NCBI RefSeq assembly: GCF_001583495.1
Contig: NZ_LQAQ01000063.1
Location: 1-64,000, forward strand
Length of the DNA stretch: 64,000 bases
DNA from: Flammeovirga sp. SJP92
GTDB taxonomy: Bacteria; Bacteroidota; Bacteroidia; Cytophagales; Flammeovirgaceae
Reading direction: 5' to 3'
Shown here piece after piece: positions 1 to 64,000 of this stretch; the first letter of the stretch is position 1, and the number at the start of each line of letters is the position of its first letter. The translations under genes were made by a program, and so were the position numbers. The notes beneath the pieces are model-generated. The model saw only the letters and a list, made by a program, of their open reading frames with translations. It was not told the DNA's origin and searched no databases.

Positions 1-30
1 ATGATTTAAAGGTTGATGATGTGGATTGAA

Positions 31-3000
31 TTAACCAATTACTAAAGAAAGGTCCGTTAATTCATAGATTCTCAAATCGCCTTTCCAAAGGTTCGCATCT
101 ACAAGGATTACGACTTTACCGTTTTCCTTCGTTACTTCTTTGATATGGCAATCCAAGTTCATTGTTGGGTCACCTTGAAGGATTTGACCTCTGTATTTCC
201 AAACGGTTTTGTTTGGAGCGTGGTGGTTGAAACCAACGTTCGCTAAACCGTCACCTAAACCTTGTTGTAAAGCCCAAACTTGTACTGCTTGGTGGATCGC
301 TTCTACACCTAATGAACCTGGCATTACAGGATCTTGGTAGAAGTGGCAAGTGAAGAACCAATCATAGTTATGGATGGCACGAGTGGCGTGGATATAACCT
401 TTACCATACTTACCACCTTCTTTGATGATTGTTGCGCTGTCTAACAAGTTCAGTTGGTCTTCTGCCAAGTGTAATCTTGGTGAAGCTGGGTTGGTAGACT
501 TGTACAACTTCATTTTACCGAATAATGAATCCAAGTTGAAAGTGATTGCTTTCGACTTGTCGTAGTCTGTTACGTCTTTCCATGCTGGTACTTTCTCACC
601 TGAGTCTAAACCTGCTTGGCTAGAAAGATCGGCTACTGTAAAGAATCCGAATGAAGATGAACCTACATAGAATACTGTACCGTCTACTGAAAGTTCGAAT
701 GTATAACGTTGTAATACTGTACCTGCAAGGTTGGTATGCGACGTCATCACTACTTTGTTCGTGATTGTCTTTCCTTGAAGGTCAACGTCTACTAACATCT
801 CACCGTCACCGTCAAGGTTACGGAAGAATAAGTCTTTGTCTGGCACTGATAAAGTAGATCCCAAGTAAGCACCTAAGAAACCACATGGCTGTAAGGCTAC
901 TTCCATCAATACTGAGTAAGGCATTACTGGAGAAGCATTTTGCTTGAAGTACCATGCATCTACAGGAACATCGTATTCAGAGATGATTGTAGGGTTGTTG
1001 CTGAAGTCGTGTCTTTCATTGCTGATTGACAATACTCTTGAGATCACTTGAAGATCCGTGTTTGGCTGACGTGATAACGAACGTCCTTCGAATACTTTGT
1101 ACTCATCACCGAAACACTTGTATACTGGACCTAATGCGAATTGAGTGATGTCACCTTCGTCTAATAACACTGGCTTGTTCACTGGCTTCACATATACACC
1201 GTAGTTAGTGTTGGCCAAGTCCTTTTTATATTGAGGGTTGTCTTTTTCTTGTAAACGAAGACCTAAGTTTTCGAAGTACACTGATGACAATCCATCATAA
1301 ACAATTTCTAAGTCGGCTACTACGTATGGCTCAGGAACTAAACCTACCTCTTTCACGTCCATACGGTAGATCAATTTACCGTCTTTTGCATTTACCTCTT
1401 TACGGCATCTTACCTTCTGAGGAATATCTAATACCGGTTGGAAACGAGCGTCTTTTGTCAAACGTTGCATACCCATGTACAACATTAAGAAACGCAATAA
1501 CTGTCCACCACCTTCTGCTTGTAATGAACCGGCTAATACTTCGTCATCTCTAAAGTGACAAGGGAAGTACCAATCGTCCGCTTTCAAGTCTTTCTCAGCT
1601 TCAATCCATCCTAGACCAGCGTGACCACCTTTGATGTCCAACTTCGTGATACGGTCTAACATTAAAATGTCTTTTGGAGGAAGACGTAATGATTTGTTTC
1701 TACCTAAAGTATTGTAATCAGAACCAAATACACCTGCCAAATCACCTTGAGTCAATGCTAAAAGCTCCTCTTGGTTGAATGTAGTTTTCTCACAGTGTAA
1801 AAGTGGCTCGAAGAATTGCTTCTTACGGTTGTTTCTTTCCTCTAATTCCTCTGGCTTGTATACTACACCTTGACCTTCAGCCAAGTCTGCTTCGTTGAAG
1901 AAACCAGCACAACCGCCACGCATCTTCAATACCATTCTGTCCTCTACGTAGCAATCGTAACGGAAGAAGAATAAAAGGTTGTTACCATTACGTACATAGC
2001 TATCGATGCTGATATCATAACGTAACGTTTGTCCTTCGAAAGGAAGATCATCCAAGAAAGTCAACGTACAGTCTAATAGACGGTATTTGTACTCTCCTTT
2101 GTTTTGGAAGTCAATCCCCAAATATGAAATCAATAATAAGTCACACTGACCTGATTCTACGGCTACAGCCCAAGGAATTTGTCCGTCAGTAGCGAACCAT
2201 GAGTTGTAAGGAATGTCGTACTCAGTCGTCAAGCTCGATGGCTTGTACTCATTCGTTTTCGCATTCAATTTTGTTACACGGCTCACCAATAAGTAGGGAG
2301 GCATTGGCAACATTACACGACAAGGGTAAGTGTCGATAATTGAGTACTCAGGTCCGAATACGTCAGCAATTTTACCTGTAGCGAAAGTCAATAGATCTTG
2401 TTCATTCCAGATCGCATCTTTCTTGCTCGCTTTGTAATCAGGTGCGTCGAAATCATAAAGCGCCAAGCCATTCTCAGCAATCTTTTGTTTCACCTTATTT
2501 TCAATCACATCTAAGGTTGAATTCTTATCCATATCTTTGGTGGTTGTTTGTTCTTCTTTTTCTTCTGATAAAGCAAACATGTCAAATTCCTCTCCTGCTA
2601 GCACAGGCTCCGCTGTATTGACTCTGTTTGTTGAATTGATGAAGGCTGCTTTGTTTTCCGCAGTTAATGCGAACTCTTCAAAACGGTTGCCTCCTGTATG
2701 TAAAGTCTTATAGATTTTCTTTCTTTGAATGCCCTTCGCTGAAGTCTTCGCAATGATGGCTTGAAGATCAAGTTCTACGCCCTGACCTAGCAATTGTGCT
2801 ACCATTCCCATAAAGCTCTTCAATGAATCCGAACCCTTACGGTCCGTTGCAATCGTAGCATGTTCTTTGTCTTTCAAGATCTCACCGATCCATCTCGAAA
2901 GTGTAGCATTTGCTCCCACTTCAATAAACAATTCATGTCCATCTGCATGCATGCTTCTGATCAACTTCGGAAGGTTCACTTCTTGACAGCAAACTTCTTT

Positions 3001-6000
3001 GGCATTGTTCGCAATCACCTCTTCACTGATTGCTAATGGCTGATGTGTGACACCCGAATACACTGTTTGCGTTACTTCCTTCTGTAATGGAAGATTGTGC
3101 ATTGCAATGAATTCTTCCGTTACTCTACGGATAAATGGATGATGTACACAGTTGTTGATGGTCAATGTCACCGATGAAAGAGCATGCTTCTTCATGATCT
3201 CCTCTAAGATTTCATTGTCACCCGAAAGGATGATTTCAGAGTCAGTATTGATGAAGGTCAAGTACACTCTTTCGTACTTTCCTTCCACTTCACCTCTGAA
3301 CCAATCTTCCAAAGTAGTATACCCTAACGTTTTTGCATTTAAGGTGATCAAACGGCTTCTCCATTTTTCTTTCGCTGTTGCTGCATCCATGCCCCATTCT
3401 TCACCAAGAATAGTCATTGCACCGCCAACAATTTCAGAGAATACGTTTGTTTCCAAGAATTTCTCATCCACTTGATGACCATCCCAAAGCCCTTGACCGT
3501 ACCATAAGCTTGAAGTTTCCCCCATGCTGTAGCCTGCCAACGAATCCGATTTTACTTTTAAAATATCTTGTAAGAGCACTGTATACGCTGTCGCAAAGGC
3601 AACACCAATCGCCATTACAGGAAGAGCATTTGTACCCAAACTTTCCTCTTGCAATTTGATTTCCTCTGCTGTTGGCTTTTTCAGTGTTCTAGGATATAAA
3701 TATTCTGTAAAGAACGCTCTGTTCGGGTAGTTCACAGAATCTTTAATATGATCATACAAGCTTGGGAACATCTGTAATAATGAAGCTCCAAAACCTTGGT
3801 AAGCCGCACCAGAACCAGGGTAAACCATTGCTACTTTTGCATCCTTACTGATAGGGTTAGGATTGTAGTAGCTACCCGTTGGCATTTGCAATGCTTTCTT
3901 TCCTTTGTAAGCATCCTTCATGTGGGCTTGGAAAAACGCCACATCACGCATTAATTCTTTCTCGCTTTTTGCAACGAAAATAGGCTTAATAGGTGCATTA
4001 GGATTAAATGCTTCGCAAAGTTTGTCTGATGTTTCATTGAAACCTAACGTTTCTACATCTGTTAGAATACCCAACAATTGCTCGTTAATTCCCGCCGGTC
4101 TTTCAATGGATAGAGGGAATAGACGTTCTCCTCCTTTGGCTAAATAAGGACTGCGTTCGTCTAACTGCGGATGCGTACCTTCAGACATTAAAACATGTGC
4201 TGAAGAACCATCAGTGGCTAAACCTGAAATCGCCGCTCTTAATGTATCTTTTCCTTCTTCCACAACCCAAGGTGATGAAACCTGAGGAACGTAGAAAGGT
4301 GTGTTTTTAAATTTCTCTTCGAATTTAGGACCTGACCACTGAGGGGATGCAGGAATAAATCGATGGTATAAAGCTAATGCTGAACGGATGATAGAAGCGA
4401 TACCCGAAGCTGAGAACGTATGACCTACGGTTGCTTTTGCCGAACCTAAGGCACATGTAAGTTTCTCCTCTTTTGATTGGTAAACTGAAGTCAAACCTTC
4501 AATTTCCGCTTTATCTTCTGAAGCAATACCTGATGCTGAAACTTCTAATAATCCGATATCAGAAGCATCCAAACCATTACTTTGTAATAATTCTTCCGCA
4601 CCTTTAGCTACGGCTTGAGCGTTGATTTCTCCATTCAATGAAGACAGATCTGACTGCACAATTGCCACATCATCAATCTGAGCATACACACGATCATTTT
4701 TCGCATCTTCCGCTCTCTTGATTACAATAGCACCTGCACCTTCACCGATATTCCATCCGTTCGTTTCTGTATTCCAACCAAATGAAATATCACCTGTATT
4801 GACTGGGTTCAAGACATGACGGCTTAATACCCCTTCCATACTTCCAGATAAATCAATCGCACCAACTACAACTGCATCCACTTCACCTAAAGCCAACATA
4901 TTTCTCGCTACGTCCAATGCTTTATATACTGCATTTTCGTTCGATGAAATCGTGAATGAAGGTCCCGTGAAATCCCAAAGAGCTGAAACTCTACTGGAGA
5001 TGATGTTACCGATAAAACCAGTGTGTTCTGATGGAGAGTGGTCTTCAAACGCTTGGAATACTGAGTTTTTCAAGACATCAGAAAGAGAATCCTTTTTCTT
5101 CACGTCCATATCCAAACCAGCCATTTCCAAGGCTTTTTCTACCTGCCAAATCAGATCCCAACGTCCCATACGATGATGGATCTCCAATTCAGATTCCATT
5201 GCTGTCAATACCGCAATGTTCGCTCCTTTGCCTTCCAGTTCTTTTAAACCTGCATCATGCAATGCACGGTCTGCCACTGTCAGCATTAAAGTCTGCTGTA
5301 ACGTTAAACGTTCCGCTTCTTTCGGTTGGATTTTGAAACGAAGAATATCCAAATCAAATTCTTCCAACCACGCTCCTTTCAAGCGTTTAATATCTTCAAG
5401 CCCAAGACCTTTTTTCAATGTCTCCAACTCTTCCATTCCTTTCCAACGGTTAGCAGGAAGGTCTTTGAAGAATTGCTGTCCTTGATAAAGGGATAAGTAA
5501 AAGTCTTCCAAGCTGGCACATCCACCGAAGTGAAGATCCATACCCACAATTGAAAGCGGTTGCTTAGGCGATGTAATTTGTTCTTTTTCTACCTCCACTT
5601 TCTCATCGTAAGCCGATAAGATCATGTGGGCGTTGGTACCACCAAAACCGAAAGCGTTGATACCTGCATGAGGTTGCTCTCCTTTTAATGGCCACTCTTT
5701 ATTTTCCAACATCATTTGGTCTCTGCCGACTTTCTGATCGTTGGAATGTACAGCACCGTCAATTTTGATCGTTGCTGGGATAAATTTCTTTTGCATCGCA
5801 AGGATCACTTTCAGCATACCCGTCATACCGGCCGCTGTAAGCAAGTGTCCCATATTCGATTTTACAGACCCCAAGAATGGAGGTCTTACTTCTCCTTGTG
5901 CAAAGAAATCGCTGATTGAATTAATCTCAGTGGTATCACCTAGAGGCGTACCCGTAGCGTGACATTCCAAGTAATCAATTTCAGCAGGTGTCAAGTTTGT

Positions 6001-6966
6001 TCCTTTATAGGCTCTCTCGAAAGAAAGCTTTTGTCCTTTAGGGTTTGGACTTAAAAGGAATTTACCTTTTCCATCATTCGATAAACCAACACCATCAATA
6101 ACGGCTAAGATCTTGTCACCATCTTTCTGCGCATCGCTTAATCGTTTTAAAACGACCATACCGGCACCTTCTGATGAAGTCAATCCACCTGAAGTATTAT
6201 CCAAAGGTGCTGACTTTTCATTCATACGTGCATACGCATGGAAGTAAGAGAAGCCCATGTGAATAAACAATGGATCGGCACCGCTTACGGCACCTGCCAA
6301 CATCATGTCAGCTTTACCCAATTGTAATTCATCAATGGCTAATTTGATGGCATATAAACTAGAGGCACAAGCAGCGTCTAATGAATAGTTGGTCGAAGTC
6401 AAACCTACGGCTTGAGCGATCAAGGCAGAAGGTGAATTCGTCAATAATGTTTCGTGAATGTTTGCGTCGTAGTTTGTATTCGCGAAAGGAACTTTTACTT
6501 CCTCTCCTGTTAACTCAGTGAATACTTTCCCTGCCATATCTGCATAGATAGGTGAGAATATTTGACGTGATCGACGGGTTGGGAAAGACAAGTTACCCAC
6601 AATAACACCGCAGTTTTTGTCCTGCGTGTTTTGCCAGTAACCACTATCTTTTAAGGCTTGTTGAGCTACATATAACGACCACTTGAACTGATCGTCTTGT
6701 TTTGCTAGTAAGTTTTTCTGGATTTTATAGTCCGATGGATCAAAGTCGAAGTCACGAACATAACCACCACGAATCGCATAACATTTATCCAGTTTTCCTT
6801 TTTCTGTATGATAAAGTCGTAAGGGATCTTGTCCAAACGTCTTTTCATCAGATAAAGTCACGAGGTCTTTGTTTTCTAGAAGGTTGTTCCAGAATGTATC
6901 GAGAGTGGCTGACCCTGGAAAGAGTCCTCCCATACCAATGACCGCAATTTTGTCTTTTTTACTCAT
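31..6966 (-). CDS. pfaC: PUFA synthase subunit PfaC-like, KS-CLF-AT-DH-DH
   Basis: Condensing and dehydrating subunit of an anaerobic-type polyunsaturated fatty acid synthase, 2311 residues. Visible domains: ketosynthase about 5-450 with the triad C200 (AACASS), H336 (ECHATG) and H374 (MGHLL); a second ketosynthase fold about 469-940 in which the Cys position reads SSNENAV, as in chain-length factors; acyltransferase about 1040-1390 with nucleophile S1147 in GYSMGE; then two FabA-like double hot-dog regions with catalytic-type His at 1804 (PCHFRDD) and 2208 (TCHFYQDPVMPG). Shewanella PfaC lacks the acyltransferase, which there sits on PfaB. The order here resembles myxobacterial Pfa3 without its terminal AGPAT domain. 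It lies downstream of pfaA on the same strand after a 272-bp spacer. No enoyl reductase follows within the 30 bases left. The family call is firm; the product chain cannot be told from sequence. Confidence 0.93.
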   Translation of the reverse strand: MSKKDKIAVIGMGGLFPGSATLDTFWNNLLENKDLVTLSDEKTFGQDPLRLYHTEKGKLDKCYAIRGGYVRDFDFDPSDYKIQKNLLAKQDDQFKWSLYVAQQALKDSGYWQNTQDKNCGVIVGNLSFPTRRSRQIFSPIYADMAGKVFTELTGEEVKVPFANTNYDANIHETLLTNSPSALIAQAVGLTSTNYSLDAACASSLYAIKLAIDELQLGKADMMLAGAVSGADPLFIHMGFSYFHAYARMNEKSAPLDNTSGGLTSSEGAGMVVLKRLSDAQKDGDKILAVIDGVGLSNDGKGKFLLSPNPKGQKLSFERAYKGTNLTPAEIDYLECHATGTPLGDTTEINSISDFFAQGEVRPPFLGSVKSNMGHLLTAAGMTGMLKVILAMQKKFIPATIKIDGAVHSNDQKVGRDQMMLENKEWPLKGEQPHAGINAFGFGGTNAHMILSAYDEKVEVEKEQITSPKQPLSIVGMDLHFGGCASLEDFYLSLYQGQQFFKDLPANRWKGMEELETLKKGLGLEDIKRLKGAWLEEFDLDILRFKIQPKEAERLTLQQTLMLTVADRALHDAGLKELEGKGANIAVLTAMESELEIHHRMGRWDLIWQVEKALEMAGLDMDVKKKDSLSDVLKNSVFQAFEDHSPSEHTGFIGNIISSRVSALWDFTGPSFTISSNENAVYKALDVARNMLALGEVDAVVVGAIDLSGSMEGVLSRHVLNPVNTGDISFGWNTETNGWNIGEGAGAIVIKRAEDAKNDRVYAQIDDVAIVQSDLSSLNGEINAQAVAKGAEELLQSNGLDASDIGLLEVSASGIASEDKAEIEGLTSVYQSKEEKLTCALGSAKATVGHTFSASGIASIIRSALALYHRFIPASPQWSGPKFEEKFKNTPFYVPQVSSPWVVEEGKDTLRAAISGLATDGSSAHVLMSEGTHPQLDERSPYLAKGGERLFPLSIERPAGINEQLLGILTDVETLGFNETSDKLCEAFNPNAPIKPIFVAKSEKELMRDVAFFQAHMKDAYKGKKALQMPTGSYYNPNPISKDAKVAMVYPGSGAAYQGFGASLLQMFPSLYDHIKDSVNYPNRAFFTEYLYPRTLKKPTAEEIKLQEESLGTNALPVMAIGVAFATAYTVLLQDILKVKSDSLAGYSMGETSSLWYGQGLWDGHQVDEKFLETNVFSEIVGGAMTILGEEWGMDAATAKEKWRSRLITLNAKTLGYTTLEDWFRGEVEGKYERVYLTFINTDSEIILSGDNEILEEIMKKHALSSVTLTINNCVHHPFIRRVTEEFIAMHNLPLQKEVTQTVYSGVTHQPLAISEEVIANNAKEVCCQEVNLPKLIRSMHADGHELFIEVGANATLSRWIGEILKDKEHATIATDRKGSDSLKSFMGMVAQLLGQGVELDLQAIIAKTSAKGIQRKKIYKTLHTGGNRFEEFALTAENKAAFINSTNRVNTAEPVLAGEEFDMFALSEEKEEQTTTKDMDKNSTLDVIENKVKQKIAENGLALYDFDAPDYKASKKDAIWNEQDLLTFATGKIADVFGPEYSIIDTYPCRVMLPMPPYLLVSRVTKLNAKTNEYKPSSLTTEYDIPYNSWFATDGQIPWAVAVESGQCDLLLISYLGIDFQNKGEYKYRLLDCTLTFLDDLPFEGQTLRYDISIDSYVRNGNNLLFFFRYDCYVEDRMVLKMRGGCAGFFNEADLAEGQGVVYKPEELEERNNRKKQFFEPLLHCEKTTFNQEELLALTQGDLAGVFGSDYNTLGRNKSLRLPPKDILMLDRITKLDIKGGHAGLGWIEAEKDLKADDWYFPCHFRDDEVLAGSLQAEGGGQLLRFLMLYMGMQRLTKDARFQPVLDIPQKVRCRKEVNAKDGKLIYRMDVKEVGLVPEPYVVADLEIVYDGLSSVYFENLGLRLQEKDNPQYKKDLANTNYGVYVKPVNKPVLLDEGDITQFALGPVYKCFGDEYKVFEGRSLSRQPNTDLQVISRVLSISNERHDFSNNPTIISEYDVPVDAWYFKQNASPVMPYSVLMEVALQPCGFLGAYLGSTLSVPDKDLFFRNLDGDGEMLVDVDLQGKTITNKVVMTSHTNLAGTVLQRYTFELSVDGTVFYVGSSSFGFFTVADLSSQAGLDSGEKVPAWKDVTDYDKSKAITFNLDSLFGKMKLYKSTNPASPRLHLAEDQLNLLDSATIIKEGGKYGKGYIHATRAIHNYDWFFTCHFYQDPVMPGSLGVEAIHQAVQVWALQQGLGDGLANVGFNHHAPNKTVWKYRGQILQGDPTMNLDCHIKEVTKENGKVVILVDANLWKGDLRIYELTDLSLVIG

Positions 6967-7056
6967 TCTATATCTTATTTTATCTCCTTTTTATCAGAGA
7001 TGTAAAATTGAAATGTCTACTTCTTTTCGGGCAAACACCTAGGTCTGCTTTATATC

Positions 7057-7085
7057 GGGTAGACACGTAGGTCTACCCCTACATT
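7057..7085. repeat. REP-like palindrome in the pfaA-pfaC spacer
   Basis: GGGTAGAC (7057-7064) and GTCTACCC (7071-7078) form a perfect 8-bp inverted repeat with a 6-base loop. On the minus strand it is led by TGTAGG, the layout of many repetitive extragenic palindromes. A half-similar CCTAGGTCT motif lies just upstream at about 7038-7046. There is no T-run, so it is unlikely to be a simple terminator. REP identity is inferred from form only; only one copy of this exact version was noticed in the window. Confidence 0.5.
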
Positions 7086-7150
7086 CAATTTTGGCGTCTA
7101 AGATTTTCACCTAGACAAATGATTCAGCTTTTCAACTTTATCACTTAGAT

Positions 7151-7178
7151 GACTCAGGTCTAACGAAAGACCTGAATC
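7151..7178. other. intercistronic hairpin between pfaA and pfaC
   Basis: TCAGGTCT (7154-7161) pairs perfectly with AGACCTGA (7168-7175) around a 6-base loop. Two more pairs form outside a single mismatch. It starts about 60 bases past the pfaA stop on the minus strand. No T-tract follows, so an RNA-stabilising or processing role is as likely as weak termination. Confidence 0.55.
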
Positions 7179-7238
7179 ATTATAATTACTGGCCCAAGCG
7201 TCGAAACTTGAACCAGATTTTGATTGTGTGTGTGGGCC

Positions 7239-10200
7239 TTACGACCAAGTTAATTCACGGCTGATAGTCATTGCCGCTCCGTAACTTTTCATATAAACTT
7301 TTCCAGTTTCAGCATCGTATGCTGTAATGTCTGAAACCATTGAGAAGTCATCTGCTTTTTTCACCTCGATCTTCACATAGAATGGCTTACCGAATGGCAA
7401 GGCATCGAAGATCTCAACGTAATCAGTACTTAATGGTAAACTTGCTGCTCCGTGGAAGCGACGTACCCAAACGACTGCTCCTTGGTACATGATATCCATT
7501 AGGTAAGGATTCACTTTTTTCACTGGCACTTGACCTTGACGTTCTTCGGTCACACCTTCGTGCTCACATAAGAAAATCATGTTTTTCTCGTCCATTTCAA
7601 GGATCGTTTTGATTCCGTTGAAATCAGCACCATGAAAAAGCGTTCCGTCTGTATATACTGAAGAAGCATCGGCAACCGCTGGTGTATTTGCACTGTTTGG
7701 CAATGCTAATACGGGTGCTTCAACTGGTTCAGAAGTTAAAGTGATTTGCGTTTGGTAATGGTTCAGCGGAAGTTTACCTCCATTATCGCTAGAAACGTTT
7801 ACTGTCAACGTTACAGTCTTTTCTGATTTTGACGTTTCTGTAACCTTAATTGTGTAGTCTTCCGCCTGAGTACCATCAAATACGATTCCTTTGAAAAGCT
7901 TTGCGTTGTCTACTCTTTGGATGTTGAAGCCAGGATATAAATCCGTCGCTGTTTGAACCATCCAAGTAGAAGCGTTTACGATTGGCAATACTGCATTACC
8001 TTGGATCATATGATGTTGAAGGAAAGGATTTTTCTCTTCCGTCATATTTCTCTTGATCGTATAGCTTTTCAAATCACCTGTAATATCTGCTTTCGCAAGT
8101 GGTAAAGTACCACCTAAAATCACTTGAGGTTGTGCTTTAAAAGCGTCACTTAATTGATCCACCATTGCTACAGGACCTTCATCAGAAGGTACTAGAGAAA
8201 CACCGTGCGCTTCGAATAATTTCTTTAATTCTCCGCTTACCATACCTGCATCCCATGCACCCCAGTTGATGGAAGCAACATGTACGTCTGGATGGTTTTT
8301 CTTGAATAAGTGTGCTACTCTGTTCAATACCTCGTTAGCAATTGCATAGTCTGTTTGACCAACGTTACCGTAGAATCCGGCTACAGAAGAGAACAATACA
8401 ACGTGTTGGATATCGTGGATACTACCAGCGGCTACGGCTGCTAATAAACCAGAGATCTTCACATCATAAACGTTATCGAAGTCTGTTGCTGTTTTGTTTT
8501 CTATCAGTTTGTCTGCTAAACGACCTGCACCGTGGATGATTCCTGTAATTGCTCCTGTTTTCGCAACGATTGGCGCTACAGCTGCTTTTAATTTTTCAGC
8601 ATCTGTAACATCTGCCGCAGTGTAATGTGCTTCTGCTCCAACACTTTGAATGTACGCTAAGTTCTCTTGGATTTCTCTTTGAGAAAGTACCGCACCTACC
8701 ATTCTATTCACTGTCTTAGGAAGTGGTTTCTCACCGCTTTCCTTCAAGAACATCATGGCATTTCTTTTCAAGATTGGCTCTTCTGCTACACCTTGTGCCC
8801 ATGTTGGCTCTTCTGTTGTCAATGCCGAACGACCTACTAAGATAAACTTAGACTTGTACGTTTTCGCCATTGCTCTAACACAATCTGCCGTTACACCTTT
8901 GGCACCACCTGTTACTAAGAATACGTTTTGAGAAGTGATACCTGAAGTACGCATTGTACCTGCTGTATGTGCTTGCTCAACTGCTGCTAGAGTGAAACGT
9001 TTTCCTTCATCGTTGTAAGAAGTTTCAGTTGTAGAAACGTCAGCGTCATTTAATTCCGCTACGATTTTCTTCGCTGCTACTTCCGCCTTCAATTGAGAAG
9101 AAAGGTCTACACCTCTACAGAATACGTTTGTCCATTCTAAGTTTAATGATTTCGTTAATCCGAAGTATCCACCTCCGATTACTGAAACATTACCAGGGTT
9201 CTTCGTTCCGAAAGCACCTTCTAAACGTGTTACCGTCATGAATGAAGCTCTAGTTGACTTAGAAGCATATTCATTTAAAGTAGGTTTTAAGTGCTTCGCC
9301 AATAAGTAAGCTGCTTTCAACAATTCTTTTTCTTTGTCGAAGTGCATACCCCATTGACCTAACGGGAATCTAAAGTGAGGATGTACATTAATAAATTGAT
9401 CAACTCCACCGATTTGCGCTAATGCTGCTTTGATCGCATCATCAGAAATTTCAGCTAGAGCAATCTCCTTTACCTCGTTTGGTAAAGTCACTGCCGATTG
9501 ACGAACCAATGAAGCTGGCATTGTCAATACAGCTACTTTTCTTCCCTCAGCCAATAATTCTTGTGCTAAAGAAACTGTTAATCCCGAGCCATCATTTGTA
9601 ATGACTGTCCATGCGTCTGCATTTTTCTCGATCACCAATTGATCTGGCTCGGGAATATATTTCAACTGTACATCGTAGCGTGCTACGCGATCATAGTTTC
9701 CTGAAAGGAATGAAGTATGATCTTCTGCAACTGTTGTTTCTTCTACTTCGTTAGTAGACTTTTTTTTTTCCGCGATTGACGAATTAGTATTCGCCTCTAC
9801 ACTGGGGGTGGACGCTCCTGCCTTTGATGAGATGTACTCAGCAATCTGAGCTAACGTTCTCAATTCGGCTAATTCTTGTGGATCTACTCCTTGAACTGAT
9901 GGATTCGCTTCTGTCATCGCACCGAAGATCTCTACACGTTTGATAGAGTCGATACCTAAGTCAGCTTCCATGTCCATTCCCATTTCTAACATCTCTGCTG
10001 GGTAACCTGTTTTCTCAGCGATTACTTCTAAAAGTGATGTTTCGATTTCTGCGTTGGTTACGCCACCTTGTGCTGGTGCTGCTGCAACTGGGGCCGCTGC
10101 TGGTGCAGGAGCTGTCGCTGGAGCTGAAGTTGCACCTGCTTTTCCTGAAATGTATTCAGCGATTTGAGCTAATGTTCTTAACTCCGCTAATTCTTGTGGA

Positions 10201-13200
10201 TCTACTCCTTGAACTGATGGATTCGCTTCTGTCATCGCACCGAAGATTTCAACACGCTTGATAGAGTCAATTCCTAAATCAGCTTCCATGTCCATACCCA
10301 TTTCTAACATCTCTGCTGGGTAACCTGTCTTCTCAGCGATTACTTCTAAAAGTGATGCTTCGATTTCTGCATTAGTTACGCCACCTTGTGCTGCTGGAAC
10401 TGGTGTTTCTACTACTGGCGCTGCTGCTACTGGAGCCGCCGCTGGTGCAGGAGCTGCTGCCGGTGCTGATGTTGCACCTGCTTTTCCTGAAATGTATTCA
10501 GCGATTTGAGCTAATGTTCTTAACTCTGCTAATTCTTGTGGATCTACTCCTTGAACTGATGGATTAGCCTCTGTCATCGCACCGAAGATCTCAACACGCT
10601 TGATAGAGTCAATTCCTAAGTCAGCTTCCATATCCATACCCATTTCTAACATCTCTGCTGGGTAACCTGTTTTCTCTGCAATTACTTCTAAAAGTGATGC
10701 CTCGATTTCTGCGTTGGTTACGCCACCTTGTGCTGCTGGAGCTGCTGCTACTGGAGCTGCCGCTGGTGCAGGAGCTGCTGCCGGTGCTGAAGTGGCACCT
10801 GCTTTTCCTGAAATGTATTCAGCAATTTGAGCTAATGTTCTTAACTCTGCTAATTCTTGTGGATCTACTCCTTGAACTGATGGATTAGCCTCTGTCATCG
10901 CACCGAAGATCTCAACACGCTTGATAGAGTCAATTCCTAAATCAGCTTCCATATCCATACCCATTTCTAACATCTCAGAAGGGTAACCAGTTTTCTCAGC
11001 GATTACTGCTAATAAAGATGCTTCGATTTCTGCATTTGATACACCTCCTTGAGCAGACGTTGCAGGCAACGTATCTACTGCAGGTGCAGGAGTTTCAGCA
11101 ACTGGGGCTGGAGTTGGCACTTCAGCTGGAGCTTGTAACTGCTGAGGAGCAGGAGCTGCATTTGAAGCTAATTGGTTATTTGTTTGCATATTGAACAACG
11201 ACGACAACATTTGTTCGATGCGTGTTTGTTGCTCAGTTAGACGCTGGATATCTGCTTGGATTTGATCCAATACTGCCTTCTCTGCCATGGAAGCTGAATT
11301 TTGTTTCTGACGAATTTTTTCTTCAATAATTTGAGACATGTCTGTTGTCTCAGCAATCACCGTTTCGATTTCTTCTACTAACGGTGCTTTTTGCGAAAGC
11401 ACTTTTCCTCCCTTCGCTAATGTGTCTTGGTATCTCTTCTTGAAACCGTCTGTCAAATAGTTTGTACCAGAAATCTGTACATTCATTTTCGACTTCGCAC
11501 CACCTGCTTGAACTGGTCTTGCGTACGGATCAAAGTTTTGGATTTGGATACCCATTACAGCTAATTGGATAGCTGCTTCTCTCAACTGAACGTCTGAGTT
11601 TTTCTTAGGATTAGGGTTCAATGCAATCACTTGGTGATCTTGACCTGCTAAGATTTCAGAAGTTAAGTTGGATAGAATATTTTTCGGTCCAAATTCAACG
11701 AACACTCTTGCACCTTCTTGGTACATTTTCTCGATTTGCTCTTTGAATTTAACTGGACTTAAAATGTGTCTCTTTAAAGTTTCTTTGATGAACTGAGGTT
11801 GTGCCGGGTAAGCAGTACCTAATGTGTTCGAATACAATTTACCTTGAGGGGCAGCAATGTTTGTATTGTCTAATACTGCTGCGAAAGGTTTAGAAGCATG
11901 ACCAACATAAGGTGTATGGAATGCGGCAGAAACTGGTAGGATAGTCGCTAATAAGCCTCCTGCTTTTAATTCCGTTTTAAGCGCCTCCAATTCATTCTTC
12001 GCACCACCTAAGATCGTTTGCGTACCTGAGTTGATGTTGGCTACCTGTACATTTTGGTATTTACCGATGTAAGGTTGAACCGCTACAACATCTGCCTTAA
12101 CAGCCATCATAGTACCTGCATCTACACCTGCTTGTGCTGACATTGCTTGTCCTCTTTCTTTCGAAAGTTTGATGAACGTTGCTAAGTCAATTGCACCTGA
12201 AGCATATAAAGCTGAAAGCTCACCATAAGAGTGACCTGCAAAGTAACTTGCTTTGAAGCCTGCGTTTTGTAAAATGTGATACATACTTACCGATAATGCA
12301 CCAATTGCTGGCTGAGCATTTTCAGTTTGCGTAAGTACCGCTTGTTGTTGTTTACGCTCCTCATCACTGAATACAGGAATCGGATATACAGTCTCAGTTA
12401 AAGGTTTTTTGTTGCTTGCTTCAAATTCACCGTTCACTTTCGCGAATACTTCACGAACTTGAGGGAATGACCAAGCGATTTCGTTACCCATGTTTGTGTA
12501 TTGAGAACCTTGTCCTGCGAATAAAGCAGCAACATTGTCCTTACCGTTATAAGCGGCACTTCTATACCAAACATTTAAGATTGGGTTTTTCCACTCTGTT
12601 GCGTTTGCATCTTTCGATAATGCGGCAACAAAAGCTTGAAGTTTTTTCGTAGCCTCCTCGATTGATGAAGCAACGAAACCAACTCTTGGTTGATTTACAG
12701 GAACGTTTTCTGCGAATGCTGTAGCGGATACTTCTTTGTAGTATGCTTTTGCATCTGCACCTGATAAACCGTCAATATGTTTTTGAGCCAACGCCACTAG
12801 CGCAGATGATGATACTTCAGAAAGCAACCATTGTCTGTGGATATTGTGAACTCTATTTTTCTCGATTGATTGTCCTTTGTACTCCTCCATAGAGAAGTGA
12901 AGGTTGACACCACCAAAACCGAAAGCTGATACACCTGCTCTCAATGGAGTTTGAGCATCCTTTTGGAACCAAGGTCTAGTCTCAGAGTTGATATAGAATG
13001 CCTTCTTCTCAATCTCTAATTTCGGGTTCGGCTTTGTGATATTGATTGTACCTGGAAGGATTTTGTGATGCAAGGCTAAAGCTGCTTTAATCATACCCGC
13101 CGCACCTGCTGCTGCTTTTGTATGACCAATTTGAGACTTTACAGAACCTAATGCAATGTGATTTGTTTTCACACCATCGTCACCGAATACCATACCCATT

Positions 13201-14294
13201 GATACACCTTCTGATGCATCACCTGCGTTAGTACCTGTACCGTGTGCTTCAATCAAACCAACTGTTGATGGATCATAACCTGCTTCCTCGTATGCTCTTC
13301 TCATCGCTAAAGCTTGACCTGAAGGACGAGGTGCATAAACTGATTTATAACGACCATCTGAAGAACCACCAATACCGTTTACTACAGCATAGATTTTATC
13401 TCCATCACGCTCAGCATCTTCTAAACGCTTCATGACCATCATACCAACACCTTCACCGATCAACATACCGTCACCATCTTGGTCAAATGGACGGATGCTA
13501 CCGTTACGAGAGAATGCAGGAGTTTTTGAGAATGACATGTACATGAATGGTGAGTTGTCTGTATCTACACCACCTGTAATCATCATATCTGCTCTTTTTT
13601 CTACCAATTCAGCAACAGCCATTTTGATAGCTGACAATGAAGCCGCACAAGCTGCATCCACTACTGAGTTGATACCACCAAAGTCAAAACGGTTAGCGAT
13701 ACGACCAGAAATTACGTTACCCAATAAACCTGGGAATGAGTTTTCTGTCCAAGGCACAAACGCTGCTTTCATCTTCTCGATTGCCACTGCGATTTGCTCT
13801 TCCGGCATTCCCATTGACTCTAATGCTCTTCTCCAAACTGGATACTGTAAACGAGCTGTCAAAGGAATGATTAGCTTTTGACCGCCGCCAACGCCAAGAA
13901 TAACACCTGTTCTTTCTCTTAATTCTGCTTTTAACGCATCTGAACCTGGAGCATATCCTGAATCGATCAATGCATCTTTTGCTACTGCAAGACCCAATAG
14001 CTGTGAAGCATCAGTTACTTCTAAGATATTTGGTGGTAAACCAAACTCCATTGGGTTGAAATCGATTTTTGGAACGAAGCCACCTACTTTACAGTAAGTC
14101 TTGTCTTCTGCTAATGGATTAGGGTCATAGTAATCATCAATTTTCCAGCGGTCGTCAGGAACTTCCTTGATACAATCCACACCTTGGATGATATTTTCCC
14201 AGTACTTCTCTAGGTTCTCAGAGTCTGCGAATACAGAGGCCATACCAACAATGGCAATCGGCGTCTCTTTAAGCAGTTGGTTTGTGTCTGTCAT
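7239..14294 (-). CDS. pfaA: PUFA synthase subunit PfaA, KS-MAT-4xACP-KR-DH
   Basis: Multidomain loading, extension and ketoreduction subunit of a polyunsaturated fatty acid synthase, 2351 residues. Ketosynthase about 5-460 with C216 (AACAAS), H351 (EAHGTG) and H391 (IGHTKAA). Malonyl-CoA acyltransferase about 585-880 with S689 in AGHSYGE. A coiled region about 1000-1080. Four acyl carrier domains whose phosphopantetheine serines are S1123, S1230, S1344 and S1450, each in the motif LGIDSIKRVE. Ketoreductase about 1780-2060 with the LVTGGAKG nucleotide loop and DYAIANE active-site tyrosine. A C-terminal PKS-type dehydratase-like hot dog from about 2085 with H..I.G.AVLP. Linkers are Ala/Pro-rich. 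Frequent CGT arginine codons, as in fabF, suggest high expression. Family assignment is very secure; the final fatty acid (EPA, ARA or DHA) is not readable. Confidence 0.95.
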   Translation of the reverse strand: MTDTNQLLKETPIAIVGMASVFADSENLEKYWENIIQGVDCIKEVPDDRWKIDDYYDPNPLAEDKTYCKVGGFVPKIDFNPMEFGLPPNILEVTDASQLLGLAVAKDALIDSGYAPGSDALKAELRERTGVILGVGGGQKLIIPLTARLQYPVWRRALESMGMPEEQIAVAIEKMKAAFVPWTENSFPGLLGNVISGRIANRFDFGGINSVVDAACAASLSAIKMAVAELVEKRADMMITGGVDTDNSPFMYMSFSKTPAFSRNGSIRPFDQDGDGMLIGEGVGMMVMKRLEDAERDGDKIYAVVNGIGGSSDGRYKSVYAPRPSGQALAMRRAYEEAGYDPSTVGLIEAHGTGTNAGDASEGVSMGMVFGDDGVKTNHIALGSVKSQIGHTKAAAGAAGMIKAALALHHKILPGTINITKPNPKLEIEKKAFYINSETRPWFQKDAQTPLRAGVSAFGFGGVNLHFSMEEYKGQSIEKNRVHNIHRQWLLSEVSSSALVALAQKHIDGLSGADAKAYYKEVSATAFAENVPVNQPRVGFVASSIEEATKKLQAFVAALSKDANATEWKNPILNVWYRSAAYNGKDNVAALFAGQGSQYTNMGNEIAWSFPQVREVFAKVNGEFEASNKKPLTETVYPIPVFSDEERKQQQAVLTQTENAQPAIGALSVSMYHILQNAGFKASYFAGHSYGELSALYASGAIDLATFIKLSKERGQAMSAQAGVDAGTMMAVKADVVAVQPYIGKYQNVQVANINSGTQTILGGAKNELEALKTELKAGGLLATILPVSAAFHTPYVGHASKPFAAVLDNTNIAAPQGKLYSNTLGTAYPAQPQFIKETLKRHILSPVKFKEQIEKMYQEGARVFVEFGPKNILSNLTSEILAGQDHQVIALNPNPKKNSDVQLREAAIQLAVMGIQIQNFDPYARPVQAGGAKSKMNVQISGTNYLTDGFKKRYQDTLAKGGKVLSQKAPLVEEIETVIAETTDMSQIIEEKIRQKQNSASMAEKAVLDQIQADIQRLTEQQTRIEQMLSSLFNMQTNNQLASNAAPAPQQLQAPAEVPTPAPVAETPAPAVDTLPATSAQGGVSNAEIEASLLAVIAEKTGYPSEMLEMGMDMEADLGIDSIKRVEIFGAMTEANPSVQGVDPQELAELRTLAQIAEYISGKAGATSAPAAAPAPAAAPVAAAPAAQGGVTNAEIEASLLEVIAEKTGYPAEMLEMGMDMEADLGIDSIKRVEIFGAMTEANPSVQGVDPQELAELRTLAQIAEYISGKAGATSAPAAAPAPAAAPVAAAPVVETPVPAAQGGVTNAEIEASLLEVIAEKTGYPAEMLEMGMDMEADLGIDSIKRVEIFGAMTEANPSVQGVDPQELAELRTLAQIAEYISGKAGATSAPATAPAPAAAPVAAAPAQGGVTNAEIETSLLEVIAEKTGYPAEMLEMGMDMEADLGIDSIKRVEIFGAMTEANPSVQGVDPQELAELRTLAQIAEYISSKAGASTPSVEANTNSSIAEKKKSTNEVEETTVAEDHTSFLSGNYDRVARYDVQLKYIPEPDQLVIEKNADAWTVITNDGSGLTVSLAQELLAEGRKVAVLTMPASLVRQSAVTLPNEVKEIALAEISDDAIKAALAQIGGVDQFINVHPHFRFPLGQWGMHFDKEKELLKAAYLLAKHLKPTLNEYASKSTRASFMTVTRLEGAFGTKNPGNVSVIGGGYFGLTKSLNLEWTNVFCRGVDLSSQLKAEVAAKKIVAELNDADVSTTETSYNDEGKRFTLAAVEQAHTAGTMRTSGITSQNVFLVTGGAKGVTADCVRAMAKTYKSKFILVGRSALTTEEPTWAQGVAEEPILKRNAMMFLKESGEKPLPKTVNRMVGAVLSQREIQENLAYIQSVGAEAHYTAADVTDAEKLKAAVAPIVAKTGAITGIIHGAGRLADKLIENKTATDFDNVYDVKISGLLAAVAAGSIHDIQHVVLFSSVAGFYGNVGQTDYAIANEVLNRVAHLFKKNHPDVHVASINWGAWDAGMVSGELKKLFEAHGVSLVPSDEGPVAMVDQLSDAFKAQPQVILGGTLPLAKADITGDLKSYTIKRNMTEEKNPFLQHHMIQGNAVLPIVNASTWMVQTATDLYPGFNIQRVDNAKLFKGIVFDGTQAEDYTIKVTETSKSEKTVTLTVNVSSDNGGKLPLNHYQTQITLTSEPVEAPVLALPNSANTPAVADASSVYTDGTLFHGADFNGIKTILEMDEKNMIFLCEHEGVTEERQGQVPVKKVNPYLMDIMYQGAVVWVRRFHGAASLPLSTDYVEIFDALPFGKPFYVKIEVKKADDFSMVSDITAYDAETGKVYMKSYGAAMTISRELTWS
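9825..11055 (-). repeat. four tandem acyl carrier protein coding repeats in pfaA
   Basis: Four near-identical units of about 106-114 codons, each an ACP core (DLGIDSIKRV motif) plus an Ala/Pro linker. The cores differ at only a few residues (for example EASLLAVIAE in the first, EASLLEVIAE in the middle two and ETSLLEVIAE in the last), while third codon positions vary. That pattern fits tandem duplication with ongoing homogenisation. The two ends of the array are the most divergent. Multiple tandem ACPs are usual in PfaA proteins, and their number is known to influence yield. Confidence 0.95.
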
Positions 14295-14805
14295 ATCTTT
14301 TATTCTTGAAATAGTACAATTACCACACAGTACTATCTTAGTTTAATTCTTTGTTCACCTAAAAAATGAATCTGTTACTTGAATGATGAAAGTTTGTCCA
14401 AGCTCGCTTTTGCTCATTTTTCAGCCCGTATAACAATTCAGATCCCGAAATTGTGACAACTTTTCTAAAAAAAATAAACATTTGATTTTATTAAATAATG
14501 ACTACCTATTCATTCATCTATCAAAAAAGTACAAAACAACAAACTCAAACACAGCATTACAGAAGTGACTATTCATTCATAGCAAAAATTTAGTTTATTT
14601 ATATAAGTCTAAAAAAATGTTATTTTTTATTACACCTTTATTTTTGAGTGTTTTTAGAGGGATAAACAGATAATTATACAAGGGTATAAAGTCATTTCCA
14701 ATACCAATTTTATCAAAAATGCCACACACATAATCTGCTTTAAAATAATTCTTATAACATTACTCAAACTTCATTTCTTTATTTATTTCTATCTCAAAAA
14801 GAAGC
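14295..14805. other. long AT-rich leader region upstream of pfaA
   Basis: No gene of convincing length is present on either strand. The stretch must hold the pfaA promoter. I found no clean TTTG/TAnnTTTG promoter reading toward pfaA. Two similar short motifs occur 67 bases apart: TGACTAcctATTCATTCAT (14499-14517) and TGACTATTCATTCAT (14566-14580). They could be binding sites, but this is weak. Confidence 0.4.
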
Positions 14806-14836
14806 AAAAAAAAGAGGCTTATTTTAAACAGCCTCT
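14806..14836 (-). terminator. second minus-strand terminator between the TerD genes and pfaA
   Basis: AGAGGCT (14813-14819) and AGCCTCT (14830-14836) form a perfect 7-bp stem with a 10-base loop. On the minus strand it is followed by an 8-base T-run. It lies about 155 bases beyond the terminator that directly follows the TerD gene, so it may back that one up or end a separate short transcript. Confidence 0.7.
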
Positions 14837-14983
14837 ATTCAATTAATTTCTTACAAAAAAATAATTCACTAATCATCATTATAGCTGAATTAGCACTCTA
14901 AATTTGACAAATCAGCATATTATTTCTCCCTTTTTACACTCCTTTATAAGATCTTTTGGAGAGATTTCTATTCCATTTTAAAC

Positions 14984-15014
14984 AAAAAAAAGAGACCCAC
15001 ATCTGTAAGTCTCT
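14984..15014 (-). terminator. terminator of the TerD gene pair
   Basis: AGAGAC (14991-14996) pairs with GTCTCT (15009-15014). Read on the minus strand, a T-run follows directly. It begins 23 bases after the stop of the upstream TerD-family gene. Confidence 0.75.
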
Positions 15015-15036
15015 TCCTAAAAAATGATATTATTTT

Positions 15037-15600
15037 TTATACATATTGATCTACATAACCTTGTAAACCAATTCTAGTTCCGTCGCCAGTTGCTTTAAAA
15101 GTCCAGTCTCTACCTGACTTAATCAACCTTCCAAACTCCATATCTGTAGAGTTACCAAACGTTGATCTATTAAGGTTAAACCTTAGGATCTCTTTTTTCT
15201 TGTCGACATCCACAATCCTAATATAAGCATTGTCCAACATTCCAAAATGATGATTCAACACTTCTGCATTGTGAATAGATGCAATAAAAATTAGTTCCTT
15301 AATTGAGGGATTGATTTGTGATAAATAAGCTAAGATCATTTCGTCGTCACCATCTCCTTCTCCATCTCTATTATCACCAGTATGCTCAACACTGTTGTCA
15401 GGTGACCTTAAGTTATTGTAAAAAATGAAGTATTCATCTGCAGGTAATTTTCCATTTTCACCAACCATGAAAACAGAAATATCAAGATCAAGTGAGTTTC
15501 CAGGAATGATGTCCCATCCAATTCCCAACATTACTTTGTCCAACCTAACGTTGTCCTTCATCAGGTTGACTTTGCTTCCTTTTTTTAAGTCTATACCCAT
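15037..15600 (-). CDS. TerD-family calcium-binding stress protein
   Basis: 187 residues, the usual length for TerD/TerE/CABP proteins. It shows the family hallmarks GIGWD near residue 26, the DLDISVFMVGENGK strand with acidic calcium ligands, and the GDNRDGEGDGDDE loop. No signal peptide is present, so it is cytosolic. The stop of the other TerD-family gene lies 12 bases upstream, so the two are co-transcribed. No terB, terC or other ter genes are present, so this is not a full tellurite operon. TerD proteins bind calcium and are tied to stress and phage-response complexes; the exact role here is unknown. Confidence 0.88.
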   Translation of the reverse strand: MGIDLKKGSKVNLMKDNVRLDKVMLGIGWDIIPGNSLDLDISVFMVGENGKLPADEYFIFYNNLRSPDNSVEHTGDNRDGEGDGDDEMILAYLSQINPSIKELIFIASIHNAEVLNHHFGMLDNAYIRIVDVDKKKEILRFNLNRSTFGNSTDMEFGRLIKSGRDWTFKATGDGTRIGLQGYVDQYV

Positions 15601-15612
15601 AACATTTCTACT

Positions 15613-16236
15613 CTAGTAATTTTCTTTTATATATGAAATTGTTTCCGAAATATCCTTTGCAGCAATCGGCGTTCCAATTACTTCAAACTCCCAACAGCCA
15701 TTTTTCAGTACCAGACGCCCCATAAGCATAGATACATAATCAGCGTATTCTTCAGAAGCGGATAAATTAAAATTGGCAAGGCATTCATTCTGAGAATAAA
15801 TATTGACCTCTGAAAAAGGAATTTGTGAGAAATTCTGTTGAGAATAGGAATTGAGATACAAGTAAATTTGTTTTACTTTTTTGTCGATATTTTTGAGATC
15901 AACCCAAATAATTTCATTGTCCAGACCGTCATTTCCATTAAGGTCTCCCTCCAGATCATCACCATAATGTTTGATGGCACTATCAGGAGAAGTTAGCTTA
16001 TTGTAAAAAACAGTGTATACATGTTCCATATTATTATCAAAGGCAGAAAGACTTGCATCTAAATCAACATTTGATGTTACAGGAATCATATTAAAAAAAA
16101 CTTTCTTTTGGATGGCGCCCCAATTGACACCTACACGTACAAAATCCAGGGAATTACCATTATCCTTGGTTAAAGAGATAGTACTGCCTTTTGTAAGAGT
16201 GATTTTTGATTTTTTTTGGAGTTCGATATTACTCAT
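15613..16236 (-). CDS. divergent TerD-family protein
   Basis: 207 residues, a more diverged TerD relative. Conserved parts include VGVNWG, the NVDLDASLSAFD acidic strand, FYNKLTSPDSAIKHYGDD, and the acidic loop GDLNGNDGLDNEIIWVDL. The N-terminus KSKITLTKGSTISLTK matches the TerD entry strands. It is the first gene of a two-gene minus-strand unit, divergent from the cryptochrome-like gene across 239 bases. Loss of several acidic loop residues relative to its partner suggests weaker or different calcium binding. It could pair with the downstream TerD protein as a hetero-oligomer; that is inference. Confidence 0.82.
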   Translation of the reverse strand: MSNIELQKKSKITLTKGSTISLTKDNGNSLDFVRVGVNWGAIQKKVFFNMIPVTSNVDLDASLSAFDNNMEHVYTVFYNKLTSPDSAIKHYGDDLEGDLNGNDGLDNEIIWVDLKNIDKKVKQIYLYLNSYSQQNFSQIPFSEVNIYSQNECLANFNLSASEEYADYVSMLMGRLVLKNGCWEFEVIGTPIAAKDISETISYIKENY

Positions 16237-16475
16237 ATTTATTAATAGTCGTTGTAAAGTATACTATGATGTTGTCGTTTATTTAAAAAGTAGTTATAAA
16301 TATTGTTTAACGAATATACTTATCATAGGTTGTCTAAATCGCCTCGCTAATTATCTTTTTTCAAACAATTTCGATGCTCATCTATTTACTATAAACATTA
16401 GAATTAGATCAAAAATGTCACAATTTATCTTCTCTTCTGATGTTTGAAGTCACCTTAACCGATTTTAAATAGAAT

Positions 16476-17591
16476 ATGTTAACCACTTTTGAATTCCCAA
16501 CCACTTACCAAGAAATCAAAGAAATTGTAAGGCAGTACTCACCGGAAAACTATGCTCGATCGAGAAATTACATTGATGGTGAAGTTTCTTACTTGTCTCC
16601 TTATATTTCTAGAGGCGTCATTTCTACAAAATATGTTGTTTCACAACTTGTCAAAAATGGTCATAGTTTAAGGAAAAATGAGAAGTTCATTCAAGAGTTA
16701 GCTTGGAGGGATTATTGGCAGCAAATATGGATTGAAAAAGATATTGATCAAGATTTAAAGCATGAACAGCCAAAAGTTGAACATCGTGGTATCCCTTCCT
16801 CAATTTATAATGAAAACACTGGAATTAACATTCTCAATGATCATCTTATTGAACTAAGAAAGCAAGGTTACCTCCATAATCATATGAGAATGTACATTGC
16901 CATGCTAACTTGTAATGTCGGTAAATCACATTGGAAACTCCCTGCCCAATGGATGTATTACCACTTACTTGACCATGACTGGGCTAGTAACGCATTAAGC
17001 TGGCAGTGGGTGGCAGGTGCAAACAGTAATAAAAAGTATTTTGCGAATCAAACCAATATCAATAAATACACCCACACTTTTCAGAAAGGTACTTATTTAG
17101 ATAAGTCGTATGAAGAATTGGAACAAATGGAAAGACCCACAGTTCTGCAAGATGTCATTGAACCAGACTTCAAAACGAATCTTCCTGAAAGTTCAACAGT
17201 TGCTATTGATCCAAGCCTTCCGACATTCATTTATAATTCTTATAACCTTGACCCTCTTTGGAACAAGGAAATAGAAGGCAATAGAATACTACTACTAGAA
17301 CCTTCACATTTTGATCAATACCCCATCAGTGACCCCGTTCTTGAATTTATCATAGAGTTATCAAAAAATATAGATGGAATTCAGATTTTTTCAGGCGAGT
17401 TTCATGAATTAAAAAAACAATTAAACGGTTCAAGTACTTATTATAAGGAACACCCCACAGTTAGACATTATAAGGGAATTGAAGAGGAAAGGGATTGGAT
17501 CTCTAATGTGAAAGGGTATTACCCTTCTTTCTTTAAATTCTGGAAATATGTGAAAAAGGAAATTTTTAATAACCCTAACGATGAAGCTTAA
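16476..17591 (+). CDS. cryptochrome/photolyase-like FAD-binding protein with the FAD domain first
   Basis: 371 residues. From about residue 25 to 215 it carries the helical FAD-binding domain of photolyases and cryptochromes: ARSRNYIDG, SYLSPYISRGVIS, ELAWRDYWQQIW, LHNHMRMYIAM, then DHDWASNALSWQWVAGANSNKKYFANQTNINKYT. The N-terminal Rossmann antenna domain that normally precedes it is absent. After a linker, residues about 250-371 (starting GNRILLLEPSHF) look like an alpha/beta unit similar in style to that missing domain, which would make a permuted arrangement. The gene overlaps a flavin reductase by 11 bases, consistent with a flavin-dependent light or redox role. DNA repair activity cannot be assumed. 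Confidence 0.85.
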   Translation: MLTTFEFPTTYQEIKEIVRQYSPENYARSRNYIDGEVSYLSPYISRGVISTKYVVSQLVKNGHSLRKNEKFIQELAWRDYWQQIWIEKDIDQDLKHEQPKVEHRGIPSSIYNENTGINILNDHLIELRKQGYLHNHMRMYIAMLTCNVGKSHWKLPAQWMYYHLLDHDWASNALSWQWVAGANSNKKYFANQTNINKYTHTFQKGTYLDKSYEELEQMERPTVLQDVIEPDFKTNLPESSTVAIDPSLPTFIYNSYNLDPLWNKEIEGNRILLLEPSHFDQYPISDPVLEFIIELSKNIDGIQIFSGEFHELKKQLNGSSTYYKEHPTVRHYKGIEEERDWISNVKGYYPSFFKFWKYVKKEIFNNPNDEA

Positions 17592-18219
17592 TAAAAAAGA
17601 AATTGACACACTCGAATTTAAATTCAAGATCAATCTTATCAACTCCATTACCGGCATCAAACCTGCCAACTTAATTGGTTCTGTTGATACAAATGGTCAT
17701 GAAAACTTAGCTATTTTCAGTTCTGTATTCCACCTTGGCAGCAATCCTCCATTGGTTGCATTTGTGACAAGGCCATCGCAAGATGTGCCCCGACATACGT
17801 TGCAGAATATTCTGGAAACAGGTTCCTACACCATCAATCATGTGGTTAGTGATAAAATAGTAAATGCTCATCTCACCTCTGCAAAATTCGATAAAGAAGT
17901 TTCTGAATTTGAAACCTGCAACCTTACACCAGAATATCATACTGACATAATAGTTCCTTTTGTAAAAGAAAGTAAGATTCAGTTTGGAATGACTTTAGAA
18001 GATATTATGGATGTGAAGGCGAATAAAACTAAGATTGTCATAGGAAGGGTAAATTTCATTAATATTAAAGATGACAGTATTTTTGATGAGCAAGGAAATA
18101 TTAACCTCGCACAAGCACAAAGTGCAGGTATTTCGGGGCTTCACTCTTACTATGCTTTCCAGAATCTGGCCACTCTGCCTATTGCACAAGCGGATAACAT
18201 TGTAATACATCAAAAATAA
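17581..18219 (+). CDS. flavin reductase-like FMN-binding protein
   Basis: 212 residues with the split-barrel flavin reductase fold. Visible family features are [14 protein letters not shown] near the N-terminus, [26 protein letters not shown] (the FMN-contact strand pair, residues about 40-65), and a TGSYTINHV motif. It overlaps the end of the cryptochrome-like gene by 11 bases, and its own stop shares bases with the start of the DUF2256 gene (TAATG), so the three are translationally coupled. It probably binds FMN or FAD and may reduce the flavin for its neighbour. The electron donor is unknown. Confidence 0.85.
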
Positions 18220-18362
18220 TGAGAAAGAAAAGCGATTTGCCCACTAAAGTTTGTGTGGTATGTGAAAGGCCTTTTACTTGGAGAAAGAAATGGGAAAAAG
18301 TTTGGGAGGAAGTAAAATACTGCAGTGAGAAATGTAGGAAAAATAAACAATCTAAAAAATAA
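18219..18362 (+). CDS. DUF2256 zinc-ribbon small protein
   Basis: A 47-residue gene whose ATG overlaps the preceding stop codon as TAATG. The product begins [20 protein letters not shown] and continues [20 protein letters not shown]. Two Cys pairs, CVVC and CSEKC, form an evident zinc ribbon around a Trp/Lys-rich helix. This is the DUF2256 pattern, a family often seen beside bacterial cryptochromes. The stop-start overlap with the flavin reductase gives strong evidence that it is translated. Function is unknown; nucleic-acid or protein binding are reasonable guesses. Confidence 0.85.
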
Positions 18363-18461
18363 GATATTGATAATAAAAGATTCATTTGCGTAATAATTAT
18401 CAATTTCTTGAATGTTTCTAAAAACTCAATTTTCAACGAACCAATTCGAATATTTTTACAT

Positions 18462-18469
18462 TATATTTG
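18462..18469 (+). promoter_or_regulatory. Bacteroidota-type -7 box
   Basis: TATATTTG matches the TAnnTTTG -7 consensus and lies 31 bases before the start codon of the small zinc-finger gene. The matching -33 TTTG is not clear. Confidence 0.5.
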
Positions 18470-18499
18470 CAGACACTCATTTAATCATAATTATTATAT

Positions 18500-18817
18500 A
18501 TGGCCTCAACAAGAACTTGTCCAAGATGTAAAGCTAGAATTCCTGATGCAGAATTTGCTAGTCACTTAGTTAGATGTAAAGGTAGAACTGTTAGTGGTAG
18601 TGGATCTGTTGTTACGAACGAAGTGGTAGAGTCAGTAGCTAGGGAGAAGAAAAATAAAGAGATCAAGAAGAAAGCGACAGCAGCTAGAAAAAAAGCGGCT
18701 CCTAAGAAGGTAATTGGACCAGAATTACAGATGCTAATGAATAAGTTCAAGATGACTGCTGAAGATGCAGAGCTTTTCTTACAACAAAACCCGAATTACT
18801 TTAATAAGGGAGAATAA
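18500..18817 (+). CDS. small C2HC zinc-finger protein with basic linker
   Basis: 105 residues. Residues 6-25 hold a compact zinc finger, CPRCKARIP..FASHLVRC, with CxxC, then His and Cys. The middle (about 45-75) is very rich in lysine and alanine. The C-terminal 35 residues form an amphipathic helical unit (ELQMLMNKFKMTAEDAELFL) that recalls short UBA- or SAP-like helices. A -7 box lies 31 bases upstream and a terminator about 120 bases downstream, so this is a single-gene unit. The composition suggests nucleic-acid binding. I do not recognise a named family. Confidence 0.75.
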   Translation: MASTRTCPRCKARIPDAEFASHLVRCKGRTVSGSGSVVTNEVVESVAREKKNKEIKKKATAARKKAAPKKVIGPELQMLMNKFKMTAEDAELFLQQNPNYFNKGE

Positions 18818-18937
18818 GTAACCAAACATAAATAATTTGAGTAGTATTATTACAGTCTGATTACTAAGAGAAGATCTTAACAACATCTTTTGAAAAGAAA
18901 TTCAAAAAAGAGGTTTCAAACAACCGCTACGAAGTTG

Positions 18938-18974
18938 ACCCGATAGATTTTATATTTGTCGGGTTATTTTTTTC
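18938..18974 (+). terminator. terminator downstream of the zinc-finger gene
   Basis: ACCCGA (18938-18943) pairs with TCGGGT (18959-18964) around a 15-base loop, followed by TATTTTTTT. It overlaps the stop codon of the Lrp remnant on the opposite strand. Confidence 0.65.
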
Positions 18975-19235
18975 CCAGACCTTTCAAAGGAACATTCATA
19001 GACTCTTTGATTTTTCCCATTACAAATGTGCTGTGTGCACTGCCTATGTTGGCTATTTCACCTAGTTTATTCAAAAAAAATCCTGATACGCTTTCATGTC
19101 CTTGACCATTACTTTTAAAAAAGAAAGTCATAATCACCTGAAATATTGTAACACTCCGTGATCTCATCTAATGCCAAGATATCATGCACAAACTGATGAC
19201 CAATTACTTTAGAATGTTCTTTTAATGTCACATTA
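18964..19235 (-). pseudogene. Lrp/AsnC-family regulator, C-terminal stump with two frameshifts
   Basis: The minus strand encodes, in three successive frames, the C-terminal RAM/effector domain of an Lrp/AsnC regulator: LALDEITECYNISGDYDFL, then KVMVKDMKAYQD, then FFLNKLGEIANIGSAHSTFV ending in PLKGLGKK. The frame changes fall in T homopolymers, a TTTTTT near 19117 and an 8-T run near 19075. The whole DNA-binding half is missing. The stump ends where the metE remnant begins on the other strand. Homopolymer frameshifts could be sequencing errors, but loss of the N-terminus cannot. Confidence 0.82.
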
Positions 19236-19573
19236 ATGACATCATCAAAAACATTGCAGCTATGGATGCAGATGTCATCACTATTGAATGTTCAAGTTCT
19301 CAGATGAAACTGCTTGATGCCTTTTCTACTTTCAAATATCCCAATGAGATTGGGCCAAGCGTTTATGATATCCATTCACCCAATGTCCCTACAAAATACG
19401 AAATCATTGATTTCATCAATAAAGCAAAATTGCAAATTCCTGTTGAACAACTCTGGATCAATCCGGATTGTGGCCTAAAAACCAGAAACGGAAAAGAAGT
19501 TAAACCTTCACTTTCAAACATGGTCTTAGCCACTAAAAAAGCAAGAGAATTGTTTGGAGAAGCAGTCGTATAA
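19229..19573 (+). pseudogene. metE: metE remnant, C-terminal stump
   Basis: The plus strand encodes only the last 115 or so codons of cobalamin-independent methionine synthase. Diagnostic stretches are [33 protein letters not shown] and [10 protein letters not shown], the last carrying one zinc-ligand Cys of the family. The preceding HMCYSEF zinc motif is gone, and an in-frame stop lies at 19223-19225. A MetE is normally about 750-780 residues. An ATG at 19262 could start a 103-residue fragment, which would be inactive. The downstream terminator is still intact. Confidence 0.9.
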
Positions 19574-19582
19574 CTTTACAAT

Positions 19583-19617
19583 AGCACAAGTCTTTTTTGA
19601 GAGGTTTGTGCTTTTTT
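19583..19617 (+). terminator. retained terminator of the metE remnant
   Basis: AGCACAA (19583-19589) pairs with TTGTGCT (19606-19612) and is followed by six Ts. It lies 10 bases after the remnant's stop codon. Confidence 0.75.
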
Positions 19618-19760
19618 ATTTCCTCCTTTCTACAATTATTCCTGCTCAAAACTGACCTTTATGTATCAAATGTCTTATTAATTCAAAAAATAGCTCCCAA
19701 AAGGAAATATAGTACACAAATCTGATAATAAAGCATTTATTCTTCCCTACCCGCTCTCCC

Positions 19761-19768
19761 TAAATTTG
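19761..19768 (+). promoter_or_regulatory. Bacteroidota-type -7 box of the ALDH-kinase-enolase operon
   Basis: TAAATTTG matches TAnnTTTG and lies 59 bases before the aldehyde dehydrogenase start. A -33 TTTG is not obvious; TTTATTC lies at about the expected distance. Confidence 0.5.
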
Positions 19769-19826
19769 TAAAAAGATCGATATGCAATCTTTTAGTAAAT
19801 GAATTATTACATTAACCACATAACCT

Positions 19827-21299
19827 ATGAACCAATTAACAGATAAAGTAAAAGCTTTCTTAGCTCAAGATCCAATACCTGCTTTTGTTAACGGGACTTG
19901 GAAAAAAGGAGAATTTGAAGATTGTTCTGAAATAGAAAACCCTGCCAACAAAGAAGTATTGACCAAAGTGAGTCAATCTTCAAAAAATGATGTGGAAGAT
20001 GCCATTGAAGCGGCAGATAAAGCATTTCCTCAATGGAAATCAATCTCACCACAACAAAGAGCAGAGGTATTGAAACGCTTTGCTGATCTATGTGAGAGAG
20101 ACAGTGAAGAATTAGCTCAACTTGAAGCACTAGACGTAGGGAAAGCCATCAACAACGCAAGAGGTTTTGATGTTCCTTTTGGCATTGAATGTATACGCTA
20201 TTTCAGTGATCTTATTCTTGAAAAAGATTTTGAGCAGAAACTTGAACTAGAGGGCATCAACGGAAAACAAGTTAGAATACCTTTTGGTGTAGTCGGATTT
20301 ATTTTCCCTTGGAATTTCCCTCTAACACTTTGTATGTGGGGAATTGGCCCTGCACTTGCCGCCGGAAATACAGTTGTGATCAAACCGGCTGAAATTACAC
20401 CTTTAAGTACACTTTACTTAGGAAAACTCGCACAAGAAGCAGGCATTCCTGAGGGAGTTATCAATATAGTTCCAGGAAAAGGGTCGGTGGCTGGAGAAGT
20501 CATTACCACCCATCCTAAAGTTAAATGTGTTTCCTTCACAGGATCTTCTGCTGTAGGGAAACTTATTGGTCAAAACTGCGGCATACACCTTAAACCTGCT
20601 AAACTCGAACTTGGCGGGAAAGGTGGAGCTGTAGTTTTTGAAGATGCAGACATTGATCATGCGGCGGAAGGTCTTGCGGGTGCTATTACACTCAACACCG
20701 GACAAGTTTGCTGTACTGCCACACGATGGATCATTCAAGAGGATGTAGTAGATGAATTTGTAGAAAAAGTAAAAGCCAACCTTCAAAAAACAGTCATTCA
20801 GCCTGGTATGATGGAAGAATGTGAAATGGGACCTGTGGTAAGTAAAAAGCAACAGGATAGTATTATTGACTATATCCAGAAAGGAATTAAAGAAGGTGCT
20901 CAACTTATTTTAGGAGCTGATGTCGCACCTGAAAAAGAAGGGTATTACATTCCTCCTACGTTATTGATGGGCGATCAGAATAACATCTGTTTTAAAGAAG
21001 AAATCTTTGGACCAGTAGCCTACATTACCACATTTAAAACAGAAGAAGAAGCCATCCAACAGGTCAACTGTCTAGACTATGGTTTAGCCAATAGTGTGTG
21101 GACTACTTCTGCAGAAAAAGCACAGAGAGTAGCACTCGAAATGGTATCGGGCAACAGCTGGGTCAACGCACACAATGTCTTCGCTTATGGACTGCCATAT
21201 GGAGGTGTAAATGGAAGTGGAAACGGCGGTGGTGTCAATAGTATTGAAACACTATTTGACTATACAAGAGGATTGACAATTGCAGAACCAATTGCATAG
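19827..21299 (+). CDS. NAD(P)+-dependent aldehyde dehydrogenase
   Basis: 490 residues, normal length for the ALDH superfamily. Signatures: cofactor and active-site loop FIFPWNFPL, NTVVIKPAEITPLS, FTGSSAVGKLI, the general-base motif LELGGKG, and the nucleophile C295 in NTGQVCCTAT. EEIFGPVAYI is the usual C-terminal motif. The family oxidises aldehydes to acids with NAD(P)+. It is the first gene of a tight three-gene unit; the kinase starts 3 bases after its stop. The substrate is not readable. Its partners, a small-molecule kinase and an enolase paralogue, suggest a hydroxylated aldehyde whose acid is then phosphorylated. Confidence 0.92.
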   Translation: MNQLTDKVKAFLAQDPIPAFVNGTWKKGEFEDCSEIENPANKEVLTKVSQSSKNDVEDAIEAADKAFPQWKSISPQQRAEVLKRFADLCERDSEELAQLEALDVGKAINNARGFDVPFGIECIRYFSDLILEKDFEQKLELEGINGKQVRIPFGVVGFIFPWNFPLTLCMWGIGPALAAGNTVVIKPAEITPLSTLYLGKLAQEAGIPEGVINIVPGKGSVAGEVITTHPKVKCVSFTGSSAVGKLIGQNCGIHLKPAKLELGGKGGAVVFEDADIDHAAEGLAGAITLNTGQVCCTATRWIIQEDVVDEFVEKVKANLQKTVIQPGMMEECEMGPVVSKKQQDSIIDYIQKGIKEGAQLILGADVAPEKEGYYIPPTLLMGDQNNICFKEEIFGPVAYITTFKTEEEAIQQVNCLDYGLANSVWTTSAEKAQRVALEMVSGNSWVNAHNVFAYGLPYGGVNGSGNGGGVNSIETLFDYTRGLTIAEPIA

Positions 21300-21302
21300 A
21301 TT

Positions 21303-22304
21303 ATGAATCAAAAAGAATTAATTGAGTACCTGCAGACTCAAGGAATTATCAGTAGTAAAAACATTGAGATTACCCCGCTGAATGGTGGGGTATCTTGTGA
21401 AATTCTTCTTTTGGATAATGGAGAGAAAAGGATTGTAGTAAAACGAGCCTTGAAAAAACTGAAAGTAAAAGAAGATTGGTTTGCTGATATTGGTAGAAAC
21501 CACACGGAACAGAAGTACTTAAAATATGTAGGCAACTTATTGCCTGAGGCTGTTCCAAAAATTCTTTACCAAGACGAAGAACATCATTTTTTCTGTATGG
21601 AAATGATTGAAGGTGATTTTTCGAATTGGAAAAAAGAATTAATGGAAGGGAAGATCAACGCGGAATATGCTCGTGAGGCAGGGCGTATTCTTGGTCTTAT
21701 ACACAACACTTCTTTTGATAAAGTTGAGGTAGCTTCTCAATTTGATACCCTTCAGAATTTTCATGAGCTGAGAATTGATCCCTACTTGCTAAGTACAGCC
21801 AAAAAACATCCACAGCTTTTATCTTATTTCAGTGAGGAGGCGTTACGGTTGAGTAATACCAAAAAGTGCTTGGTACACGGCGACTTCAGTCCCAAAAATA
21901 TCATGGTATCACCTCACCGTATTGTTGTACTTGACTGTGAGGTAGCTTGGTATGGAGATCCCGTTTTTGATCTTGCTTTCTTGATCAACCACTTTATATT
22001 GAAAGCACTATTAATGCCTGAGCAATCACAACAGCTGATACACCTTGCAGAGGAATTCTTCCAAACTTATCAGTCAAATATCTCTTTTTCATCAAAAGAA
22101 ACGCTAGAGGAACAGACAATCCACCTGCTTTTATTATTAATGCTGGCAAGGGTAGATGGAAAATCTCCTGTGGAGTATCTACAAGAAGAACAACAGGATG
22201 TAGTACGAAATTTTGTTTACAAAACATTACCCAAAAAGGTCAAAACACTAGATGCATTTTCAGATCTCTGGGTAAATTCAATACAATTAGAAAATGAATA
22301 TTAA
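21303..22304 (+). CDS. APH-fold small-molecule kinase
   Basis: 333 residues with the aminoglycoside phosphotransferase/choline kinase fold. Visible motifs are a nucleotide-loop-like N-lobe (PLNGGVSCEILLL), an invariant-type Lys (RIVVKRAL), the catalytic loop CLVHGDFSPKNIMV (Brenner motif HGDxxxxN), and the metal-binding segment VVLDCEVAWYGDPVFDLA. It lies 3 bases behind the aldehyde dehydrogenase and overlaps the enolase-like gene by 11 bases, so expression is coupled. Family members phosphorylate hydroxyl groups of sugars, amino alcohols or antibiotics. Context favours a metabolic substrate such as a hydroxy acid rather than a drug, but that is inference. Confidence 0.88.
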   Translation: MNQKELIEYLQTQGIISSKNIEITPLNGGVSCEILLLDNGEKRIVVKRALKKLKVKEDWFADIGRNHTEQKYLKYVGNLLPEAVPKILYQDEEHHFFCMEMIEGDFSNWKKELMEGKINAEYAREAGRILGLIHNTSFDKVEVASQFDTLQNFHELRIDPYLLSTAKKHPQLLSYFSEEALRLSNTKKCLVHGDFSPKNIMVSPHRIVVLDCEVAWYGDPVFDLAFLINHFILKALLMPEQSQQLIHLAEEFFQTYQSNISFSSKETLEEQTIHLLLLLMLARVDGKSPVEYLQEEQQDVVRNFVYKTLPKKVKTLDAFSDLWVNSIQLENEY

Positions 22305-23589
22305 AAATATAGATGCCTATCAAATCTATGATTCGAGAGGGTATCCTACTTTGGAAGTAGAAGTAGAATTAGAAGATGGTACAACGGGACGTGGTCTTGT
22401 TCCTTCAGGTGCTTCTACGGGACAGTTTGAGGCGTGGGAACTAAGAGATGGTGATAAAACAAAGTTTAGAGGAAAATCTGTTTTCAACGCCATTGCTAAT
22501 GTGAAAGGAGAAATTGCAGAGGCTTTAAAAGGTGATAGTGTTTTTGATCAGAAAAGCATTGATCAAAAAATGATTGCTCTAGATGGTACACCTAATAAAT
22601 CCAGATTAGGTGCAAATGCTATTTTGGGCACTTCAATGGCTGTAGCCTATGCAGCGGCCAATGCTAAAAACCAAAAGTTATATGAATACCTCGGCAACGG
22701 CAATGGACACCTTATTCCACTGAATGAAATCCAGATTCTAGGCGGTGGAGCACATGCTGACTGGGCTACGGATATTCAAGATTTCCTAGTGATAGCTATT
22801 GGTGCTAAAACGTATGAAGAGACGTTGGAAATGACCCACAATATCTACCATGAAGCGGGGAAAGTCATGAAGGAAAAAGGAAAGTGTGTGGGAATTGCCG
22901 ACGAAGGTGGCTGGTGGCCTGATTATGTCAATAATGAAGAGCCGTTTGAAGTGTTTATGGAAGCTATCCAAAGGGCAGGTTATGAAGCAGGGAAAGATGT
23001 GGCAATATCTCTAGACATTGCAGCAAGTGACTTGTTTGATGGTGAAAACTATCACTTGAGACTGGAAAATAAAAAACTCACCCCAGATGAATTCTATGCT
23101 ATGATGAAAGACTGGTGTGAGAAGTATCCTATTGTTTCTATTGAAGATCCTTTTGCGGACACTGAATTTGACTATTGGAAAAAATTCACTCAAGAATTTG
23201 GTCATTGTGTACAAATCATTGGAGATGATTTATTCACCACAAATATTAAAAGAATTGAGGAGGGAATTGCACAGCAGTTGGCTAATTCTGTTTTGATAAA
23301 ATTGAATCAGATTGGTTCTGTTTCGGAAACTTTAGAGGCGATTGCCCTGACTCAAAAAGCAGGATGGCTTCCGGTTGTTTCGGCTAGATCTGGAGAGACA
23401 GAGGATGCCTTTATTTCCCACTTGGCAATTGCCACTAACGCTGGTCAATTGAAAGTAGGTTCATTTGCGAGAAGTGAACGTATGGTAAAATGGAATGAAA
23501 ACCTTAGAATACAGCGTCACCTTGGGGATAAGGCAACATTTATAGGAGGAAAAATTTATGATCAAATATTCTCAACAACTTCAGTATAA
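22294..23589 (+). CDS. divergent enolase paralogue
   Basis: 431 residues, enolase length and fold throughout. Kept: the loop SGAST, H154, general acid E204 (DEGG), the metal ligands in SLDIAASD, SIEDPF and GDDLF, general base K336 (LIKLNQ), R365-S366 and K387. Changed: the usual GGSHADN reads GGAHADW, QEF reads QDF (D163), DEGGFAP reads DEGGWWP, and SHRSGE reads SARSGE, so the substrate-contact His is A364. The metal site and base are thus intact while the substrate pocket is remodelled. This argues for dehydration of a related but different phospho- or hydroxy-acid. It is the last gene of the operon; a hairpin follows. Confidence 0.9.
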   Translation: MNIKNIDAYQIYDSRGYPTLEVEVELEDGTTGRGLVPSGASTGQFEAWELRDGDKTKFRGKSVFNAIANVKGEIAEALKGDSVFDQKSIDQKMIALDGTPNKSRLGANAILGTSMAVAYAAANAKNQKLYEYLGNGNGHLIPLNEIQILGGGAHADWATDIQDFLVIAIGAKTYEETLEMTHNIYHEAGKVMKEKGKCVGIADEGGWWPDYVNNEEPFEVFMEAIQRAGYEAGKDVAISLDIAASDLFDGENYHLRLENKKLTPDEFYAMMKDWCEKYPIVSIEDPFADTEFDYWKKFTQEFGHCVQIIGDDLFTTNIKRIEEGIAQQLANSVLIKLNQIGSVSETLEAIALTQKAGWLPVVSARSGETEDAFISHLAIATNAGQLKVGSFARSERMVKWNENLRIQRHLGDKATFIGGKIYDQIFSTTSV

Positions 23590-23636
23590 ATTCCAAATTA
23601 AGCTACTTTTTGTGACGGTTCAAAGGTTATAACAAT

Positions 23637-23666
23637 GGTTCGAGTGCTATTTTTACCACTCGAACC
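23637..23666 (+). terminator. hairpin after the enolase-like gene
   Basis: GGTTCGAGTG (23637-23646) pairs perfectly with CACTCGAACC (23657-23666) around a 10-base loop. The tail TCTATATTTTA is only moderately T-rich. It lies between convergent genes and may stop transcription from both sides. Confidence 0.6.
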
Positions 23667-23724
23667 TCTATATTTTATTGAAAATTTGATACCTTTTTTA
23701 AATCACAGTGCTTTTATAAAAATA

Positions 23725-24300
23725 TTATTTCTGTGATCCACTCGGCTTTATGCCTTTAACTCTTTTAGTATTTGCAACGGACTTCGTGATTTCTTTGTAC
23801 TTCCAAAGCACATTTGCTCCTTTGCCCCAGTTCAAATACCATTCATAAGGGCCGTACTCTACTTCCCTGTCATTCGAAACTTTCAGATAATAAGCGGCTG
23901 TATTATCAGTTCCTCTTTTATCTTTTATGAAGGTGAATTCATACCCTTCTTTATTCTCGAATTTCACTTTTAGAGAATCAGAAGAAGATTGAGTAATTAT
24001 TCCTGTAGCTCCTTTTACTATTTTAATTTTCTCAATTTTCTTTCCATTATCATAGACAATGTTTCCTTCAGTACTGCTGATCACTTCTGCATCTTTAGGA
24101 ATATTCCTTTGAATATGAATTTCTTCAGAGATATATACCACTAATTGTGATAAATCAACCTTATTCTCCTCTAAGTTTGCTAGACCTTCAGCTGTTACAG
24201 GTGTTTTAGAAATAAAAGCTCCTTTGACTTTATCCACTACCTGAGCATTTGAAAAGTGAGTAATACATAAAAGTACTACAATCAATGGCCAATTTTTCAT
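23725..24300 (-). CDS. secreted hypothetical protein
   Basis: 191 residues with a clear signal peptide (MKNWPLIVVLLCITHFSNAQ). The mature part is mostly predicted beta structure with repeated short charged segments (EKIKIVKGATGII, SLKVKFENKEGYEFTF) and a conserved-looking YGPYEWYLNWGKGANVLWKY near the end. No catalytic motif is recognised. It is probably periplasmic or outer-membrane associated. It ends convergent to the enolase-like gene and starts about 100 bases after the SGNH hydrolase stop. Confidence 0.7.
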   Translation of the reverse strand: MKNWPLIVVLLCITHFSNAQVVDKVKGAFISKTPVTAEGLANLEENKVDLSQLVVYISEEIHIQRNIPKDAEVISSTEGNIVYDNGKKIEKIKIVKGATGIITQSSSDSLKVKFENKEGYEFTFIKDKRGTDNTAAYYLKVSNDREVEYGPYEWYLNWGKGANVLWKYKEITKSVANTKRVKGIKPSGSQK

Positions 24301-24400
24301 GTTGAATTAAGTTGTTTTTTAGTTGTAATTCATCCGATTGAACTGATACTAAGGTACGAAACAACCTGCAAAAAAGTTTACAGGTTATTTTTTATTTCGT

Positions 24401-25012
24401 TTATATTAAGACTTTTTTCAAAACCTCTGTCCAGATAGCATATCCCTCCGGCAACATGTGAAGCATATCATCTTCAAATAAATCCGGCCTGCTTTTCCCG
24501 TTTTCATCCAACATTGGAGTGAAGATATCTACATAAGTAATGTTAGTCAGTACATGCATTGCTTCTTTGACCAGGAAATTAGATTTTTCAATCTCATGCA
24601 TGATATTATCCTTGCTTGGACTTGGCTTGATAGACATATAAAAGATTGGAAGATCCTCTCCATATTTAAAACGAAGCTGTCTGTAAATACTTTCAAAAGA
24701 GAAAAGAATATCCTCTGCTTTCTGTCCTCCTCCAAGATCATTGTCGCCCGCATAAATAAACACACTTTGTGGCGATTCGACATCTTTAAAAAGCTGATCA
24801 AAATACAAAGCACAAGCCTCTAGAGTAGAACCTCCAAAACCCATGTTTAAAATAGCAGCATTGCCTAAATCTTCTCTTACTGTTTTCCATAATCTGAAAG
24901 AAGAACTTCCATAAAAGACGATAGGTTGATTAATTGAAGGTTGTGCTTTTAAATTTTCGGCTAACTGTGGCAGCCCTTCATGTTTATAAAACTGAATCTC
25001 TTCTGTTGTCAT
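24401..25012 (-). CDS. SGNH/GDSL-type hydrolase
   Basis: 203 residues from the ATG at 25012. A longer reading from a TTG at 25030 would overlap the upstream gene and is less likely. SGNH features: block I VFYGSSSFRLW with the nucleophile Ser, block II NMGFGGST with the oxyanion Gly, block III YAGDNDLG with Asn, and the C-terminal DMLHMLPEGY with Asp and His two residues apart (D..H). It has no signal peptide, so it is probably cytosolic. It follows the CNB-acyltransferase gene by 7 bases and is surely co-transcribed. An esterase or lysophospholipase-like role would fit next to an acyltransferase; the substrate is not known. Confidence 0.85.
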   Translation of the reverse strand: MTTEEIQFYKHEGLPQLAENLKAQPSINQPIVFYGSSSFRLWKTVREDLGNAAILNMGFGGSTLEACALYFDQLFKDVESPQSVFIYAGDNDLGGGQKAEDILFSFESIYRQLRFKYGEDLPIFYMSIKPSPSKDNIMHEIEKSNFLVKEAMHVLTNITYVDIFTPMLDENGKSRPDLFEDDMLHMLPEGYAIWTEVLKKVLI

Positions 25013-25019
25013 TGTTAAT

Positions 25020-26987
25020 TTAATTTTCAACCAACTGAATGGCCTCCTCTACATAGGAACGATATTTTTTAGAATAACTCTTTAAAAACCCTCTTAGTTC
25101 CTCTTTAAAGGGTTTTGTTGTATCTATAACTTCTGATAGTCTGAAAGCAGGTTTGATTACTACGCCTAACTTTGCTTTACTCATTCGTTTGTCAAAGAAC
25201 GACAAAGCAATTGGAACAATCAAAGGATCAATGCCTGAATGATTGGCAATCATAAAAGCGCCCGGCTTGAAATCGACTGGAGATTGATGTGTTTCTCTAC
25301 TTGTTCCTTCAGGGCTCAAAATCAAATTGATACCTTCTTTTAACTTTGAGCTGGCTTCATCGAAAAACAGGTTTCTATTTTTCCTTTTTTCTTCATCCGA
25401 TAACTTCGAAGGATCCGAGTCTGCAGTTCTCACTCCAATATGCCCCAATTTATTGTAATAATCTTGATGTCCATATTCTGGCCCTTTTCCAATTCTTACC
25501 ACTCTCAATCCTGAATCTTTGTAAAACTTAAACAGCAACATTGATATAAAATGAGAGTCTAAAGTGATCTGAAAATTATTGGGCAAGGTATAATAAGGGT
25601 GATTGAGCAGATGATTGTAAATAAAAATATTCCCTGACTCTTTCGGTATATTTTCTAATCCTTCTATTCTGATATCCAAATAAGCAATGGCCTTCTCAAA
25701 GAGTTCCGAACACTCGTTTCGTAGTCGACTTGCTGGAATGGTTTTCGGAGCTTTGATAACATGATTTGTCATTTTTTTCAAGCCTTCCAAAAACAAATAT
25801 TCTTTACGAAGTGGTCCCGTCACTTTCACAAAAAGGTTTGCCAAACTTTTTTCTTGCCCCACACCCGATTTGCTTAATCCATCTAACAAATCAAAAGCAA
25901 TTCCCTGCGTCAACTTCTCTGCTAAAAGTGAAGGAATTTTATGAATATCAGAAGTGACACTCAACTGTGCCCCAGCCTGATCAATCATGGTCTGAATGGT
26001 CAATAACTCACGGTCATAAGTTTGAGTAATCACCTGAGCTCGAACGGCCTTCAATGCACTCCCCAACAACCATAATAATCTATACATAAAGACCATTCCA
26101 AGATTTGGAAATTCGCCATACAATACCAAAAGGTCTATTCTTTGAATCTCTAAAACTTCAATAGGCTCCAATACCACCAATTCCATAAAATTGGGAATTG
26201 CATCAAAACTTGCCGCACTCCAGAGAATAACTTGTCCCCTTTCTTGCAAAATATCAGAAGTATAGATTTCACCACCTTCTTTCACATAATTCAAAGCGAC
26301 TTTACCGCTCTTCAGCACCATAAATTTATTAGAGGCTTCTCCTTTAGAAAGCAGTTTTTCGCCTTGCTTATAATATTTTGTATCACTGATATTGGCCAAT
26401 TTCATCAAATGCCAGTCAGAGAATGGATTAAAAAAATTGCTTTGCCTGAAAAATTCCAAATTGGATTCTACAGGACCTTTGTCTTGAAAAGAAGTATAAG
26501 TAGTATTGCCCTCAAAAGTTTCCACCGTCATTGGGATAGACCCTTGAATCCAGACGTTTCGCGCATCCCTCAGCAAGTGGGTGCTGTATAATAACGTAGA
26601 GGAAAGAAAATGCATCCCTATCTGCGGATTGCTATCAAAAAGAGCTCTCAATAGTTTATTATCCCATGCAATTACCTGCGTTTTTCCTTGAGCAATCGCC
26701 GTTGTTGCAAAGCGGTAAGGTTCTCTAAAACCGGACCACCCAATAGGCGTTCCTTTTTCGTTGTTTTCCCCAACTGTCAAGCCACCACGCTGATCACCCA
26801 CGTTCAAATGATATTCCACTTTTCCTGAATAAAGGACATAGAACTGCTCAGCAGAAGCAAATTGTAATGTGATAATTTCTTCGTCTTCAAAAGTAACTAA
26901 CTCTGCATTCTCAGAAAGAATCTCTAGCTCAGATTCATTAAGCCTGTCTGCAAATGGTAGTTCAAGTAGTGTTGTAGTTAGTGGCAT
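25020..26987 (-). CDS. double cyclic-nucleotide-binding domain fused to a PlsC-like acyltransferase
   Basis: 655 residues. Two cNMP-binding beta-roll domains occupy about 12-130 (ITLQFASAEQFYVLYSGKVEYHL) and 185-305 (KLLSKGEASNKFMVLKSGKV). A helical middle links to a lysophospholipid acyltransferase-like domain from about 440 to 640: NIFIYNHLLNHPYY, GLRVVRIGKGPEYG, and the conserved LSPEGTSRE with FKPGAFMIANHSGIDPLIVPIA. The usual HxxxxD motif at the start of the domain is not canonical (NHLLNHP). No membrane segments are evident. The layout suggests acyl transfer to a glycerolipid under control of cyclic nucleotides or a related ligand. The adjacent SGNH hydrolase supports lipid remodelling. 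Confidence 0.85.
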   Translation of the reverse strand: MPLTTTLLELPFADRLNESELEILSENAELVTFEDEEIITLQFASAEQFYVLYSGKVEYHLNVGDQRGGLTVGENNEKGTPIGWSGFREPYRFATTAIAQGKTQVIAWDNKLLRALFDSNPQIGMHFLSSTLLYSTHLLRDARNVWIQGSIPMTVETFEGNTTYTSFQDKGPVESNLEFFRQSNFFNPFSDWHLMKLANISDTKYYKQGEKLLSKGEASNKFMVLKSGKVALNYVKEGGEIYTSDILQERGQVILWSAASFDAIPNFMELVVLEPIEVLEIQRIDLLVLYGEFPNLGMVFMYRLLWLLGSALKAVRAQVITQTYDRELLTIQTMIDQAGAQLSVTSDIHKIPSLLAEKLTQGIAFDLLDGLSKSGVGQEKSLANLFVKVTGPLRKEYLFLEGLKKMTNHVIKAPKTIPASRLRNECSELFEKAIAYLDIRIEGLENIPKESGNIFIYNHLLNHPYYTLPNNFQITLDSHFISMLLFKFYKDSGLRVVRIGKGPEYGHQDYYNKLGHIGVRTADSDPSKLSDEEKRKNRNLFFDEASSKLKEGINLILSPEGTSRETHQSPVDFKPGAFMIANHSGIDPLIVPIALSFFDKRMSKAKLGVVIKPAFRLSEVIDTTKPFKEELRGFLKSYSKKYRSYVEEAIQLVEN

Positions 26988-27084
26988 AGATAGTACTAGT
27001 TTGGACAGTTTTTATAAAAATTTCACGTAAAATAATCCATTCTTAACAACTAAACAAAAGGATAAAATACACTTAAACTATGTA

Positions 27085-30000
27085 TTATTCCTCTAATGAA
27101 TTAAAGTAACCTTCAATTTCCCCAAATAGCTGTTCCTGACAATCCTTAATGTCTTTGGCTTTGATGTTCCATTTATCCACGACCTTATTTTCTGAAATGA
27201 GATGTAATTTTAAAAGAATATTGTTTTTATGAACCTCATATTTACCTCTTATAATATAGGTATTGGGGCCTTTTGCATTTTTCTGATAGCGAACTGTCAA
27301 CTCTTCTTCTTCTGCTTTTAATATAAAATAAGTCTTCACCTGTTCACTCAACCGAAGATGATCTGCCCATGTATCTGCATCTTCTAAGTAAATTGCCGAA
27401 ATCAAGTTTTTCTGAACAGAGAGGGTAATGCTGTCTCTTACAGATTGGGGTAATTCAGCAATATAAAAACTGCCTGCTCCAACAGGAACCCTATACTCCG
27501 GTTGTTGTTCTCCACTCATTGAAGAGGCCAACTGAGGCACAGACTCTACTGCATGAGCAAATAAGTCTTGCACATCTACAAACCTCCCCTCGTCCAGTTC
27601 CCCTCTTTTTAAATAGTCTAATAAGGAATACGTCAATAAACCATGTTCCAAATAAGAGGATTCATAACTGACTTTATCAGATGACGCCCCAGAAAGCATA
27701 AACATACCCGTCTTGGCCCTCATTCTCTCCAGAGCTCTCTTCTTCATCCCTTCCTCATTATAATCTCTAGAGGTGATCAACTCAGTAGAAAAAGATCCCG
27801 CATGACAAGCATCGACAACAAAAACCTGTTTTGAAATTGGAATTTCCTTGATCCAATCTAGAAGTTCAGTACCATTGATGGTATAATTATTTTTGATATC
27901 AGGGTCTGACAAATCACTGTTGCTCATATCTTTGGTTAAAAAATGAAAATCATTGTCACCCTCGCTGTTTTCTGCAACAGCTCCATGACCGGCAAGAAAC
28001 ACAAATAGTATATCCGAGGCACTTGCACGCTGGCTTATACTTTCAAAAGCTCTTTTTATATTTTCTTTATTGGGTTGAAGGTGCTCTTCTTCTGCATCAG
28101 TAGTCAGCAATTGGACCACAGAGTTTTTCACGCCAAATAATTTTTCACTGCCCAATTCAATTGTGGAGTACATGGCTTGAGCATCTTCTGCGGCGTATTT
28201 CAAATCCAATAACCTCCCTCTGTAATCCGAAACCCCCACAATAACCCCATACAATATTGGAGGAGCCTGCAGTTCTATTTCCTTTCCCTTATACTTTAGT
28301 TTAATTCCTCTTCCATTCAATGTGCCTGCTTTATTGGAAGTCAGCACAGCAATGTCGTTTTCCTGATCGGGAATAAGGTGGATTTTTACTTTTTCAAGAT
28401 GGATTGTATAGTACTCTTTACCTTCGTAATTTTCTTTCTGTCCTTCTGTAAGTACATCAGAAATCACTTCTTTATTATTGATGTAAAGACTCACTCCACC
28501 AATTCCTCCCCCTCTGTCTATCACTTCTATATAAAGCTTCCCATCCTTTTCAAAGGTATTGGTTTTAGGAAATAATGAGAGTTCACTTAATGGAGGCACT
28601 TTACGGAGAGGATTGCCTTGCAATATTTCGTAAGAAAGTCCCGGTTCCCAATATTTATCTTTTAACTGATCAAAATCGATAGTCTCTGTACCATACACAT
28701 AATAAAGCTCACTCATGTTAAGGTTTCCTGCATCAAACAAACCTGAATAATGTTCAATCACCCAATGCCCCTCATTGGAGGAAACAATTTTCCCTAACCG
28801 CTTTTCTTTTTTAATACTCCAAATTTCAAACGTTGTATTGATTCTCACCGCAAAGAAAATACCCTTGTCGATATAAGGAATCACATCTACCACAGGAATG
28901 CTTGATTCATCAAAAGATGCTACTTTTTGAGACAGTGACTTATCCCATACTTCCACTCTCCCAGATCGCATTCCAAGTATCCATTCTCCTCTCTTTGCTA
29001 CAAAATCCAACTTCACAATATCGTTTTTGGGAACATCATGATCTACTGTCTCCCAATCATTCGTATTCCATGCAAAAATTCCATTATTGCCACTCACCAC
29101 AATTTTGTCTCCTTCTTCAGAAAAAGCCAAATCATTCAATCGTAAAGCAGGTACTACAGTATCTAATTCAATTTGATTTTTCTTTAGATGATACACAATT
29201 AATCTTCTGTCTCTCCCTATTGAAGCTATTCGGTCACCGTCATCATCACTTACCAAACGAACCACTTCACCATTATGCTGATAAATATTTCTTCTGGTTT
29301 TCTCTTCTCTATTCCACAGAATAACATCTCCACCGTTTGTCCCAATCCCTAGCTCATCCATAACAGGAATATTTACAATGGTCTTTCCCTTGTGCAATAA
29401 TTGCAACGTATCTATTAATTCTCCATGATCAGACCATACTTTCACTAAGCTATCTTCACCAGTAGTTGCCCAACGATTACCTTTTAGTAAATACTCCAAA
29501 GCGGTGGCTTTACCTGTATGAGCGTTCCAGTTTTTGGTGATAACATGTCGGTTGGGCTCCCAGGAGTGAAACTTCCCTGTGGTGGTTACAAAAGCAATTG
29601 CACCGGTAGACAAATTAATTTCTCCTTCTACCAGATTTCCATTGATTGGCTTCCATTCCACACTCGCTTTTGATCTCCCCACTTCCAAATACCAGACACT
29701 AATAGAACCATCACTTTTAGAAAAAGCCACATGACGAGTATCTTCTGTGAAAATCATTTTGTCAAAATCATCTCTTATCAACCTTGGCTCATCGGCTATT
29801 TTGCCGTCTTTGACATCATAGAAATAGATTTTCTGATCTTGTGTGGCAAATACCAAAACCTCAAAAAAGGAAGAGTATTTCAAGTCAATAATAGGCGTAT
29901 GATCAGGCGAGGCCATTTGATCTACCAAAGTATCTGCATTAATATCCCATATCTTAATGGTCTTATCCCAAGACCCTGTCACTATTAAAGAATCAGAAGG

Positions 30001-30639
30001 CACATAATCCACTGCCGAGATCCAATCCGCATGCAGTCCCTTTTTGGTCACAGTGGGTCTATTGTAACCTCTCCAAACCACAATATCACCTTCCATTTTC
30101 CCCACAGTCAACCATTTCATTTTAAAAGAATAGTTTAGAGAAGAGAAGTTGCCCAAATCAGACTTTGTTTCCAACCCATCAGGAGCAAGCCGTTTATTTT
30201 CCCAATCGAGCCTGTAAATCATTCCTCCTTTGGTAATAAAAAGTAGAAAGCCTCCCACAAACTTTATCTTGAAAACCTCTCCTTCTACATCTTCAAACTC
30301 ATACACCACTTCTTGAGATTTAAGATGAAGCACTTTCACTTTACCATCCATTCCAGCTGTGGCCAGGTATTGATTGTCTTGAGAAAAGCATAAAGCTGTA
30401 ATTCCTACTTCATGAGGATACACAGAGTAAAGCAGACGCTTATCATCAATATTCCACACTTTTACAGCGGCATCTTCTCCAGCAGTAGCCAACAGTTTTG
30501 CATCATTTGTAATAGCCAAACCTTTTACTTTTCCAAGATGACCAGTGGATAATGTAAGCTGAAGCTCTTGTGCATTAGAATAAAAGCTTTTAAAAAATAG
30601 AAGAGAAAGAAACAGGAATACTTTAAGGGATGGTTTCAA
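27085..30639 (-). CDS. secreted WD40-repeat and caspase-family (C14) peptidase protein
   Basis: 1184 residues. A signal peptide (about 1-24, ending SNAQ) is followed by at least eight WD40-like repeats to about residue 620, several ending in VKVWN, IKIWD or VEVWD. A linker precedes a caspase/metacaspase domain about 790-1020: VIVGVSDYRG, catalytic H885 in FLAGHGA and C945 in VVDACHAGSF, then MFMLSGASSDKVSYES. A C-terminal region of about 130 residues is not recognised. The His/Cys dyad is complete, so it should be active. It starts a minus-strand unit, with the CNB-acyltransferase gene 97 bases downstream. Export separates it from cytosolic defence-type caspases. Confidence 0.88.
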   Translation of the reverse strand: MKPSLKVFLFLSLLFFKSFYSNAQELQLTLSTGHLGKVKGLAITNDAKLLATAGEDAAVKVWNIDDKRLLYSVYPHEVGITALCFSQDNQYLATAGMDGKVKVLHLKSQEVVYEFEDVEGEVFKIKFVGGFLLFITKGGMIYRLDWENKRLAPDGLETKSDLGNFSSLNYSFKMKWLTVGKMEGDIVVWRGYNRPTVTKKGLHADWISAVDYVPSDSLIVTGSWDKTIKIWDINADTLVDQMASPDHTPIIDLKYSSFFEVLVFATQDQKIYFYDVKDGKIADEPRLIRDDFDKMIFTEDTRHVAFSKSDGSISVWYLEVGRSKASVEWKPINGNLVEGEINLSTGAIAFVTTTGKFHSWEPNRHVITKNWNAHTGKATALEYLLKGNRWATTGEDSLVKVWSDHGELIDTLQLLHKGKTIVNIPVMDELGIGTNGGDVILWNREEKTRRNIYQHNGEVVRLVSDDDGDRIASIGRDRRLIVYHLKKNQIELDTVVPALRLNDLAFSEEGDKIVVSGNNGIFAWNTNDWETVDHDVPKNDIVKLDFVAKRGEWILGMRSGRVEVWDKSLSQKVASFDESSIPVVDVIPYIDKGIFFAVRINTTFEIWSIKKEKRLGKIVSSNEGHWVIEHYSGLFDAGNLNMSELYYVYGTETIDFDQLKDKYWEPGLSYEILQGNPLRKVPPLSELSLFPKTNTFEKDGKLYIEVIDRGGGIGGVSLYINNKEVISDVLTEGQKENYEGKEYYTIHLEKVKIHLIPDQENDIAVLTSNKAGTLNGRGIKLKYKGKEIELQAPPILYGVIVGVSDYRGRLLDLKYAAEDAQAMYSTIELGSEKLFGVKNSVVQLLTTDAEEEHLQPNKENIKRAFESISQRASASDILFVFLAGHGAVAENSEGDNDFHFLTKDMSNSDLSDPDIKNNYTINGTELLDWIKEIPISKQVFVVDACHAGSFSTELITSRDYNEEGMKKRALERMRAKTGMFMLSGASSDKVSYESSYLEHGLLTYSLLDYLKRGELDEGRFVDVQDLFAHAVESVPQLASSMSGEQQPEYRVPVGAGSFYIAELPQSVRDSITLSVQKNLISAIYLEDADTWADHLRLSEQVKTYFILKAEEEELTVRYQKNAKGPNTYIIRGKYEVHKNNILLKLHLISENKVVDKWNIKAKDIKDCQEQLFGEIEGYFNSLEE

Positions 30640-30809
30640 GAGAAGATATATTATAAAGTAAGATTGAATGAATACTTATTAAAGATCTAAAAAAGAAAGC
30701 ATTTTTCTATGGATATAAATTGAATTAATAGTCCTCTTCTTAGATTGCCAACCTTTTTGTAAAACTTAAATGTTAATATTGTGGATGCTAATACTATTCT
30801 CAATTTAAA

Positions 30810-31283
30810 ATGAAGTTTATATTCTATATATCGATTCTACAGTTACTACTTTCTGCCTCTTCCTGTCAAATCATAGACAAACCCTATGCACCTCATCATG
30901 ATTTCAACATTCTGTTAGAATACCAAACAACTGAGGGTACAAATGTAATAGACCATTTAAACGAACAAGAAAAAGGTACAATTGAAGTCTATACCTTAAT
31001 AGGAAATCAAAAAACGCACTTACACCACAAAGTCAAAATTGGACATCAGTTTGATGACGGGCAAATTTTCTCAGGTATTTACACCAATCAGCTGAATGCT
31101 GAAAATATCGATTATTTTGTTTCAATCAATGGACAAACCGACACACTTTCCATTATTGTACATCAAAATGAAGATCAATTGAGGTGGATTGAAGCTATTT
31201 ACTTTAATCACAAAAAATTACACCGGTCTAAAAAGCATAAGGACAGATCACTATTTATACTTGTAAGGGATGAAATAAACTAA
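30810..31283 (+). CDS. small lipoprotein, hypothetical
   Basis: 157 residues. The N-terminus MKFIFYISILQLLLSASSC is a lipoprotein signal with Cys at residue 19. The mature part appears to be one beta-sandwich-like domain (YQTTEGTNVIDHL, GTIEVYTLIGNQ, YFVSINGQTDTLSIIV) and ends in a basic tail rich in Lys and His. No family is recognised. It is divergent from the WD40-caspase gene across 170 bases and is followed by two small membrane genes about 100 bases on. Confidence 0.65.
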   Translation: MKFIFYISILQLLLSASSCQIIDKPYAPHHDFNILLEYQTTEGTNVIDHLNEQEKGTIEVYTLIGNQKTHLHHKVKIGHQFDDGQIFSGIYTNQLNAENIDYFVSINGQTDTLSIIVHQNEDQLRWIEAIYFNHKKLHRSKKHKDRSLFILVRDEIN

Positions 31284-31385
31284 CCGCACTTATCATGAAA
31301 TTTGCCGTATTCTTCTATATTTGTCTATCATTAAATTTTTAAGATTACTTTTTATCCTATTATCAATTAGGATTAATCTTTTTAT

Positions 31386-31796
31386 ATGTCTAGAAGGAAT
31401 TCATTACGCAATAAAATATTTACCGAAGAAGAGCAGGCTCGTCAGAAAGAGCGGTTTGATCAGATTCTCAGCGCCATTGTAAAACTGATAGAAACCTATG
31501 CTAAACTATTCAGCATTCAAATCAAGACTGGATTAGCAGGTGCACTATCCGTTATTGCAATATTTGTGATAATGCTGACATTTTTAACGCTTGCTTTCTC
31601 ATTTTTTGCACTTGGGTTTGCTTTATTTGTCAACTATATTTTCTCGTGGCCCTCATTTGCTGGTTTTTCAATAGTAGGTATTTTTTGTGTTGGACTCTTC
31701 GGGCTGGCACTTTATTATACTACCCACTTAAGAAATCAGTTTTTAATCTGGATTGATGAAGCCATTGACAGATTACAGGAAGAAAATGATGATTAA
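31386..31796 (+). CDS. membrane protein of the holin-X/YqjE type
   Basis: 136 residues with a charged N-terminal helix (TEEEQARQKERFDQIL), two long hydrophobic helices (about 55-80 and 85-112) and a charged C-terminus. This is the layout of the YqjE/Holin-X (phage holin superfamily III) group. It lies 11 bases before the next gene, and the two form a small envelope-stress-like pair common in Bacteroidota. Function unknown; it is an inner-membrane protein. Confidence 0.7.
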   Translation: MSRRNSLRNKIFTEEEQARQKERFDQILSAIVKLIETYAKLFSIQIKTGLAGALSVIAIFVIMLTFLTLAFSFFALGFALFVNYIFSWPSFAGFSIVGIFCVGLFGLALYYTTHLRNQFLIWIDEAIDRLQEENDD

Positions 31797-31807
31797 ACCT
31801 ATTTCTT

Positions 31808-32233
31808 ATGAGTGAACAAAGAACAAACGCAGTTAGAGAAAAATTAAAAGCAGAAAAAGCCCAACTCAAAGAGCAAACACAATCGGCTAAGAAAGAATTA
31901 GTGGACTTAGCTCAGGGAACTGTTTCTGAAACACAACAAGATATAAAGAAGATTTTTACGTATGGAGCCGCTCTTGTAGTCACTTACAGTCTGTCGCAGT
32001 GGGCATTAAGAATCCATAAGAGTAGAAGTCAGAAGAAATACCTAAAAAAACTTTCGAAACTCGAAGGTCCTGCCAAAAAAGGTAAGAAAATTGTAAGTAC
32101 AGATTCGCACGAAAGCAGGGTTCCATCTTTTGGAAAAATGCTCCGTGATGAGGCCACTGTCTTCCTCATGGGAGTGGCCAAAGAAGAAATTTTGAATTAT
32201 TTAGAAAGTCGCAAAGAAAAAAAGAAGAAATAA
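31808..32233 (+). CDS. YtxH-like coiled-coil membrane-associated protein, hypothetical
   Basis: 141 residues. A strongly charged coiled-coil N-terminus (RTNAVREKLKAEKAQLKEQ) leads to one weakly hydrophobic helix (IFTYGAALVVTYSLSQWAL, about 56-75). A basic stretch follows, then another helical segment and a poly-Lys end. It pairs with the holin-X-like gene 11 bases upstream. No enzyme motif is seen. It resembles YtxH/YqjD-type proteins in style only. Confidence 0.6.
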   Translation: MSEQRTNAVREKLKAEKAQLKEQTQSAKKELVDLAQGTVSETQQDIKKIFTYGAALVVTYSLSQWALRIHKSRSQKKYLKKLSKLEGPAKKGKKIVSTDSHESRVPSFGKMLRDEATVFLMGVAKEEILNYLESRKEKKKK

Positions 32234-32372
32234 AGTAACTCACTTTCAAACACTTAACGATGTATACGTATGCTTGCATAACTTATACGATCTGTTAATG
32301 ATGAAGATACTTGCAGTTATAAATTCTAATTCATTTCTTTGCAGTTAAATTGGTCAACTAAAAGTTATTAAG

Positions 32373-32609
32373 ATGTCCGAAATTGCAGAAAAAGTAAAAC
32401 AAATTATCGTTGATAAGCTTGGTGTAGAAGAATCAGATGTAACACCAGAGGCTTCATTCACAAACGATTTAGGTGCAGACTCACTTGACACTGTTGAGTT
32501 AATCATGGAATTTGAAAAAGAATTCAACACTTCTATTCCTGATGATCAAGCAGAAAGCATCACAACTGTAGGTAACGCAATCGAATACCTTGAAGAGAAC
32601 GTAAAGTAA
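32373..32609 (+). CDS. acpP: acyl carrier protein
   Basis: 78 residues, the standard size. The phosphopantetheine attachment serine is in [10 protein letters not shown] (residue about 38). The acidic helices II and III are typical ([19 protein letters not shown]). It carries growing chains in type II fatty acid synthesis. fabF follows after 125 bases that contain a long hairpin, and rnc follows fabF, the usual Bacteroidota order. Very acidic composition and optimal codons suggest high expression. Confidence 0.97.
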
Positions 32610-32648
32610 TTTACACTCCCTTTAAAATAAGCGAATCAGACGCTAGCG

Positions 32649-32710
32649 AACCTGATAGTGCAAGTACCTCAGTTTTTTCTAGGTGCTAAATCTGTCAGGT
32701 TTGTTTTTTT
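32649..32710 (+). terminator. attenuator-like hairpin between acpP and fabF
   Basis: AACCTGA (32649-32655) pairs with TCAGGTT (32695-32701), and an inner AGTACCT/AGGTGCT pairing extends the stem. TGTTTTTTT follows. It lies 24 bases before fabF. Partial termination here would raise acpP over fabF. Confidence 0.65.
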
Positions 32711-32734
32711 GGGATCTTCCAAAATCAAAATCTT

Positions 32735-33988
32735 ATGAACGCTAGAAGAGTTGTAATAACTGGAATTGGTGCATTAACACCACTAGGCAACACTGTCGAA
32801 GAGTATTGGTCAAATTTAGAAAAAGGTGTTAGCGGTGCTGCCCCTATCACTAAGTTTGATGCCTCTAAATTTAAAACTCAATTTGCTTGCGAAGTAAAAG
32901 ACTTCGTAGCAACTGATTATATTGACCGCAAAAAGGTTCGTACAATGGACCTCGTAAGCCAATACGGTGTTGCGGTAGCTAAACAAGCCATTGAAGATTC
33001 TGAAATGGACTTAGACGCTGTTAACAAAGAGCGTTTTGGTGTCATTTGGGGTTCAGGAATCGGTGGTCTAAAATCCTTCCAAGACGAGGTTTCTGGCTTC
33101 GCTTTGGGTGACGGTACACCACGTTTTAATCCATTCTTCATCCCGAAGATGATTCCTGACTTAATACCTGGTCATATTTCTATGACTTGGGGACTAAAAG
33201 GACCTAACTTCACGACTGTATCAGCATGTGCTTCTGCAACAAACGCAATGGTAGATGCTTTCAATTATATTCGTTTTGGAATGGCTGACCTTTTCGTAAC
33301 TGGTGGCTCTGAAGCTGCAGTTTGCGAAGCGGGTATCGGTGGTTTCAATGCTTTGCGTGCATTGTCAACACGTAATGATGATGCAGCAACTGCCTCAAGA
33401 CCTTTTGATGCTAACAGAGATGGTTTTGTACTTGGTGAAGGTGCCGGTGCATTTATCTTTGAAGAATTAGAGCATGCAAAAGCGAGAGGTGCTAAAATCT
33501 ATGGTGAAGTAATTGGTGGTGGTATGACTGCTGATGCTTATCATATGACTGCTCCTCACCCAGAGGGAGAAGGTTCAAGCAGAGTAATGGCGGAAGCGAT
33601 GAAAGATGCTGGAATCGAGCCGAAAGATGTTGATTATATCAACGTTCACGGTACTTCTACTCCACTTGGTGATATCGGAGAAGTAAACGCGATCAAAAAA
33701 GTATTTGGAGAAGATGCTTATGACTTAAACATCTCTTCTACTAAATCTATGACAGGTCACCTTCTTGGTGCTGCAGGTGCAGTAGAAGCTTTAGCATGTT
33801 TATTGGCATTGAACAAAGGTGTTATTCCTCCAACAATCAATAATACTACACCGGACGAGAAATTAGATCCGAAATTAAACTGTACTTTCAATGAAGCACA
33901 AACACGTGACGTGAACATTGCTTTATCGAATACATTTGGATTTGGTGGTCACAACTTCTCAATGGTATTCAAAAAGTACGCTGAGTAA
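32735..33988 (+). CDS. fabF: beta-ketoacyl-ACP synthase II
   Basis: 417 residues, full length. It condenses malonyl-ACP with acyl-ACP in fatty acid elongation. The catalytic Cys is in SACASATNAM (about residue 166). The two His lie in NVHGTSTPLGD and MTGHLLGAAGAVE, and the C-terminal NTFGFGGHN loop is present. It starts about 125 bases after acpP and is followed by a strong terminator, so rnc has its own promoter or depends on readthrough. Confidence 0.97.
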   Translation: MNARRVVITGIGALTPLGNTVEEYWSNLEKGVSGAAPITKFDASKFKTQFACEVKDFVATDYIDRKKVRTMDLVSQYGVAVAKQAIEDSEMDLDAVNKERFGVIWGSGIGGLKSFQDEVSGFALGDGTPRFNPFFIPKMIPDLIPGHISMTWGLKGPNFTTVSACASATNAMVDAFNYIRFGMADLFVTGGSEAAVCEAGIGGFNALRALSTRNDDAATASRPFDANRDGFVLGEGAGAFIFEELEHAKARGAKIYGEVIGGGMTADAYHMTAPHPEGEGSSRVMAEAMKDAGIEPKDVDYINVHGTSTPLGDIGEVNAIKKVFGEDAYDLNISSTKSMTGHLLGAAGAVEALACLLALNKGVIPPTINNTTPDEKLDPKLNCTFNEAQTRDVNIALSNTFGFGGHNFSMVFKKYAE

Positions 33989-34008
33989 TTTGTACTTTTC
34001 TTAGCAGA

Positions 34009-34044
34009 AACCCGTTAGCAAGCTCAATTTCTAACGGGTTTTTT
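34009..34044 (+). terminator. terminator of acpP-fabF
   Basis: AACCCGTTAG (34009-34018) pairs perfectly with CTAACGGGTT (34031-34040), followed by TTTT and a further T-rich stretch. It starts 21 bases after the fabF stop. Confidence 0.85.
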
Positions 34045-34188
34045 GTTTTCCTTAAAAAAAACTCTGTTATCTTTAGTATTCCCTACAAAAAAAAGAATTG
34101 AAATAAAACACCTTTGTTTTAGATATTTTTTACATTTTTGGGGAATGTTTTTTACTCCTCGAATTTATCGAGACTATAATACTGATCA

Positions 34189-34932
34189 ATGATTTTAGGA
34201 AAGTTCTTAAAACGATGGGTCACGCCTTATAATGAGCAGGAGAAAAAATTAGCCAAGGTTGTAACAAGAATTATCGGAAGAAGACCTTTTAATATTAAAC
34301 TTTATCACCTCGCAATGCAGCATACTTCTGTTGCTTTTGAAAGTGGTGCTATGAAAGGTTTTAAAGAATCAAACGAACGTCTTGAATACTTGGGAGATGC
34401 CGTTTTAGGTTCTGTGGTAGCTGAATATCTTTTCAAACGCTATCCTTACAAAGACGAGGGTTTCCTAACCGAGATCCGTTCTAGAATTGTAAACCGTGAA
34501 TCTCTTAACCGTTTGGCTGTAAAGATTGGTTTGAGTCAAATGGTCGCCTTTGAAGGTCGAAAAAACTCTGCACTGAGCCATAAATCTATTTATGGTGATG
34601 CTATGGAAGCTTTCATTGGAGCCGTTTATTTAGACAGAGGATTTCACTTTACACGCAGATTCATCATTCATAAGCTATTAATGATGCATTATGACATAGA
34701 GGAAATCATCACGACGACAACCAATTTTAAAAGTCTCATTATTGAGTGGGCTCAAAAAAATAGTAAAACAGTTGACTTTACTATTTCAAAACAAGGAGGA
34801 AAAGACGGAAAACAATTCAAAGTCAATTTAATCATTGATGGAGAAGTGCAAGCAGTAGGTTCTGGTTACAGTAAGAAAAAAGCCGAACAAGACGCTGCCC
34901 GTAAAACTTGTGAAGCGCTGACACTCGCTTAA
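34189..34932 (+). CDS. rnc: ribonuclease III
   Basis: 247 residues. It cleaves double-stranded RNA during rRNA processing and sRNA turnover. The signature NERLEYLGDAVLGSVVAEYL (about 65-84) is intact, the second acidic site DAMEAFIGAVYLD is present, and a dsRNA-binding domain fills about 180-247 (KKKAEQDAARKTCEAL). The N-terminal extension of about 20 basic residues is common in Bacteroidota. Terminators lie on both sides. Confidence 0.95.
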   Translation: MILGKFLKRWVTPYNEQEKKLAKVVTRIIGRRPFNIKLYHLAMQHTSVAFESGAMKGFKESNERLEYLGDAVLGSVVAEYLFKRYPYKDEGFLTEIRSRIVNRESLNRLAVKIGLSQMVAFEGRKNSALSHKSIYGDAMEAFIGAVYLDRGFHFTRRFIIHKLLMMHYDIEEIITTTTNFKSLIIEWAQKNSKTVDFTISKQGGKDGKQFKVNLIIDGEVQAVGSGYSKKKAEQDAARKTCEALTLA

Positions 34933-34956
34933 AAGTTGTCAACCACATTAAAAAAG

Positions 34957-34990
34957 GCCCTTTTAGAACTAAAATTCTAAGAGGGCTTTT
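34957..34990 (+). terminator. terminator of rnc
   Basis: GCCCTTTTAGAA (34957-34968) pairs with TTCTAAGAGGGC (34975-34986), with one G-U pair, and is followed by TTTTATCTTTTT. Confidence 0.85.
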
Positions 34991-35103
34991 ATCTTTTTCG
35001 TATCTTTAATTAAATTTCTAATCCTTTACGGACGAATTACTGTTTGATCTCATGGTTTATGGAGATCAAAACGCCTAATTTTAAAAAGATTACTCTTGAA
35101 GAA

Positions 35104-35724
35104 ATGAAACATACTCAATATACATTACTGACCTTGTTACTTTTTTCTTTCGCCTTTCAATCCTGCGAATTTGGAAAGCAATATACTTACGCCACTAGGC
35201 AAGACCGCTTGGACACAGTAAAACAAAAGCAGTTGAGTGAGTTGGGGGTTTCTCAAAGTAATAATAATACAGCTCAAAGTACTTCAGCGGCAACGGCTAC
35301 TGCTGTGGCGACCGAAATAGCCACTAAAACTGTGAAAGCCGAAGGCAAAGCAAAAGTTGCCATCAAAACAGCATGGTCTTTTGAAGGTGTAAAATACGCT
35401 GCTGGCGGTACGACAAAAAAAGGAATGGACTGTTCTGGATTAATGCTCGTTTCATGGCAAGCAGCGAATGTGCAACTGCCTAGAGTTTCGTCTGAGCAAG
35501 CGAAAAGAGGAAAGGCTGTTTCCTTTAACAACTTACAGCCGGGTGATTTAGTTTTCTTCCATCCGCATGGCGGAACAAGAATCAATCACGTAGGGATGGT
35601 GACTGAAGTGGAAGATGGCAAAATGTATTTTATACATGCATCAACTTCCCGTGGAGTAATGGAAAGTGAACTGACTAGTGCCTATTGGAAAGGCATTTTC
35701 AGTAAGGCTAGAAGATTACATTAA
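35104..35724 (+). CDS. NlpC/P60 cell-wall peptidase lipoprotein
   Basis: 206 residues from the ATG at 35104, which begins the lipoprotein signal MKHTQYTLLTLLLFSFAFQSC. A reading from 35044 adds 20 residues with no signal character. An Ala/Thr-rich linker (about 55-85) leads to an NlpC/P60 domain with catalytic C110 (MDCSGL), H162 (NHVGM) and a third-position H178 (IHAST). Such enzymes cut peptide stems of peptidoglycan. It should be anchored in the outer membrane, facing the periplasm. The next gene is a degenerate copy of the same domain. Confidence 0.88.
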   Translation: MKHTQYTLLTLLLFSFAFQSCEFGKQYTYATRQDRLDTVKQKQLSELGVSQSNNNTAQSTSAATATAVATEIATKTVKAEGKAKVAIKTAWSFEGVKYAAGGTTKKGMDCSGLMLVSWQAANVQLPRVSSEQAKRGKAVSFNNLQPGDLVFFHPHGGTRINHVGMVTEVEDGKMYFIHASTSRGVMESELTSAYWKGIFSKARRLH

Positions 35725-35814
35725 ATCAATCTCCTTTCCATAAAAAAGTGTGTTTTCTAAGACGCATTACAGTTTTTAAAGCAAATATTTTTTTAATATA
35801 ACAACAATCGAAAA

Positions 35815-36321
35815 ATGAATCAACGCATTAAAATTATCATTTCCATCTGCTTATCCTTATTTATTATTTCTTGTGGTACTTCATCACAGCAGAATGAAGA
35901 AGGTAGTGTTTCTACAGAGAGCGGTAAATCGCAAACTGAAAAAGCTGAACTTGCCGTTGTCACTGCTAGAGATTTTATTGGAACACCTTACAAATCTGGT
36001 GGTAACTCTAAAGAAGGAATTGATGCAAGTGGTTTAACAATGGTATCATGGAAAGCTTCTGGGGTAAAACTAGCAAGAATCAGTACTGAACAAGCAAGAC
36101 AAGGAGCTAAAGTGACGGCTGATAAAACACAAGCAGGTGATCTTGTATTCTTTAGCCAACGTAAAGGAAGCCATCAGGTTTCTAATTGTGGTATTATCTC
36201 TAAAGTCACAAAACAAGGATTCAATTTCATCTACACTTCATCAAAAGATGGTGTAAAAGAAGTTGCCTATTCTCCGTACTGGAAAGACAGATTGGTTGAT
36301 ATCAGACGTTTGGGAGAGTAA
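35815..36321 (+). CDS. catalytically dead NlpC/P60 paralogue lipoprotein
   Basis: 168 residues with a lipoprotein signal (SLFIISCGTSS). It aligns along its length with the preceding NlpC/P60 protein: GTPYKSGGNSKEGIDASG against GVKYAAGGTTKKGMDCSG, and QAGDLVFF against QPGDLVFF. All three active-site positions are lost: Cys to A71, His to C125 (SNCGII), His to Y140 (FIYTSS). The fold and ORF are otherwise clean, so it looks like a maintained pseudoenzyme, perhaps a peptidoglycan-binding or regulatory partner of its neighbour. Separated by 90 bases. Confidence 0.85.
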   Translation: MNQRIKIIISICLSLFIISCGTSSQQNEEGSVSTESGKSQTEKAELAVVTARDFIGTPYKSGGNSKEGIDASGLTMVSWKASGVKLARISTEQARQGAKVTADKTQAGDLVFFSQRKGSHQVSNCGIISKVTKQGFNFIYTSSKDGVKEVAYSPYWKDRLVDIRRLGE

Positions 36322-36482
36322 AAGCTTTTTTTTAAATTCAGCTTAAATTTTTAGTTTTAATACTTTTTGATCAAATTTTGATGATTCTTTATCATAAATG
36401 ATTAAAAATAAGACAAATTAACCATCTACTGTTCATTTTGTTTAATTTTAGAACTATAATTGTGGAGAAAGCATAACGAGAT

Positions 36483-38348
36483 ATGGCAGATACTACACAT
36501 AATTATGACGAGAGCAGTATTAAATCACTGGATCCTCGTGATCATATACGCTTAAGACCGGGTATGTATATCGGTAAATTGGGTGACGGTTCGGCACCTG
36601 ATGATGGTATATACGTCCTTGTTAAAGAAGTGGTGGACAACAGTATTGACGAACACATGATGGGATTCGGTAAGCAAATTGATGTTACCGTTGACGAAGG
36701 TGCCGTTTTGGTAAAAGATTACGGTAGAGGTATTCCATTGGGTAAAGTGATCGACTGTGTGTCCAAAATCAATACAGGTGCGAAATACGATTCCAATGCC
36801 TTCCAGAAATCTGTAGGTTTGAATGGTGTGGGTACAAAAGCGGTGAACGCTCTTTCTAATTTCTTCAGAGTACAATCGGTAAGAAATGGAGAGAAAAAAG
36901 TCGCTGAATTTGAAGCAGGTAAATTAACAACTGACTTTCCAATTGAGAAATCAAAAGAGAAAAACGGTACTACGGTTTATTTTAAGCCAGACCCTACCAT
37001 CTTCAAAAACTACCGTTTCCTACCGGATTATTTGGATGATTTGTTCTGGAATTACGCTTACCTCAATTCAGGGTTGTCGTTAAAACTGAACGATAAAACA
37101 TATCTTTCCAAAAATGGTCTTCGTGATCTTTTAGAAAGAAAAACAAATGCGGACCAAATTCGCTATCCAATTATTCATTTCAAAGGAGAGGACATAGAGT
37201 TTGCTTTCACCCACTCTAACCAATATGGTGAAAACTACCACTCTTTTGTCAACGGTCAGAATACAACACAGGGCGGTACGCACTTATCAGCATTCCGTGA
37301 GGCGATTGTAAAGACTGTCCGTGATTTCTTCGGAAAGAATTTTGATGCGGCGGACATCAGAGCATCCATTGTAGGAGCTGTTTCTGTAAGAGTGCAAGAG
37401 CCTGTTTTCGAATCTCAGACGAAAACAAAATTAGGTTCTACACACATTGCTCCTGACGGCCCTACGCTGAGAACATTTGTCAATGAATACGTGCATAAAG
37501 TATTGGACAACTTCTTACATAAAAATGCTGAAGTTGCACAAGCTTTATTAAAGCGTATCCAACAATCGGAACGTGAGCGTAAGGAAATTGCAGGTGTTAA
37601 GAAAATTGCCAACGAAAGAGCGAAAAAGGCCAATCTTCACAATAAAAAATTAAGAGATTGCCGTAAGCACTTCAACGATAAAAAAGGAGAGGAAGAAGAT
37701 AAAAGAAATACAACACTGTTTATCACCGAAGGTGACTCAGCAAGTGGTAGTATTACAAAGTCTCGTGACGTACAATCTCAAGCGGTATTCAGTTTGAGAG
37801 GTAAGCCATTGAACTCTTTTGGTTTGACCAAAAAAGTGGTATACGAAAACGAAGAATTCAACCTCCTGCAACACGCCTTGAATATTGAGGACGGAATTGA
37901 TGGATTAAGATACAACAGAGTAGTAATTGCTACCGATGCCGATGTGGATGGTATGCACATCCGTTTATTGATCTTGACTTTCTTCTTACAGTTCTTTCCT
38001 GATTTGGTAGAAAAAGGACACGTTTATATCCTTGAGACACCACTTTTCAGAGTTAGAAACAAGAAGAAAACCATTTACTGTTATTCTGATGAAGAACGTG
38101 TCAATGCCATCAAAGAACTTGGAAACAAGCCTGAGATTACTCGTTTTAAGGGTCTGGGTGAGATTTCTCCTGATGAGTTCAGTGGTTTTATTGGTGAAGA
38201 CATCCGTTTGGAGCCTGTAATTATGAGTGAGGACAGCAATACAAAACAATTGCTTCAATACTATATGGGTAAAAATACAATGGACCGTCAACGTTTTATT
38301 ATTGATAACTTGCGTGTGGAAAGAGACGAAGTAGAGGAAGCAAGCTAA
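36483..38348 (+). CDS. parE: DNA topoisomerase IV subunit B
   Basis: 621 residues, short like ParE rather than GyrB. The GHKL ATPase is clear: [49 protein letters not shown]. The transducer has QTKTKLGS, and the TOPRIM part has [23 protein letters not shown] and RFKGLGEI. It forms the ATPase half of the chromosome-decatenating enzyme with ParC. parC is not next to it; a strong terminator follows and the next gene is on the other strand. Confidence 0.94.
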
Positions 38349-38370
38349 TTGCCCTTCTGCTCAAAATGAA

Positions 38371-38410
38371 AAAGAGGTAGGTATCTTTAAAGATATCTAC
38401 CTCTTTTTTT
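38371..38410 (+). terminator. terminator of parE
   Basis: AAAGAGGTAGGTATCTTT pairs with AAGATATCTACCTCTTT almost perfectly, with a run of seven Ts at the end. It starts 22 bases after the parE stop. Confidence 0.9.
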
Positions 38411-38703
38411 AGGACTAATAGGAAAGTCTGGTGATGCACTCATTCCTTCTCTAATAACGTGTAACTATTTAAACTTTAATTTTACATTAAAAACGTAATG
38501 TTCTTTAATGCTAAACTACTAATACTATATTATTTGACACTATGCCATTAATTATTCAAAAACAGACCTAAAATACATAAATAACTCACTAATAGACATT
38601 TACAAATTTAAATGATTTTAAAAGTCATTTTATTCTGTATCAATTTCAATCACTTTGTTCGATTATGGACGTTTTCTTTACTCATAACATTGTAAGTCTA
38701 TTA

Positions 38704-39456
38704 TTACAACAAATAGAAAATACAGTATATCATCCCTAGGTTAAATCCAGAATGACAAAGCACTGCTCCCCATATCGATTGGGTTTTCTTTTTCATTTGA
38801 AAAAATAAGAGGCTCACCAAAAACATGCTGATCACCCACAAAAGAGTAGGAAACGGTAAGAATATCCATTCTGAATTATAATAGATGTATCCAAAGTGTG
38901 AAATATGGGTCAAAGCAAACGCTGAACTATCAATATATGAGGCTCTTTTATCATCTAATGATTGAGCAAAGGCATAATGTACTATTCCTCTAAAGAAAAA
39001 CTCTTCTCCAATCGGGCTAAAAATCATTCCTGTTATCGCCATTATAGTAAACAAAATCAGCTTATCGTCACCCGAAATTCCCACTGGAATATTGTAAGAC
39101 TTTCCTATGTACACATACCAATTTTCGATACTTTCTCCATACAACATTACCCCTAAACCATACAGTATTAAACTTGCTCCTATTCCTAAAATCAAAGCCA
39201 GAAACAGCACCCCAAACTTATTGGTCTTTACGATACCTATCGCTTTTAAGCCTTGCTTGGTTAGGATCATAAAAGGAAGAATGGCGGAGAAAAACATAAT
39301 TCCTCCAATGGCACTGTAGTTGGCAGTTTCATTGGCATTGAGCACCAAAATAAAGCGAGGGATACAGATAAATACCACTAAAGTCAATCCCGTTGCCCAG
39401 TTTAATTTGACATTGGGGTTTCTTGTTAGTTTAAGTGTTGAGTTTATAGTTGTCAT
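38704..39456 (-). CDS. CPBP-family intramembrane protease
   Basis: 250 residues with about seven hydrophobic helices. The CPBP (Abi, CAAX-protease-like) motifs are present: GEEFFFRGIVHYAF near residue 150 with the paired Glu and Arg, SAFALTHISHFG with His, and a third region AVLCHSGFNLG. The family are membrane glutamic-type proteases or maturation factors, often for peptides. It is a lone gene between the parE terminator and a divergent lipoprotein gene. The substrate is unknown. Confidence 0.85.
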   Translation of the reverse strand: MTTINSTLKLTRNPNVKLNWATGLTLVVFICIPRFILVLNANETANYSAIGGIMFFSAILPFMILTKQGLKAIGIVKTNKFGVLFLALILGIGASLILYGLGVMLYGESIENWYVYIGKSYNIPVGISGDDKLILFTIMAITGMIFSPIGEEFFFRGIVHYAFAQSLDDKRASYIDSSAFALTHISHFGYIYYNSEWIFLPFPTLLWVISMFLVSLLFFQMKKKTQSIWGAVLCHSGFNLGMIYCIFYLL

Positions 39457-39665
39457 TTATTGTTGCATATGAAGTTGTAAGAACAATTTAGGTATTTTCT
39501 ATCAAAAGTATAATGATGAAATAGAAGAACTAATGTAATCATTGTTTTATGTGAATAAATATCAAATCCACTTTCAACTCTGATAAACTACGCTGAATGA
39601 ACTGCTTTTTCTATAATTTTATATTCTAAATTAAAACCTATTTTTTTAACTGAAAAACTAAAACC

Positions 39666-41327
39666 ATGAAACTCAATTATAGAACTTCCTCTATTTTTTT
39701 GTTGCCATTAATTTGCCTTTTTTTTAGCTGTGATAATACTCCTCCTGAGAATAAAACTCAGGCTGAAATGATTGAAGAAGTCATCGAGGAAGATGTTGTT
39801 ACAGAAGAAGAAATTAAAGAAGAAGTAACACCTCGAGCACCAAAAATTGAACCTATCAAAGAGAAGAAAAGAGAAACCATTTATCTTAATGTATACGATG
39901 ATGACACTAAGCTTTACGACTCTTTAATCTACCGCAATGAAGGTTTTGAGTTAGAACAATATCCTATTGACACGGTACTATTAACGTCAAATACTTCTAA
40001 GATCACCTATCTGATGGATAGTGCTATTTTCGAGGACTCAGAGCAAAGTATTGTATTAAAACTTAAAGACGGTTCTTCTCATACTATTCGAAAGGAGTAC
40101 AAAGAAGAAAAAATATACTTGGGAATACATCCAAATTTAAATTGTCATGTTGTAAAAGATGCGGATGATTGGTATTTCCTTATCAACAGAGAAACTGCAT
40201 CTGAGCTGATTATCGAAGATATAAATGACAACCTATTTTTAAATCCTGATAGTTCTACAGCCCTAACAATCCTTCATAACAACGGCCTCACCGAAAATGG
40301 AGATTATTACCGTATTTATGATGTAGATTCCTCTTTTAATTTTGAGCCTCTATTACAGGTGAACTTTGATACGTTCAAAGGACCTTCCAACGCTGTTTGG
40401 ACCAACGATTCAACTTTTCAAATTGTATATAATAAAGATTCAAAAACTGGCTTTGCACTAACTCGATATGAATATGATAACGATTTTGATGAAGTTGTTC
40501 TGAAAGGTTTATCAGATTTAAAAAAAGGACTTGATCCTAAAAAAGAATCTATTTATTGCTCTCCAAAGCCAACTTACGGGGAAGATCATGAGCCAAAAAT
40601 CCATGATGACCTTCTTTCCGGTTTTACCCAAGAATTTGATAAATGGGAAAGATGGAATTTGACTGAAAAAGGAAATATTCTCAGTTTTCGATCTAATGAA
40701 AATGGATTGATCATGGCTGTTCAAAGAAAAGTGGAAGAGGAGAATTCTTATATGCTTGATTTTATAAATTATGAGGGTGAAGTGTTATTTCAATACCCTA
40801 ATGAATTTAGCTGGACTGAGGTTTTTCATGACGCCGACAACTTTTATATCAAAGAGGCAAAAGATCAGTTTGTAAAGATTGATCAAAACTTTGAGAAAGA
40901 AATCATACAAGGACTCCCTTATGATTCTCAAAAAACAATCATCTCCATTGAAGTTGTTTATGATCAAATACATCTTTATTCACCTGATGGTGCTTTAAAG
41001 GTTGAATATCCATCTCTAAACGGTCAAGAATTAATTGTTGAAGACATTCATAATGAATCCACTTACAAAATCTTGAGCAATGAGAAGGCACGTATCTGGA
41101 ATTTAGGTTACTTATGTTGGGATGATAAAGGTGAAAAACTATATGTAGATAACACTGGAGAAAGTGCTATGGCGTGTATTTGGGAAATTGATTTGAAGGC
41201 GAAAACTATCGCTAAAATAATCCCAGAACATGAAGCTGAACATCCGACCTTTTTCAGGTACAAAGGTGTTCCCCACTTAATCTATTTTGAGGAAGATAAT
41301 ATCAAATTAGCTACTCCGAAATTGTAA
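39666..41327 (+). CDS. large lipoprotein, hypothetical beta-rich
   Basis: 553 residues. The lipobox is in LLPLICLFFSC (Cys at about 20). An acidic linker (EEVIEEDVVTEEEIKEEV) and a basic patch follow. The rest is beta-rich with repeated short blade-like motifs (GNILSFRSNENGLIMAV, NLGYLCWDDKGEKLYVDN), consistent with a propeller. It recalls the tail of S9-type or TolB-like propellers, but no repeat signature is firm and no catalytic motif is seen. Probably surface or periplasmic. Confidence 0.65.
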   Translation: MKLNYRTSSIFLLPLICLFFSCDNTPPENKTQAEMIEEVIEEDVVTEEEIKEEVTPRAPKIEPIKEKKRETIYLNVYDDDTKLYDSLIYRNEGFELEQYPIDTVLLTSNTSKITYLMDSAIFEDSEQSIVLKLKDGSSHTIRKEYKEEKIYLGIHPNLNCHVVKDADDWYFLINRETASELIIEDINDNLFLNPDSSTALTILHNNGLTENGDYYRIYDVDSSFNFEPLLQVNFDTFKGPSNAVWTNDSTFQIVYNKDSKTGFALTRYEYDNDFDEVVLKGLSDLKKGLDPKKESIYCSPKPTYGEDHEPKIHDDLLSGFTQEFDKWERWNLTEKGNILSFRSNENGLIMAVQRKVEEENSYMLDFINYEGEVLFQYPNEFSWTEVFHDADNFYIKEAKDQFVKIDQNFEKEIIQGLPYDSQKTIISIEVVYDQIHLYSPDGALKVEYPSLNGQELIVEDIHNESTYKILSNEKARIWNLGYLCWDDKGEKLYVDNTGESAMACIWEIDLKAKTIAKIIPEHEAEHPTFFRYKGVPHLIYFEEDNIKLATPKL

Positions 41328-41341
41328 TAGCATTTTACATT

Positions 41342-41376
41342 GAGCTTTAGAGGTCTTATACTTCTAAAGCTCTTTT
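41342..41376. terminator. bidirectional terminator between convergent genes
   Basis: GAGCTTTAGA (41342-41351) pairs perfectly with TCTAAAGCTC (41363-41372), followed by TTTT on the plus strand. It lies between the stops of the plus-strand lipoprotein and the minus-strand LAS-type peptidase gene. Confidence 0.75.
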
Positions 41377-41377
41377 G

Positions 41378-42175
41378 CTATAATTGTATATGAATATGAT
41401 CATCATGCCTTACTGCTTTACAACCTTGAAAGCGTACTTTGGGATGATTCAACTTTAAACGCTGTTTCAAATGAGGCTCTGTAAACAGTTTACCTAAATT
41501 AGGCTGAGCTAGTAGAATATTGATTAGCTTTTTATTCCCACTATTCGAAAATTCTAGCTCTTTATTGATTCTTCCAAAGGTGAGGTATTTTGGAAAGTCA
41601 TATTGAAAATTGCCTGCTTCTAAACATTTTTTTGGCTGGTCCCACTCCCCTTTTTTAACCTCTTCATACACACCATAACCACTGATTGATTTTTGTAAGT
41701 CAGTAATCTCTTTTTCTTGGTTTTCATAAACTAAAGAAAGATCAATCTTCTTCCCATCATTATGACTTAAATGGGGGAATAATGGAAACCCCTTGACAAA
41801 AGGAAAACAAGCATCCAGGTACTTTATTTTGATGTTTGTTCCTTTTAATTGTTTACCCGCCTTTAGTAAAAGGTTATTCATTTCGGGCACTACATAATTT
41901 CTATTCAAGAGCACCGTCATATAGTTTGTCGGAGAAATATTTTCAGTAGTAACCACCGGTTCTCTGCCCTGCCATCTTGCTATTGGCGGTATGATCACAT
42001 AAATAAAAAATAAATATATCATACTGAATACAACTACCTTCAAAAGTATATTTTTCGTTTTCAAAAAATAGAGCACTACTAAAAAGAGCAGATAAACGAT
42101 TCCTCCTATTTGTGTAATAGCTGTAAGAAAAATAATGAGGAAAAGATGAAGGAATATTTTAAGAGTTTGTTTCAT
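41378..42175 (-). CDS. membrane-anchored LAS-family metallopeptidase-like protein
   Basis: 265 residues from the ATG at 42175 (MKQTLKIFLHL). An upstream in-frame ATG would translate a palindromic repeat and is rejected. Two to three hydrophobic helices (about 5-70) anchor a periplasmic domain. Zinc-ligand motifs of LAS peptidases (MepA, D-Ala-D-Ala type) are visible: HLSHNDGKKIDLS, with His and Asp spaced as in HxxxxxxD, and the C-terminal RHDDHIHIQL with HxH. This suggests peptidoglycan endopeptidase activity. The rest of the domain is divergent, so the substrate is open. Confidence 0.7.
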   Translation of the reverse strand: MKQTLKIFLHLFLIIFLTAITQIGGIVYLLFLVVLYFLKTKNILLKVVVFSMIYLFFIYVIIPPIARWQGREPVVTTENISPTNYMTVLLNRNYVVPEMNNLLLKAGKQLKGTNIKIKYLDACFPFVKGFPLFPHLSHNDGKKIDLSLVYENQEKEITDLQKSISGYGVYEEVKKGEWDQPKKCLEAGNFQYDFPKYLTFGRINKELEFSNSGNKKLINILLAQPNLGKLFTEPHLKQRLKLNHPKVRFQGCKAVRHDDHIHIQL

Positions 42176-42193
42176 TGTTTGTTGTCTTGTAGA

Positions 42194-42274
42194 AGCGTAG
42201 TCTACTACGCTAAAATGTATTACATTAAATATATAAATCATCTCATTTTCATACAAAGCGTAGCAGGCTACGCT
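42194..42274. repeat. two copies of an AGCGTAG-N4-CTACGCT palindrome
   Basis: AGCGTAG (42194-42200) pairs with CTACGCT (42205-42211), and AGCGTAG (42257-42263) pairs with CTACGCT (42268-42274). Arms are identical with different 4-base loops and 45 bases between the copies. They sit between two minus-strand genes and look like repetitive extragenic palindromes. Confidence 0.7.
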
Positions 42275-42318
42275 ACTACATGAAGTTTCAAAGCTATTGA
42301 CTTACTGGAAGGGATACA

Positions 42319-42801
42319 TCATATTTTGTTATTAATAAATAGTTGAAATGCTTGTTCTACTTCTCTCTGTTTTTGTATTAAATACTTTCTATCAGTCTTG
42401 TTTAAAAAAAGACGTAACGAACTCCAAGATTTATCATATATGAAAAGTATTTGATTTTGACTTAAAAATAGATACGATAAATCATCTAATTCATCAGATT
42501 GCTTTTTGTATATTTCAATAGAATGCTTTGATGAAATAGTATCTATGAAAGAATACATTTCTATGAGATGTTCCTTTTCATCAACTGATAAAGCCCAATG
42601 TATCTCTAAAAAATTTCTTCCTCTCTTAATATGGTATTTTTCTGCACTCTCATGATGGGGTTTAGAAAACTTTGCTGTTCTGAAATATGAATAATGAATT
42701 ACTTTACTTTGAATAAAATCTTGACTACTACAAAAAAACATAAACACTAAAATGATAAAAAAGTAACGTGTGTTCTTATTTAGCCAATACATATTCCTCA
42801 A
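42319..42801 (-). CDS. hypothetical lipoprotein
   Basis: 160 residues. The N-terminus (YFFIILVFMFFC) reads as a lipoprotein signal with Cys at about 24. A start at the second ATG (42792) is also possible. The mature part is mixed alpha/beta with many charged residues and no known motif. The start overlaps the end of the TPR-like gene by 26 bases, so translation is likely coupled. Confidence 0.55.
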   Translation of the reverse strand: MRNMYWLNKNTRYFFIILVFMFFCSSQDFIQSKVIHYSYFRTAKFSKPHHESAEKYHIKRGRNFLEIHWALSVDEKEHLIEMYSFIDTISSKHSIEIYKKQSDELDDLSYLFLSQNQILFIYDKSWSSLRLFLNKTDRKYLIQKQREVEQAFQLFINNKI

Positions 42802-43726
42802 TAGTTTTATATAAATAAGAAGAAATCAGATCTTTCTTACAAATTTTCAATACTTCGTTTAACTCTTTGATTGATTTCACTTTATCAGTCTCATCTGAAT
42901 AATAAATATGCAAATTATCCCAAAGGTCCTGTTTTTCACCTAAAAGAGAGAAATCCTCTTTTACATCACTTATTTTCTGAATCGGGTCAATAAAATGCTT
43001 TTTCAAGTATGCTTTAGAATACACTTCTTTTAGTGTTTCACCAGCTATAATATTAGTAGTATCGGCTTCCTCAAACATTAGTTCAAAATATTTGTATTGT
43101 AATAATTCATCTACTTTTTCATAGTCTTTCAAACCATAATAAATTTCAATTTTATCCTCTCTAAAAGAAACTTCATCACCGAGACAATCTAGAGTTAAAG
43201 ATGGATATAAATCAGCTGAATCTAACCAGTTTAAAGCTTCTTCAAACTGCATATTTTCAATACATATCCTACTCAAAGTATAATAGGATTGATGTTTGAC
43301 TTTCGGTAAATTATACTCAAGAGAATAACGAAGTGAGCTATTCTGCCAATACACTAGAGTAGGATAAGTGTCAATTACTTTATAGGTAAAATCTGTAGTT
43401 CTAGTGATTGCCTTATTTAGGTATTTTACTGCTTTTTCAGGTTCTTGATTCCATTTGTAATAGACACCTAATTCATGTAATACATAAGGTGTATAACATG
43501 AACCTTTATTGTTTTCTAAAAATGCTTGATAGGCCTTAATTTTTCTATTGATGAAAACTTTATTCTGCTGATCTAAAATGGGTATGCTATAGTAATCATA
43601 AAACAATTCATCAATCAACCTTATTTTTTTAAGGTCCAATGAGTCTGATTTTATAATTTGAGAATACACCGAATTACTTATCAGTAAGAAGATTATGATT
43701 GAAGTCTGAAAGAATAGTTTTCTCAT
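42776..43726 (-). CDS. secreted TPR-like helical protein
   Basis: 316 residues with a signal peptide (about 1-22, ending SVYSQ). The body consists of helical pairs resembling tetratricopeptide repeats, for example YVLHELGVYYKWNQEPEKAVKYLNKAI, SYYTLSRICIENMQFEEALNWLDSA and KIEIYYGLKDYEKVDELLQ. No enzyme domain. Probably a periplasmic scaffold. It overlaps the following hypothetical lipoprotein gene and lies in a run of small envelope genes on this strand. Confidence 0.7.
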   Translation of the reverse strand: MRKLFFQTSIIIFLLISNSVYSQIIKSDSLDLKKIRLIDELFYDYYSIPILDQQNKVFINRKIKAYQAFLENNKGSCYTPYVLHELGVYYKWNQEPEKAVKYLNKAITRTTDFTYKVIDTYPTLVYWQNSSLRYSLEYNLPKVKHQSYYTLSRICIENMQFEEALNWLDSADLYPSLTLDCLGDEVSFREDKIEIYYGLKDYEKVDELLQYKYFELMFEEADTTNIIAGETLKEVYSKAYLKKHFIDPIQKISDVKEDFSLLGEKQDLWDNLHIYYSDETDKVKSIKELNEVLKICKKDLISSYLYKTIEEYVLAK

Positions 43727-43772
43727 TGTTTGCTACATAAAAATTAGGTCATGCCATGAAATGCATGTAGTA

Positions 43773-44069
43773 TTACCTTCTTACTAAAGAACTCGATAAG
43801 TACCCCCTTACAAGTATAGTATAGAAAACCATGGTAAAATTAATTGCGAAAAAAACACTTTCTTCCTGAAACAGACTTAAACATCCATAGTTCAGGTAGG
43901 CGTTGAGATACAATTGAATACTGACAATAGTAATTGATAAAAAAGTACTCCACAGAAAAATTGTTCTTCGTTTATGGTGTTTGTCTTTTACAAATAAAAT
44001 GAGATTATAAAAAATAGGGACAAACCATAATAACTCAAGTGCTACTTGACTTAAGCATAAACTTATCAC
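43773..44069 (-). CDS. small membrane protein, three helices, hypothetical
   Basis: 98 residues with about three hydrophobic helices (LSQVALELLWFVPIFYNLILF, FLWSTFLSITIVSIQLYL, VFFAINFTMVFYTILVRGYL) split by a basic loop KDKHHKRRT. No family recognised. It lies 73 bases after the RDD gene and 46 bases before the TPR-like gene on the same strand, so it is probably part of the same envelope cluster. Confidence 0.55.
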   Translation of the reverse strand: MISLCLSQVALELLWFVPIFYNLILFVKDKHHKRRTIFLWSTFLSITIVSIQLYLNAYLNYGCLSLFQEESVFFAINFTMVFYTILVRGYLSSSLVRR

Positions 44070-44142
44070 AAAAAATAATACACCTAAATATTAATTGGCT
44101 GACTACACTCTTAATTATCATGTTATGGTTCAGCATCACTTT

Positions 44143-44607
44143 TTATCTCAATGTTACTACAGTACCTGCTAGCAAATCATGTAATGCTTGTTTTTTCTTT
44201 GTCAGATCAATGATTATAACTCCAACTAAAGAAATGATGGAAAATGGCTTAATACTGTTTCTTAATAATGCTCTCCATAAAGAGATTTTACCGTCATGAG
44301 TACCATTTACACTCAACTTAAAAAATCTTTTCCCCAAGGTTCCTCTTAAATTTGATGCTTCAAAAATACTACAATATAAAATATAAAAAACGTACTCCAT
44401 TAATGTGATTTTGGATGAAGCTATTACCAAATCTTCAGCTGAAAATGTTTCTACGAATACATATTCTTCAAAGACTAAATAAAAGATTAAGCCAAGGATA
44501 AATTTGAATACATAGAAGTCTAATAAAAAGGCAGATGTTCTGAAAAAAAGTTGAGATCTCAGGTCTTTCTTCTTCTGTATATACTTAAAATTGATGCTTT
44601 GGTTCAT
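44143..44607 (-). CDS. RDD-family membrane protein
   Basis: 154 residues. RDD signature features: an Arg in the first part (FFRTSAFLLDFYVF, where the usual RxxAxxxD appears), then RGTLGKRFFKLSVNG, and the final ALHDLLAGTVV. Three membrane helices. RDD proteins are small transporters or ion-exchange proteins of uncertain function. It lies in the minus-strand run of small membrane and secreted genes. Confidence 0.8.
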   Translation of the reverse strand: MNQSINFKYIQKKKDLRSQLFFRTSAFLLDFYVFKFILGLIFYLVFEEYVFVETFSAEDLVIASSKITLMEYVFYILYCSIFEASNLRGTLGKRFFKLSVNGTHDGKISLWRALLRNSIKPFSIISLVGVIIIDLTKKKQALHDLLAGTVVTLR

Positions 44608-44701
44608 ATCTTTTCTATTGTTTACTTTATTCTATTAAGGTAAAGAAATCAGAGCTTTATTACAAAAATTAGATTGAAGAATAGTTTTGCAAAACAGGTT
44701 A

Positions 44702-45100
44702 TTACCCTAACTTTATTTTAATTGGCAAAACCATCTTCACATACACTTTTTTACCTTTCATAACTCCCGGTTTCCATTTCTCTAAATATTCTAAAGGGAG
44801 CGTTGTTCCATCAATAGAGCATTGATAAACTATTTCACCATTTGGATCAATGATAAATAGGATATAATCTTTTAGGTAGCCCATTTTTTTATTTTTATCA
44901 CTAATTTTTATGTGCTTACCTATTATCTTATAAAAGGCTCCCGTCCCTCCTGGGTATTCTGGTGGCTCATCTACTATTTCATATACTTCTTCTCCATTGA
45001 TGGAATCAATCGAACAAGAATCAAAAAATGATGTATGTGATTGAGCATAATTGCTGTAAGAAGTGAATAGGAAGATCGATACAAAAATAAATCTTATCAT
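44702..45100 (-). CDS. secreted TonB C-terminal-like small protein
   Basis: 132 residues with a signal peptide ending SNYAQ. The mature part matches the TonB C-terminal pattern found in many Bacteroidota: EPPEYPGGTGAFYKIIGKHIK, then FIIDPNGEIV, then LEKWKPGVMKGKKVYVKMVLPIKI. No transmembrane anchor or proline-rich linker is present, so it is not a complete energy transducer. It may be a periplasmic domain-only protein. Alone between two minus-strand units. Confidence 0.75.
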   Translation of the reverse strand: MIRFIFVSIFLFTSYSNYAQSHTSFFDSCSIDSINGEEVYEIVDEPPEYPGGTGAFYKIIGKHIKISDKNKKMGYLKDYILFIIDPNGEIVYQCSIDGTTLPLEYLEKWKPGVMKGKKVYVKMVLPIKIKLG

Positions 45101-45150
45101 AATTTTAGTTTGCTATTAAGTTTGAATTTAGAGCATAAAATAAATTTATC

Positions 45151-45184
45151 AAAAAAAACCTAGCACACTTTCACATGTACTAGG
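45151..45184 (-). terminator. terminator of the AraC-family gene
   Basis: CCTAGCAC and GTACTAGG (outer stem CCTAG/CTAGG) flank a loop, and on the minus strand eight Ts follow. It lies about 155 bases after the regulator's stop. Confidence 0.65.
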
Positions 45185-45336
45185 CCGAATGTATAATCAC
45201 ACACTCATATCCATCTAAATTTAATCGTTGTGTTAATTGTTCTTTCTTATTACAAAATAGTTTGTATTAAAAGGCCACTATGGCTATTGATTGATTAAAG
45301 GGTACACCTTATTTAATTTAATCAGGTGTCAATATT

Positions 45337-46254
45337 TTAATTTTTTGCTCGATATTCGTTGGGACTGTATCCGGTCTTCTTTTTAAACATACGGGTGAAA
45401 CTTTGAGGATACTCAAACCCTAAACTAAAGGCTATTTCACCAACAGATTGATTAGAGCTTAAAAGAATATTTTTTGCTTTACTTACCACATAGGCATCAA
45501 TATGTTCTTTGATTCCTTTTCCTGTTTCTTTCTTCAACAAGTCACTTAAATAATTGGGTGACATATTCAGTTCTTTCCCGAAATAATTAGACGTAGGCAA
45601 CCCACTTTTCACAATCTGTTCAGACTTGAAGTAAGACTTTAATTTAGATTCAAAATCAGTTATTAAATCACTATTCAAATTCGTTCTGGTATAAAATTGT
45701 CGGTCATAAAACCGCATACAATAATTGAGGAACAGTTCTAAATTAGAGAGAATCAAATTTTGACTGTGCTTGTCAATATTCTGAGAATATTCAGTTTTGA
45801 TTTGATCAGCGATATGTTGTATAAACTCTTCTTCTTTTTTTGATAAATGCAAAGCTTCAGTTACTTCATAATCAAAAAAAGTATAGGAGTCCATTTGATT
45901 GAATAAATTAGATTTAATGATAAGATCAGGGTGAAATAGTAAAGTCCACCCATCTTTTTTTCTTAACTCTTCTTTTGTGGGAACCGTGAAAACCTGGTGG
46001 GGATGTGCAAAAATCATTGTCCCTTCTTCATAATCATATGAATTTCTTCCGTACCCCAATGACCCGCTAATCTTATCTTTGTACATAATGGTGTACATTG
46101 AAGATGAAAATCGTATACCATACATACTTTCATCCAGCCAGTCTTTGACCAGATCTTCATCATATATAAATGTGATTAGCGGATGATCAGGAGCTGGTAA
46201 TTTTAATAATTTGTGAAACTGAGAAATACTATCAACTTTTAGAATATCAGACAT
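45337..46254 (-). CDS. AraC-family transcriptional regulator
   Basis: 305 residues. The C-terminal 100 residues are a double helix-turn-helix of the AraC/XylS type: LNMSPNYLSDLLKKETGKGI, then SVGEIAFSLGFEYPQSFTRM and FKKKTGYSPNEYR. The N-terminal 190 residues resemble the cupin-like sensing half (GTMIFAHPHQVFTVP). Family members activate nearby genes. Here it lies downstream of a truncated SDR gene on the same strand; regulators of this type in Bacteroidota often control such SDRs. Its target may therefore be lost or elsewhere. Confidence 0.88.
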   Translation of the reverse strand: MSDILKVDSISQFHKLLKLPAPDHPLITFIYDEDLVKDWLDESMYGIRFSSSMYTIMYKDKISGSLGYGRNSYDYEEGTMIFAHPHQVFTVPTKEELRKKDGWTLLFHPDLIIKSNLFNQMDSYTFFDYEVTEALHLSKKEEEFIQHIADQIKTEYSQNIDKHSQNLILSNLELFLNYCMRFYDRQFYTRTNLNSDLITDFESKLKSYFKSEQIVKSGLPTSNYFGKELNMSPNYLSDLLKKETGKGIKEHIDAYVVSKAKNILLSSNQSVGEIAFSLGFEYPQSFTRMFKKKTGYSPNEYRAKN

Positions 46255-46572
46255 AAGTATTGGGTATTATTTAATTTAGACCTACTAATTTTCAAGTGAT
46301 GTCCATAATTGTTTTTCACTTTTCAGATCATGAACATTGGGTTTGGTGATGACATTGACCATCCTCCTTTTCTATACTCACCACTATCCATAGTACACTA
46401 TGTTATGAAAAGTATTCACTTGAGTATTTAGATGCATATTCAGATAATAAACAATGTAAGGAGGTTTGAGCTGATTACCAACTGCTACCACTCATGTTCA
46501 TCATTGTAATAAATGGTTTTGTCAATACCATCTATTCCAAATCCTCAAAATGAATTTGATGCCTTTTCTCTT
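46255..46572. other. decayed region between the AraC gene and the truncated SDR
   Basis: No intact gene. On the minus strand a short reading, MDSGEYRKGGWSMSSPNP, runs from about 46395 to 46327, and other short open pieces are broken by stops. The missing C-terminal half of the SDR would be expected here, but I could not align any piece convincingly. Confidence 0.4.
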
Positions 46573-47052
46573 TTAATTCCTGTATGCACTACGGAAAACA
46601 GCATCAAGATTCTTGAGTTGAGGGTATTTTTCTAATAAAAGTTCGGTTAACAGGAAATGTCCATAAAAACTTGCCTCTACCGTGATTTCAAAACCGTCTT
46701 TATTATATTCTGGTGTATTTTCCATATTCATCATTCCAGCGTGGCAAGCTAGTCCGTCTAATTTTTGATATTTTGAAAGAAAAGCATCCACAAAATCTCG
46801 TACGGATTGAAGATCTGCTAAATCACATTTCATCACATCATAACTTCCCTTTAATGTTGAAAAGCTTTGTGCTACTTTATTACCATCTTCCACCCTTCTG
46901 CATGCCATTACTACATGTGCTCCTTGTTTTACTAATTGCTGTGTTGTCTCAAACCCTACACCCGAATGAGCTCCGGTTACTATATATGTTGTTCCATTTA
47001 AATCCTCTTCTAAATGTTTTGGGTCACAAAATGTAACTTCCTTATTCGCCAT
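46573..47052 (-). pseudogene. truncated short-chain dehydrogenase (SDR)
   Basis: 159 residues holding only the N-terminal half of an SDR of about 300. The Rossmann motif TGAHSGVG is present (usual TGxxxGxG), as is ACRR. The NNAG motif has become CHAG. The sequence follows the family through HFLLTELLLEK and then ends in unrelated YPQLKNLDAVFRSAYRN. The catalytic Ser and YxxxK are missing, so the product cannot be active. An intact relative lies at 59690-60604. An ORF remains open, so it could still be translated. Confidence 0.75.
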
Positions 47053-47368
47053 GTCTATTTCTAATTAGGTTTGTAACAAATTTCCTATTTTATAAAGTTT
47101 TTTATTTAACACAATTACAGATTCTTGTAACAATTTCACAGAACAACAAAACCAAAACAACTAACTACCAAACAATTACAATCATATTCTGACTTTTAAC
47201 CCATAAAAGATTGTAATTCATTTATAGTGTTATAGGAATACGTTTATTATTTAATCATAAAAACCGACCTGTTATTATATATTTTTGTATGTCGAAATAT
47301 TTTTCAATACACACCAATAGAAAAGATCTCATTCTTTTATCCCCATTAAGATTTTCCTATTTTTGAAT
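47053..47368. other. AT-rich divergent intergenic region
   Basis: No gene is visible. It separates the truncated SDR from the plus-strand hydrolase operon. TATTTTTG at 47359-47366 matches the -7 consensus but lies only 2 bases before the hydrolase start codon, so it would give a leaderless message or is chance. Confidence 0.5.
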
Positions 47369-48205
47369 ATGAAAAAGATAGAATTTGTACTCACCTCTAA
47401 GCATAACAACAAACGTTTTGTGGCGGACGCAAGATGGATTGCTAATCATACGAAAAAGCCAACTGTAATTTTGGTTCATGGTTTCAAAGGATTTAAAGAT
47501 TGGGGCGCTTTTAATGTTATCGCTGATCAATTTGCGAATAAAGGCTATTGCTGTGTCAAATTGAACTTCAGTTCTGATGGCACTACAGTTGATTATCCTT
47601 TTGAAGTAACGGATCATGAAGCTTTTGGTAATAATAACTTTAGCAAAGAGTTGGATGATTTAGGAGTGTTGATTGATTGGTTGCATAGTGATGAATGCCC
47701 TATTGGAACTATTGATTTATCAAAACTTTATCTTTTGGGACATAGTCGTGGCGGTGGTGTGGTACTGCTAAAAACTGCTGAAGATGAGCGTATCAAAAAA
47801 GTGGCGACTCTAGCTTCTATTCCTCAGGTCAATACTTTCTCTGAAGAGACAGTAGAGCACTGGAAAAAGGAAGGAGTGATTCATGTAGTCAATGGTAGAA
47901 CAAATGAAGAACTGCCATTATACTTCCAAGCCGTGGAGGATTATTATGCTCATGAAGACCGCTTGTCGATGATGAAAGTGTTACCGACAGTCACACAACC
48001 TATTCTTCATATTCATGGTGATGCGGATGAAACGGTACCTATCAAAGCTATGGACTTTTTACATCAATTAAACCCTGCATCTACTTGTAAAACAATTGAA
48101 GGGGCATCGCATACTTTTAATACAAAACATCCTTGGACAGAGGAGACTTTATCAGAAAATATGCAAACCGCAATTGATTACGTGTTAGATCATTTTTCAG
48201 AATAA
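47369..48205 (+). CDS. alpha/beta hydrolase
   Basis: 278 residues from the ATG at 47369; a TTG two codons earlier is less likely. Alpha/beta hydrolase features: oxyanion region LVHGFKGFKDWG, nucleophile elbow GHSRGGG, acid in HGDADETVP, and His in EGASHTFN. No signal peptide, so cytosolic. It belongs to the prolyl-oligopeptidase-like/dienelactone hydrolase clan. It is the first gene of a tight four-gene operon; the next gene starts directly after its stop. Confidence 0.87.
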   Translation: MKKIEFVLTSKHNNKRFVADARWIANHTKKPTVILVHGFKGFKDWGAFNVIADQFANKGYCCVKLNFSSDGTTVDYPFEVTDHEAFGNNNFSKELDDLGVLIDWLHSDECPIGTIDLSKLYLLGHSRGGGVVLLKTAEDERIKKVATLASIPQVNTFSEETVEHWKKEGVIHVVNGRTNEELPLYFQAVEDYYAHEDRLSMMKVLPTVTQPILHIHGDADETVPIKAMDFLHQLNPASTCKTIEGASHTFNTKHPWTEETLSENMQTAIDYVLDHFSE

Positions 48206-48805
48206 ATGGAAGACGCCTATTTAACCCTAAAAGGTACCAGCGAAGGTATCTACAAAGAGAAAGGAAGTAAGTTTATTGCCTTGGCCCATCATGTTACTAC
48301 AGAAGAAGAAGCGAAGGCAATTGTGAAAGGATACAGAAAGGAATATTATGATGCTAGACACTGGTGCTATGCTTATATTATTGGTGCGGATAAAAGTAAA
48401 ACGAGAGCCAATGATGATGGTGAGCCAAGTGGATCAGCAGGTCTTCCTATTTTAGGACAACTAAGATCTTTCAACGTTACGGACACACTAATTGTAGTGA
48501 TTCGTTATTTTGGAGGCACAAAACTTGGAGTTCCGGGCCTTATTCATGCCTACAAAACTTCAGCGGCAGACGCTCTTGAAAATGGTGAGATTGAAGAGCT
48601 GTTTGTACAAAGACAGATTAAAATCACATTTGCTTACCCTCAAATGAATGATGTGATGAAGGTGGCAAAGAATTATGAATTGGACTTTGGTAATCAAAGT
48701 TTCGATGAATTATGCCATATTGAATTTTTAGTAAGAGACAGTCTTTTTGAGCAAGTAAAAGAAAAGCTTGAAGACGTAGACGAACTTATTTTTAAAGAGC
48801 TATAA
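48206..48805 (+). CDS. YigZ/IMPACT-family protein
   Basis: 199 residues. The family signature DDGEPSGSAGLPILGQL is complete (about 73-89), and VIRYFGGTKLGVPGL is present. A C-terminal ferredoxin-like DUF1949-type domain follows. IMPACT proteins relate to translation control and ribosome-associated stress responses. The start codon abuts the preceding stop with no spacer, so it is coupled to the hydrolase. The EI24 gene starts 3 bases after its stop. Confidence 0.92.
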   Translation: MEDAYLTLKGTSEGIYKEKGSKFIALAHHVTTEEEAKAIVKGYRKEYYDARHWCYAYIIGADKSKTRANDDGEPSGSAGLPILGQLRSFNVTDTLIVVIRYFGGTKLGVPGLIHAYKTSAADALENGEIEELFVQRQIKITFAYPQMNDVMKVAKNYELDFGNQSFDELCHIEFLVRDSLFEQVKEKLEDVDELIFKEL

Positions 48806-48807
48806 AA

Positions 48808-49608
48808 ATGAAAAAATACTCCTCCTTCCGAATTTATAAAACGGGTTTTCAACAGTACTTGAAGGCTTTCAACTTTATCAGAAAGAACAATTTGATGCAA
48901 TATTTCTGGTTTATTAGCCTTTTTGGATTTATTCTCTCCGTAGTTTTATTGGGAGGAGGATTATATACAAGTCATCATATTATGGAATGGGTGCAGACCA
49001 CCGACAACTTTCATTCGATGGTAGAAGCTATTCCTTTTATTGATACTAAAAGCTCTGAAACTTCTTTGTATTGGGTACTTTTTATTTTTATTGAAATACC
49101 GGTACTCATCACCAGTTTATTGCTTTTTGGACCATTGGTCAACCTGCTTAGCTTCCCTATACTGGACCGTTATACAGAGAAAATCAACATAATTTTATTT
49201 GACCGCAACGCTGAAAGTAATTTTGATTTAGGTCGATTATTTCAAATGGCTTGGTCAATTATTCTGCCCAATGCACTGAAAAGTATTTTCTTTACACTAC
49301 TCCTGTTGCCTTTCACATTTATTCCATTTGTGGGGCCAGTTTTTCTATTTATAAGTTTAGTAATCAATAGTTATTATACTGGTTTTGACATTGTGGACAA
49401 CTATTTTGAAAACTGGAATGTAAAGGTAAAAGACAGTAAACACTTTATCACACAAAATAAATCCATTCCAATTAGTATTGGTTTTGGCGGAAGTCTGCTG
49501 TCACTTGTCCCCATAATAGGCGGAATTTTTTCACCCATCATCAGTTTGACTGCTGGTGGACTAATACTCAAAGAACTCGATATCTATGAAGACATGCACA
49601 CTGTATAA
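48808..49608 (+). CDS. EI24/CysZ-like membrane protein
   Basis: 266 residues with four long hydrophobic segments and the EI24 pattern: FNFIRKNNLMQYFWFISL at the start, GPLVNLLSFPILDRYTEKIN, and the second pair FIPFVGPVFLFISLVINSYYTGFD. In CysZ these mediate sulfate import, but family members vary. It lies third in the four-gene operon, and the last 23 bases overlap the following lipoprotein gene. Confidence 0.82.
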   Translation: MKKYSSFRIYKTGFQQYLKAFNFIRKNNLMQYFWFISLFGFILSVVLLGGGLYTSHHIMEWVQTTDNFHSMVEAIPFIDTKSSETSLYWVLFIFIEIPVLITSLLLFGPLVNLLSFPILDRYTEKINIILFDRNAESNFDLGRLFQMAWSIILPNALKSIFFTLLLLPFTFIPFVGPVFLFISLVINSYYTGFDIVDNYFENWNVKVKDSKHFITQNKSIPISIGFGGSLLSLVPIIGGIFSPIISLTAGGLILKELDIYEDMHTV

Positions 49609-50422
49609 ATATTTCATCTTTGCCTTCTTTACATTATTGACCTTTTCATGTACACTTATTGATGAGGAGAATACTCCAGAAATGGACATTCAAGAAACGC
49701 TTATTCCTTCTGAAGTAAGCTTTTTGTACAATCTCATTGAACCTGAGCCTGAAGACCCTCAAACACTGACATTTCTTTATGAAGATGATCAACTTTCTTC
49801 TATCTACAATTTATTGACCAATGAAGAAATTTATGTTCTCGAATTCAGTTATGGAAACGACAGCAGTCTTAATGAAATTGAAGTCAAAAAGAATGATATC
49901 GTTCAAAAAGTCTATACATTCTCTAGTGATGCTTCTAAAATTACAGTCCTCAAAGACAATGTACCTTATGCTGAAGCAATACTACACAGTAATCAATTAG
50001 TATATAGTGTTGAAAATTTTGAGAAAAAACAGATCAGTTACTTCACTTATGAATCCGGTGAACTCTCTGTAAAAAGAACTTTCGACAACAGTCAGGATAT
50101 CTCCAACGGCACACCAAAGTTTATCACTAACTTTTCTTACAGTCCATTTGGAAACGCTTTATTTTCGTCCGTTTTACCTGTCAATACTTTATTCCTTTTA
50201 GATGAAATTGATGAATTTTTATTGACTAAATTTTTGACTACTTCTAATACAAAAGTCAACTTAGGACTGAAGGAAGGAAGTAATAATGCCACGATTGACT
50301 ATAGAACAGTTTTTAATGAAGAAAGCTACCCTAGTTCAATTTCCATGATTTACAGGGAAGATGAACAAGCAGTAAGACAGATTATTCATAATGTTTCTTA
50401 TGATATATTCACTCCATTTTAA
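49586..50422 (+). CDS. lipoprotein, hypothetical
   Basis: 278 residues with a clear lipobox (FFTLLTFSC, Cys at about 22). The mature part is beta-rich (LTFLYEDDQLSSIYNLL, VYTFSSDASKITVL, YFTYESGELSVKRTF), resembling the DUF4595-type or RHS-like strand repeats seen in Bacteroidota lipoproteins. No active site is seen. It overlaps the EI24 gene by 23 bases and ends the operon; a terminator follows. Confidence 0.7.
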   Translation: MKTCTLYKYFIFAFFTLLTFSCTLIDEENTPEMDIQETLIPSEVSFLYNLIEPEPEDPQTLTFLYEDDQLSSIYNLLTNEEIYVLEFSYGNDSSLNEIEVKKNDIVQKVYTFSSDASKITVLKDNVPYAEAILHSNQLVYSVENFEKKQISYFTYESGELSVKRTFDNSQDISNGTPKFITNFSYSPFGNALFSSVLPVNTLFLLDEIDEFLLTKFLTTSNTKVNLGLKEGSNNATIDYRTVFNEESYPSSISMIYREDEQAVRQIIHNVSYDIFTPF

Positions 50423-50432
50423 GCATTAAAAA

Positions 50433-50461
50433 AGGCCAGAGAACTACTCTGACCTATTTTT
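50433..50461 (+). terminator. terminator of the hydrolase-IMPACT-EI24 operon
   Basis: AGGCCAGAG (50433-50441) pairs with CTCTGACCT (50447-50455) with one mismatch, followed by ATTTTTATG. From here to 50711 I see no gene on either strand. Confidence 0.75.
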
Positions 50462-50711
50462 ATGTAACAAAGAAATTTGTTGTTGTTAGTGAATCACTTG
50501 TCTGTTCATCTATTCACCTTTTTGAAAAAGGTTCGCCTTTGGCTATTTCATTTATTAGTTCAGTAACACACTGCTTTTTAATTCTATCGTCAATTCAAAG
50601 ATGACATTCTCAACTGATTTTATCACACGAAAGCCAGTCACATTAATTCAAAATTATTACTACATTTTCACTACAAAATGCTATTTCAAGCCTAAAAAGG
50701 GCCATAAAACG

Positions 50712-50743
50712 AAAAAAACCGATACGTCTTTGCGCATCGGTTT
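50712..50743 (-). terminator. terminator of the PAP2 unit
   Basis: AAACCGAT (50716-50723) pairs perfectly with ATCGGTTT (50736-50743), with a T-run on the minus strand. It lies 25 bases after the PAP2 stop. Confidence 0.8.
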
Positions 50744-50767
50744 AGCATAGGAAGTAAAATTTTATTT

Positions 50768-51364
50768 TTATTCTTTTAGATCATTTGTCTTTTGCTCTAA
50801 AGGAAATTGATACTTCTTTTGTATCCTGTAAATGATTTCTCTGGCAAGATAGACCGCTAAAATACCTACTAACCATCCACCTAAAATATCTCCAACAAAA
50901 TGTACTCCTACCGCAATTCTACTGTAGGAATATAAAGCTGTCCATATAAATAAAAGCCAAGACCACTTCAATTGTTTATGCCACTCCAAGAAAAAGAATA
51001 ATGCAATGGCCATTGAAGTAGAAGCATGTGAAGACACAAACCCTAAAGGACCACCTCTATAGCCATGTAATGTATGAACCATGTCTTTGATGACAGGATC
51101 ATGTGATGGTCTTGGCCTGTTTACTAAAGGCTTGAATATTTGCGAGGCAATAACATCTGCCAACCCTATGGCTATTCCTAAACCCACTAGCCAAAATAGA
51201 GTCTGCCTCCACCCAAATTTCCAAACTGAAAATGAGACAAGAAATAAATACAAAGGCCATGAATTGACAGCAGTGGTCAACCACCAGAAAAATGTATCTG
51301 AAAGCTCATTATGATGACTATTCAAATAGAGAAATAACTCTCTTTCCCAACCAAATGGTTCCAT
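50768..51364 (-). CDS. PAP2-family phosphatase
   Basis: 198 residues, five to six membrane helices. All three lipid phosphatase motifs are present: KPLVNRPRP (C1), SSHAS (C2) and SRIAVGVHFVGD (C3). Such enzymes dephosphorylate undecaprenyl pyrophosphate, phosphatidic acid or lipid A. Its start lies one base after the stop of the glycosyltransferase gene upstream on the same strand, so the pair probably acts on the same lipid carrier. Confidence 0.9.
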   Translation of the reverse strand: MEPFGWERELFLYLNSHHNELSDTFFWWLTTAVNSWPLYLFLVSFSVWKFGWRQTLFWLVGLGIAIGLADVIASQIFKPLVNRPRPSHDPVIKDMVHTLHGYRGGPLGFVSSHASTSMAIALFFFLEWHKQLKWSWLLFIWTALYSYSRIAVGVHFVGDILGGWLVGILAVYLAREIIYRIQKKYQFPLEQKTNDLKE

Positions 51365-51365
51365 A

Positions 51366-52988
51366 TTAATTCAGTTTATGCGTTTTTTCAAAAGGATCAG
51401 GAAAAGGATAATTGTCTTTATACCCTTTCAAACGGTACAAGTAAGCATACCTCATCAACTTTCCTGCTCTTGTTACTTCAACCCTATCCACTTCTTCAAT
51501 TGACTCGAAGTAATTTGAGAACTGACGATTCACATCTCTGCCCCAATTGGTCACATTAACGAAGTAAACATCCTCTCCTTTTTCCAAACCACCTCTATCT
51601 TGGTTGATCCAAGCATATTTATGAATCTGATCCCAATTTCCCATCATAATTAATTTATGATTGTTAGGGTACGCAATATAAAAATCAACGTGAGTGCCCG
51701 GGAACCATTCATATGCTACAAACTTGGCATTGGGCTTCATATTACCTTCTTGTACATCTTTTTCAATAATGGGTTTCAACTTTTTGTTGATCTGTCTCCA
51801 ACCATACATGTCCTGCGTAAAATCCCACTCTCCAAAATTTTGAGGATCACCTAAATTGGTTTTTCCTAAATTGATGGGACTGAAATTAATCAACCAATAA
51901 GCAAGTGCTAGTACCACTGTCAGAAAAGTAGTAGAGCCAACAATTCTTTTGGGCTTCCAAAGTCTCCAAGCGTTTCTAGCTTTAGAATCAATCAATACCA
52001 CTCTCCAATATACTGCAGCAATAATGATCAAAGGGAAATATCCTGGACCAGACCAGTGTGGCAACGTTTCTCTGAAAATGGCAAAAGAAGTAAAAACAAT
52101 AATTAAAGGTAAACCATTGAACAAAAGAACTTGTAATGACTTTTTGTCCATCACTTTTTTACCTTTGGCAATGCCCACAATTGCTGCTACAATCAAATAC
52201 CAGTTCCATGGATTATTATAAGCGATTTGACCACCAAACTCTCTTAGAAAATAATCTAACCGTATTTCCAATGTAGGAGTTACACGATCTGAATGGAAGG
52301 TAAAACTGATAAAATCATTGGCATAATTCCAATAGAGTACAGGGAATAAACACAAAACCGCAATTGCTCCTGCTCCCCACAAACTCCAATCTGCAAACCA
52401 CCTTCTGTCACAGACCAATACATACAAGGCTACTCCTAAACCAATAAAAGCTCCATGATATTTTGACAAGCCTGCCATACCAATCATCAAGCCAGCAAGT
52501 AAAAGGTTTCTCCTTGCCTTTCCATCAATTTTCTCTACCGGAAGTGATTCCAATAGGAAATAAATACTCAGCATCCAGAAAAGAGTCTGAGGTGTATCAG
52601 GAATAATAAAAATACCTGATAAAATGGAAGCGTAAATAGAAGATGTATATAAAAATGCCGCATAAATACCGGCTATGCTGTCTTTTAGTTTTGATGCAAT
52701 CCTATAAGCAAGGAATGTGTTTATTCCAGCAAAAACAACTCCTCCCAAACGCATAAATAGCTCGTAAGGCAGTTTTAGGTTTAACGTGAATAGCTGAATT
52801 ACCCACCCCACCATTGGAGGATGGTCGAAGTGACTTAGTTCAGGATATAAAGCATATGTCCAATAATAAACCTCATCATTACTGAACTCCATTGTGCCAC
52901 CAATAAACGCACGCACAATGGAACTGATAACGATTATTCGTACAACAATCTTGGTTGCTCTACTTTCTGTAATACTCATTTGTTCCAT
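51366..52988 (-). CDS. GT39/ArnT-like membrane glycosyltransferase
   Basis: About 540 residues. The GT-C fold is apparent: an N-terminal acidic loop NDEVYYWTYALYPELSHFDHPPMVGW, then about ten hydrophobic helices and a soluble C-terminal domain. I prefer the start at 52988 (MEQMSITES) because a TACATTTG box at 52995-53002 would place the promoter inside the longer reading from 53015. The family moves a sugar from a polyprenyl-phosphate donor onto lipid A or protein in the periplasm. Paired tightly with the PAP2 phosphatase. Confidence 0.82.
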   Translation of the reverse strand: MEQMSITESRATKIVVRIIVISSIVRAFIGGTMEFSNDEVYYWTYALYPELSHFDHPPMVGWVIQLFTLNLKLPYELFMRLGGVVFAGINTFLAYRIASKLKDSIAGIYAAFLYTSSIYASILSGIFIIPDTPQTLFWMLSIYFLLESLPVEKIDGKARRNLLLAGLMIGMAGLSKYHGAFIGLGVALYVLVCDRRWFADWSLWGAGAIAVLCLFPVLYWNYANDFISFTFHSDRVTPTLEIRLDYFLREFGGQIAYNNPWNWYLIVAAIVGIAKGKKVMDKKSLQVLLFNGLPLIIVFTSFAIFRETLPHWSGPGYFPLIIIAAVYWRVVLIDSKARNAWRLWKPKRIVGSTTFLTVVLALAYWLINFSPINLGKTNLGDPQNFGEWDFTQDMYGWRQINKKLKPIIEKDVQEGNMKPNAKFVAYEWFPGTHVDFYIAYPNNHKLIMMGNWDQIHKYAWINQDRGGLEKGEDVYFVNVTNWGRDVNRQFSNYFESIEEVDRVEVTRAGKLMRYAYLYRLKGYKDNYPFPDPFEKTHKLN

Positions 52989-53200
52989 CCTGCAAATGTA
53001 ATTTATTTCATTCACAAAGTCTTAAATAATGTTGATTTGTAAACTTCTTATAACTTTTTATCGTTTCCCTCTAAAGATAAATTGTCTTAATGTTAGGTCA
53101 TTTTATCAGAAAGCAAAAATAAGTGAACAACAGCTTTTACCTCTAAACCTTTTGAAGGTCATAAGCTTACTAGAAACAGTTGGTCACAGAAATAAACTAA

Positions 53201-53575
53201 ATGAACAAAATGGATATGAATTCTAAATTAAATTTCCTATTCGTTATACTTACTGGACTTATTCTATCATCATGTGTAGATGATGTAGATAAATTTCCAC
53301 CAAGAGAAGTAACATTGATTTATAATTGGGAAGAAGCTAATATAGCTGGGCTAGACTCTGGCACGATGCAAGTATCTCATCAATCGGGACTAGCATTATT
53401 ATATTTAAGCAATACTGATGAGTCAACGGTGATTCCAGGCATAATTGGCAATTTAGTCGTTCAGGAAAACCCTAAATCAAAAGATCCTAAATATGCGGTT
53501 CCTAATACTATATCTGTCATACCAATTGGGCAGGATAGTGCAGAAGTTATTTTCACCGCACCAAAAGATTTTTAA
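53201..53575 (+). CDS. small lipoprotein, hypothetical
   Basis: 124 residues. The lipoprotein signal ends at LILSSC (Cys at about 25); ATGs at 53201, 53210 and 53216 are all possible starts. The mature domain is about 100 residues of short beta-strands (VTLIYNWEEANIAGLDSGTMQV). It contains PGIIGNLVVQENP and ends in VIPIGQDSAEVIFTAP. This looks like one of the small DUF-type Bacteroidota lipoproteins with no known activity. A terminator follows. Confidence 0.6.
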   Translation: MNKMDMNSKLNFLFVILTGLILSSCVDDVDKFPPREVTLIYNWEEANIAGLDSGTMQVSHQSGLALLYLSNTDESTVIPGIIGNLVVQENPKSKDPKYAVPNTISVIPIGQDSAEVIFTAPKDF

Positions 53576-53604
53576 TAAAAAAATACTCCTAAAGAGAATG
53601 ATAC

Positions 53605-53643
53605 AAGGATAGTAACTTCTAAAGTTCCTATCCTTTCTTTTTG
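53605..53643 (+). terminator. terminator of the small lipoprotein gene
   Basis: AAGGATAG (53605-53612) pairs with CTATCCTT (53628-53635), with further AACTT/AGTT pairing inside, followed by TCTTTTTG. Confidence 0.75.
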
Positions 53644-53741
53644 AGGTTCAATTCTAAAATTTCATTTCAAAATTTCTATGGGTATCCGCAAATATTTCAG
53701 TAAATTAAGTAAGGACCTAGTGAAACCCATACAACCTAATT

Positions 53742-54047
53742 ATGAAAGTAGTTGACTTTATTTCTAAAGAAGATAGCGGAAATAGAGAAGTGAAAATTGA
53801 TAAGATAGAATTCAGCTTGATTCATGATGGCATTGATGAAGTGAAAGGAGTATTGTACATGTCAGTACATTACCACATCAATAATTATGAAACCAAACTG
53901 ATGTGCAGAACGTACCGCTTCTGTCATTTGCAAACCGAAGATTGGCTTTACTTTTTGCTGATTGGAGGAAATGAAGATGTAAATGCAAGAAAGTGGTTGC
54001 TTGAAAGAGTGAAAGTTCAGTACGGCATCTCATTTCCCAAAGCATAG
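53742..54047 (+). CDS. hypothetical protein, cytosolic, 101 residues
   Basis: 101 residues with no signal peptide or membrane segment. Pattern is alpha/beta: KIDKIEFSLIHDGIDEVKGVLYMSVHYHI, TKLMCRTYRFC, EDWLYFLLIGGNEDVNARKWLLERV. I do not recognise a family. It stands alone, convergent to lepA, with a long imperfect inverted repeat just behind it. Confidence 0.6.
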   Translation: MKVVDFISKEDSGNREVKIDKIEFSLIHDGIDEVKGVLYMSVHYHINNYETKLMCRTYRFCHLQTEDWLYFLLIGGNEDVNARKWLLERVKVQYGISFPKA

Positions 54048-54057
54048 AAATTTAGAG

Positions 54058-54123
54058 TTAAGAATGAAGAATGAAGAGGCTCAAAACCATCCTACGAACC
54101 ACCTCTTCATTCTACATTCTTAA
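54058..54123. repeat. 22-bp imperfect inverted repeat next to the lepA terminator
   Basis: TTAAGAATG..GAATGAAGAGG (54058-54079) pairs with CCTCTTCATTC..CATTCTTAA (54102-54123), with two mismatched bases between the two paired blocks and a 22-base loop. No T-run follows, so it is probably not a terminator. A MITE-like or REP-like repeat is possible. Confidence 0.65.
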
Positions 54124-54137
54124 TTCTTCATTCAAAA

Positions 54138-54170
54138 AAAAGGTTGCCCTCATTACAAGGACAACCTTTT
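54138..54170 (-). terminator. terminator of lepA
   Basis: AAGGTTGCCCT pairs with AAGGACAACCTT around CATTAC, with one mismatch, and both strands end in T-runs. It lies about 20 bases past the lepA stop. Confidence 0.8.
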
Positions 54171-54189
54171 TTATATCTCTAAAGTAAGA

Positions 54190-55992
54190 CTAGTCAACTT
54201 TCAATACTGACATGAATGCTTCTTGAGTCACTTCTACGTTACCCAATTGACGCATACGTTTCTTACCTTTCTTCTGCTTTTCTAATAGTTTACGCTTACG
54301 CGAAATATCACCACCATAACACTTCGCGATTACGTTTTTACGAAGGGCTTTGATCGTTTCTCTAGCAATAATCTTAGTACCAATTGCTGCTTGAATTGGA
54401 ATTTCGAACTGCTGACGATTAATTACTTCACGAAGCTTTTCACAAATCTTCTTACCTCTATCATAGGCACCATCTCTGTGTACAATTGCAGAGAAGGCAT
54501 CCACAGGATCATTGTTCAATAGAATATCTAGTTTTACTAACTTTGAAGCTCTAAATCCAATCAATTCATAATCCAATGAAGCGTAACCTCTAGAGATAGT
54601 TTTCAACTTATCGAAGAAGTCAAATACGATCTCTGATAAAGGAATTTCAAAAATCAACTCTACTCTATCTGTCGTTAAGTAAACCTGATTTTTCAACTCA
54701 CCTCTTTTCTCCATACATAATGACATGATTGGTCCTACGTATTCAGCTTTAGAGATGATATTAGCTTTAATATATGGTTCTTCAATATGATCTAACTTAC
54801 TAGGGTCAGGCATATCTGAAGGAGCATTGATAATTACTTGTTCCTTTTCTGCATTATTCATAAATGCATGGTATTGTACGGAAGGAGCAGTAGTAATTAC
54901 TGTCATGTTGAATTCTCTTTCCAAACGTTCCTGTACAATTTCCAAGTGAAGCATCCCTAAGAAACCACATCTAAAACCGAAACCTAAGGCTACAGATGTT
55001 TCAGGTTCCCATACTAAAGAGGCATCGTTCAATTGTAATTTCTCCAAAGAAGCACGAAGATCTTCATACTCTGTTGTATCAACAGGATAAATACCCGCGA
55101 ATACCATTGGCTTCACATCTTCGAAACCTTGGATCGCTTCTTCACAAGGACGTTCCGTTAAAGTAATCGTATCACCTACTTTTACTTCCTTCGCTTCCTT
55201 GATACCTGAGATAATATAACCTACGTTACCAGCAGAAATTGACTTTCTAGACTCTTGGTCTAACTTTAAAACACCAATTTCATCTGCTTTATATTCTTTT
55301 CCAGTGTTGACGAATTTTACGAGGTCACCTTTATTAAGCGTACCATTCAAAATTCTGTAGTATACTTCTACTCCACGGAATGAATTATATACAGAGTCAA
55401 AGATCAACGCTTGTAGTGGCTCCTTTGGATCTCCTTCTGGAGCAGGAATTCTGTCTACAATCGCTTCAAGAATCTTATCTACACCTAAACCTGTTTTACC
55501 AGAGGCTTCAACGATGTCTTCTCTTTCACAACCTAAAAGGTCCATGATCTGATCCGCTACTACTTCTGGATTTGCGTGTGGAAGGTCGATTTTGTTCATT
55601 ACAGGAATGATTTCCAAATCGTGCTCCATTGCCAAATATAAATTGGAGATGGTTTGTGCCTCAATACCTTGTGATGCATCTACAATCAATAATGCCCCTT
55701 CACAAGCGGCAATTGATCTTGATACCTCATAAGAGAAATCCACGTGACCCGGAGTATCAATCAAGTTCAATACATACTCCTCTCCATCTTGGAGGTAGTT
55801 CATCTGAATAGCGTGCGACTTGATCGTAATACCACGTTCACGCTCTAAATCCATATTGTCTAGCAACTGACTTTGCATGTCACGCTGAGCTACAGTCTGA
55901 GTAGATTCTAACAGACGGTCTGCTAGCGTACTCTTTCCGTGGTCAATGTGAGCAATAATCGAAAAGTTGCGAATATTTTCCATCTTGTCCAT
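54190..55992 (-). CDS. lepA: elongation factor 4 (LepA)
   Basis: 600 residues, standard length. The GTPase motifs [14 protein letters not shown], the G2 region [17 protein letters not shown] and MNKIDLPHA are complete. The LepA-specific C-terminal part is clear ([27 protein letters not shown]). The protein acts on stalled or mistranslocated ribosomes. The gene is a single unit with a terminator behind it and a long empty region upstream. Confidence 0.97.
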
Positions 55993-56405
55993 ATGACAAA
56001 GTTACTTCTAATTCTTATAACTCTTAAATCCTTAGTAAATATCTAACAATGTTTTTATTAAAAATTGACTAGGACCGCAAAAATAATCACAAAAGTAGAG
56101 TAAAAAGATGTATTACTCATTATTTCTTCAAACGTATTATATCTTTTTAATTCAAATTATTAAGATGGCTATCTACTTTTTCTGCTTTTGGCAATTCTTA
56201 GATTAAAACTTCACTCCTTTTTTGAATCACTACTATTTATTTTAACTTTAGACAGAAGAATTTATTGAGAATATATATATACCGACTAACTTTTTATTCT
56301 TTACACCTGTGATGTTAAGAATGAAATGAAAAAGTATGTCTACCGTAAATAAAGACTTTTTCACAGCTGGAACGTTCTGACATTACAATTAAATTATTGC
56401 AAAAA
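55993..56405. other. AT-rich upstream region of lepA, no gene seen
   Basis: No reading frame of credible length on either strand. It should hold the lepA promoter. No repeat or RNA gene is evident. Confidence 0.5.
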
Positions 56406-56440
56406 GTAAAAGGCACACTCCGATCATTAGAGTGTGCCTT
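56406..56440 (-). terminator. orphan minus-strand terminator
   Basis: AAGGCACACTC (56410-56420) pairs perfectly with GAGTGTGCCTT (56430-56440) around 9 bases. Read on the minus strand, TTACTTTTT follows. It lies 37 bases past the stop of the gene stump at 56478-56606 and far from any intact gene. Confidence 0.75.
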
Positions 56441-56477
56441 CGTAATTACAATTATAAAAGCAAATAAGCACGAAGTC

Positions 56478-56606
56478 TTATAATATTACCATAGAATAAG
56501 TTTTCATCAATGGGATTGAACTTAATCTTTTGAATCCGGCAGGAATCCAATTTTCATCAAAACTATTCGTTGGTATTTCAATAACATTATAAAATCGTTC
56601 TACTTC
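56478..56606 (-). pseudogene. apparent C-terminal gene stump, unidentified
   Basis: A 42-codon open stretch on the minus strand reads like the end of a real protein (FYNVIEIPTNSFDENWIPAGF, then KRLSSIPLMKTYSMVIL and a stop). It has no start codon of its own before a stop at its 5' end. A strong terminator follows at the normal distance. No family is recognised. It could be a decayed gene of which only the 3' end is still readable. Confidence 0.45.
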
Positions 56607-57418
56607 TTAAAATAACACAAACTTAACCTACAAGGTATCGGATGTGTAAAACATTTACTTTTTGAGAAATAGTAGCTTATTTTGGGTTTTCGCCTAGTAA
56701 TGTTTGAAGCGATTATAGAGTATATAATTAATTTTTGTAATTCATATTTTTTAGTCTGCTTTAAAAAGGTGATAGAAGGGGGATATAAATATCATTGCCC
56801 CTTCTTCATTTCACCTAATTTAGGTAATAGCATAGCCAAGGCAACAGCAACAGTTTAATATTTCATCTGAATTATTTAATTATCATTTTAGATTTAATTT
56901 ATTTAAAATCAAGTAATTATCAAATGATAAACTACTCAATTACAACAATTTACGCTTTAAGTTTAATTACTTAACCATCAATCATGAATGGTTGTACATG
57001 ATTAATAATTATATCTATTTATTTTAAAAGTACATGTAATTCCTTCCTTCTAAAAAGATAGAGATCTGGAATAATAATTTTGTAAAAATGTGAATTTTAA
57101 ATCACAATAGTTCGCTCAGAATATGTTTCTAGTAAGTTAAATCATTTTAAAAGAATAGAGTTTTACGTTTTTCTCTTCTTTGCAATTCTTTATTGCACTA
57201 CAAAGGTTCGTGAAAGATATTTCTACTGCAAATCATAAGGATAATTTTATCTAATTTCATTAATTTTATTATATAAAATATTCTATAAGTCACATTTTAT
57301 TTTTCAATATTTTCGTCATTCACATTTATTTTCAATTGTTTACATACAAGATTCATCAATGAATAATACTATTTTAATACTCCATAAACTCTAGTTTTAT
57401 TAAAAAAAAGTTCTTTAA
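56607..57418. other. gene-free AT-rich region
   Basis: No credible reading frame is seen. A hairpin with two stem parts is present: AGGTGA (56768-56773) with TCACCT (56811-56816), and GAAGGGG (56775-56781) with CCCCTTC (56798-56804). It could belong to a small RNA, but nothing else supports that. Confidence 0.4.
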
Positions 57419-57451
57419 TACAAAAACGAGATGCGAAAATCACACCTCGTT
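57419..57451 (-). terminator. terminator of the amidinotransferase-family gene
   Basis: AACGAG (57425-57430) pairs with CTCGTT (57446-57451), with further pairing inside, and TTTTTG follows on the minus strand. It starts about 31 bases after the stop. Confidence 0.7.
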
Positions 57452-57481
57452 GATACATCATTAATAATAAACTCAGAATAA

Positions 57482-58525
57482 TTATTGGCGGTAAATGGGC
57501 TGATAACTGCATCTAATACCTCCACCAAAGTAATTTGCCTTTCTAAATGGAATTTCAACAACATCAATTCCTAACGCTTTGATCTTAGCATTTACTTCAG
57601 GAAAAGCATTCGATACAATAACAGTATGATCATTGATCACCATGCCGTTTGTTGCCATGCGTTGGGCTTCTTCAGGTTTTACTTCCACCCACTCATAGTT
57701 TTTCAATGCTGCCGGCAAAGCATCAAAATCTACAAAGTCTTCTTTACAAATCACTCCCTGATGATCATTCAACAACATCATAGCACAATCTAAATGCAAT
57801 ACATGATGCTGTAACTCGATTCCATACACTTTATAGTCGTCACCCAGCTCTTGTTGCAACCACTGTATTCCTGCTTCATTAGAAGCATTGCCAGAGAGGC
57901 CTACATAAATTTCTTTGCCATTAACGAATACATCACCTCCTTCTAAATAAACATTGTCTTTATGCAAACCGGGTTTATTGGCTGGCATATTTACTACCTC
58001 ACCGTTGTAGTTTTTGGCCAAATCCAATGCAATTCTTCTATAATTTGCTGTTTCCAATCTACGAGCCTCCAAATTCATATTTGAGATAATGATTTTGTTC
58101 CCAATTGTAATGATTGGGTCTCTTGAGTAAGGTTGAGAAGTAGCTATTGAATGCACCTCCAACTCATCAGGTCTTCTTACTTTTACGCCCAATGATTCTA
58201 CTACTTTCACCAAATTTTCTTGTTCCATATGATACTCCTGATCATCTTGTGGATATACTTCTGACAACATATGCCCTTGTGCCTTGTCCATATACTTCCA
58301 GGAACTATCTGATATATAAGGATACAAACTCTTCACATCGTCGCTTATTGCCGGTACTTCAAAAGCACTTGTAACCCAACGCCCTATGACAATTTCTTCA
58401 ACTTGATCCCACTCATGGTTATTTTGAATATTTTTTGCCACATTAGGTTTTTCAATAAGAGTGAATGCTGTAAAAACAAAAAGTGAAAAACAAATTAAAG
58501 CGATTAAATTTCTTGTAGGTTTCAT
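57482..58525 (-). CDS. secreted amidinotransferase/deiminase-family protein
   Basis: 347 residues. A hydrophobic N-terminus (LIALICFSLFVFTAFTLI) is a signal peptide or membrane anchor. The guanidino-group modifying fold is seen in PYSRDPIITIGN, LEGGDVFVNG, HVLHLDCAMMLL and the C-terminal GGGIRCSYQPI, giving the typical Asp/Glu, His and nucleophile Cys (about C339). This resembles arginine or glycine amidinotransferases, arginine deiminases and DDAH, but export is unusual for them. The substrate may be extracellular arginine, methylarginine or peptidylarginine; that is open. Divergent from a peroxiredoxin gene. Confidence 0.82.
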   Translation of the reverse strand: MKPTRNLIALICFSLFVFTAFTLIEKPNVAKNIQNNHEWDQVEEIVIGRWVTSAFEVPAISDDVKSLYPYISDSSWKYMDKAQGHMLSEVYPQDDQEYHMEQENLVKVVESLGVKVRRPDELEVHSIATSQPYSRDPIITIGNKIIISNMNLEARRLETANYRRIALDLAKNYNGEVVNMPANKPGLHKDNVYLEGGDVFVNGKEIYVGLSGNASNEAGIQWLQQELGDDYKVYGIELQHHVLHLDCAMMLLNDHQGVICKEDFVDFDALPAALKNYEWVEVKPEEAQRMATNGMVINDHTVIVSNAFPEVNAKIKALGIDVVEIPFRKANYFGGGIRCSYQPIYRQ

Positions 58526-58632
58526 AACAGTATCTTTTTTATATTTCCTAATTCACTCTTAGAAGGGAAAAAGAAAATGAAAACCCCTATCCGTTTTTTA
58601 TTTTTATTTAAAATTTTAAATTGTGAGGGTCA

Positions 58633-58699
58633 AATACACTGTAACGCAGATTATCGTTAATTACGATGAATTCATTTATGAAAAAATTTACAGTGTATT
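58633..58699. promoter_or_regulatory. nested inverted repeats between divergent genes
   Basis: AATACACTGTAA (58633-58644) and TTACAGTGTATT (58688-58699) are a perfect 12-bp inverted repeat 43 bases apart. Between them ATCGT (58653-58657) and ACGAT (58663-58667) form a smaller one. The position, between the amidinotransferase-family gene and the peroxiredoxin gene, suits paired operator half-sites or a cruciform. Confidence 0.6.
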
Positions 58700-58736
58700 C
58701 AACAAAGCGTCTTAACTATTTCAAACTTGCATTTAA

Positions 58737-58754
58737 GTACGCGTCCGTGCGTAC
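58737..58754 (+). promoter_or_regulatory. palindrome upstream of the peroxiredoxin gene
   Basis: GTACGC (58737-58742) and GCGTAC (58749-58754) are a perfect inverted repeat with a 6-base centre, GTCCGT. It ends 30 bases before the start codon and is strikingly GC-rich for its surroundings. An operator is likely; the regulator is unknown. Confidence 0.55.
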
Positions 58755-58784
58755 ACTTTATACACCATAAACTATTTAATAATC

Positions 58785-59426
58785 ATGGCAACTATTCGAT
58801 TGGGTGATGTTGCACCTGACTTTACGGCTCAAACAACAGAAGGAGAAATCAATTTTCATGAATGGCTTGGCGAAGGATGGGGAATCCTTTTTTCTCACCC
58901 TGCCGACTACACTCCGGTATGTACTACAGAACTTGGAACAGTAGCAAAGTACAAAGACGAATTTGACAAAAGGAATGTAAAAGTGGCGGCACTTAGTGTA
59001 GATGGACTTGAATCTCATAAAGGTTGGATCAATGACATCAATGAAACACAAAACACTACGGTAAACTTCCCGATCATTGCAGATGAGGATAAAAAAGTAT
59101 CTGAACTGTATGATATGATTCACCCTAATGCAGACAGCAATCTGACTGTTCGTTCTGTATTTGTGATTGGAAATGACAAGAAAGTAAAATTGATCATCAC
59201 TTATCCTGCATCTACAGGCAGAAACTTTGATGAGCTACTTAGAGTGATTGATTCGCTTCAACTGACAGCTTATCATAAAGTGGCTACACCTGCCAATTGG
59301 GAGAATGGTGATGATTGTGTAGTTGTGCCAGCTGTAAAAACAGAGGACATTCCTGCAATTTTCCCTAAAGGATATACTGAGGTCAAACCTTATTTAAGAT
59401 TAACTCCTCAGCCTAACTTGAACTAA
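58785..59426 (+). CDS. Prx6-type (1-Cys) peroxiredoxin
   Basis: 213 residues. The peroxidatic Cys is in HPADYTPVCTTELG (about C45). The longer C-terminal part with VKPYLRLTPQPN is typical of the Prx6 group rather than AhpC. It reduces hydrogen peroxide and lipid hydroperoxides in the cytosol. In a cell that makes PUFA, lipid peroxide removal would be useful, though the genes are far apart here. The palindrome at 58737-58754 may control it. Confidence 0.93.
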   Translation: MATIRLGDVAPDFTAQTTEGEINFHEWLGEGWGILFSHPADYTPVCTTELGTVAKYKDEFDKRNVKVAALSVDGLESHKGWINDINETQNTTVNFPIIADEDKKVSELYDMIHPNADSNLTVRSVFVIGNDKKVKLIITYPASTGRNFDELLRVIDSLQLTAYHKVATPANWENGDDCVVVPAVKTEDIPAIFPKGYTEVKPYLRLTPQPNLN

Positions 59427-59430
59427 AAAT

Positions 59431-59461
59431 AAATACTTATCCACAAAATCAATAAGTATTT
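59431..59461. terminator. hairpin behind the peroxiredoxin gene
   Basis: AAATACTTAT (59431-59440) pairs perfectly with ATAAGTATTT (59452-59461). On the minus strand ATTTTTAG follows, so it may act on transcripts arriving from the SDR side. Confidence 0.6.
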
Positions 59462-59470
59462 ATAAAAAAG

Positions 59471-59545
59471 GAGGTTTTCACTCATTACTTATTCACAAAC
59501 AATGTTGATGGTGAATAAAATGTTGAAAACCTCTTATGTTTTTTA
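59471..59545 (+). terminator. terminator of the peroxiredoxin gene
   Basis: GAGGTTTTC (59471-59479) pairs with GAAAACCTC (59525-59533), and an inner TTATTCAC (59489-59496) pairs with GTGAATAA (59511-59518). TTATGTTTTTT follows. Confidence 0.65.
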
Positions 59546-59689
59546 ACGACTTCGACCTTAAAAAACTATTTTTAATCTCACACGTTGATAACTTTTTGAA
59601 AACAAGGACTGTGAAATCTTCAAACACAAAAAGTTATCAACAATTTCCCTTCAATTCTGATAAAAGGACTGCAAAAGTATAAAATTTTA

Positions 59690-60604
59690 TTAGAACGAAT
59701 AGTTAAAGAGTGTCAATCTTTCTGAAGCATCCCATAATAACTTGCTCAAATCTTCCCGGTGTGAATAATCTGTGGAAGGTACTTTAATAGCATTTTTGCC
59801 TTTTATCTCCTTAAAACCATCCGGTCCAGTATAATCTCCACCTTCAATATCTTCTCCTAAAGCAGCATAAACCGTTGGCAACGCTCCCATCTGAGCCGTA
59901 TTGAACATACCAGAAAATAAATTCTCCATCAAAAAGACCATAAAACCTGGAATGTGTTGCATCAAATTAGTCATAGATCCTCCAGGGTGTGCCACAACAG
60001 ATTTCACTTGATAATTATGTGCTGTCAAACGTCTTTGAAGTTCATAAGCAAACATAATACAAGACAACTTGCTCATGCTATATGCTCCCATTTTCGAATA
60101 CCCTTTTTCAGCATTTAAGTTATCAAAATCCATTTTACCATTTTTGTGCGCCATACTTCCGAGTGCCACAACTCTTGAACCTTGCGTTTTTTCTAATAAA
60201 GGCAACAACAACCCTGTCAATAAAAAGTGAGCAAAATAATTTACGCCCATTTGGCTTTCAAAACCGTCTTTTGTTTTTGTAAATGGAGGTACCATAATAC
60301 CTGCATTATTGATCAAAAGGTCTAACCTGTCAAACTGTTCAGTATAGGCTTGTGCAAAACTCCTCACCGATTGAAGATCACTTAAGTCCAACGACATGGC
60401 CAATAAATCTGCATCAGGTGCAGTCTTTTTAATTTCCTGTATAGCACTTTCTGCTTTTTGCATATTTCTACAAGCCAAAATGACTTTTATATCTTTCAAT
60501 GCAAAAAGGCGAGAGGTCTCCAATCCTAAACCAATATTGGCTCCTGTGACAATGGCAATACGGCCTTTTTGAGATGGTAAGTTTTTGATGTCTTGGATGT
60601 TCAT
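59690..60604 (-). CDS. short-chain dehydrogenase/reductase
   Basis: 304 residues, complete. Motifs: TGANIGLG (cofactor loop), ACRN, NNAGIM, SMAHKN with the Ser, and YSMSKLS for the YxxxK. It is of the retinol-dehydrogenase or protochlorophyllide-reductase-like class common in Bacteroidota. The substrate is unknown. It is the intact relative of the truncated gene at 46573-47052 and is transcribed alone, after the terminator of the phosphatase gene. Confidence 0.88.
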   Translation of the reverse strand: MNIQDIKNLPSQKGRIAIVTGANIGLGLETSRLFALKDIKVILACRNMQKAESAIQEIKKTAPDADLLAMSLDLSDLQSVRSFAQAYTEQFDRLDLLINNAGIMVPPFTKTKDGFESQMGVNYFAHFLLTGLLLPLLEKTQGSRVVALGSMAHKNGKMDFDNLNAEKGYSKMGAYSMSKLSCIMFAYELQRRLTAHNYQVKSVVAHPGGSMTNLMQHIPGFMVFLMENLFSGMFNTAQMGALPTVYAALGEDIEGGDYTGPDGFKEIKGKNAIKVPSTDYSHREDLSKLLWDASERLTLFNYSF

Positions 60605-60659
60605 TTTTAGTGTGTTTTTGTTTTCATTAATATACTGATTTTCTTGAGAGTTCTACCAA

Positions 60660-60695
60660 ATAAAAAGACCGAAACACAGCAATAATGTTTCGGCC
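60660..60695 (-). terminator. terminator of the SpoIIE-type phosphatase gene
   Basis: GACCGAAAC (60667-60675) pairs with GTTTCGGCC (60687-60695), and TTTTTATTT follows on the minus strand. Confidence 0.8.
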
Positions 60696-60724
60696 TTCGA
60701 TTTTTTTCTATAAAAAAAACAGCA

Positions 60725-62893
60725 TTAAATCTCAAATCCCATAACTACAATATCGTCAATCTGACCATAGCGGAATGTTGAAGTCCACTCTTTTAATGTT
60801 TCATCCAAAATTTTTGATTGTTTCTGCATTGACAAATGACTAATATCTTTGAGAAGTGCTCTAAACCTTTTGTTCATAAATTTTCTCTTATCTGGGCCTC
60901 CAATCTGATCAGGATATCCATCTGAGAAAATATAAAACTTGTCTCCAAATTCTGCTTCAACAACAGAAGTGACATATTCATCCGAGCCTTTTCTTGTCAT
61001 ACCTCCAATAGAAAGTTTTGCTCCTCTTATCACCTCTACTTCACCATTTTTTCTAACAATCACCAATGGCCTTTTGGCTCCTGCATAATGAATTTTTCGC
61101 TCTTTAAGATTAATCCTCAACAATGACATATCCATACCATCTTTATTCTGAGAATCCGACTGCTTCAGAGATTGTTCTATTCCCTCATTCATATGTTGGA
61201 GCACTTCACCCGGATCGGTTATTTTTCTATGCTCAATGACATCTCTTAATAATTCACTCCCCAGCATTGACATAAAACCACCTGGCACACCATGTCCTGT
61301 ACAATCTACTACAGCCAGAAAAAATTCAGCTTTATTTCCAAGGTGTGTGGCCCAGTAAAAATCACCACTAACAATATCTTTAGGTCTGAAAAAGACAAAA
61401 TGTTCTCTTAGGTACTTGCTTAAATAATCTTCAGAAGGCATAATTGCCGATTGGATTCTTTTGGCGTAATTAATACTCTGTGTTATATTTTCATTCTTCT
61501 TTTCAATCACCTGATTCTGCTCATAAACAGTTTCCATTGTACAGTGCAGCTCTTCATTTGTAGTGGCCAATTCACTGTTCATTTCTTCTAATCTGAATGT
61601 TCTGTCACGTACTTTTTGCTCCAGCTCCCTGTTTTGAGCTTCTATCAATTCCTTCTTCTCTTCCTCTTTTCTCAACACTGCTTTTCTTGCTTCATTAATT
61701 CTTTCTCCAAGCCCTAATGAGAATAAAGCTAACTCCCAAATCACGCCCATTTCTGTGATATTTGCAGAGCTAAACAACCACAAATAAGGAGGTAAGATTT
61801 CCAGCATTTGAAGAATTGAAATTCCAATAGCTACTATATAAAATAAACCTGCGATAAAGAAATAACGTCCTGAAACTGAAATTTTTGAAATTCTGTAGGC
61901 AGTAATGATCACTAAAGCATACCCTAAGCCAGCTCCAAGGAAATTGTAAGCAATAGAAATATTTCTAAACCCTAAAACAAAAAGCAACAGTGAAATGGCA
62001 ATTCCAATCTGGGCATACTTCAACGCTTTACTCATCTTAGGGTAATGGGTTTTGAATTTCAAGAAAGATTCAGAGAAAAAGACATAAAAGATAAAGGCAA
62101 GTGCTCCTGGAATATTGATCAGATCTTCTTGTAATGCAGCAGATGAGAGCCCCTTTTCAACTATAAAACCTGATAATCCTAAGCAATATACCGTAATGGT
62201 GATGTTATAGCCTACGTAGAATAAGTAAGTTTTGTCTTTTACAATCATAAATAAAAATAGATTGTAAAAAGTCATGATCAGCATAGCTCCAATAAATAGA
62301 TAATGGAACATGTCTTGTGGATCTTGCAACTCATGAAAACTTTCTGAAGCATAAATAGTAAATGGCAAAGCAGAAAATTGGAAATACTTTCCATCTACAT
62401 AAGTTCCTTTCATGAATATCCTCTTTTGAGAAGAGGCCGGCAGGTCAATCTTTCCAAATGAAAAACATCCCTTTTTATATTCTTTATTGGTGTTGAGTTC
62501 TAATATTCCTCCCTTAAAAATATCTAATGCTTTTTCAGTAGGGACATAAATCTCTAAATAATCAAAAAGACTTGTTCCTAAAAACAATTCCATCGATTGA
62601 TTACTTGTATTTTCTAATACCACTGAAAACCATATTGTTGATTCTCCTTCAGGAAATTCAAGCTGGGAATAATCAATAAAATCGTCATTATGGTACTGAC
62701 TCAGAATATCATCCATTTTGTATTTTCCATCTAAGGGAAGAAAGGAAATTTGGTCTTCTATGTTTTTGATATTCAGGTGCTGATCTATTGGTACTGTTTT
62801 GATCTGTTTACCATAAGATGTAGAAAGTGAAATCAAATTGAGGAGCAAAAACATTACCATTAATTGCTTCAATTTCAGTGAATTAAAATTCAT
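60725..62893 (-). CDS. 7TM-DISM sensor with SpoIIE-type PP2C phosphatase
   Basis: 722 residues. A signal peptide (about 1-28), a 7TMR-DISMED2-like beta domain (about 45-170), seven membrane helices (about 190-400), a coiled-coil stalk (about 405-480) and a cytosolic SpoIIE phosphatase domain to the end. Metal-binding Asp residues lie in GDFYWA, VVDCTGHGVPGG, FSDGYPDQIG and QIDDIVV. It should sense an outside ligand and dephosphorylate a Ser/Thr-phosphorylated partner, such as an anti-sigma antagonist. No such partner gene is next to it. This layout is common in Cytophagales. Confidence 0.9.
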   Translation of the reverse strand: MNFNSLKLKQLMVMFLLLNLISLSTSYGKQIKTVPIDQHLNIKNIEDQISFLPLDGKYKMDDILSQYHNDDFIDYSQLEFPEGESTIWFSVVLENTSNQSMELFLGTSLFDYLEIYVPTEKALDIFKGGILELNTNKEYKKGCFSFGKIDLPASSQKRIFMKGTYVDGKYFQFSALPFTIYASESFHELQDPQDMFHYLFIGAMLIMTFYNLFLFMIVKDKTYLFYVGYNITITVYCLGLSGFIVEKGLSSAALQEDLINIPGALAFIFYVFFSESFLKFKTHYPKMSKALKYAQIGIAISLLLFVLGFRNISIAYNFLGAGLGYALVIITAYRISKISVSGRYFFIAGLFYIVAIGISILQMLEILPPYLWLFSSANITEMGVIWELALFSLGLGERINEARKAVLRKEEEKKELIEAQNRELEQKVRDRTFRLEEMNSELATTNEELHCTMETVYEQNQVIEKKNENITQSINYAKRIQSAIMPSEDYLSKYLREHFVFFRPKDIVSGDFYWATHLGNKAEFFLAVVDCTGHGVPGGFMSMLGSELLRDVIEHRKITDPGEVLQHMNEGIEQSLKQSDSQNKDGMDMSLLRINLKERKIHYAGAKRPLVIVRKNGEVEVIRGAKLSIGGMTRKGSDEYVTSVVEAEFGDKFYIFSDGYPDQIGGPDKRKFMNKRFRALLKDISHLSMQKQSKILDETLKEWTSTFRYGQIDDIVVMGFEI

Positions 62894-63083
62894 AGTGTTA
62901 TGATAGTCGTTATGATTCTATATTTCAGTAAGCGGTACAAAAAATCTCTCATAAAAAAATAAAAAGTGATGAGAGTACGCAAATTCACATCAAAAATCAC
63001 TCCTTTTTCTATTCTTTCCAATTAAGAGATAACGAAATTTACACCCCGACTATTCATATCACTTATTTTCAGATCATTACTTT

Positions 63084-63119
63084 ATAAAAAAACCGAAATA
63101 CAAAAAAAGTATTTCGGTT
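63084..63119 (-). terminator. terminator of the DUF2147 gene
   Basis: AACCGAAATAC (63091-63101) pairs perfectly with GTATTTCGGTT (63109-63119). Seven Ts follow on the minus strand. It lies 17 bases past the stop. Confidence 0.9.
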
Positions 63120-63135
63120 GATCTATTTCTTATCG

Positions 63136-63489
63136 CTATTGCCTTTCCCACTCTACAGTCTTACTTAAAAAACCTACGGAGACCTTTACCTCCATTATTT
63201 CTTCTTTAGGATAAAATTCTGCATCCAACCATTTATCTTGTTTGATGCTGTAAATTTCTCCTTCAAAACCATTTTTTGTTGGTTGAATATTTCGGATCAT
63301 CTGCTTACCTTCTACGGCTTTTTTACTGCCTGTAGATTTGATGAACCCCTCATAGATTTCTTTATTTTTTGAAATGGAAAGTATGGTTCCATGATTCTTA
63401 GTGTCCCATTTTCCTTCAATTGGGTATTGGGCATAAACGGTCATCGAGATAAAGAATAATAGGATGAAAGTTGAGATTTGTTTTACCAT
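63136..63489 (-). CDS. DUF2147-family secreted protein
   Basis: 117 residues with a signal peptide ending TVYAQ. The mature part shows the DUF2147 pattern: IEGKWDTKNHGTILSISKNKEIYEGFI, then DKWLDAEFYPKEEIMEVKVSVGFLSKTVEWER. Such small periplasmic proteins are common in Bacteroidota and Proteobacteria and lack a settled function. It is a single-gene unit with its own terminator. Confidence 0.8.
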   Translation of the reverse strand: MVKQISTFILLFFISMTVYAQYPIEGKWDTKNHGTILSISKNKEIYEGFIKSTGSKKAVEGKQMIRNIQPTKNGFEGEIYSIKQDKWLDAEFYPKEEIMEVKVSVGFLSKTVEWERQ

Positions 63490-63648
63490 AGTTTATAGGT
63501 CATTGGTTATTATTATCATTGAGATTGTTTATTAGCTTAACGTTAAAAAAGAAACAATGTTTCATTTAAACTAAATAATAGTTCAATTTTAAAGATTAAA
63601 GTTGGATTACTTAACTTGAAGCAACACCAAAAACAAACCTTATTTCAC

Positions 63649-64000
63649 ATGATACAAAAATACAATGAAGTGGACCAAAAACTCCATCAACTTTCTCAAA
63701 TCATAGCCAAGTTCAACCGTTCATTTGTTTCCCAAAAAGCAGATGACAGCCACACCAACCTTCAATATGACGTTATAGGAGAAAGAATTGTAGGACGCTG
63801 GATTACAACTAGAGAAGATGCTGTAATTATTGGTTTAGACCTCCATTCACTTTCTTTCAAAGTATACACTAAAAAGTGGAAAGTTATTTTTGAAGTTCCT
63901 GTTCTAGGTAAGAAACAAAATGAAATAGAAAATTCATTTTTACCTTTCTGCGAAGAGCACAATTTCGATTTTGATGCTTTTAAAGCTCCATTACACTTTG
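63649..64000 (+). CDS. hypothetical protein, cut by the window edge
   Basis: An uninterrupted plus-strand reading of 117 codons from the ATG at 63649 to the window end, beginning MIQKYNEVDQKLHQLSQIIA. The N-terminus is helical, then the sequence turns alpha/beta (ERIVGRWITTREDAVIIGLDL, FKVYTKKWKVIFEVPVL). No signal peptide and no family recognised. The codon pattern and lack of stops in an AT-rich background support a real gene. It is divergent from the DUF2147 gene across 159 bases. Confidence 0.6.
   Translation, partial: MIQKYNEVDQKLHQLSQIIAKFNRSFVSQKADDSHTNLQYDVIGERIVGRWITTREDAVIIGLDLHSLSFKVYTKKWKVIFEVPVLGKKQNEIENSFLPFCEEHNFDFDAFKAPLHF

Follow-up and report, generated by a model that had tools for sequence, protein, structure and literature searches.

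The window, i.e., the whole stretch of DNA analyzed, comprises 64,000 nt of Flammeovirga sp. SJP92 (GCF_001583495.1, contig NZ_LQAQ01000063.1, positions 1 to 64,000). On its forward strand, three genes encode an aldehyde dehydrogenase (ALDH; 19827..21299, 490 aa, Pfam Aldedh 504 bits), a small-molecule kinase with APH fold (21303..22304, 333 aa, Pfam APH 63 bits) and a variant enolase (22294..23589, 431 aa, Enolase_N 179 bits, Enolase_C 307 bits). As described in an earlier note on this DNA, the ALDH and kinase genes are separated by 3 bases, and the kinase and enolase genes overlap by 11 bases. Scans for an operon promoter and a terminator gave matches at chance level. The ALDH contains the motifs LELGGKG (residues 260-266) and GQVCC (292-296). 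Its best paralogue in the same genome is 34% identical; at 16 loci from other genera, the ALDHs situated near the kinase show 48-69% identity. Among the 25 of 44 NCBIfam matches listed for this protein, no model reached its cut-off; the D-glyceraldehyde dehydrogenase model NF040792 gave 274.7 bits, below its cut-off of 760. The kinase exhibits the motifs VVKRA (45-49), HGDFSPKN (192-199) and VLDCE (209-213), of which the HGD, PKN, D and E columns were invariant in seven aligned members, and it gave one match within its own genome. Its Pfam matches were APH, EcKL and Fructosamin_kin only, the ordinary glycerate kinase family PF02595 not being among them. Methylthioribose kinase, which like other APH-fold kinases shares this fold and the HGD and PKN motifs, is the nearest NCBIfam family, but was rejected as an assignment because its 72 bits lie below the cut-off of 275.

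The third protein reached 539 bits with the NCBIfam model eno (TIGR01060, cut-off 300) and thus the overall enolase family score, so that routine annotation would name it an ordinary enolase. It resembles ordinary enolase (phosphopyruvate hydratase) in fold family and length, and the variants retain the metal ligands D241, E284 and D312 (74/74), the general base K336 within IKLNQ (residues 335-339, 23296..23310; 73/73 variants covering the site and 33/33 ordinary enolases), the general acid E204 (74 of 75) within the DEGGWWPD loop (203-210, 22900..22923), and S41, H154, R365, S366 and K387. However, the codon at 22780..22782 specifies Asp163, which turns QEF into QDF (162-164), and the motif SARSGETED (363-371, 23380..23406) contains Ala364. 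Asp163 was found in all 75 aligned variants and Ala364 in all 73 covering the site, while the 33 ordinary enolases invariably had Glu and His, respectively. The variants consequently lack the QEF Glu and the SHRSGETED His expected of an EC 4.2.1.11 enolase. Because of this fixation, the two replacements are, judged by the alignment, not due to chance. We take them to correspond to Glu168 and His373 of yeast enolase, where both presumably lie on the leaving-group side. The earlier note had named the retained metal ligands, E204 and K336, and the substitutions Asp163 and Ala364, all of which were confirmed in the window protein. Its claim that two Trp residues replace conserved ones was borne out in part: Trp208 occurs in 70/75 variants (Ala in 33/33 ordinary enolases) and Trp157, the last residue of GGAHADW (151-157), in 47/75 (Gly in 24), but at position 207 merely 12/75 have Trp, with Tyr in 45 and Phe in 17. 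G150, A202, W208, F373 and H376 are further differences in most variants. Many additional positions separate variants from ordinary enolases.

The alignment comprised the window enolase, those of four Bacteroidota genomes and those of 70 of the 80 kinase loci surveyed, whose enolase frame was clustered. Six remaining loci with an enolase match lay outside it; four of them had D and A, L115 showed A only, in a piece, and L068 was cut before both sites. Five more enolases obtained by kinase searches in other classes had D and A as well. In the tree that the earlier note had suggested, the 75 variants formed a single clade with a support of 0.988; four of 20 fetched ordinary enolases were omitted from it due to a stop in the translation or a missing GETED string. 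Comparison with the ordinary enolases from the host and its relatives gave identities of 42-50%. The concern raised beforehand that the variant might be the sole enolase of its genome does not apply, as SJP92 encodes another two enolases, which share 47% and 46% identity with it. An additional ordinary-looking enolase was detected in 28/28 variant carriers tested, its residues being confirmed in 16 of the 28.

Linkage was studied in 80 kinase loci listed among 570 confirmed kinase relatives. Among the matches listed, the variant enolase adjoins the kinase in 76/80 loci, which record titles place in five phyla, a count that includes L115 (enolase in pieces only) and L068 (cut at a contig end). 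Three of the four other loci stop at contig ends, and L049 is a genuine exception; the ratio for loci not ended by a contig is therefore 76/77 among the matches listed. Hence, the gene order, whose conservation had been set beforehand as a test, recurred in other phyla. Within 395 Bacteroidota genomes, kinase and variant enolase co-occur in the identical seven. In this survey, the first kinase pass scored a portion of the candidates in some genomes, and the enolase pattern overlooks G-E-S-E-D forms such as those of L171 and L173. One pattern match (G303) was not an enolase. The two surveys overlap, L048 being the G255 contig, L067 G003 and L074 G004. At E <= 1e-40 the pair is patchy, with 5/321 in the class to which Vibrio hannami belongs and 2/240 in the phylum of Prosthecobacter, the centre being included in both cases. 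A trio-type ALDH was present in just 19/80 kinase loci (among the matches listed), by which the full trio was rejected as a fixed unit; none was seen at the six kinase loci that belong to other families of Bacteroidota. The conserved core of the module is the kinase together with the variant enolase, and the ALDH, a peripheral member, lies outside it.

In SJP92, genes for a PfkB kinase, an isomerase and a class II aldolase lie in a row on a contig other than that of the trio. The upstream aldolase of Flammeovirga scored 244.8 bits with PF01116 (class II ketose-bisphosphate aldolase, cut-off 25.5). The isomerase occurs in exactly the 5/9 Flammeovirga genomes carrying the trio, although this 5/5 versus 0/4 pattern may represent one or two events, since three of the five variant enolases are 96-97% alike. 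It is 35% identical to the L079 homologue, whose AlphaFold2 model (pLDDT 76) revealed the L-arabinose/L-fucose isomerase fold (Foldseek 4f2d, E 2e-18, TM 0.69). For the C8 aldolase, AlphaFold modeling reached too low a confidence to be usable (pLDDT 45), and phmmer searches of PDB sequences with isomerase and C8 aldolase queries gave nothing useful. Colwellia (L120), V. hannami (L126) and Photobacterium (L127) harbor both halves of the pathway considered below in one locus, the PfkB proteins of the latter two being merely 24-25% identical to that of Flammeovirga. Sugar families of any kind were found in just 25/80 kinase loci (among the matches listed). They occurred in 14/20 neighborhoods of variants versus 1/20 of ordinary enolases, a comparison biased by a family list drawn from variant loci; the lone ordinary case (Flavivirga) is the isomerase operon itself.

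The reading we prefer, with a probability of about 0.43, is that the pair converts a three-carbon 2,3-dihydroxy acid, likeliest L-glycerate, to phosphoenolpyruvate (PEP), the ALDH supplying glycerate from glyceraldehyde released by an aldolase. While linkage, co-occurrence, residue fixation, the separate ordinary enolase and the unlinked operon were observed, we infer the substrates, phosphorylation position, handedness and products. In Flammeovirga, an aldose would be converted to a ketose by the arabinose/fucose-isomerase-like enzyme, phosphorylated to the ketose-1-phosphate by the PfkB kinase and cleaved by the class II aldolase to DHAP and glyceraldehyde. The ALDH would oxidize the latter to glycerate, the kinase would phosphorylate its 2-OH group, and from the resulting 2-phosphoglycerate the variant enolase would eliminate water to yield PEP. 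Some other bacteria may obtain the acid directly from an oxidative sugar route ending in an FAH-type hydrolase, making an ALDH unnecessary; the oxidative-route loci L059, L073, L080, L084 and L039 are without the trio-type ALDH. The sequence of aldehyde oxidation, phosphorylation and dehydration anticipated in the earlier note fits the wider gene context, except that its first enzyme lies outside the conserved core. The earlier note drew a parallel with phosphinothricin biosynthesis, where homologues of enolase and ALDH belong to one pathway.

Most likely, the acid is L-glycerate, which is not expected as a substrate of ordinary enolase and is favored by the pocket of the variant. A route for D-glycerate appears to be already present in Flammeovirga, as PF02595 was found in 9/9 genomes, in addition to the ordinary-looking enolase. 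A neighbor of the pair in L108 belongs to the prokaryotic ketohexokinase family of Pfam (167 bits versus 35) and has relatives in three more loci; these genes support the preferred reading, since a C3 aldehyde would be freed from a ketohexose-1-phosphate. The alpha-L-fucosidase at L079 and the agarase-type gene at L053 would be compatible with an L-hexose, for instance L-galactose. The association of the ALDH with ketose-phosphate-type aldolases (8/10 loci versus 11/70 others, Fisher p 9e-5, among the matches listed) also counts for this reading, and is weakened if HpcH/HpaI-type aldolases are included (8/17 versus 11/63, p 0.016, among the matches listed).

Alternatively, the trio might produce ordinary D-2-phosphoglycerate and from it PEP, the enolase serving as an isoenzyme dedicated to this route, its pocket tuned accordingly. 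This is the simplest chemistry, and it could be read from a tartrate dehydrogenase near the L171 pair (546 bits, cut-off 470) and from D-lyxose/D-mannose-isomerase-like genes in L052, L054 and L101 (family tested for L054), both of which would point to D-glycerate. PF02595 was found in 13/28 carriers of other groups and gave no match in 15/28, this being the sole glycerate kinase family searched. Still, we regard a D-glycerate route as unlikely, because Asp163 and Ala364 are fixed although all 28 carriers tested own another enolase. Moreover, yeast enolase reportedly loses much of its activity on D-2-phosphoglycerate upon mutation of His373 and of Glu168. The earlier note was aware of no described pathway with this trio. 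A similar chain is known: a branch of the non-phosphorylative Entner-Doudoroff pathway comprises an aldehyde dehydrogenase, a glycerate kinase forming 2-phosphoglycerate and enolase (PMC2063504). The order of the three steps as such is thus already known, for D-glycerate. According to the sections available of that paper, this branch differs from the trio by its preference for D-glycerate, an aldehyde derived from KDG, another kinase class and an ordinary enolase step. Ordinary (class II) glycerate kinases are described there as acting on L-glycerate with 13-34% of the activity on D-glycerate (PMC2063504), so that an L-specific kinase would not be strictly needed.

A larger 2,3-dihydroxy acid (a tetronate or longer aldonate) is also an improbable substrate. 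Dehydration after phosphorylation at O2 would then yield a 3-deoxy-2-phosphoenol acid instead of PEP, and a 2-keto-3-deoxy acid aldolase may act next. Both fixed replacements, Ala for His and Asp for Glu, would reduce the bulk beside C3, where we presume them to lie, but Trp208 adds bulk in 70 of the 75 variants. HpcH/HpaI-type aldolases, which use 2-keto-3-deoxy acids, occur in 7/80 loci (among the matches listed, family confirmed for L118), all without the trio-type ALDH; yet these loci, including by their titles Prosthecobacter and other Verrucomicrobiota, may represent a single lineage. The ketohexokinase-family member and the aldolase, in turn, let a C3 aldehyde be expected.

A sulfosugar route appears quite unlikely. 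It would start from 3-sulfolactaldehyde released by the aldolase, which the ALDH would oxidize to 3-sulfolactate and the kinase convert to 2-phospho-3-sulfolactate; the enolase-like enzyme would form PEP with sulfite, not water, leaving, i.e., phosphosulfolactate synthase in reverse. That the variant is such a desulfonase and not a dehydratase is likewise quite unlikely. The pair would then complete a glycolysis for sulfosugars that comprises isomerase, PfkB kinase, class II aldolase, ALDH, kinase and enolase and conserves the phosphate bond. Sulfo-EMP routes, too, have genes of the isomerase, PfkB kinase, aldolase and ALDH types, the fixed pocket changes would map to the leaving-group side, and the sole NCBIfam match of the Flammeovirga isomerase is the sulfoquinovose isomerase SftI, though its 153.9 bits (98 bits for L079) are far below the cut-off of 700. 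Further points against this route are the loss of a His on the leaving-group side with retention of E204, and the neighbors (agarase-type gene, alpha-L-fucosidase, and GH30, GH3 and a TonB receptor in L084/L132). In Paracoccus wurundjeri, the C3 acid sulfolactate likewise arises from a hexose analogue, sulfofucose, and sulfite is freed, but by a sulfolactate sulfolyase; as far as the excerpt of that publication goes, an EMP-like isomerase route was considered and not observed there (PMC12421959).

That an ordinary isoenzyme happens to lie beside two unrelated genes is hardly conceivable: NCBIfam does score the variant as ordinary enolase, but chance neighbors do not account for the 76/80 linkage (among the matches listed), co-occurrence in the same 7 of 395 genomes and one clade with fixed changes.

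Few enzymes of central metabolism are as conserved as enolase, and its annotation is assigned at first glance. Given two always-changed pocket residues and an own kinase across several phyla, several database entries named enolase are probably misnamed. If L-glycerate is indeed the substrate, the variant would be an enolase for a mirror-image substrate and would offer a way for carbons 4 to 6 of the L-hexoses in algal or plant polymers to reach glycolysis. The dual L-glucose/L-galactose pathway of Luteolibacter LG18 (Verrucomicrobiota) differs: according to its abstract, in which enolase is unmentioned, oxidation leads through D-altronate and KDG, and the products are pyruvate and glyceraldehyde-3-phosphate (PMC12632266). 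The CC-licensed PMC papers searched did not contain the exact phrases L-glycerate kinase or L-glyceraldehyde dehydrogenase (word-start matching), and titles and abstract openings of that literature described no enolase for L-2-phosphoglycerate. The latter compound is commercially sold (PMC13228409).

The earlier note had described a coupled operon of three genes, and its arrangement, on the forward strand, was confirmed. An aldehyde dehydrogenase (ALDH, 19827-21299) is followed after a 3-base gap by an APH-fold kinase (21303-22304), which overlaps by 11 bases with an enolase-like protein (22294-23589); all three were assigned to their families by Pfam and NCBIfam. The enolase-like protein, here called the variant enolase, scored 539 bits against the NCBIfam family 'phosphopyruvate hydratase' (cut-off 300), and thus annotation pipelines would hide the variant. 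The kinase stayed below the cut-off of each of the 14 NCBIfam families it matched, the nearest being methylthioribose kinase (72 versus 275 bits). It matched PDB 2olc with E 4e-10 and had one match within the window's genome, in which the closest paralogue of the ALDH shared 34% identity with it. A 103-aa frame at 19262-19573 (+) matched only the catalytic domain of cobalamin-independent methionine synthase (positions 232-323 of 324) and looks like a remnant.

Within Flammeovirga, the variant enolase was present in five of nine genomes, each time in the same trio order. In two of the genomes (G003 and G005) an AsnC-type regulator frame, the family of which was confirmed for G003, lies between a zinc-finger gene and the ALDH. 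Searches of 395 Bacteroidota genomes yielded the kinase in seven (E <= 1e-12), and the stretches examined around it in the six other than the window's genome contained no trio-type ALDH. A DNA pattern encoding A-R-S-G-E-T-E-D, which allowed a search for the variant independently of the kinase, matched eight of the 395 genomes, i.e. the same seven and one non-enolase frame. Kinase and variant enolase of genome G259 reside on separate short contigs. When the GTDB contig collection was scanned, at least 570 relatives of the kinase were found, and 80 listed loci were examined. According to the record titles, these belong to Bacteroidota, Verrucomicrobiota, Acidobacteriota, Pseudomonadota and Planctomycetota (Rhodopirellula and Aporhodopirellula). 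The three-gene order held there only in part: an enolase match accompanied the kinase in 76 of the 80 listed loci (75 satisfied the adjacency test), while a trio-type ALDH (>= 45% identity across more than 200 aa) was found in 19, two of them Flammeovirga. Locus L115 contained the enolase in pieces only, the sequences of L090, L112 and L124 stop just beyond the kinase, and L049 is a real exception, having a kinase without an adjoining enolase. Hence, the conserved core consists of kinase and enolase. This pair was rare in wider samples (5/321 and 2/240 genomes, centres counted). In three loci of one Bacteroidota family (L041, L042 and L043) it is flanked by proteins of 682-690 aa with the motif FGDCFNPPGLTNFLG.

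We aligned 75 variants with 33 ordinary enolases; the window's genome and related genomes contributed 17 of the latter, and other carriers 16. In the numbering of the window's variant, position 163 was D in 75/75 variants and E in all 33 ordinary enolases, and position 364 was A in 73/73 variants and H in 33/33. These fixed changes presumably correspond to Glu168 and His373 of the yeast enzyme, on the leaving-group side. S41 and H154 were kept in 75/75 variants, K336, R365, S366 and K387 in all 73 covering them, the metal ligands in 74/74 and E204 in 74/75. Further differences were W208 (70/75) and G150 (72/75), where the 33 ordinary enolases invariably have A and N, respectively; A202 occurred in 74/75 variants, and many more positions separated the two groups. 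In an enolase tree, which the earlier note had proposed, the variants formed a single clade without any ordinary enolase (FastTree support 0.988). Six loci had an enolase match outside the 75; four showed the same D and A, and two were incomplete. Both residues were also found in five enolases from later kinase searches.

The variant is not the sole enolase of its genome, a possibility that had been raised before. Two further, ordinary enolases, 47% and 46% identical to it, are encoded on contigs C93 (344510-345757) and C111 (299187-300467). Two ordinary enolases likewise exist in seven of the eight other Flammeovirga, and one in G006. A second enolase was detected in all 28 carrier genomes examined. 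Its full-length copies shared 44-49% identity with the window's variant, and G468 and G473 each carried theirs in two pieces.

Unlinked to the trio, contig C100 of the window's genome harbors the genes of a PfkB kinase, an isomerase and a class II aldolase in a row, with a divergent AraC-type regulator. These three genes were found in all five trio-bearing Flammeovirga. A genome search detected the isomerase in G000 (the window's genome), G003, G004, G005 and G008, which are the trio-bearing ones, and in none of the four lacking the trio (p 0.008, kinship ignored). The two halves are also separate in Flavivirga (trio in L072, upstream half in L195), and they share one locus in Colwellia (L120), Vibrio hannami (L126) and Photobacterium rosenbergii (L127), the PfkB proteins of the latter two being 24-25% identical to that of Flammeovirga. 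In Colwellia maritima (L120:3181-12259), variant enolase, isomerase and aldolase each occur in two frames or pieces, possibly due to sequencing errors or decay. The presence of the upstream half in trio-bearing genomes is the strongest argument for an ALDH acting on the aldehyde released by the aldolase.

A ketose-phosphate-type aldolase was encoded in ten of the 80 listed loci, seven with the DhnA/LsrF-like type C8, which is weakly related to named families, and three with class II. Eight of the ten contained the isomerase and nine a sugar kinase; the one kinase tested (L108) belonged to the prokaryotic ketohexokinase family. Trio-type ALDH occurred in 8/10 of these loci versus 11/70 others (Fisher p 9e-5, with related genomes not being independent). 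It was absent from seven further listed loci that encode an aldolase of the HpcH/HpaI type, a family assignment confirmed for L118; if these are counted as aldolase loci, the values become 8/17 versus 11/63 (p 0.016). A second context comprised a lactonase, a UxuA-like or IlvD dehydratase, an SDR and a FAH-type hydrolase (L059 and L084) or SMP30, IlvD, FAH and a galactose epimerase (L039). None of these three loci had a trio-type ALDH. Routes of this type yield pyruvate and an acid directly. Among other neighbors were a TonB receptor, GH30 and GH3 (L132, beside L084) and, in Pelagicoccus, an alpha-L-fucosidase (L079); the trio of Microbulbifer HZ11 (L053) lies close to an agarase-type gene and to one for a CBM6 protein. 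The listed sugar families occurred in 14/20 variant neighborhoods versus 1/20 ordinary-enolase neighborhoods of the same genomes, a control that favors the claim because variant loci were the source of the families and the compared stretches were of unequal size.

From gene content and pocket residues we infer the substrates and products of the module as follows. A ketohexose-1-phosphate would be split and the released aldehyde oxidized by the ALDH, giving a three-carbon hydroxy acid that carries a leaving group on C3, for which glycerate is the plain candidate. At a probability of roughly 0.43, L-glycerate may be phosphorylated by the kinase and converted to PEP by the variant enolase; the changes fixed in the pocket, the occurrence beside an L-fucosidase or an agarase-type gene and the fold of the isomerase favor the L form. 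The same order of ALDH, glycerate kinase and enolase is known for D-glycerate from the non-phosphorylative Entner-Doudoroff branch, and the glycerate kinases compared in PMC2063504 accepted L-glycerate with 13-34% of their rate on the D form. That the module handles D-glycerate is nevertheless rather unlikely, as a special enolase would be needless for the D form and the ordinary glycerate-kinase family is present in 9/9 Flammeovirga, even though only 13/28 other carriers possess it, a tartrate dehydrogenase lies near the pair in L171 and D-lyxose/D-mannose-isomerase-like genes occur in three listed loci. A larger acid as substrate is improbable too; the HpcH-type aldolases at seven listed loci raised its rating slightly and lowered that of L-glycerate from 0.45. 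Least probable of these readings is a sulfosugar route with sulfite rather than water leaving; it is suggested by sulfoquinovose isomerase being the isomerase's only NCBIfam match, at 154 bits and far short of the cut-off of 700.

In the open-access literature searched, neither "L-glycerate kinase" nor "L-glyceraldehyde dehydrogenase" occurred as a phrase and no description of an enolase for L-2-phosphoglycerate was found; the two papers mentioning this compound dealt with a cytidylyltransferase. The Luteolibacter L-galactose route (PMC12632266) differs from the proposed one. While the component families are already known and the step order has its D-glycerate precedent, the novelty lies in the upstream half, in the fixed active-site change and in the association of this variant with an APH-fold kinase.

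Some other genes of the window, all on the reverse strand, were also inspected. A large synthase (7239-14294), presumably a polyunsaturated fatty acid synthase of the PfaA type, matched ketosynthase, acyltransferase, ketoreductase and, weakly, dehydratase domains and had four phosphopantetheine-binding matches. Two adjoining TerD-domain genes are located at 15037-16236, and at 25020-26987 an acyltransferase domain is fused to a cyclic-nucleotide-binding domain. In the 1184-aa protein encoded at 27085-30639, WD40 repeats precede a caspase domain at the C-terminus (Peptidase_C14, 71.6 bits).
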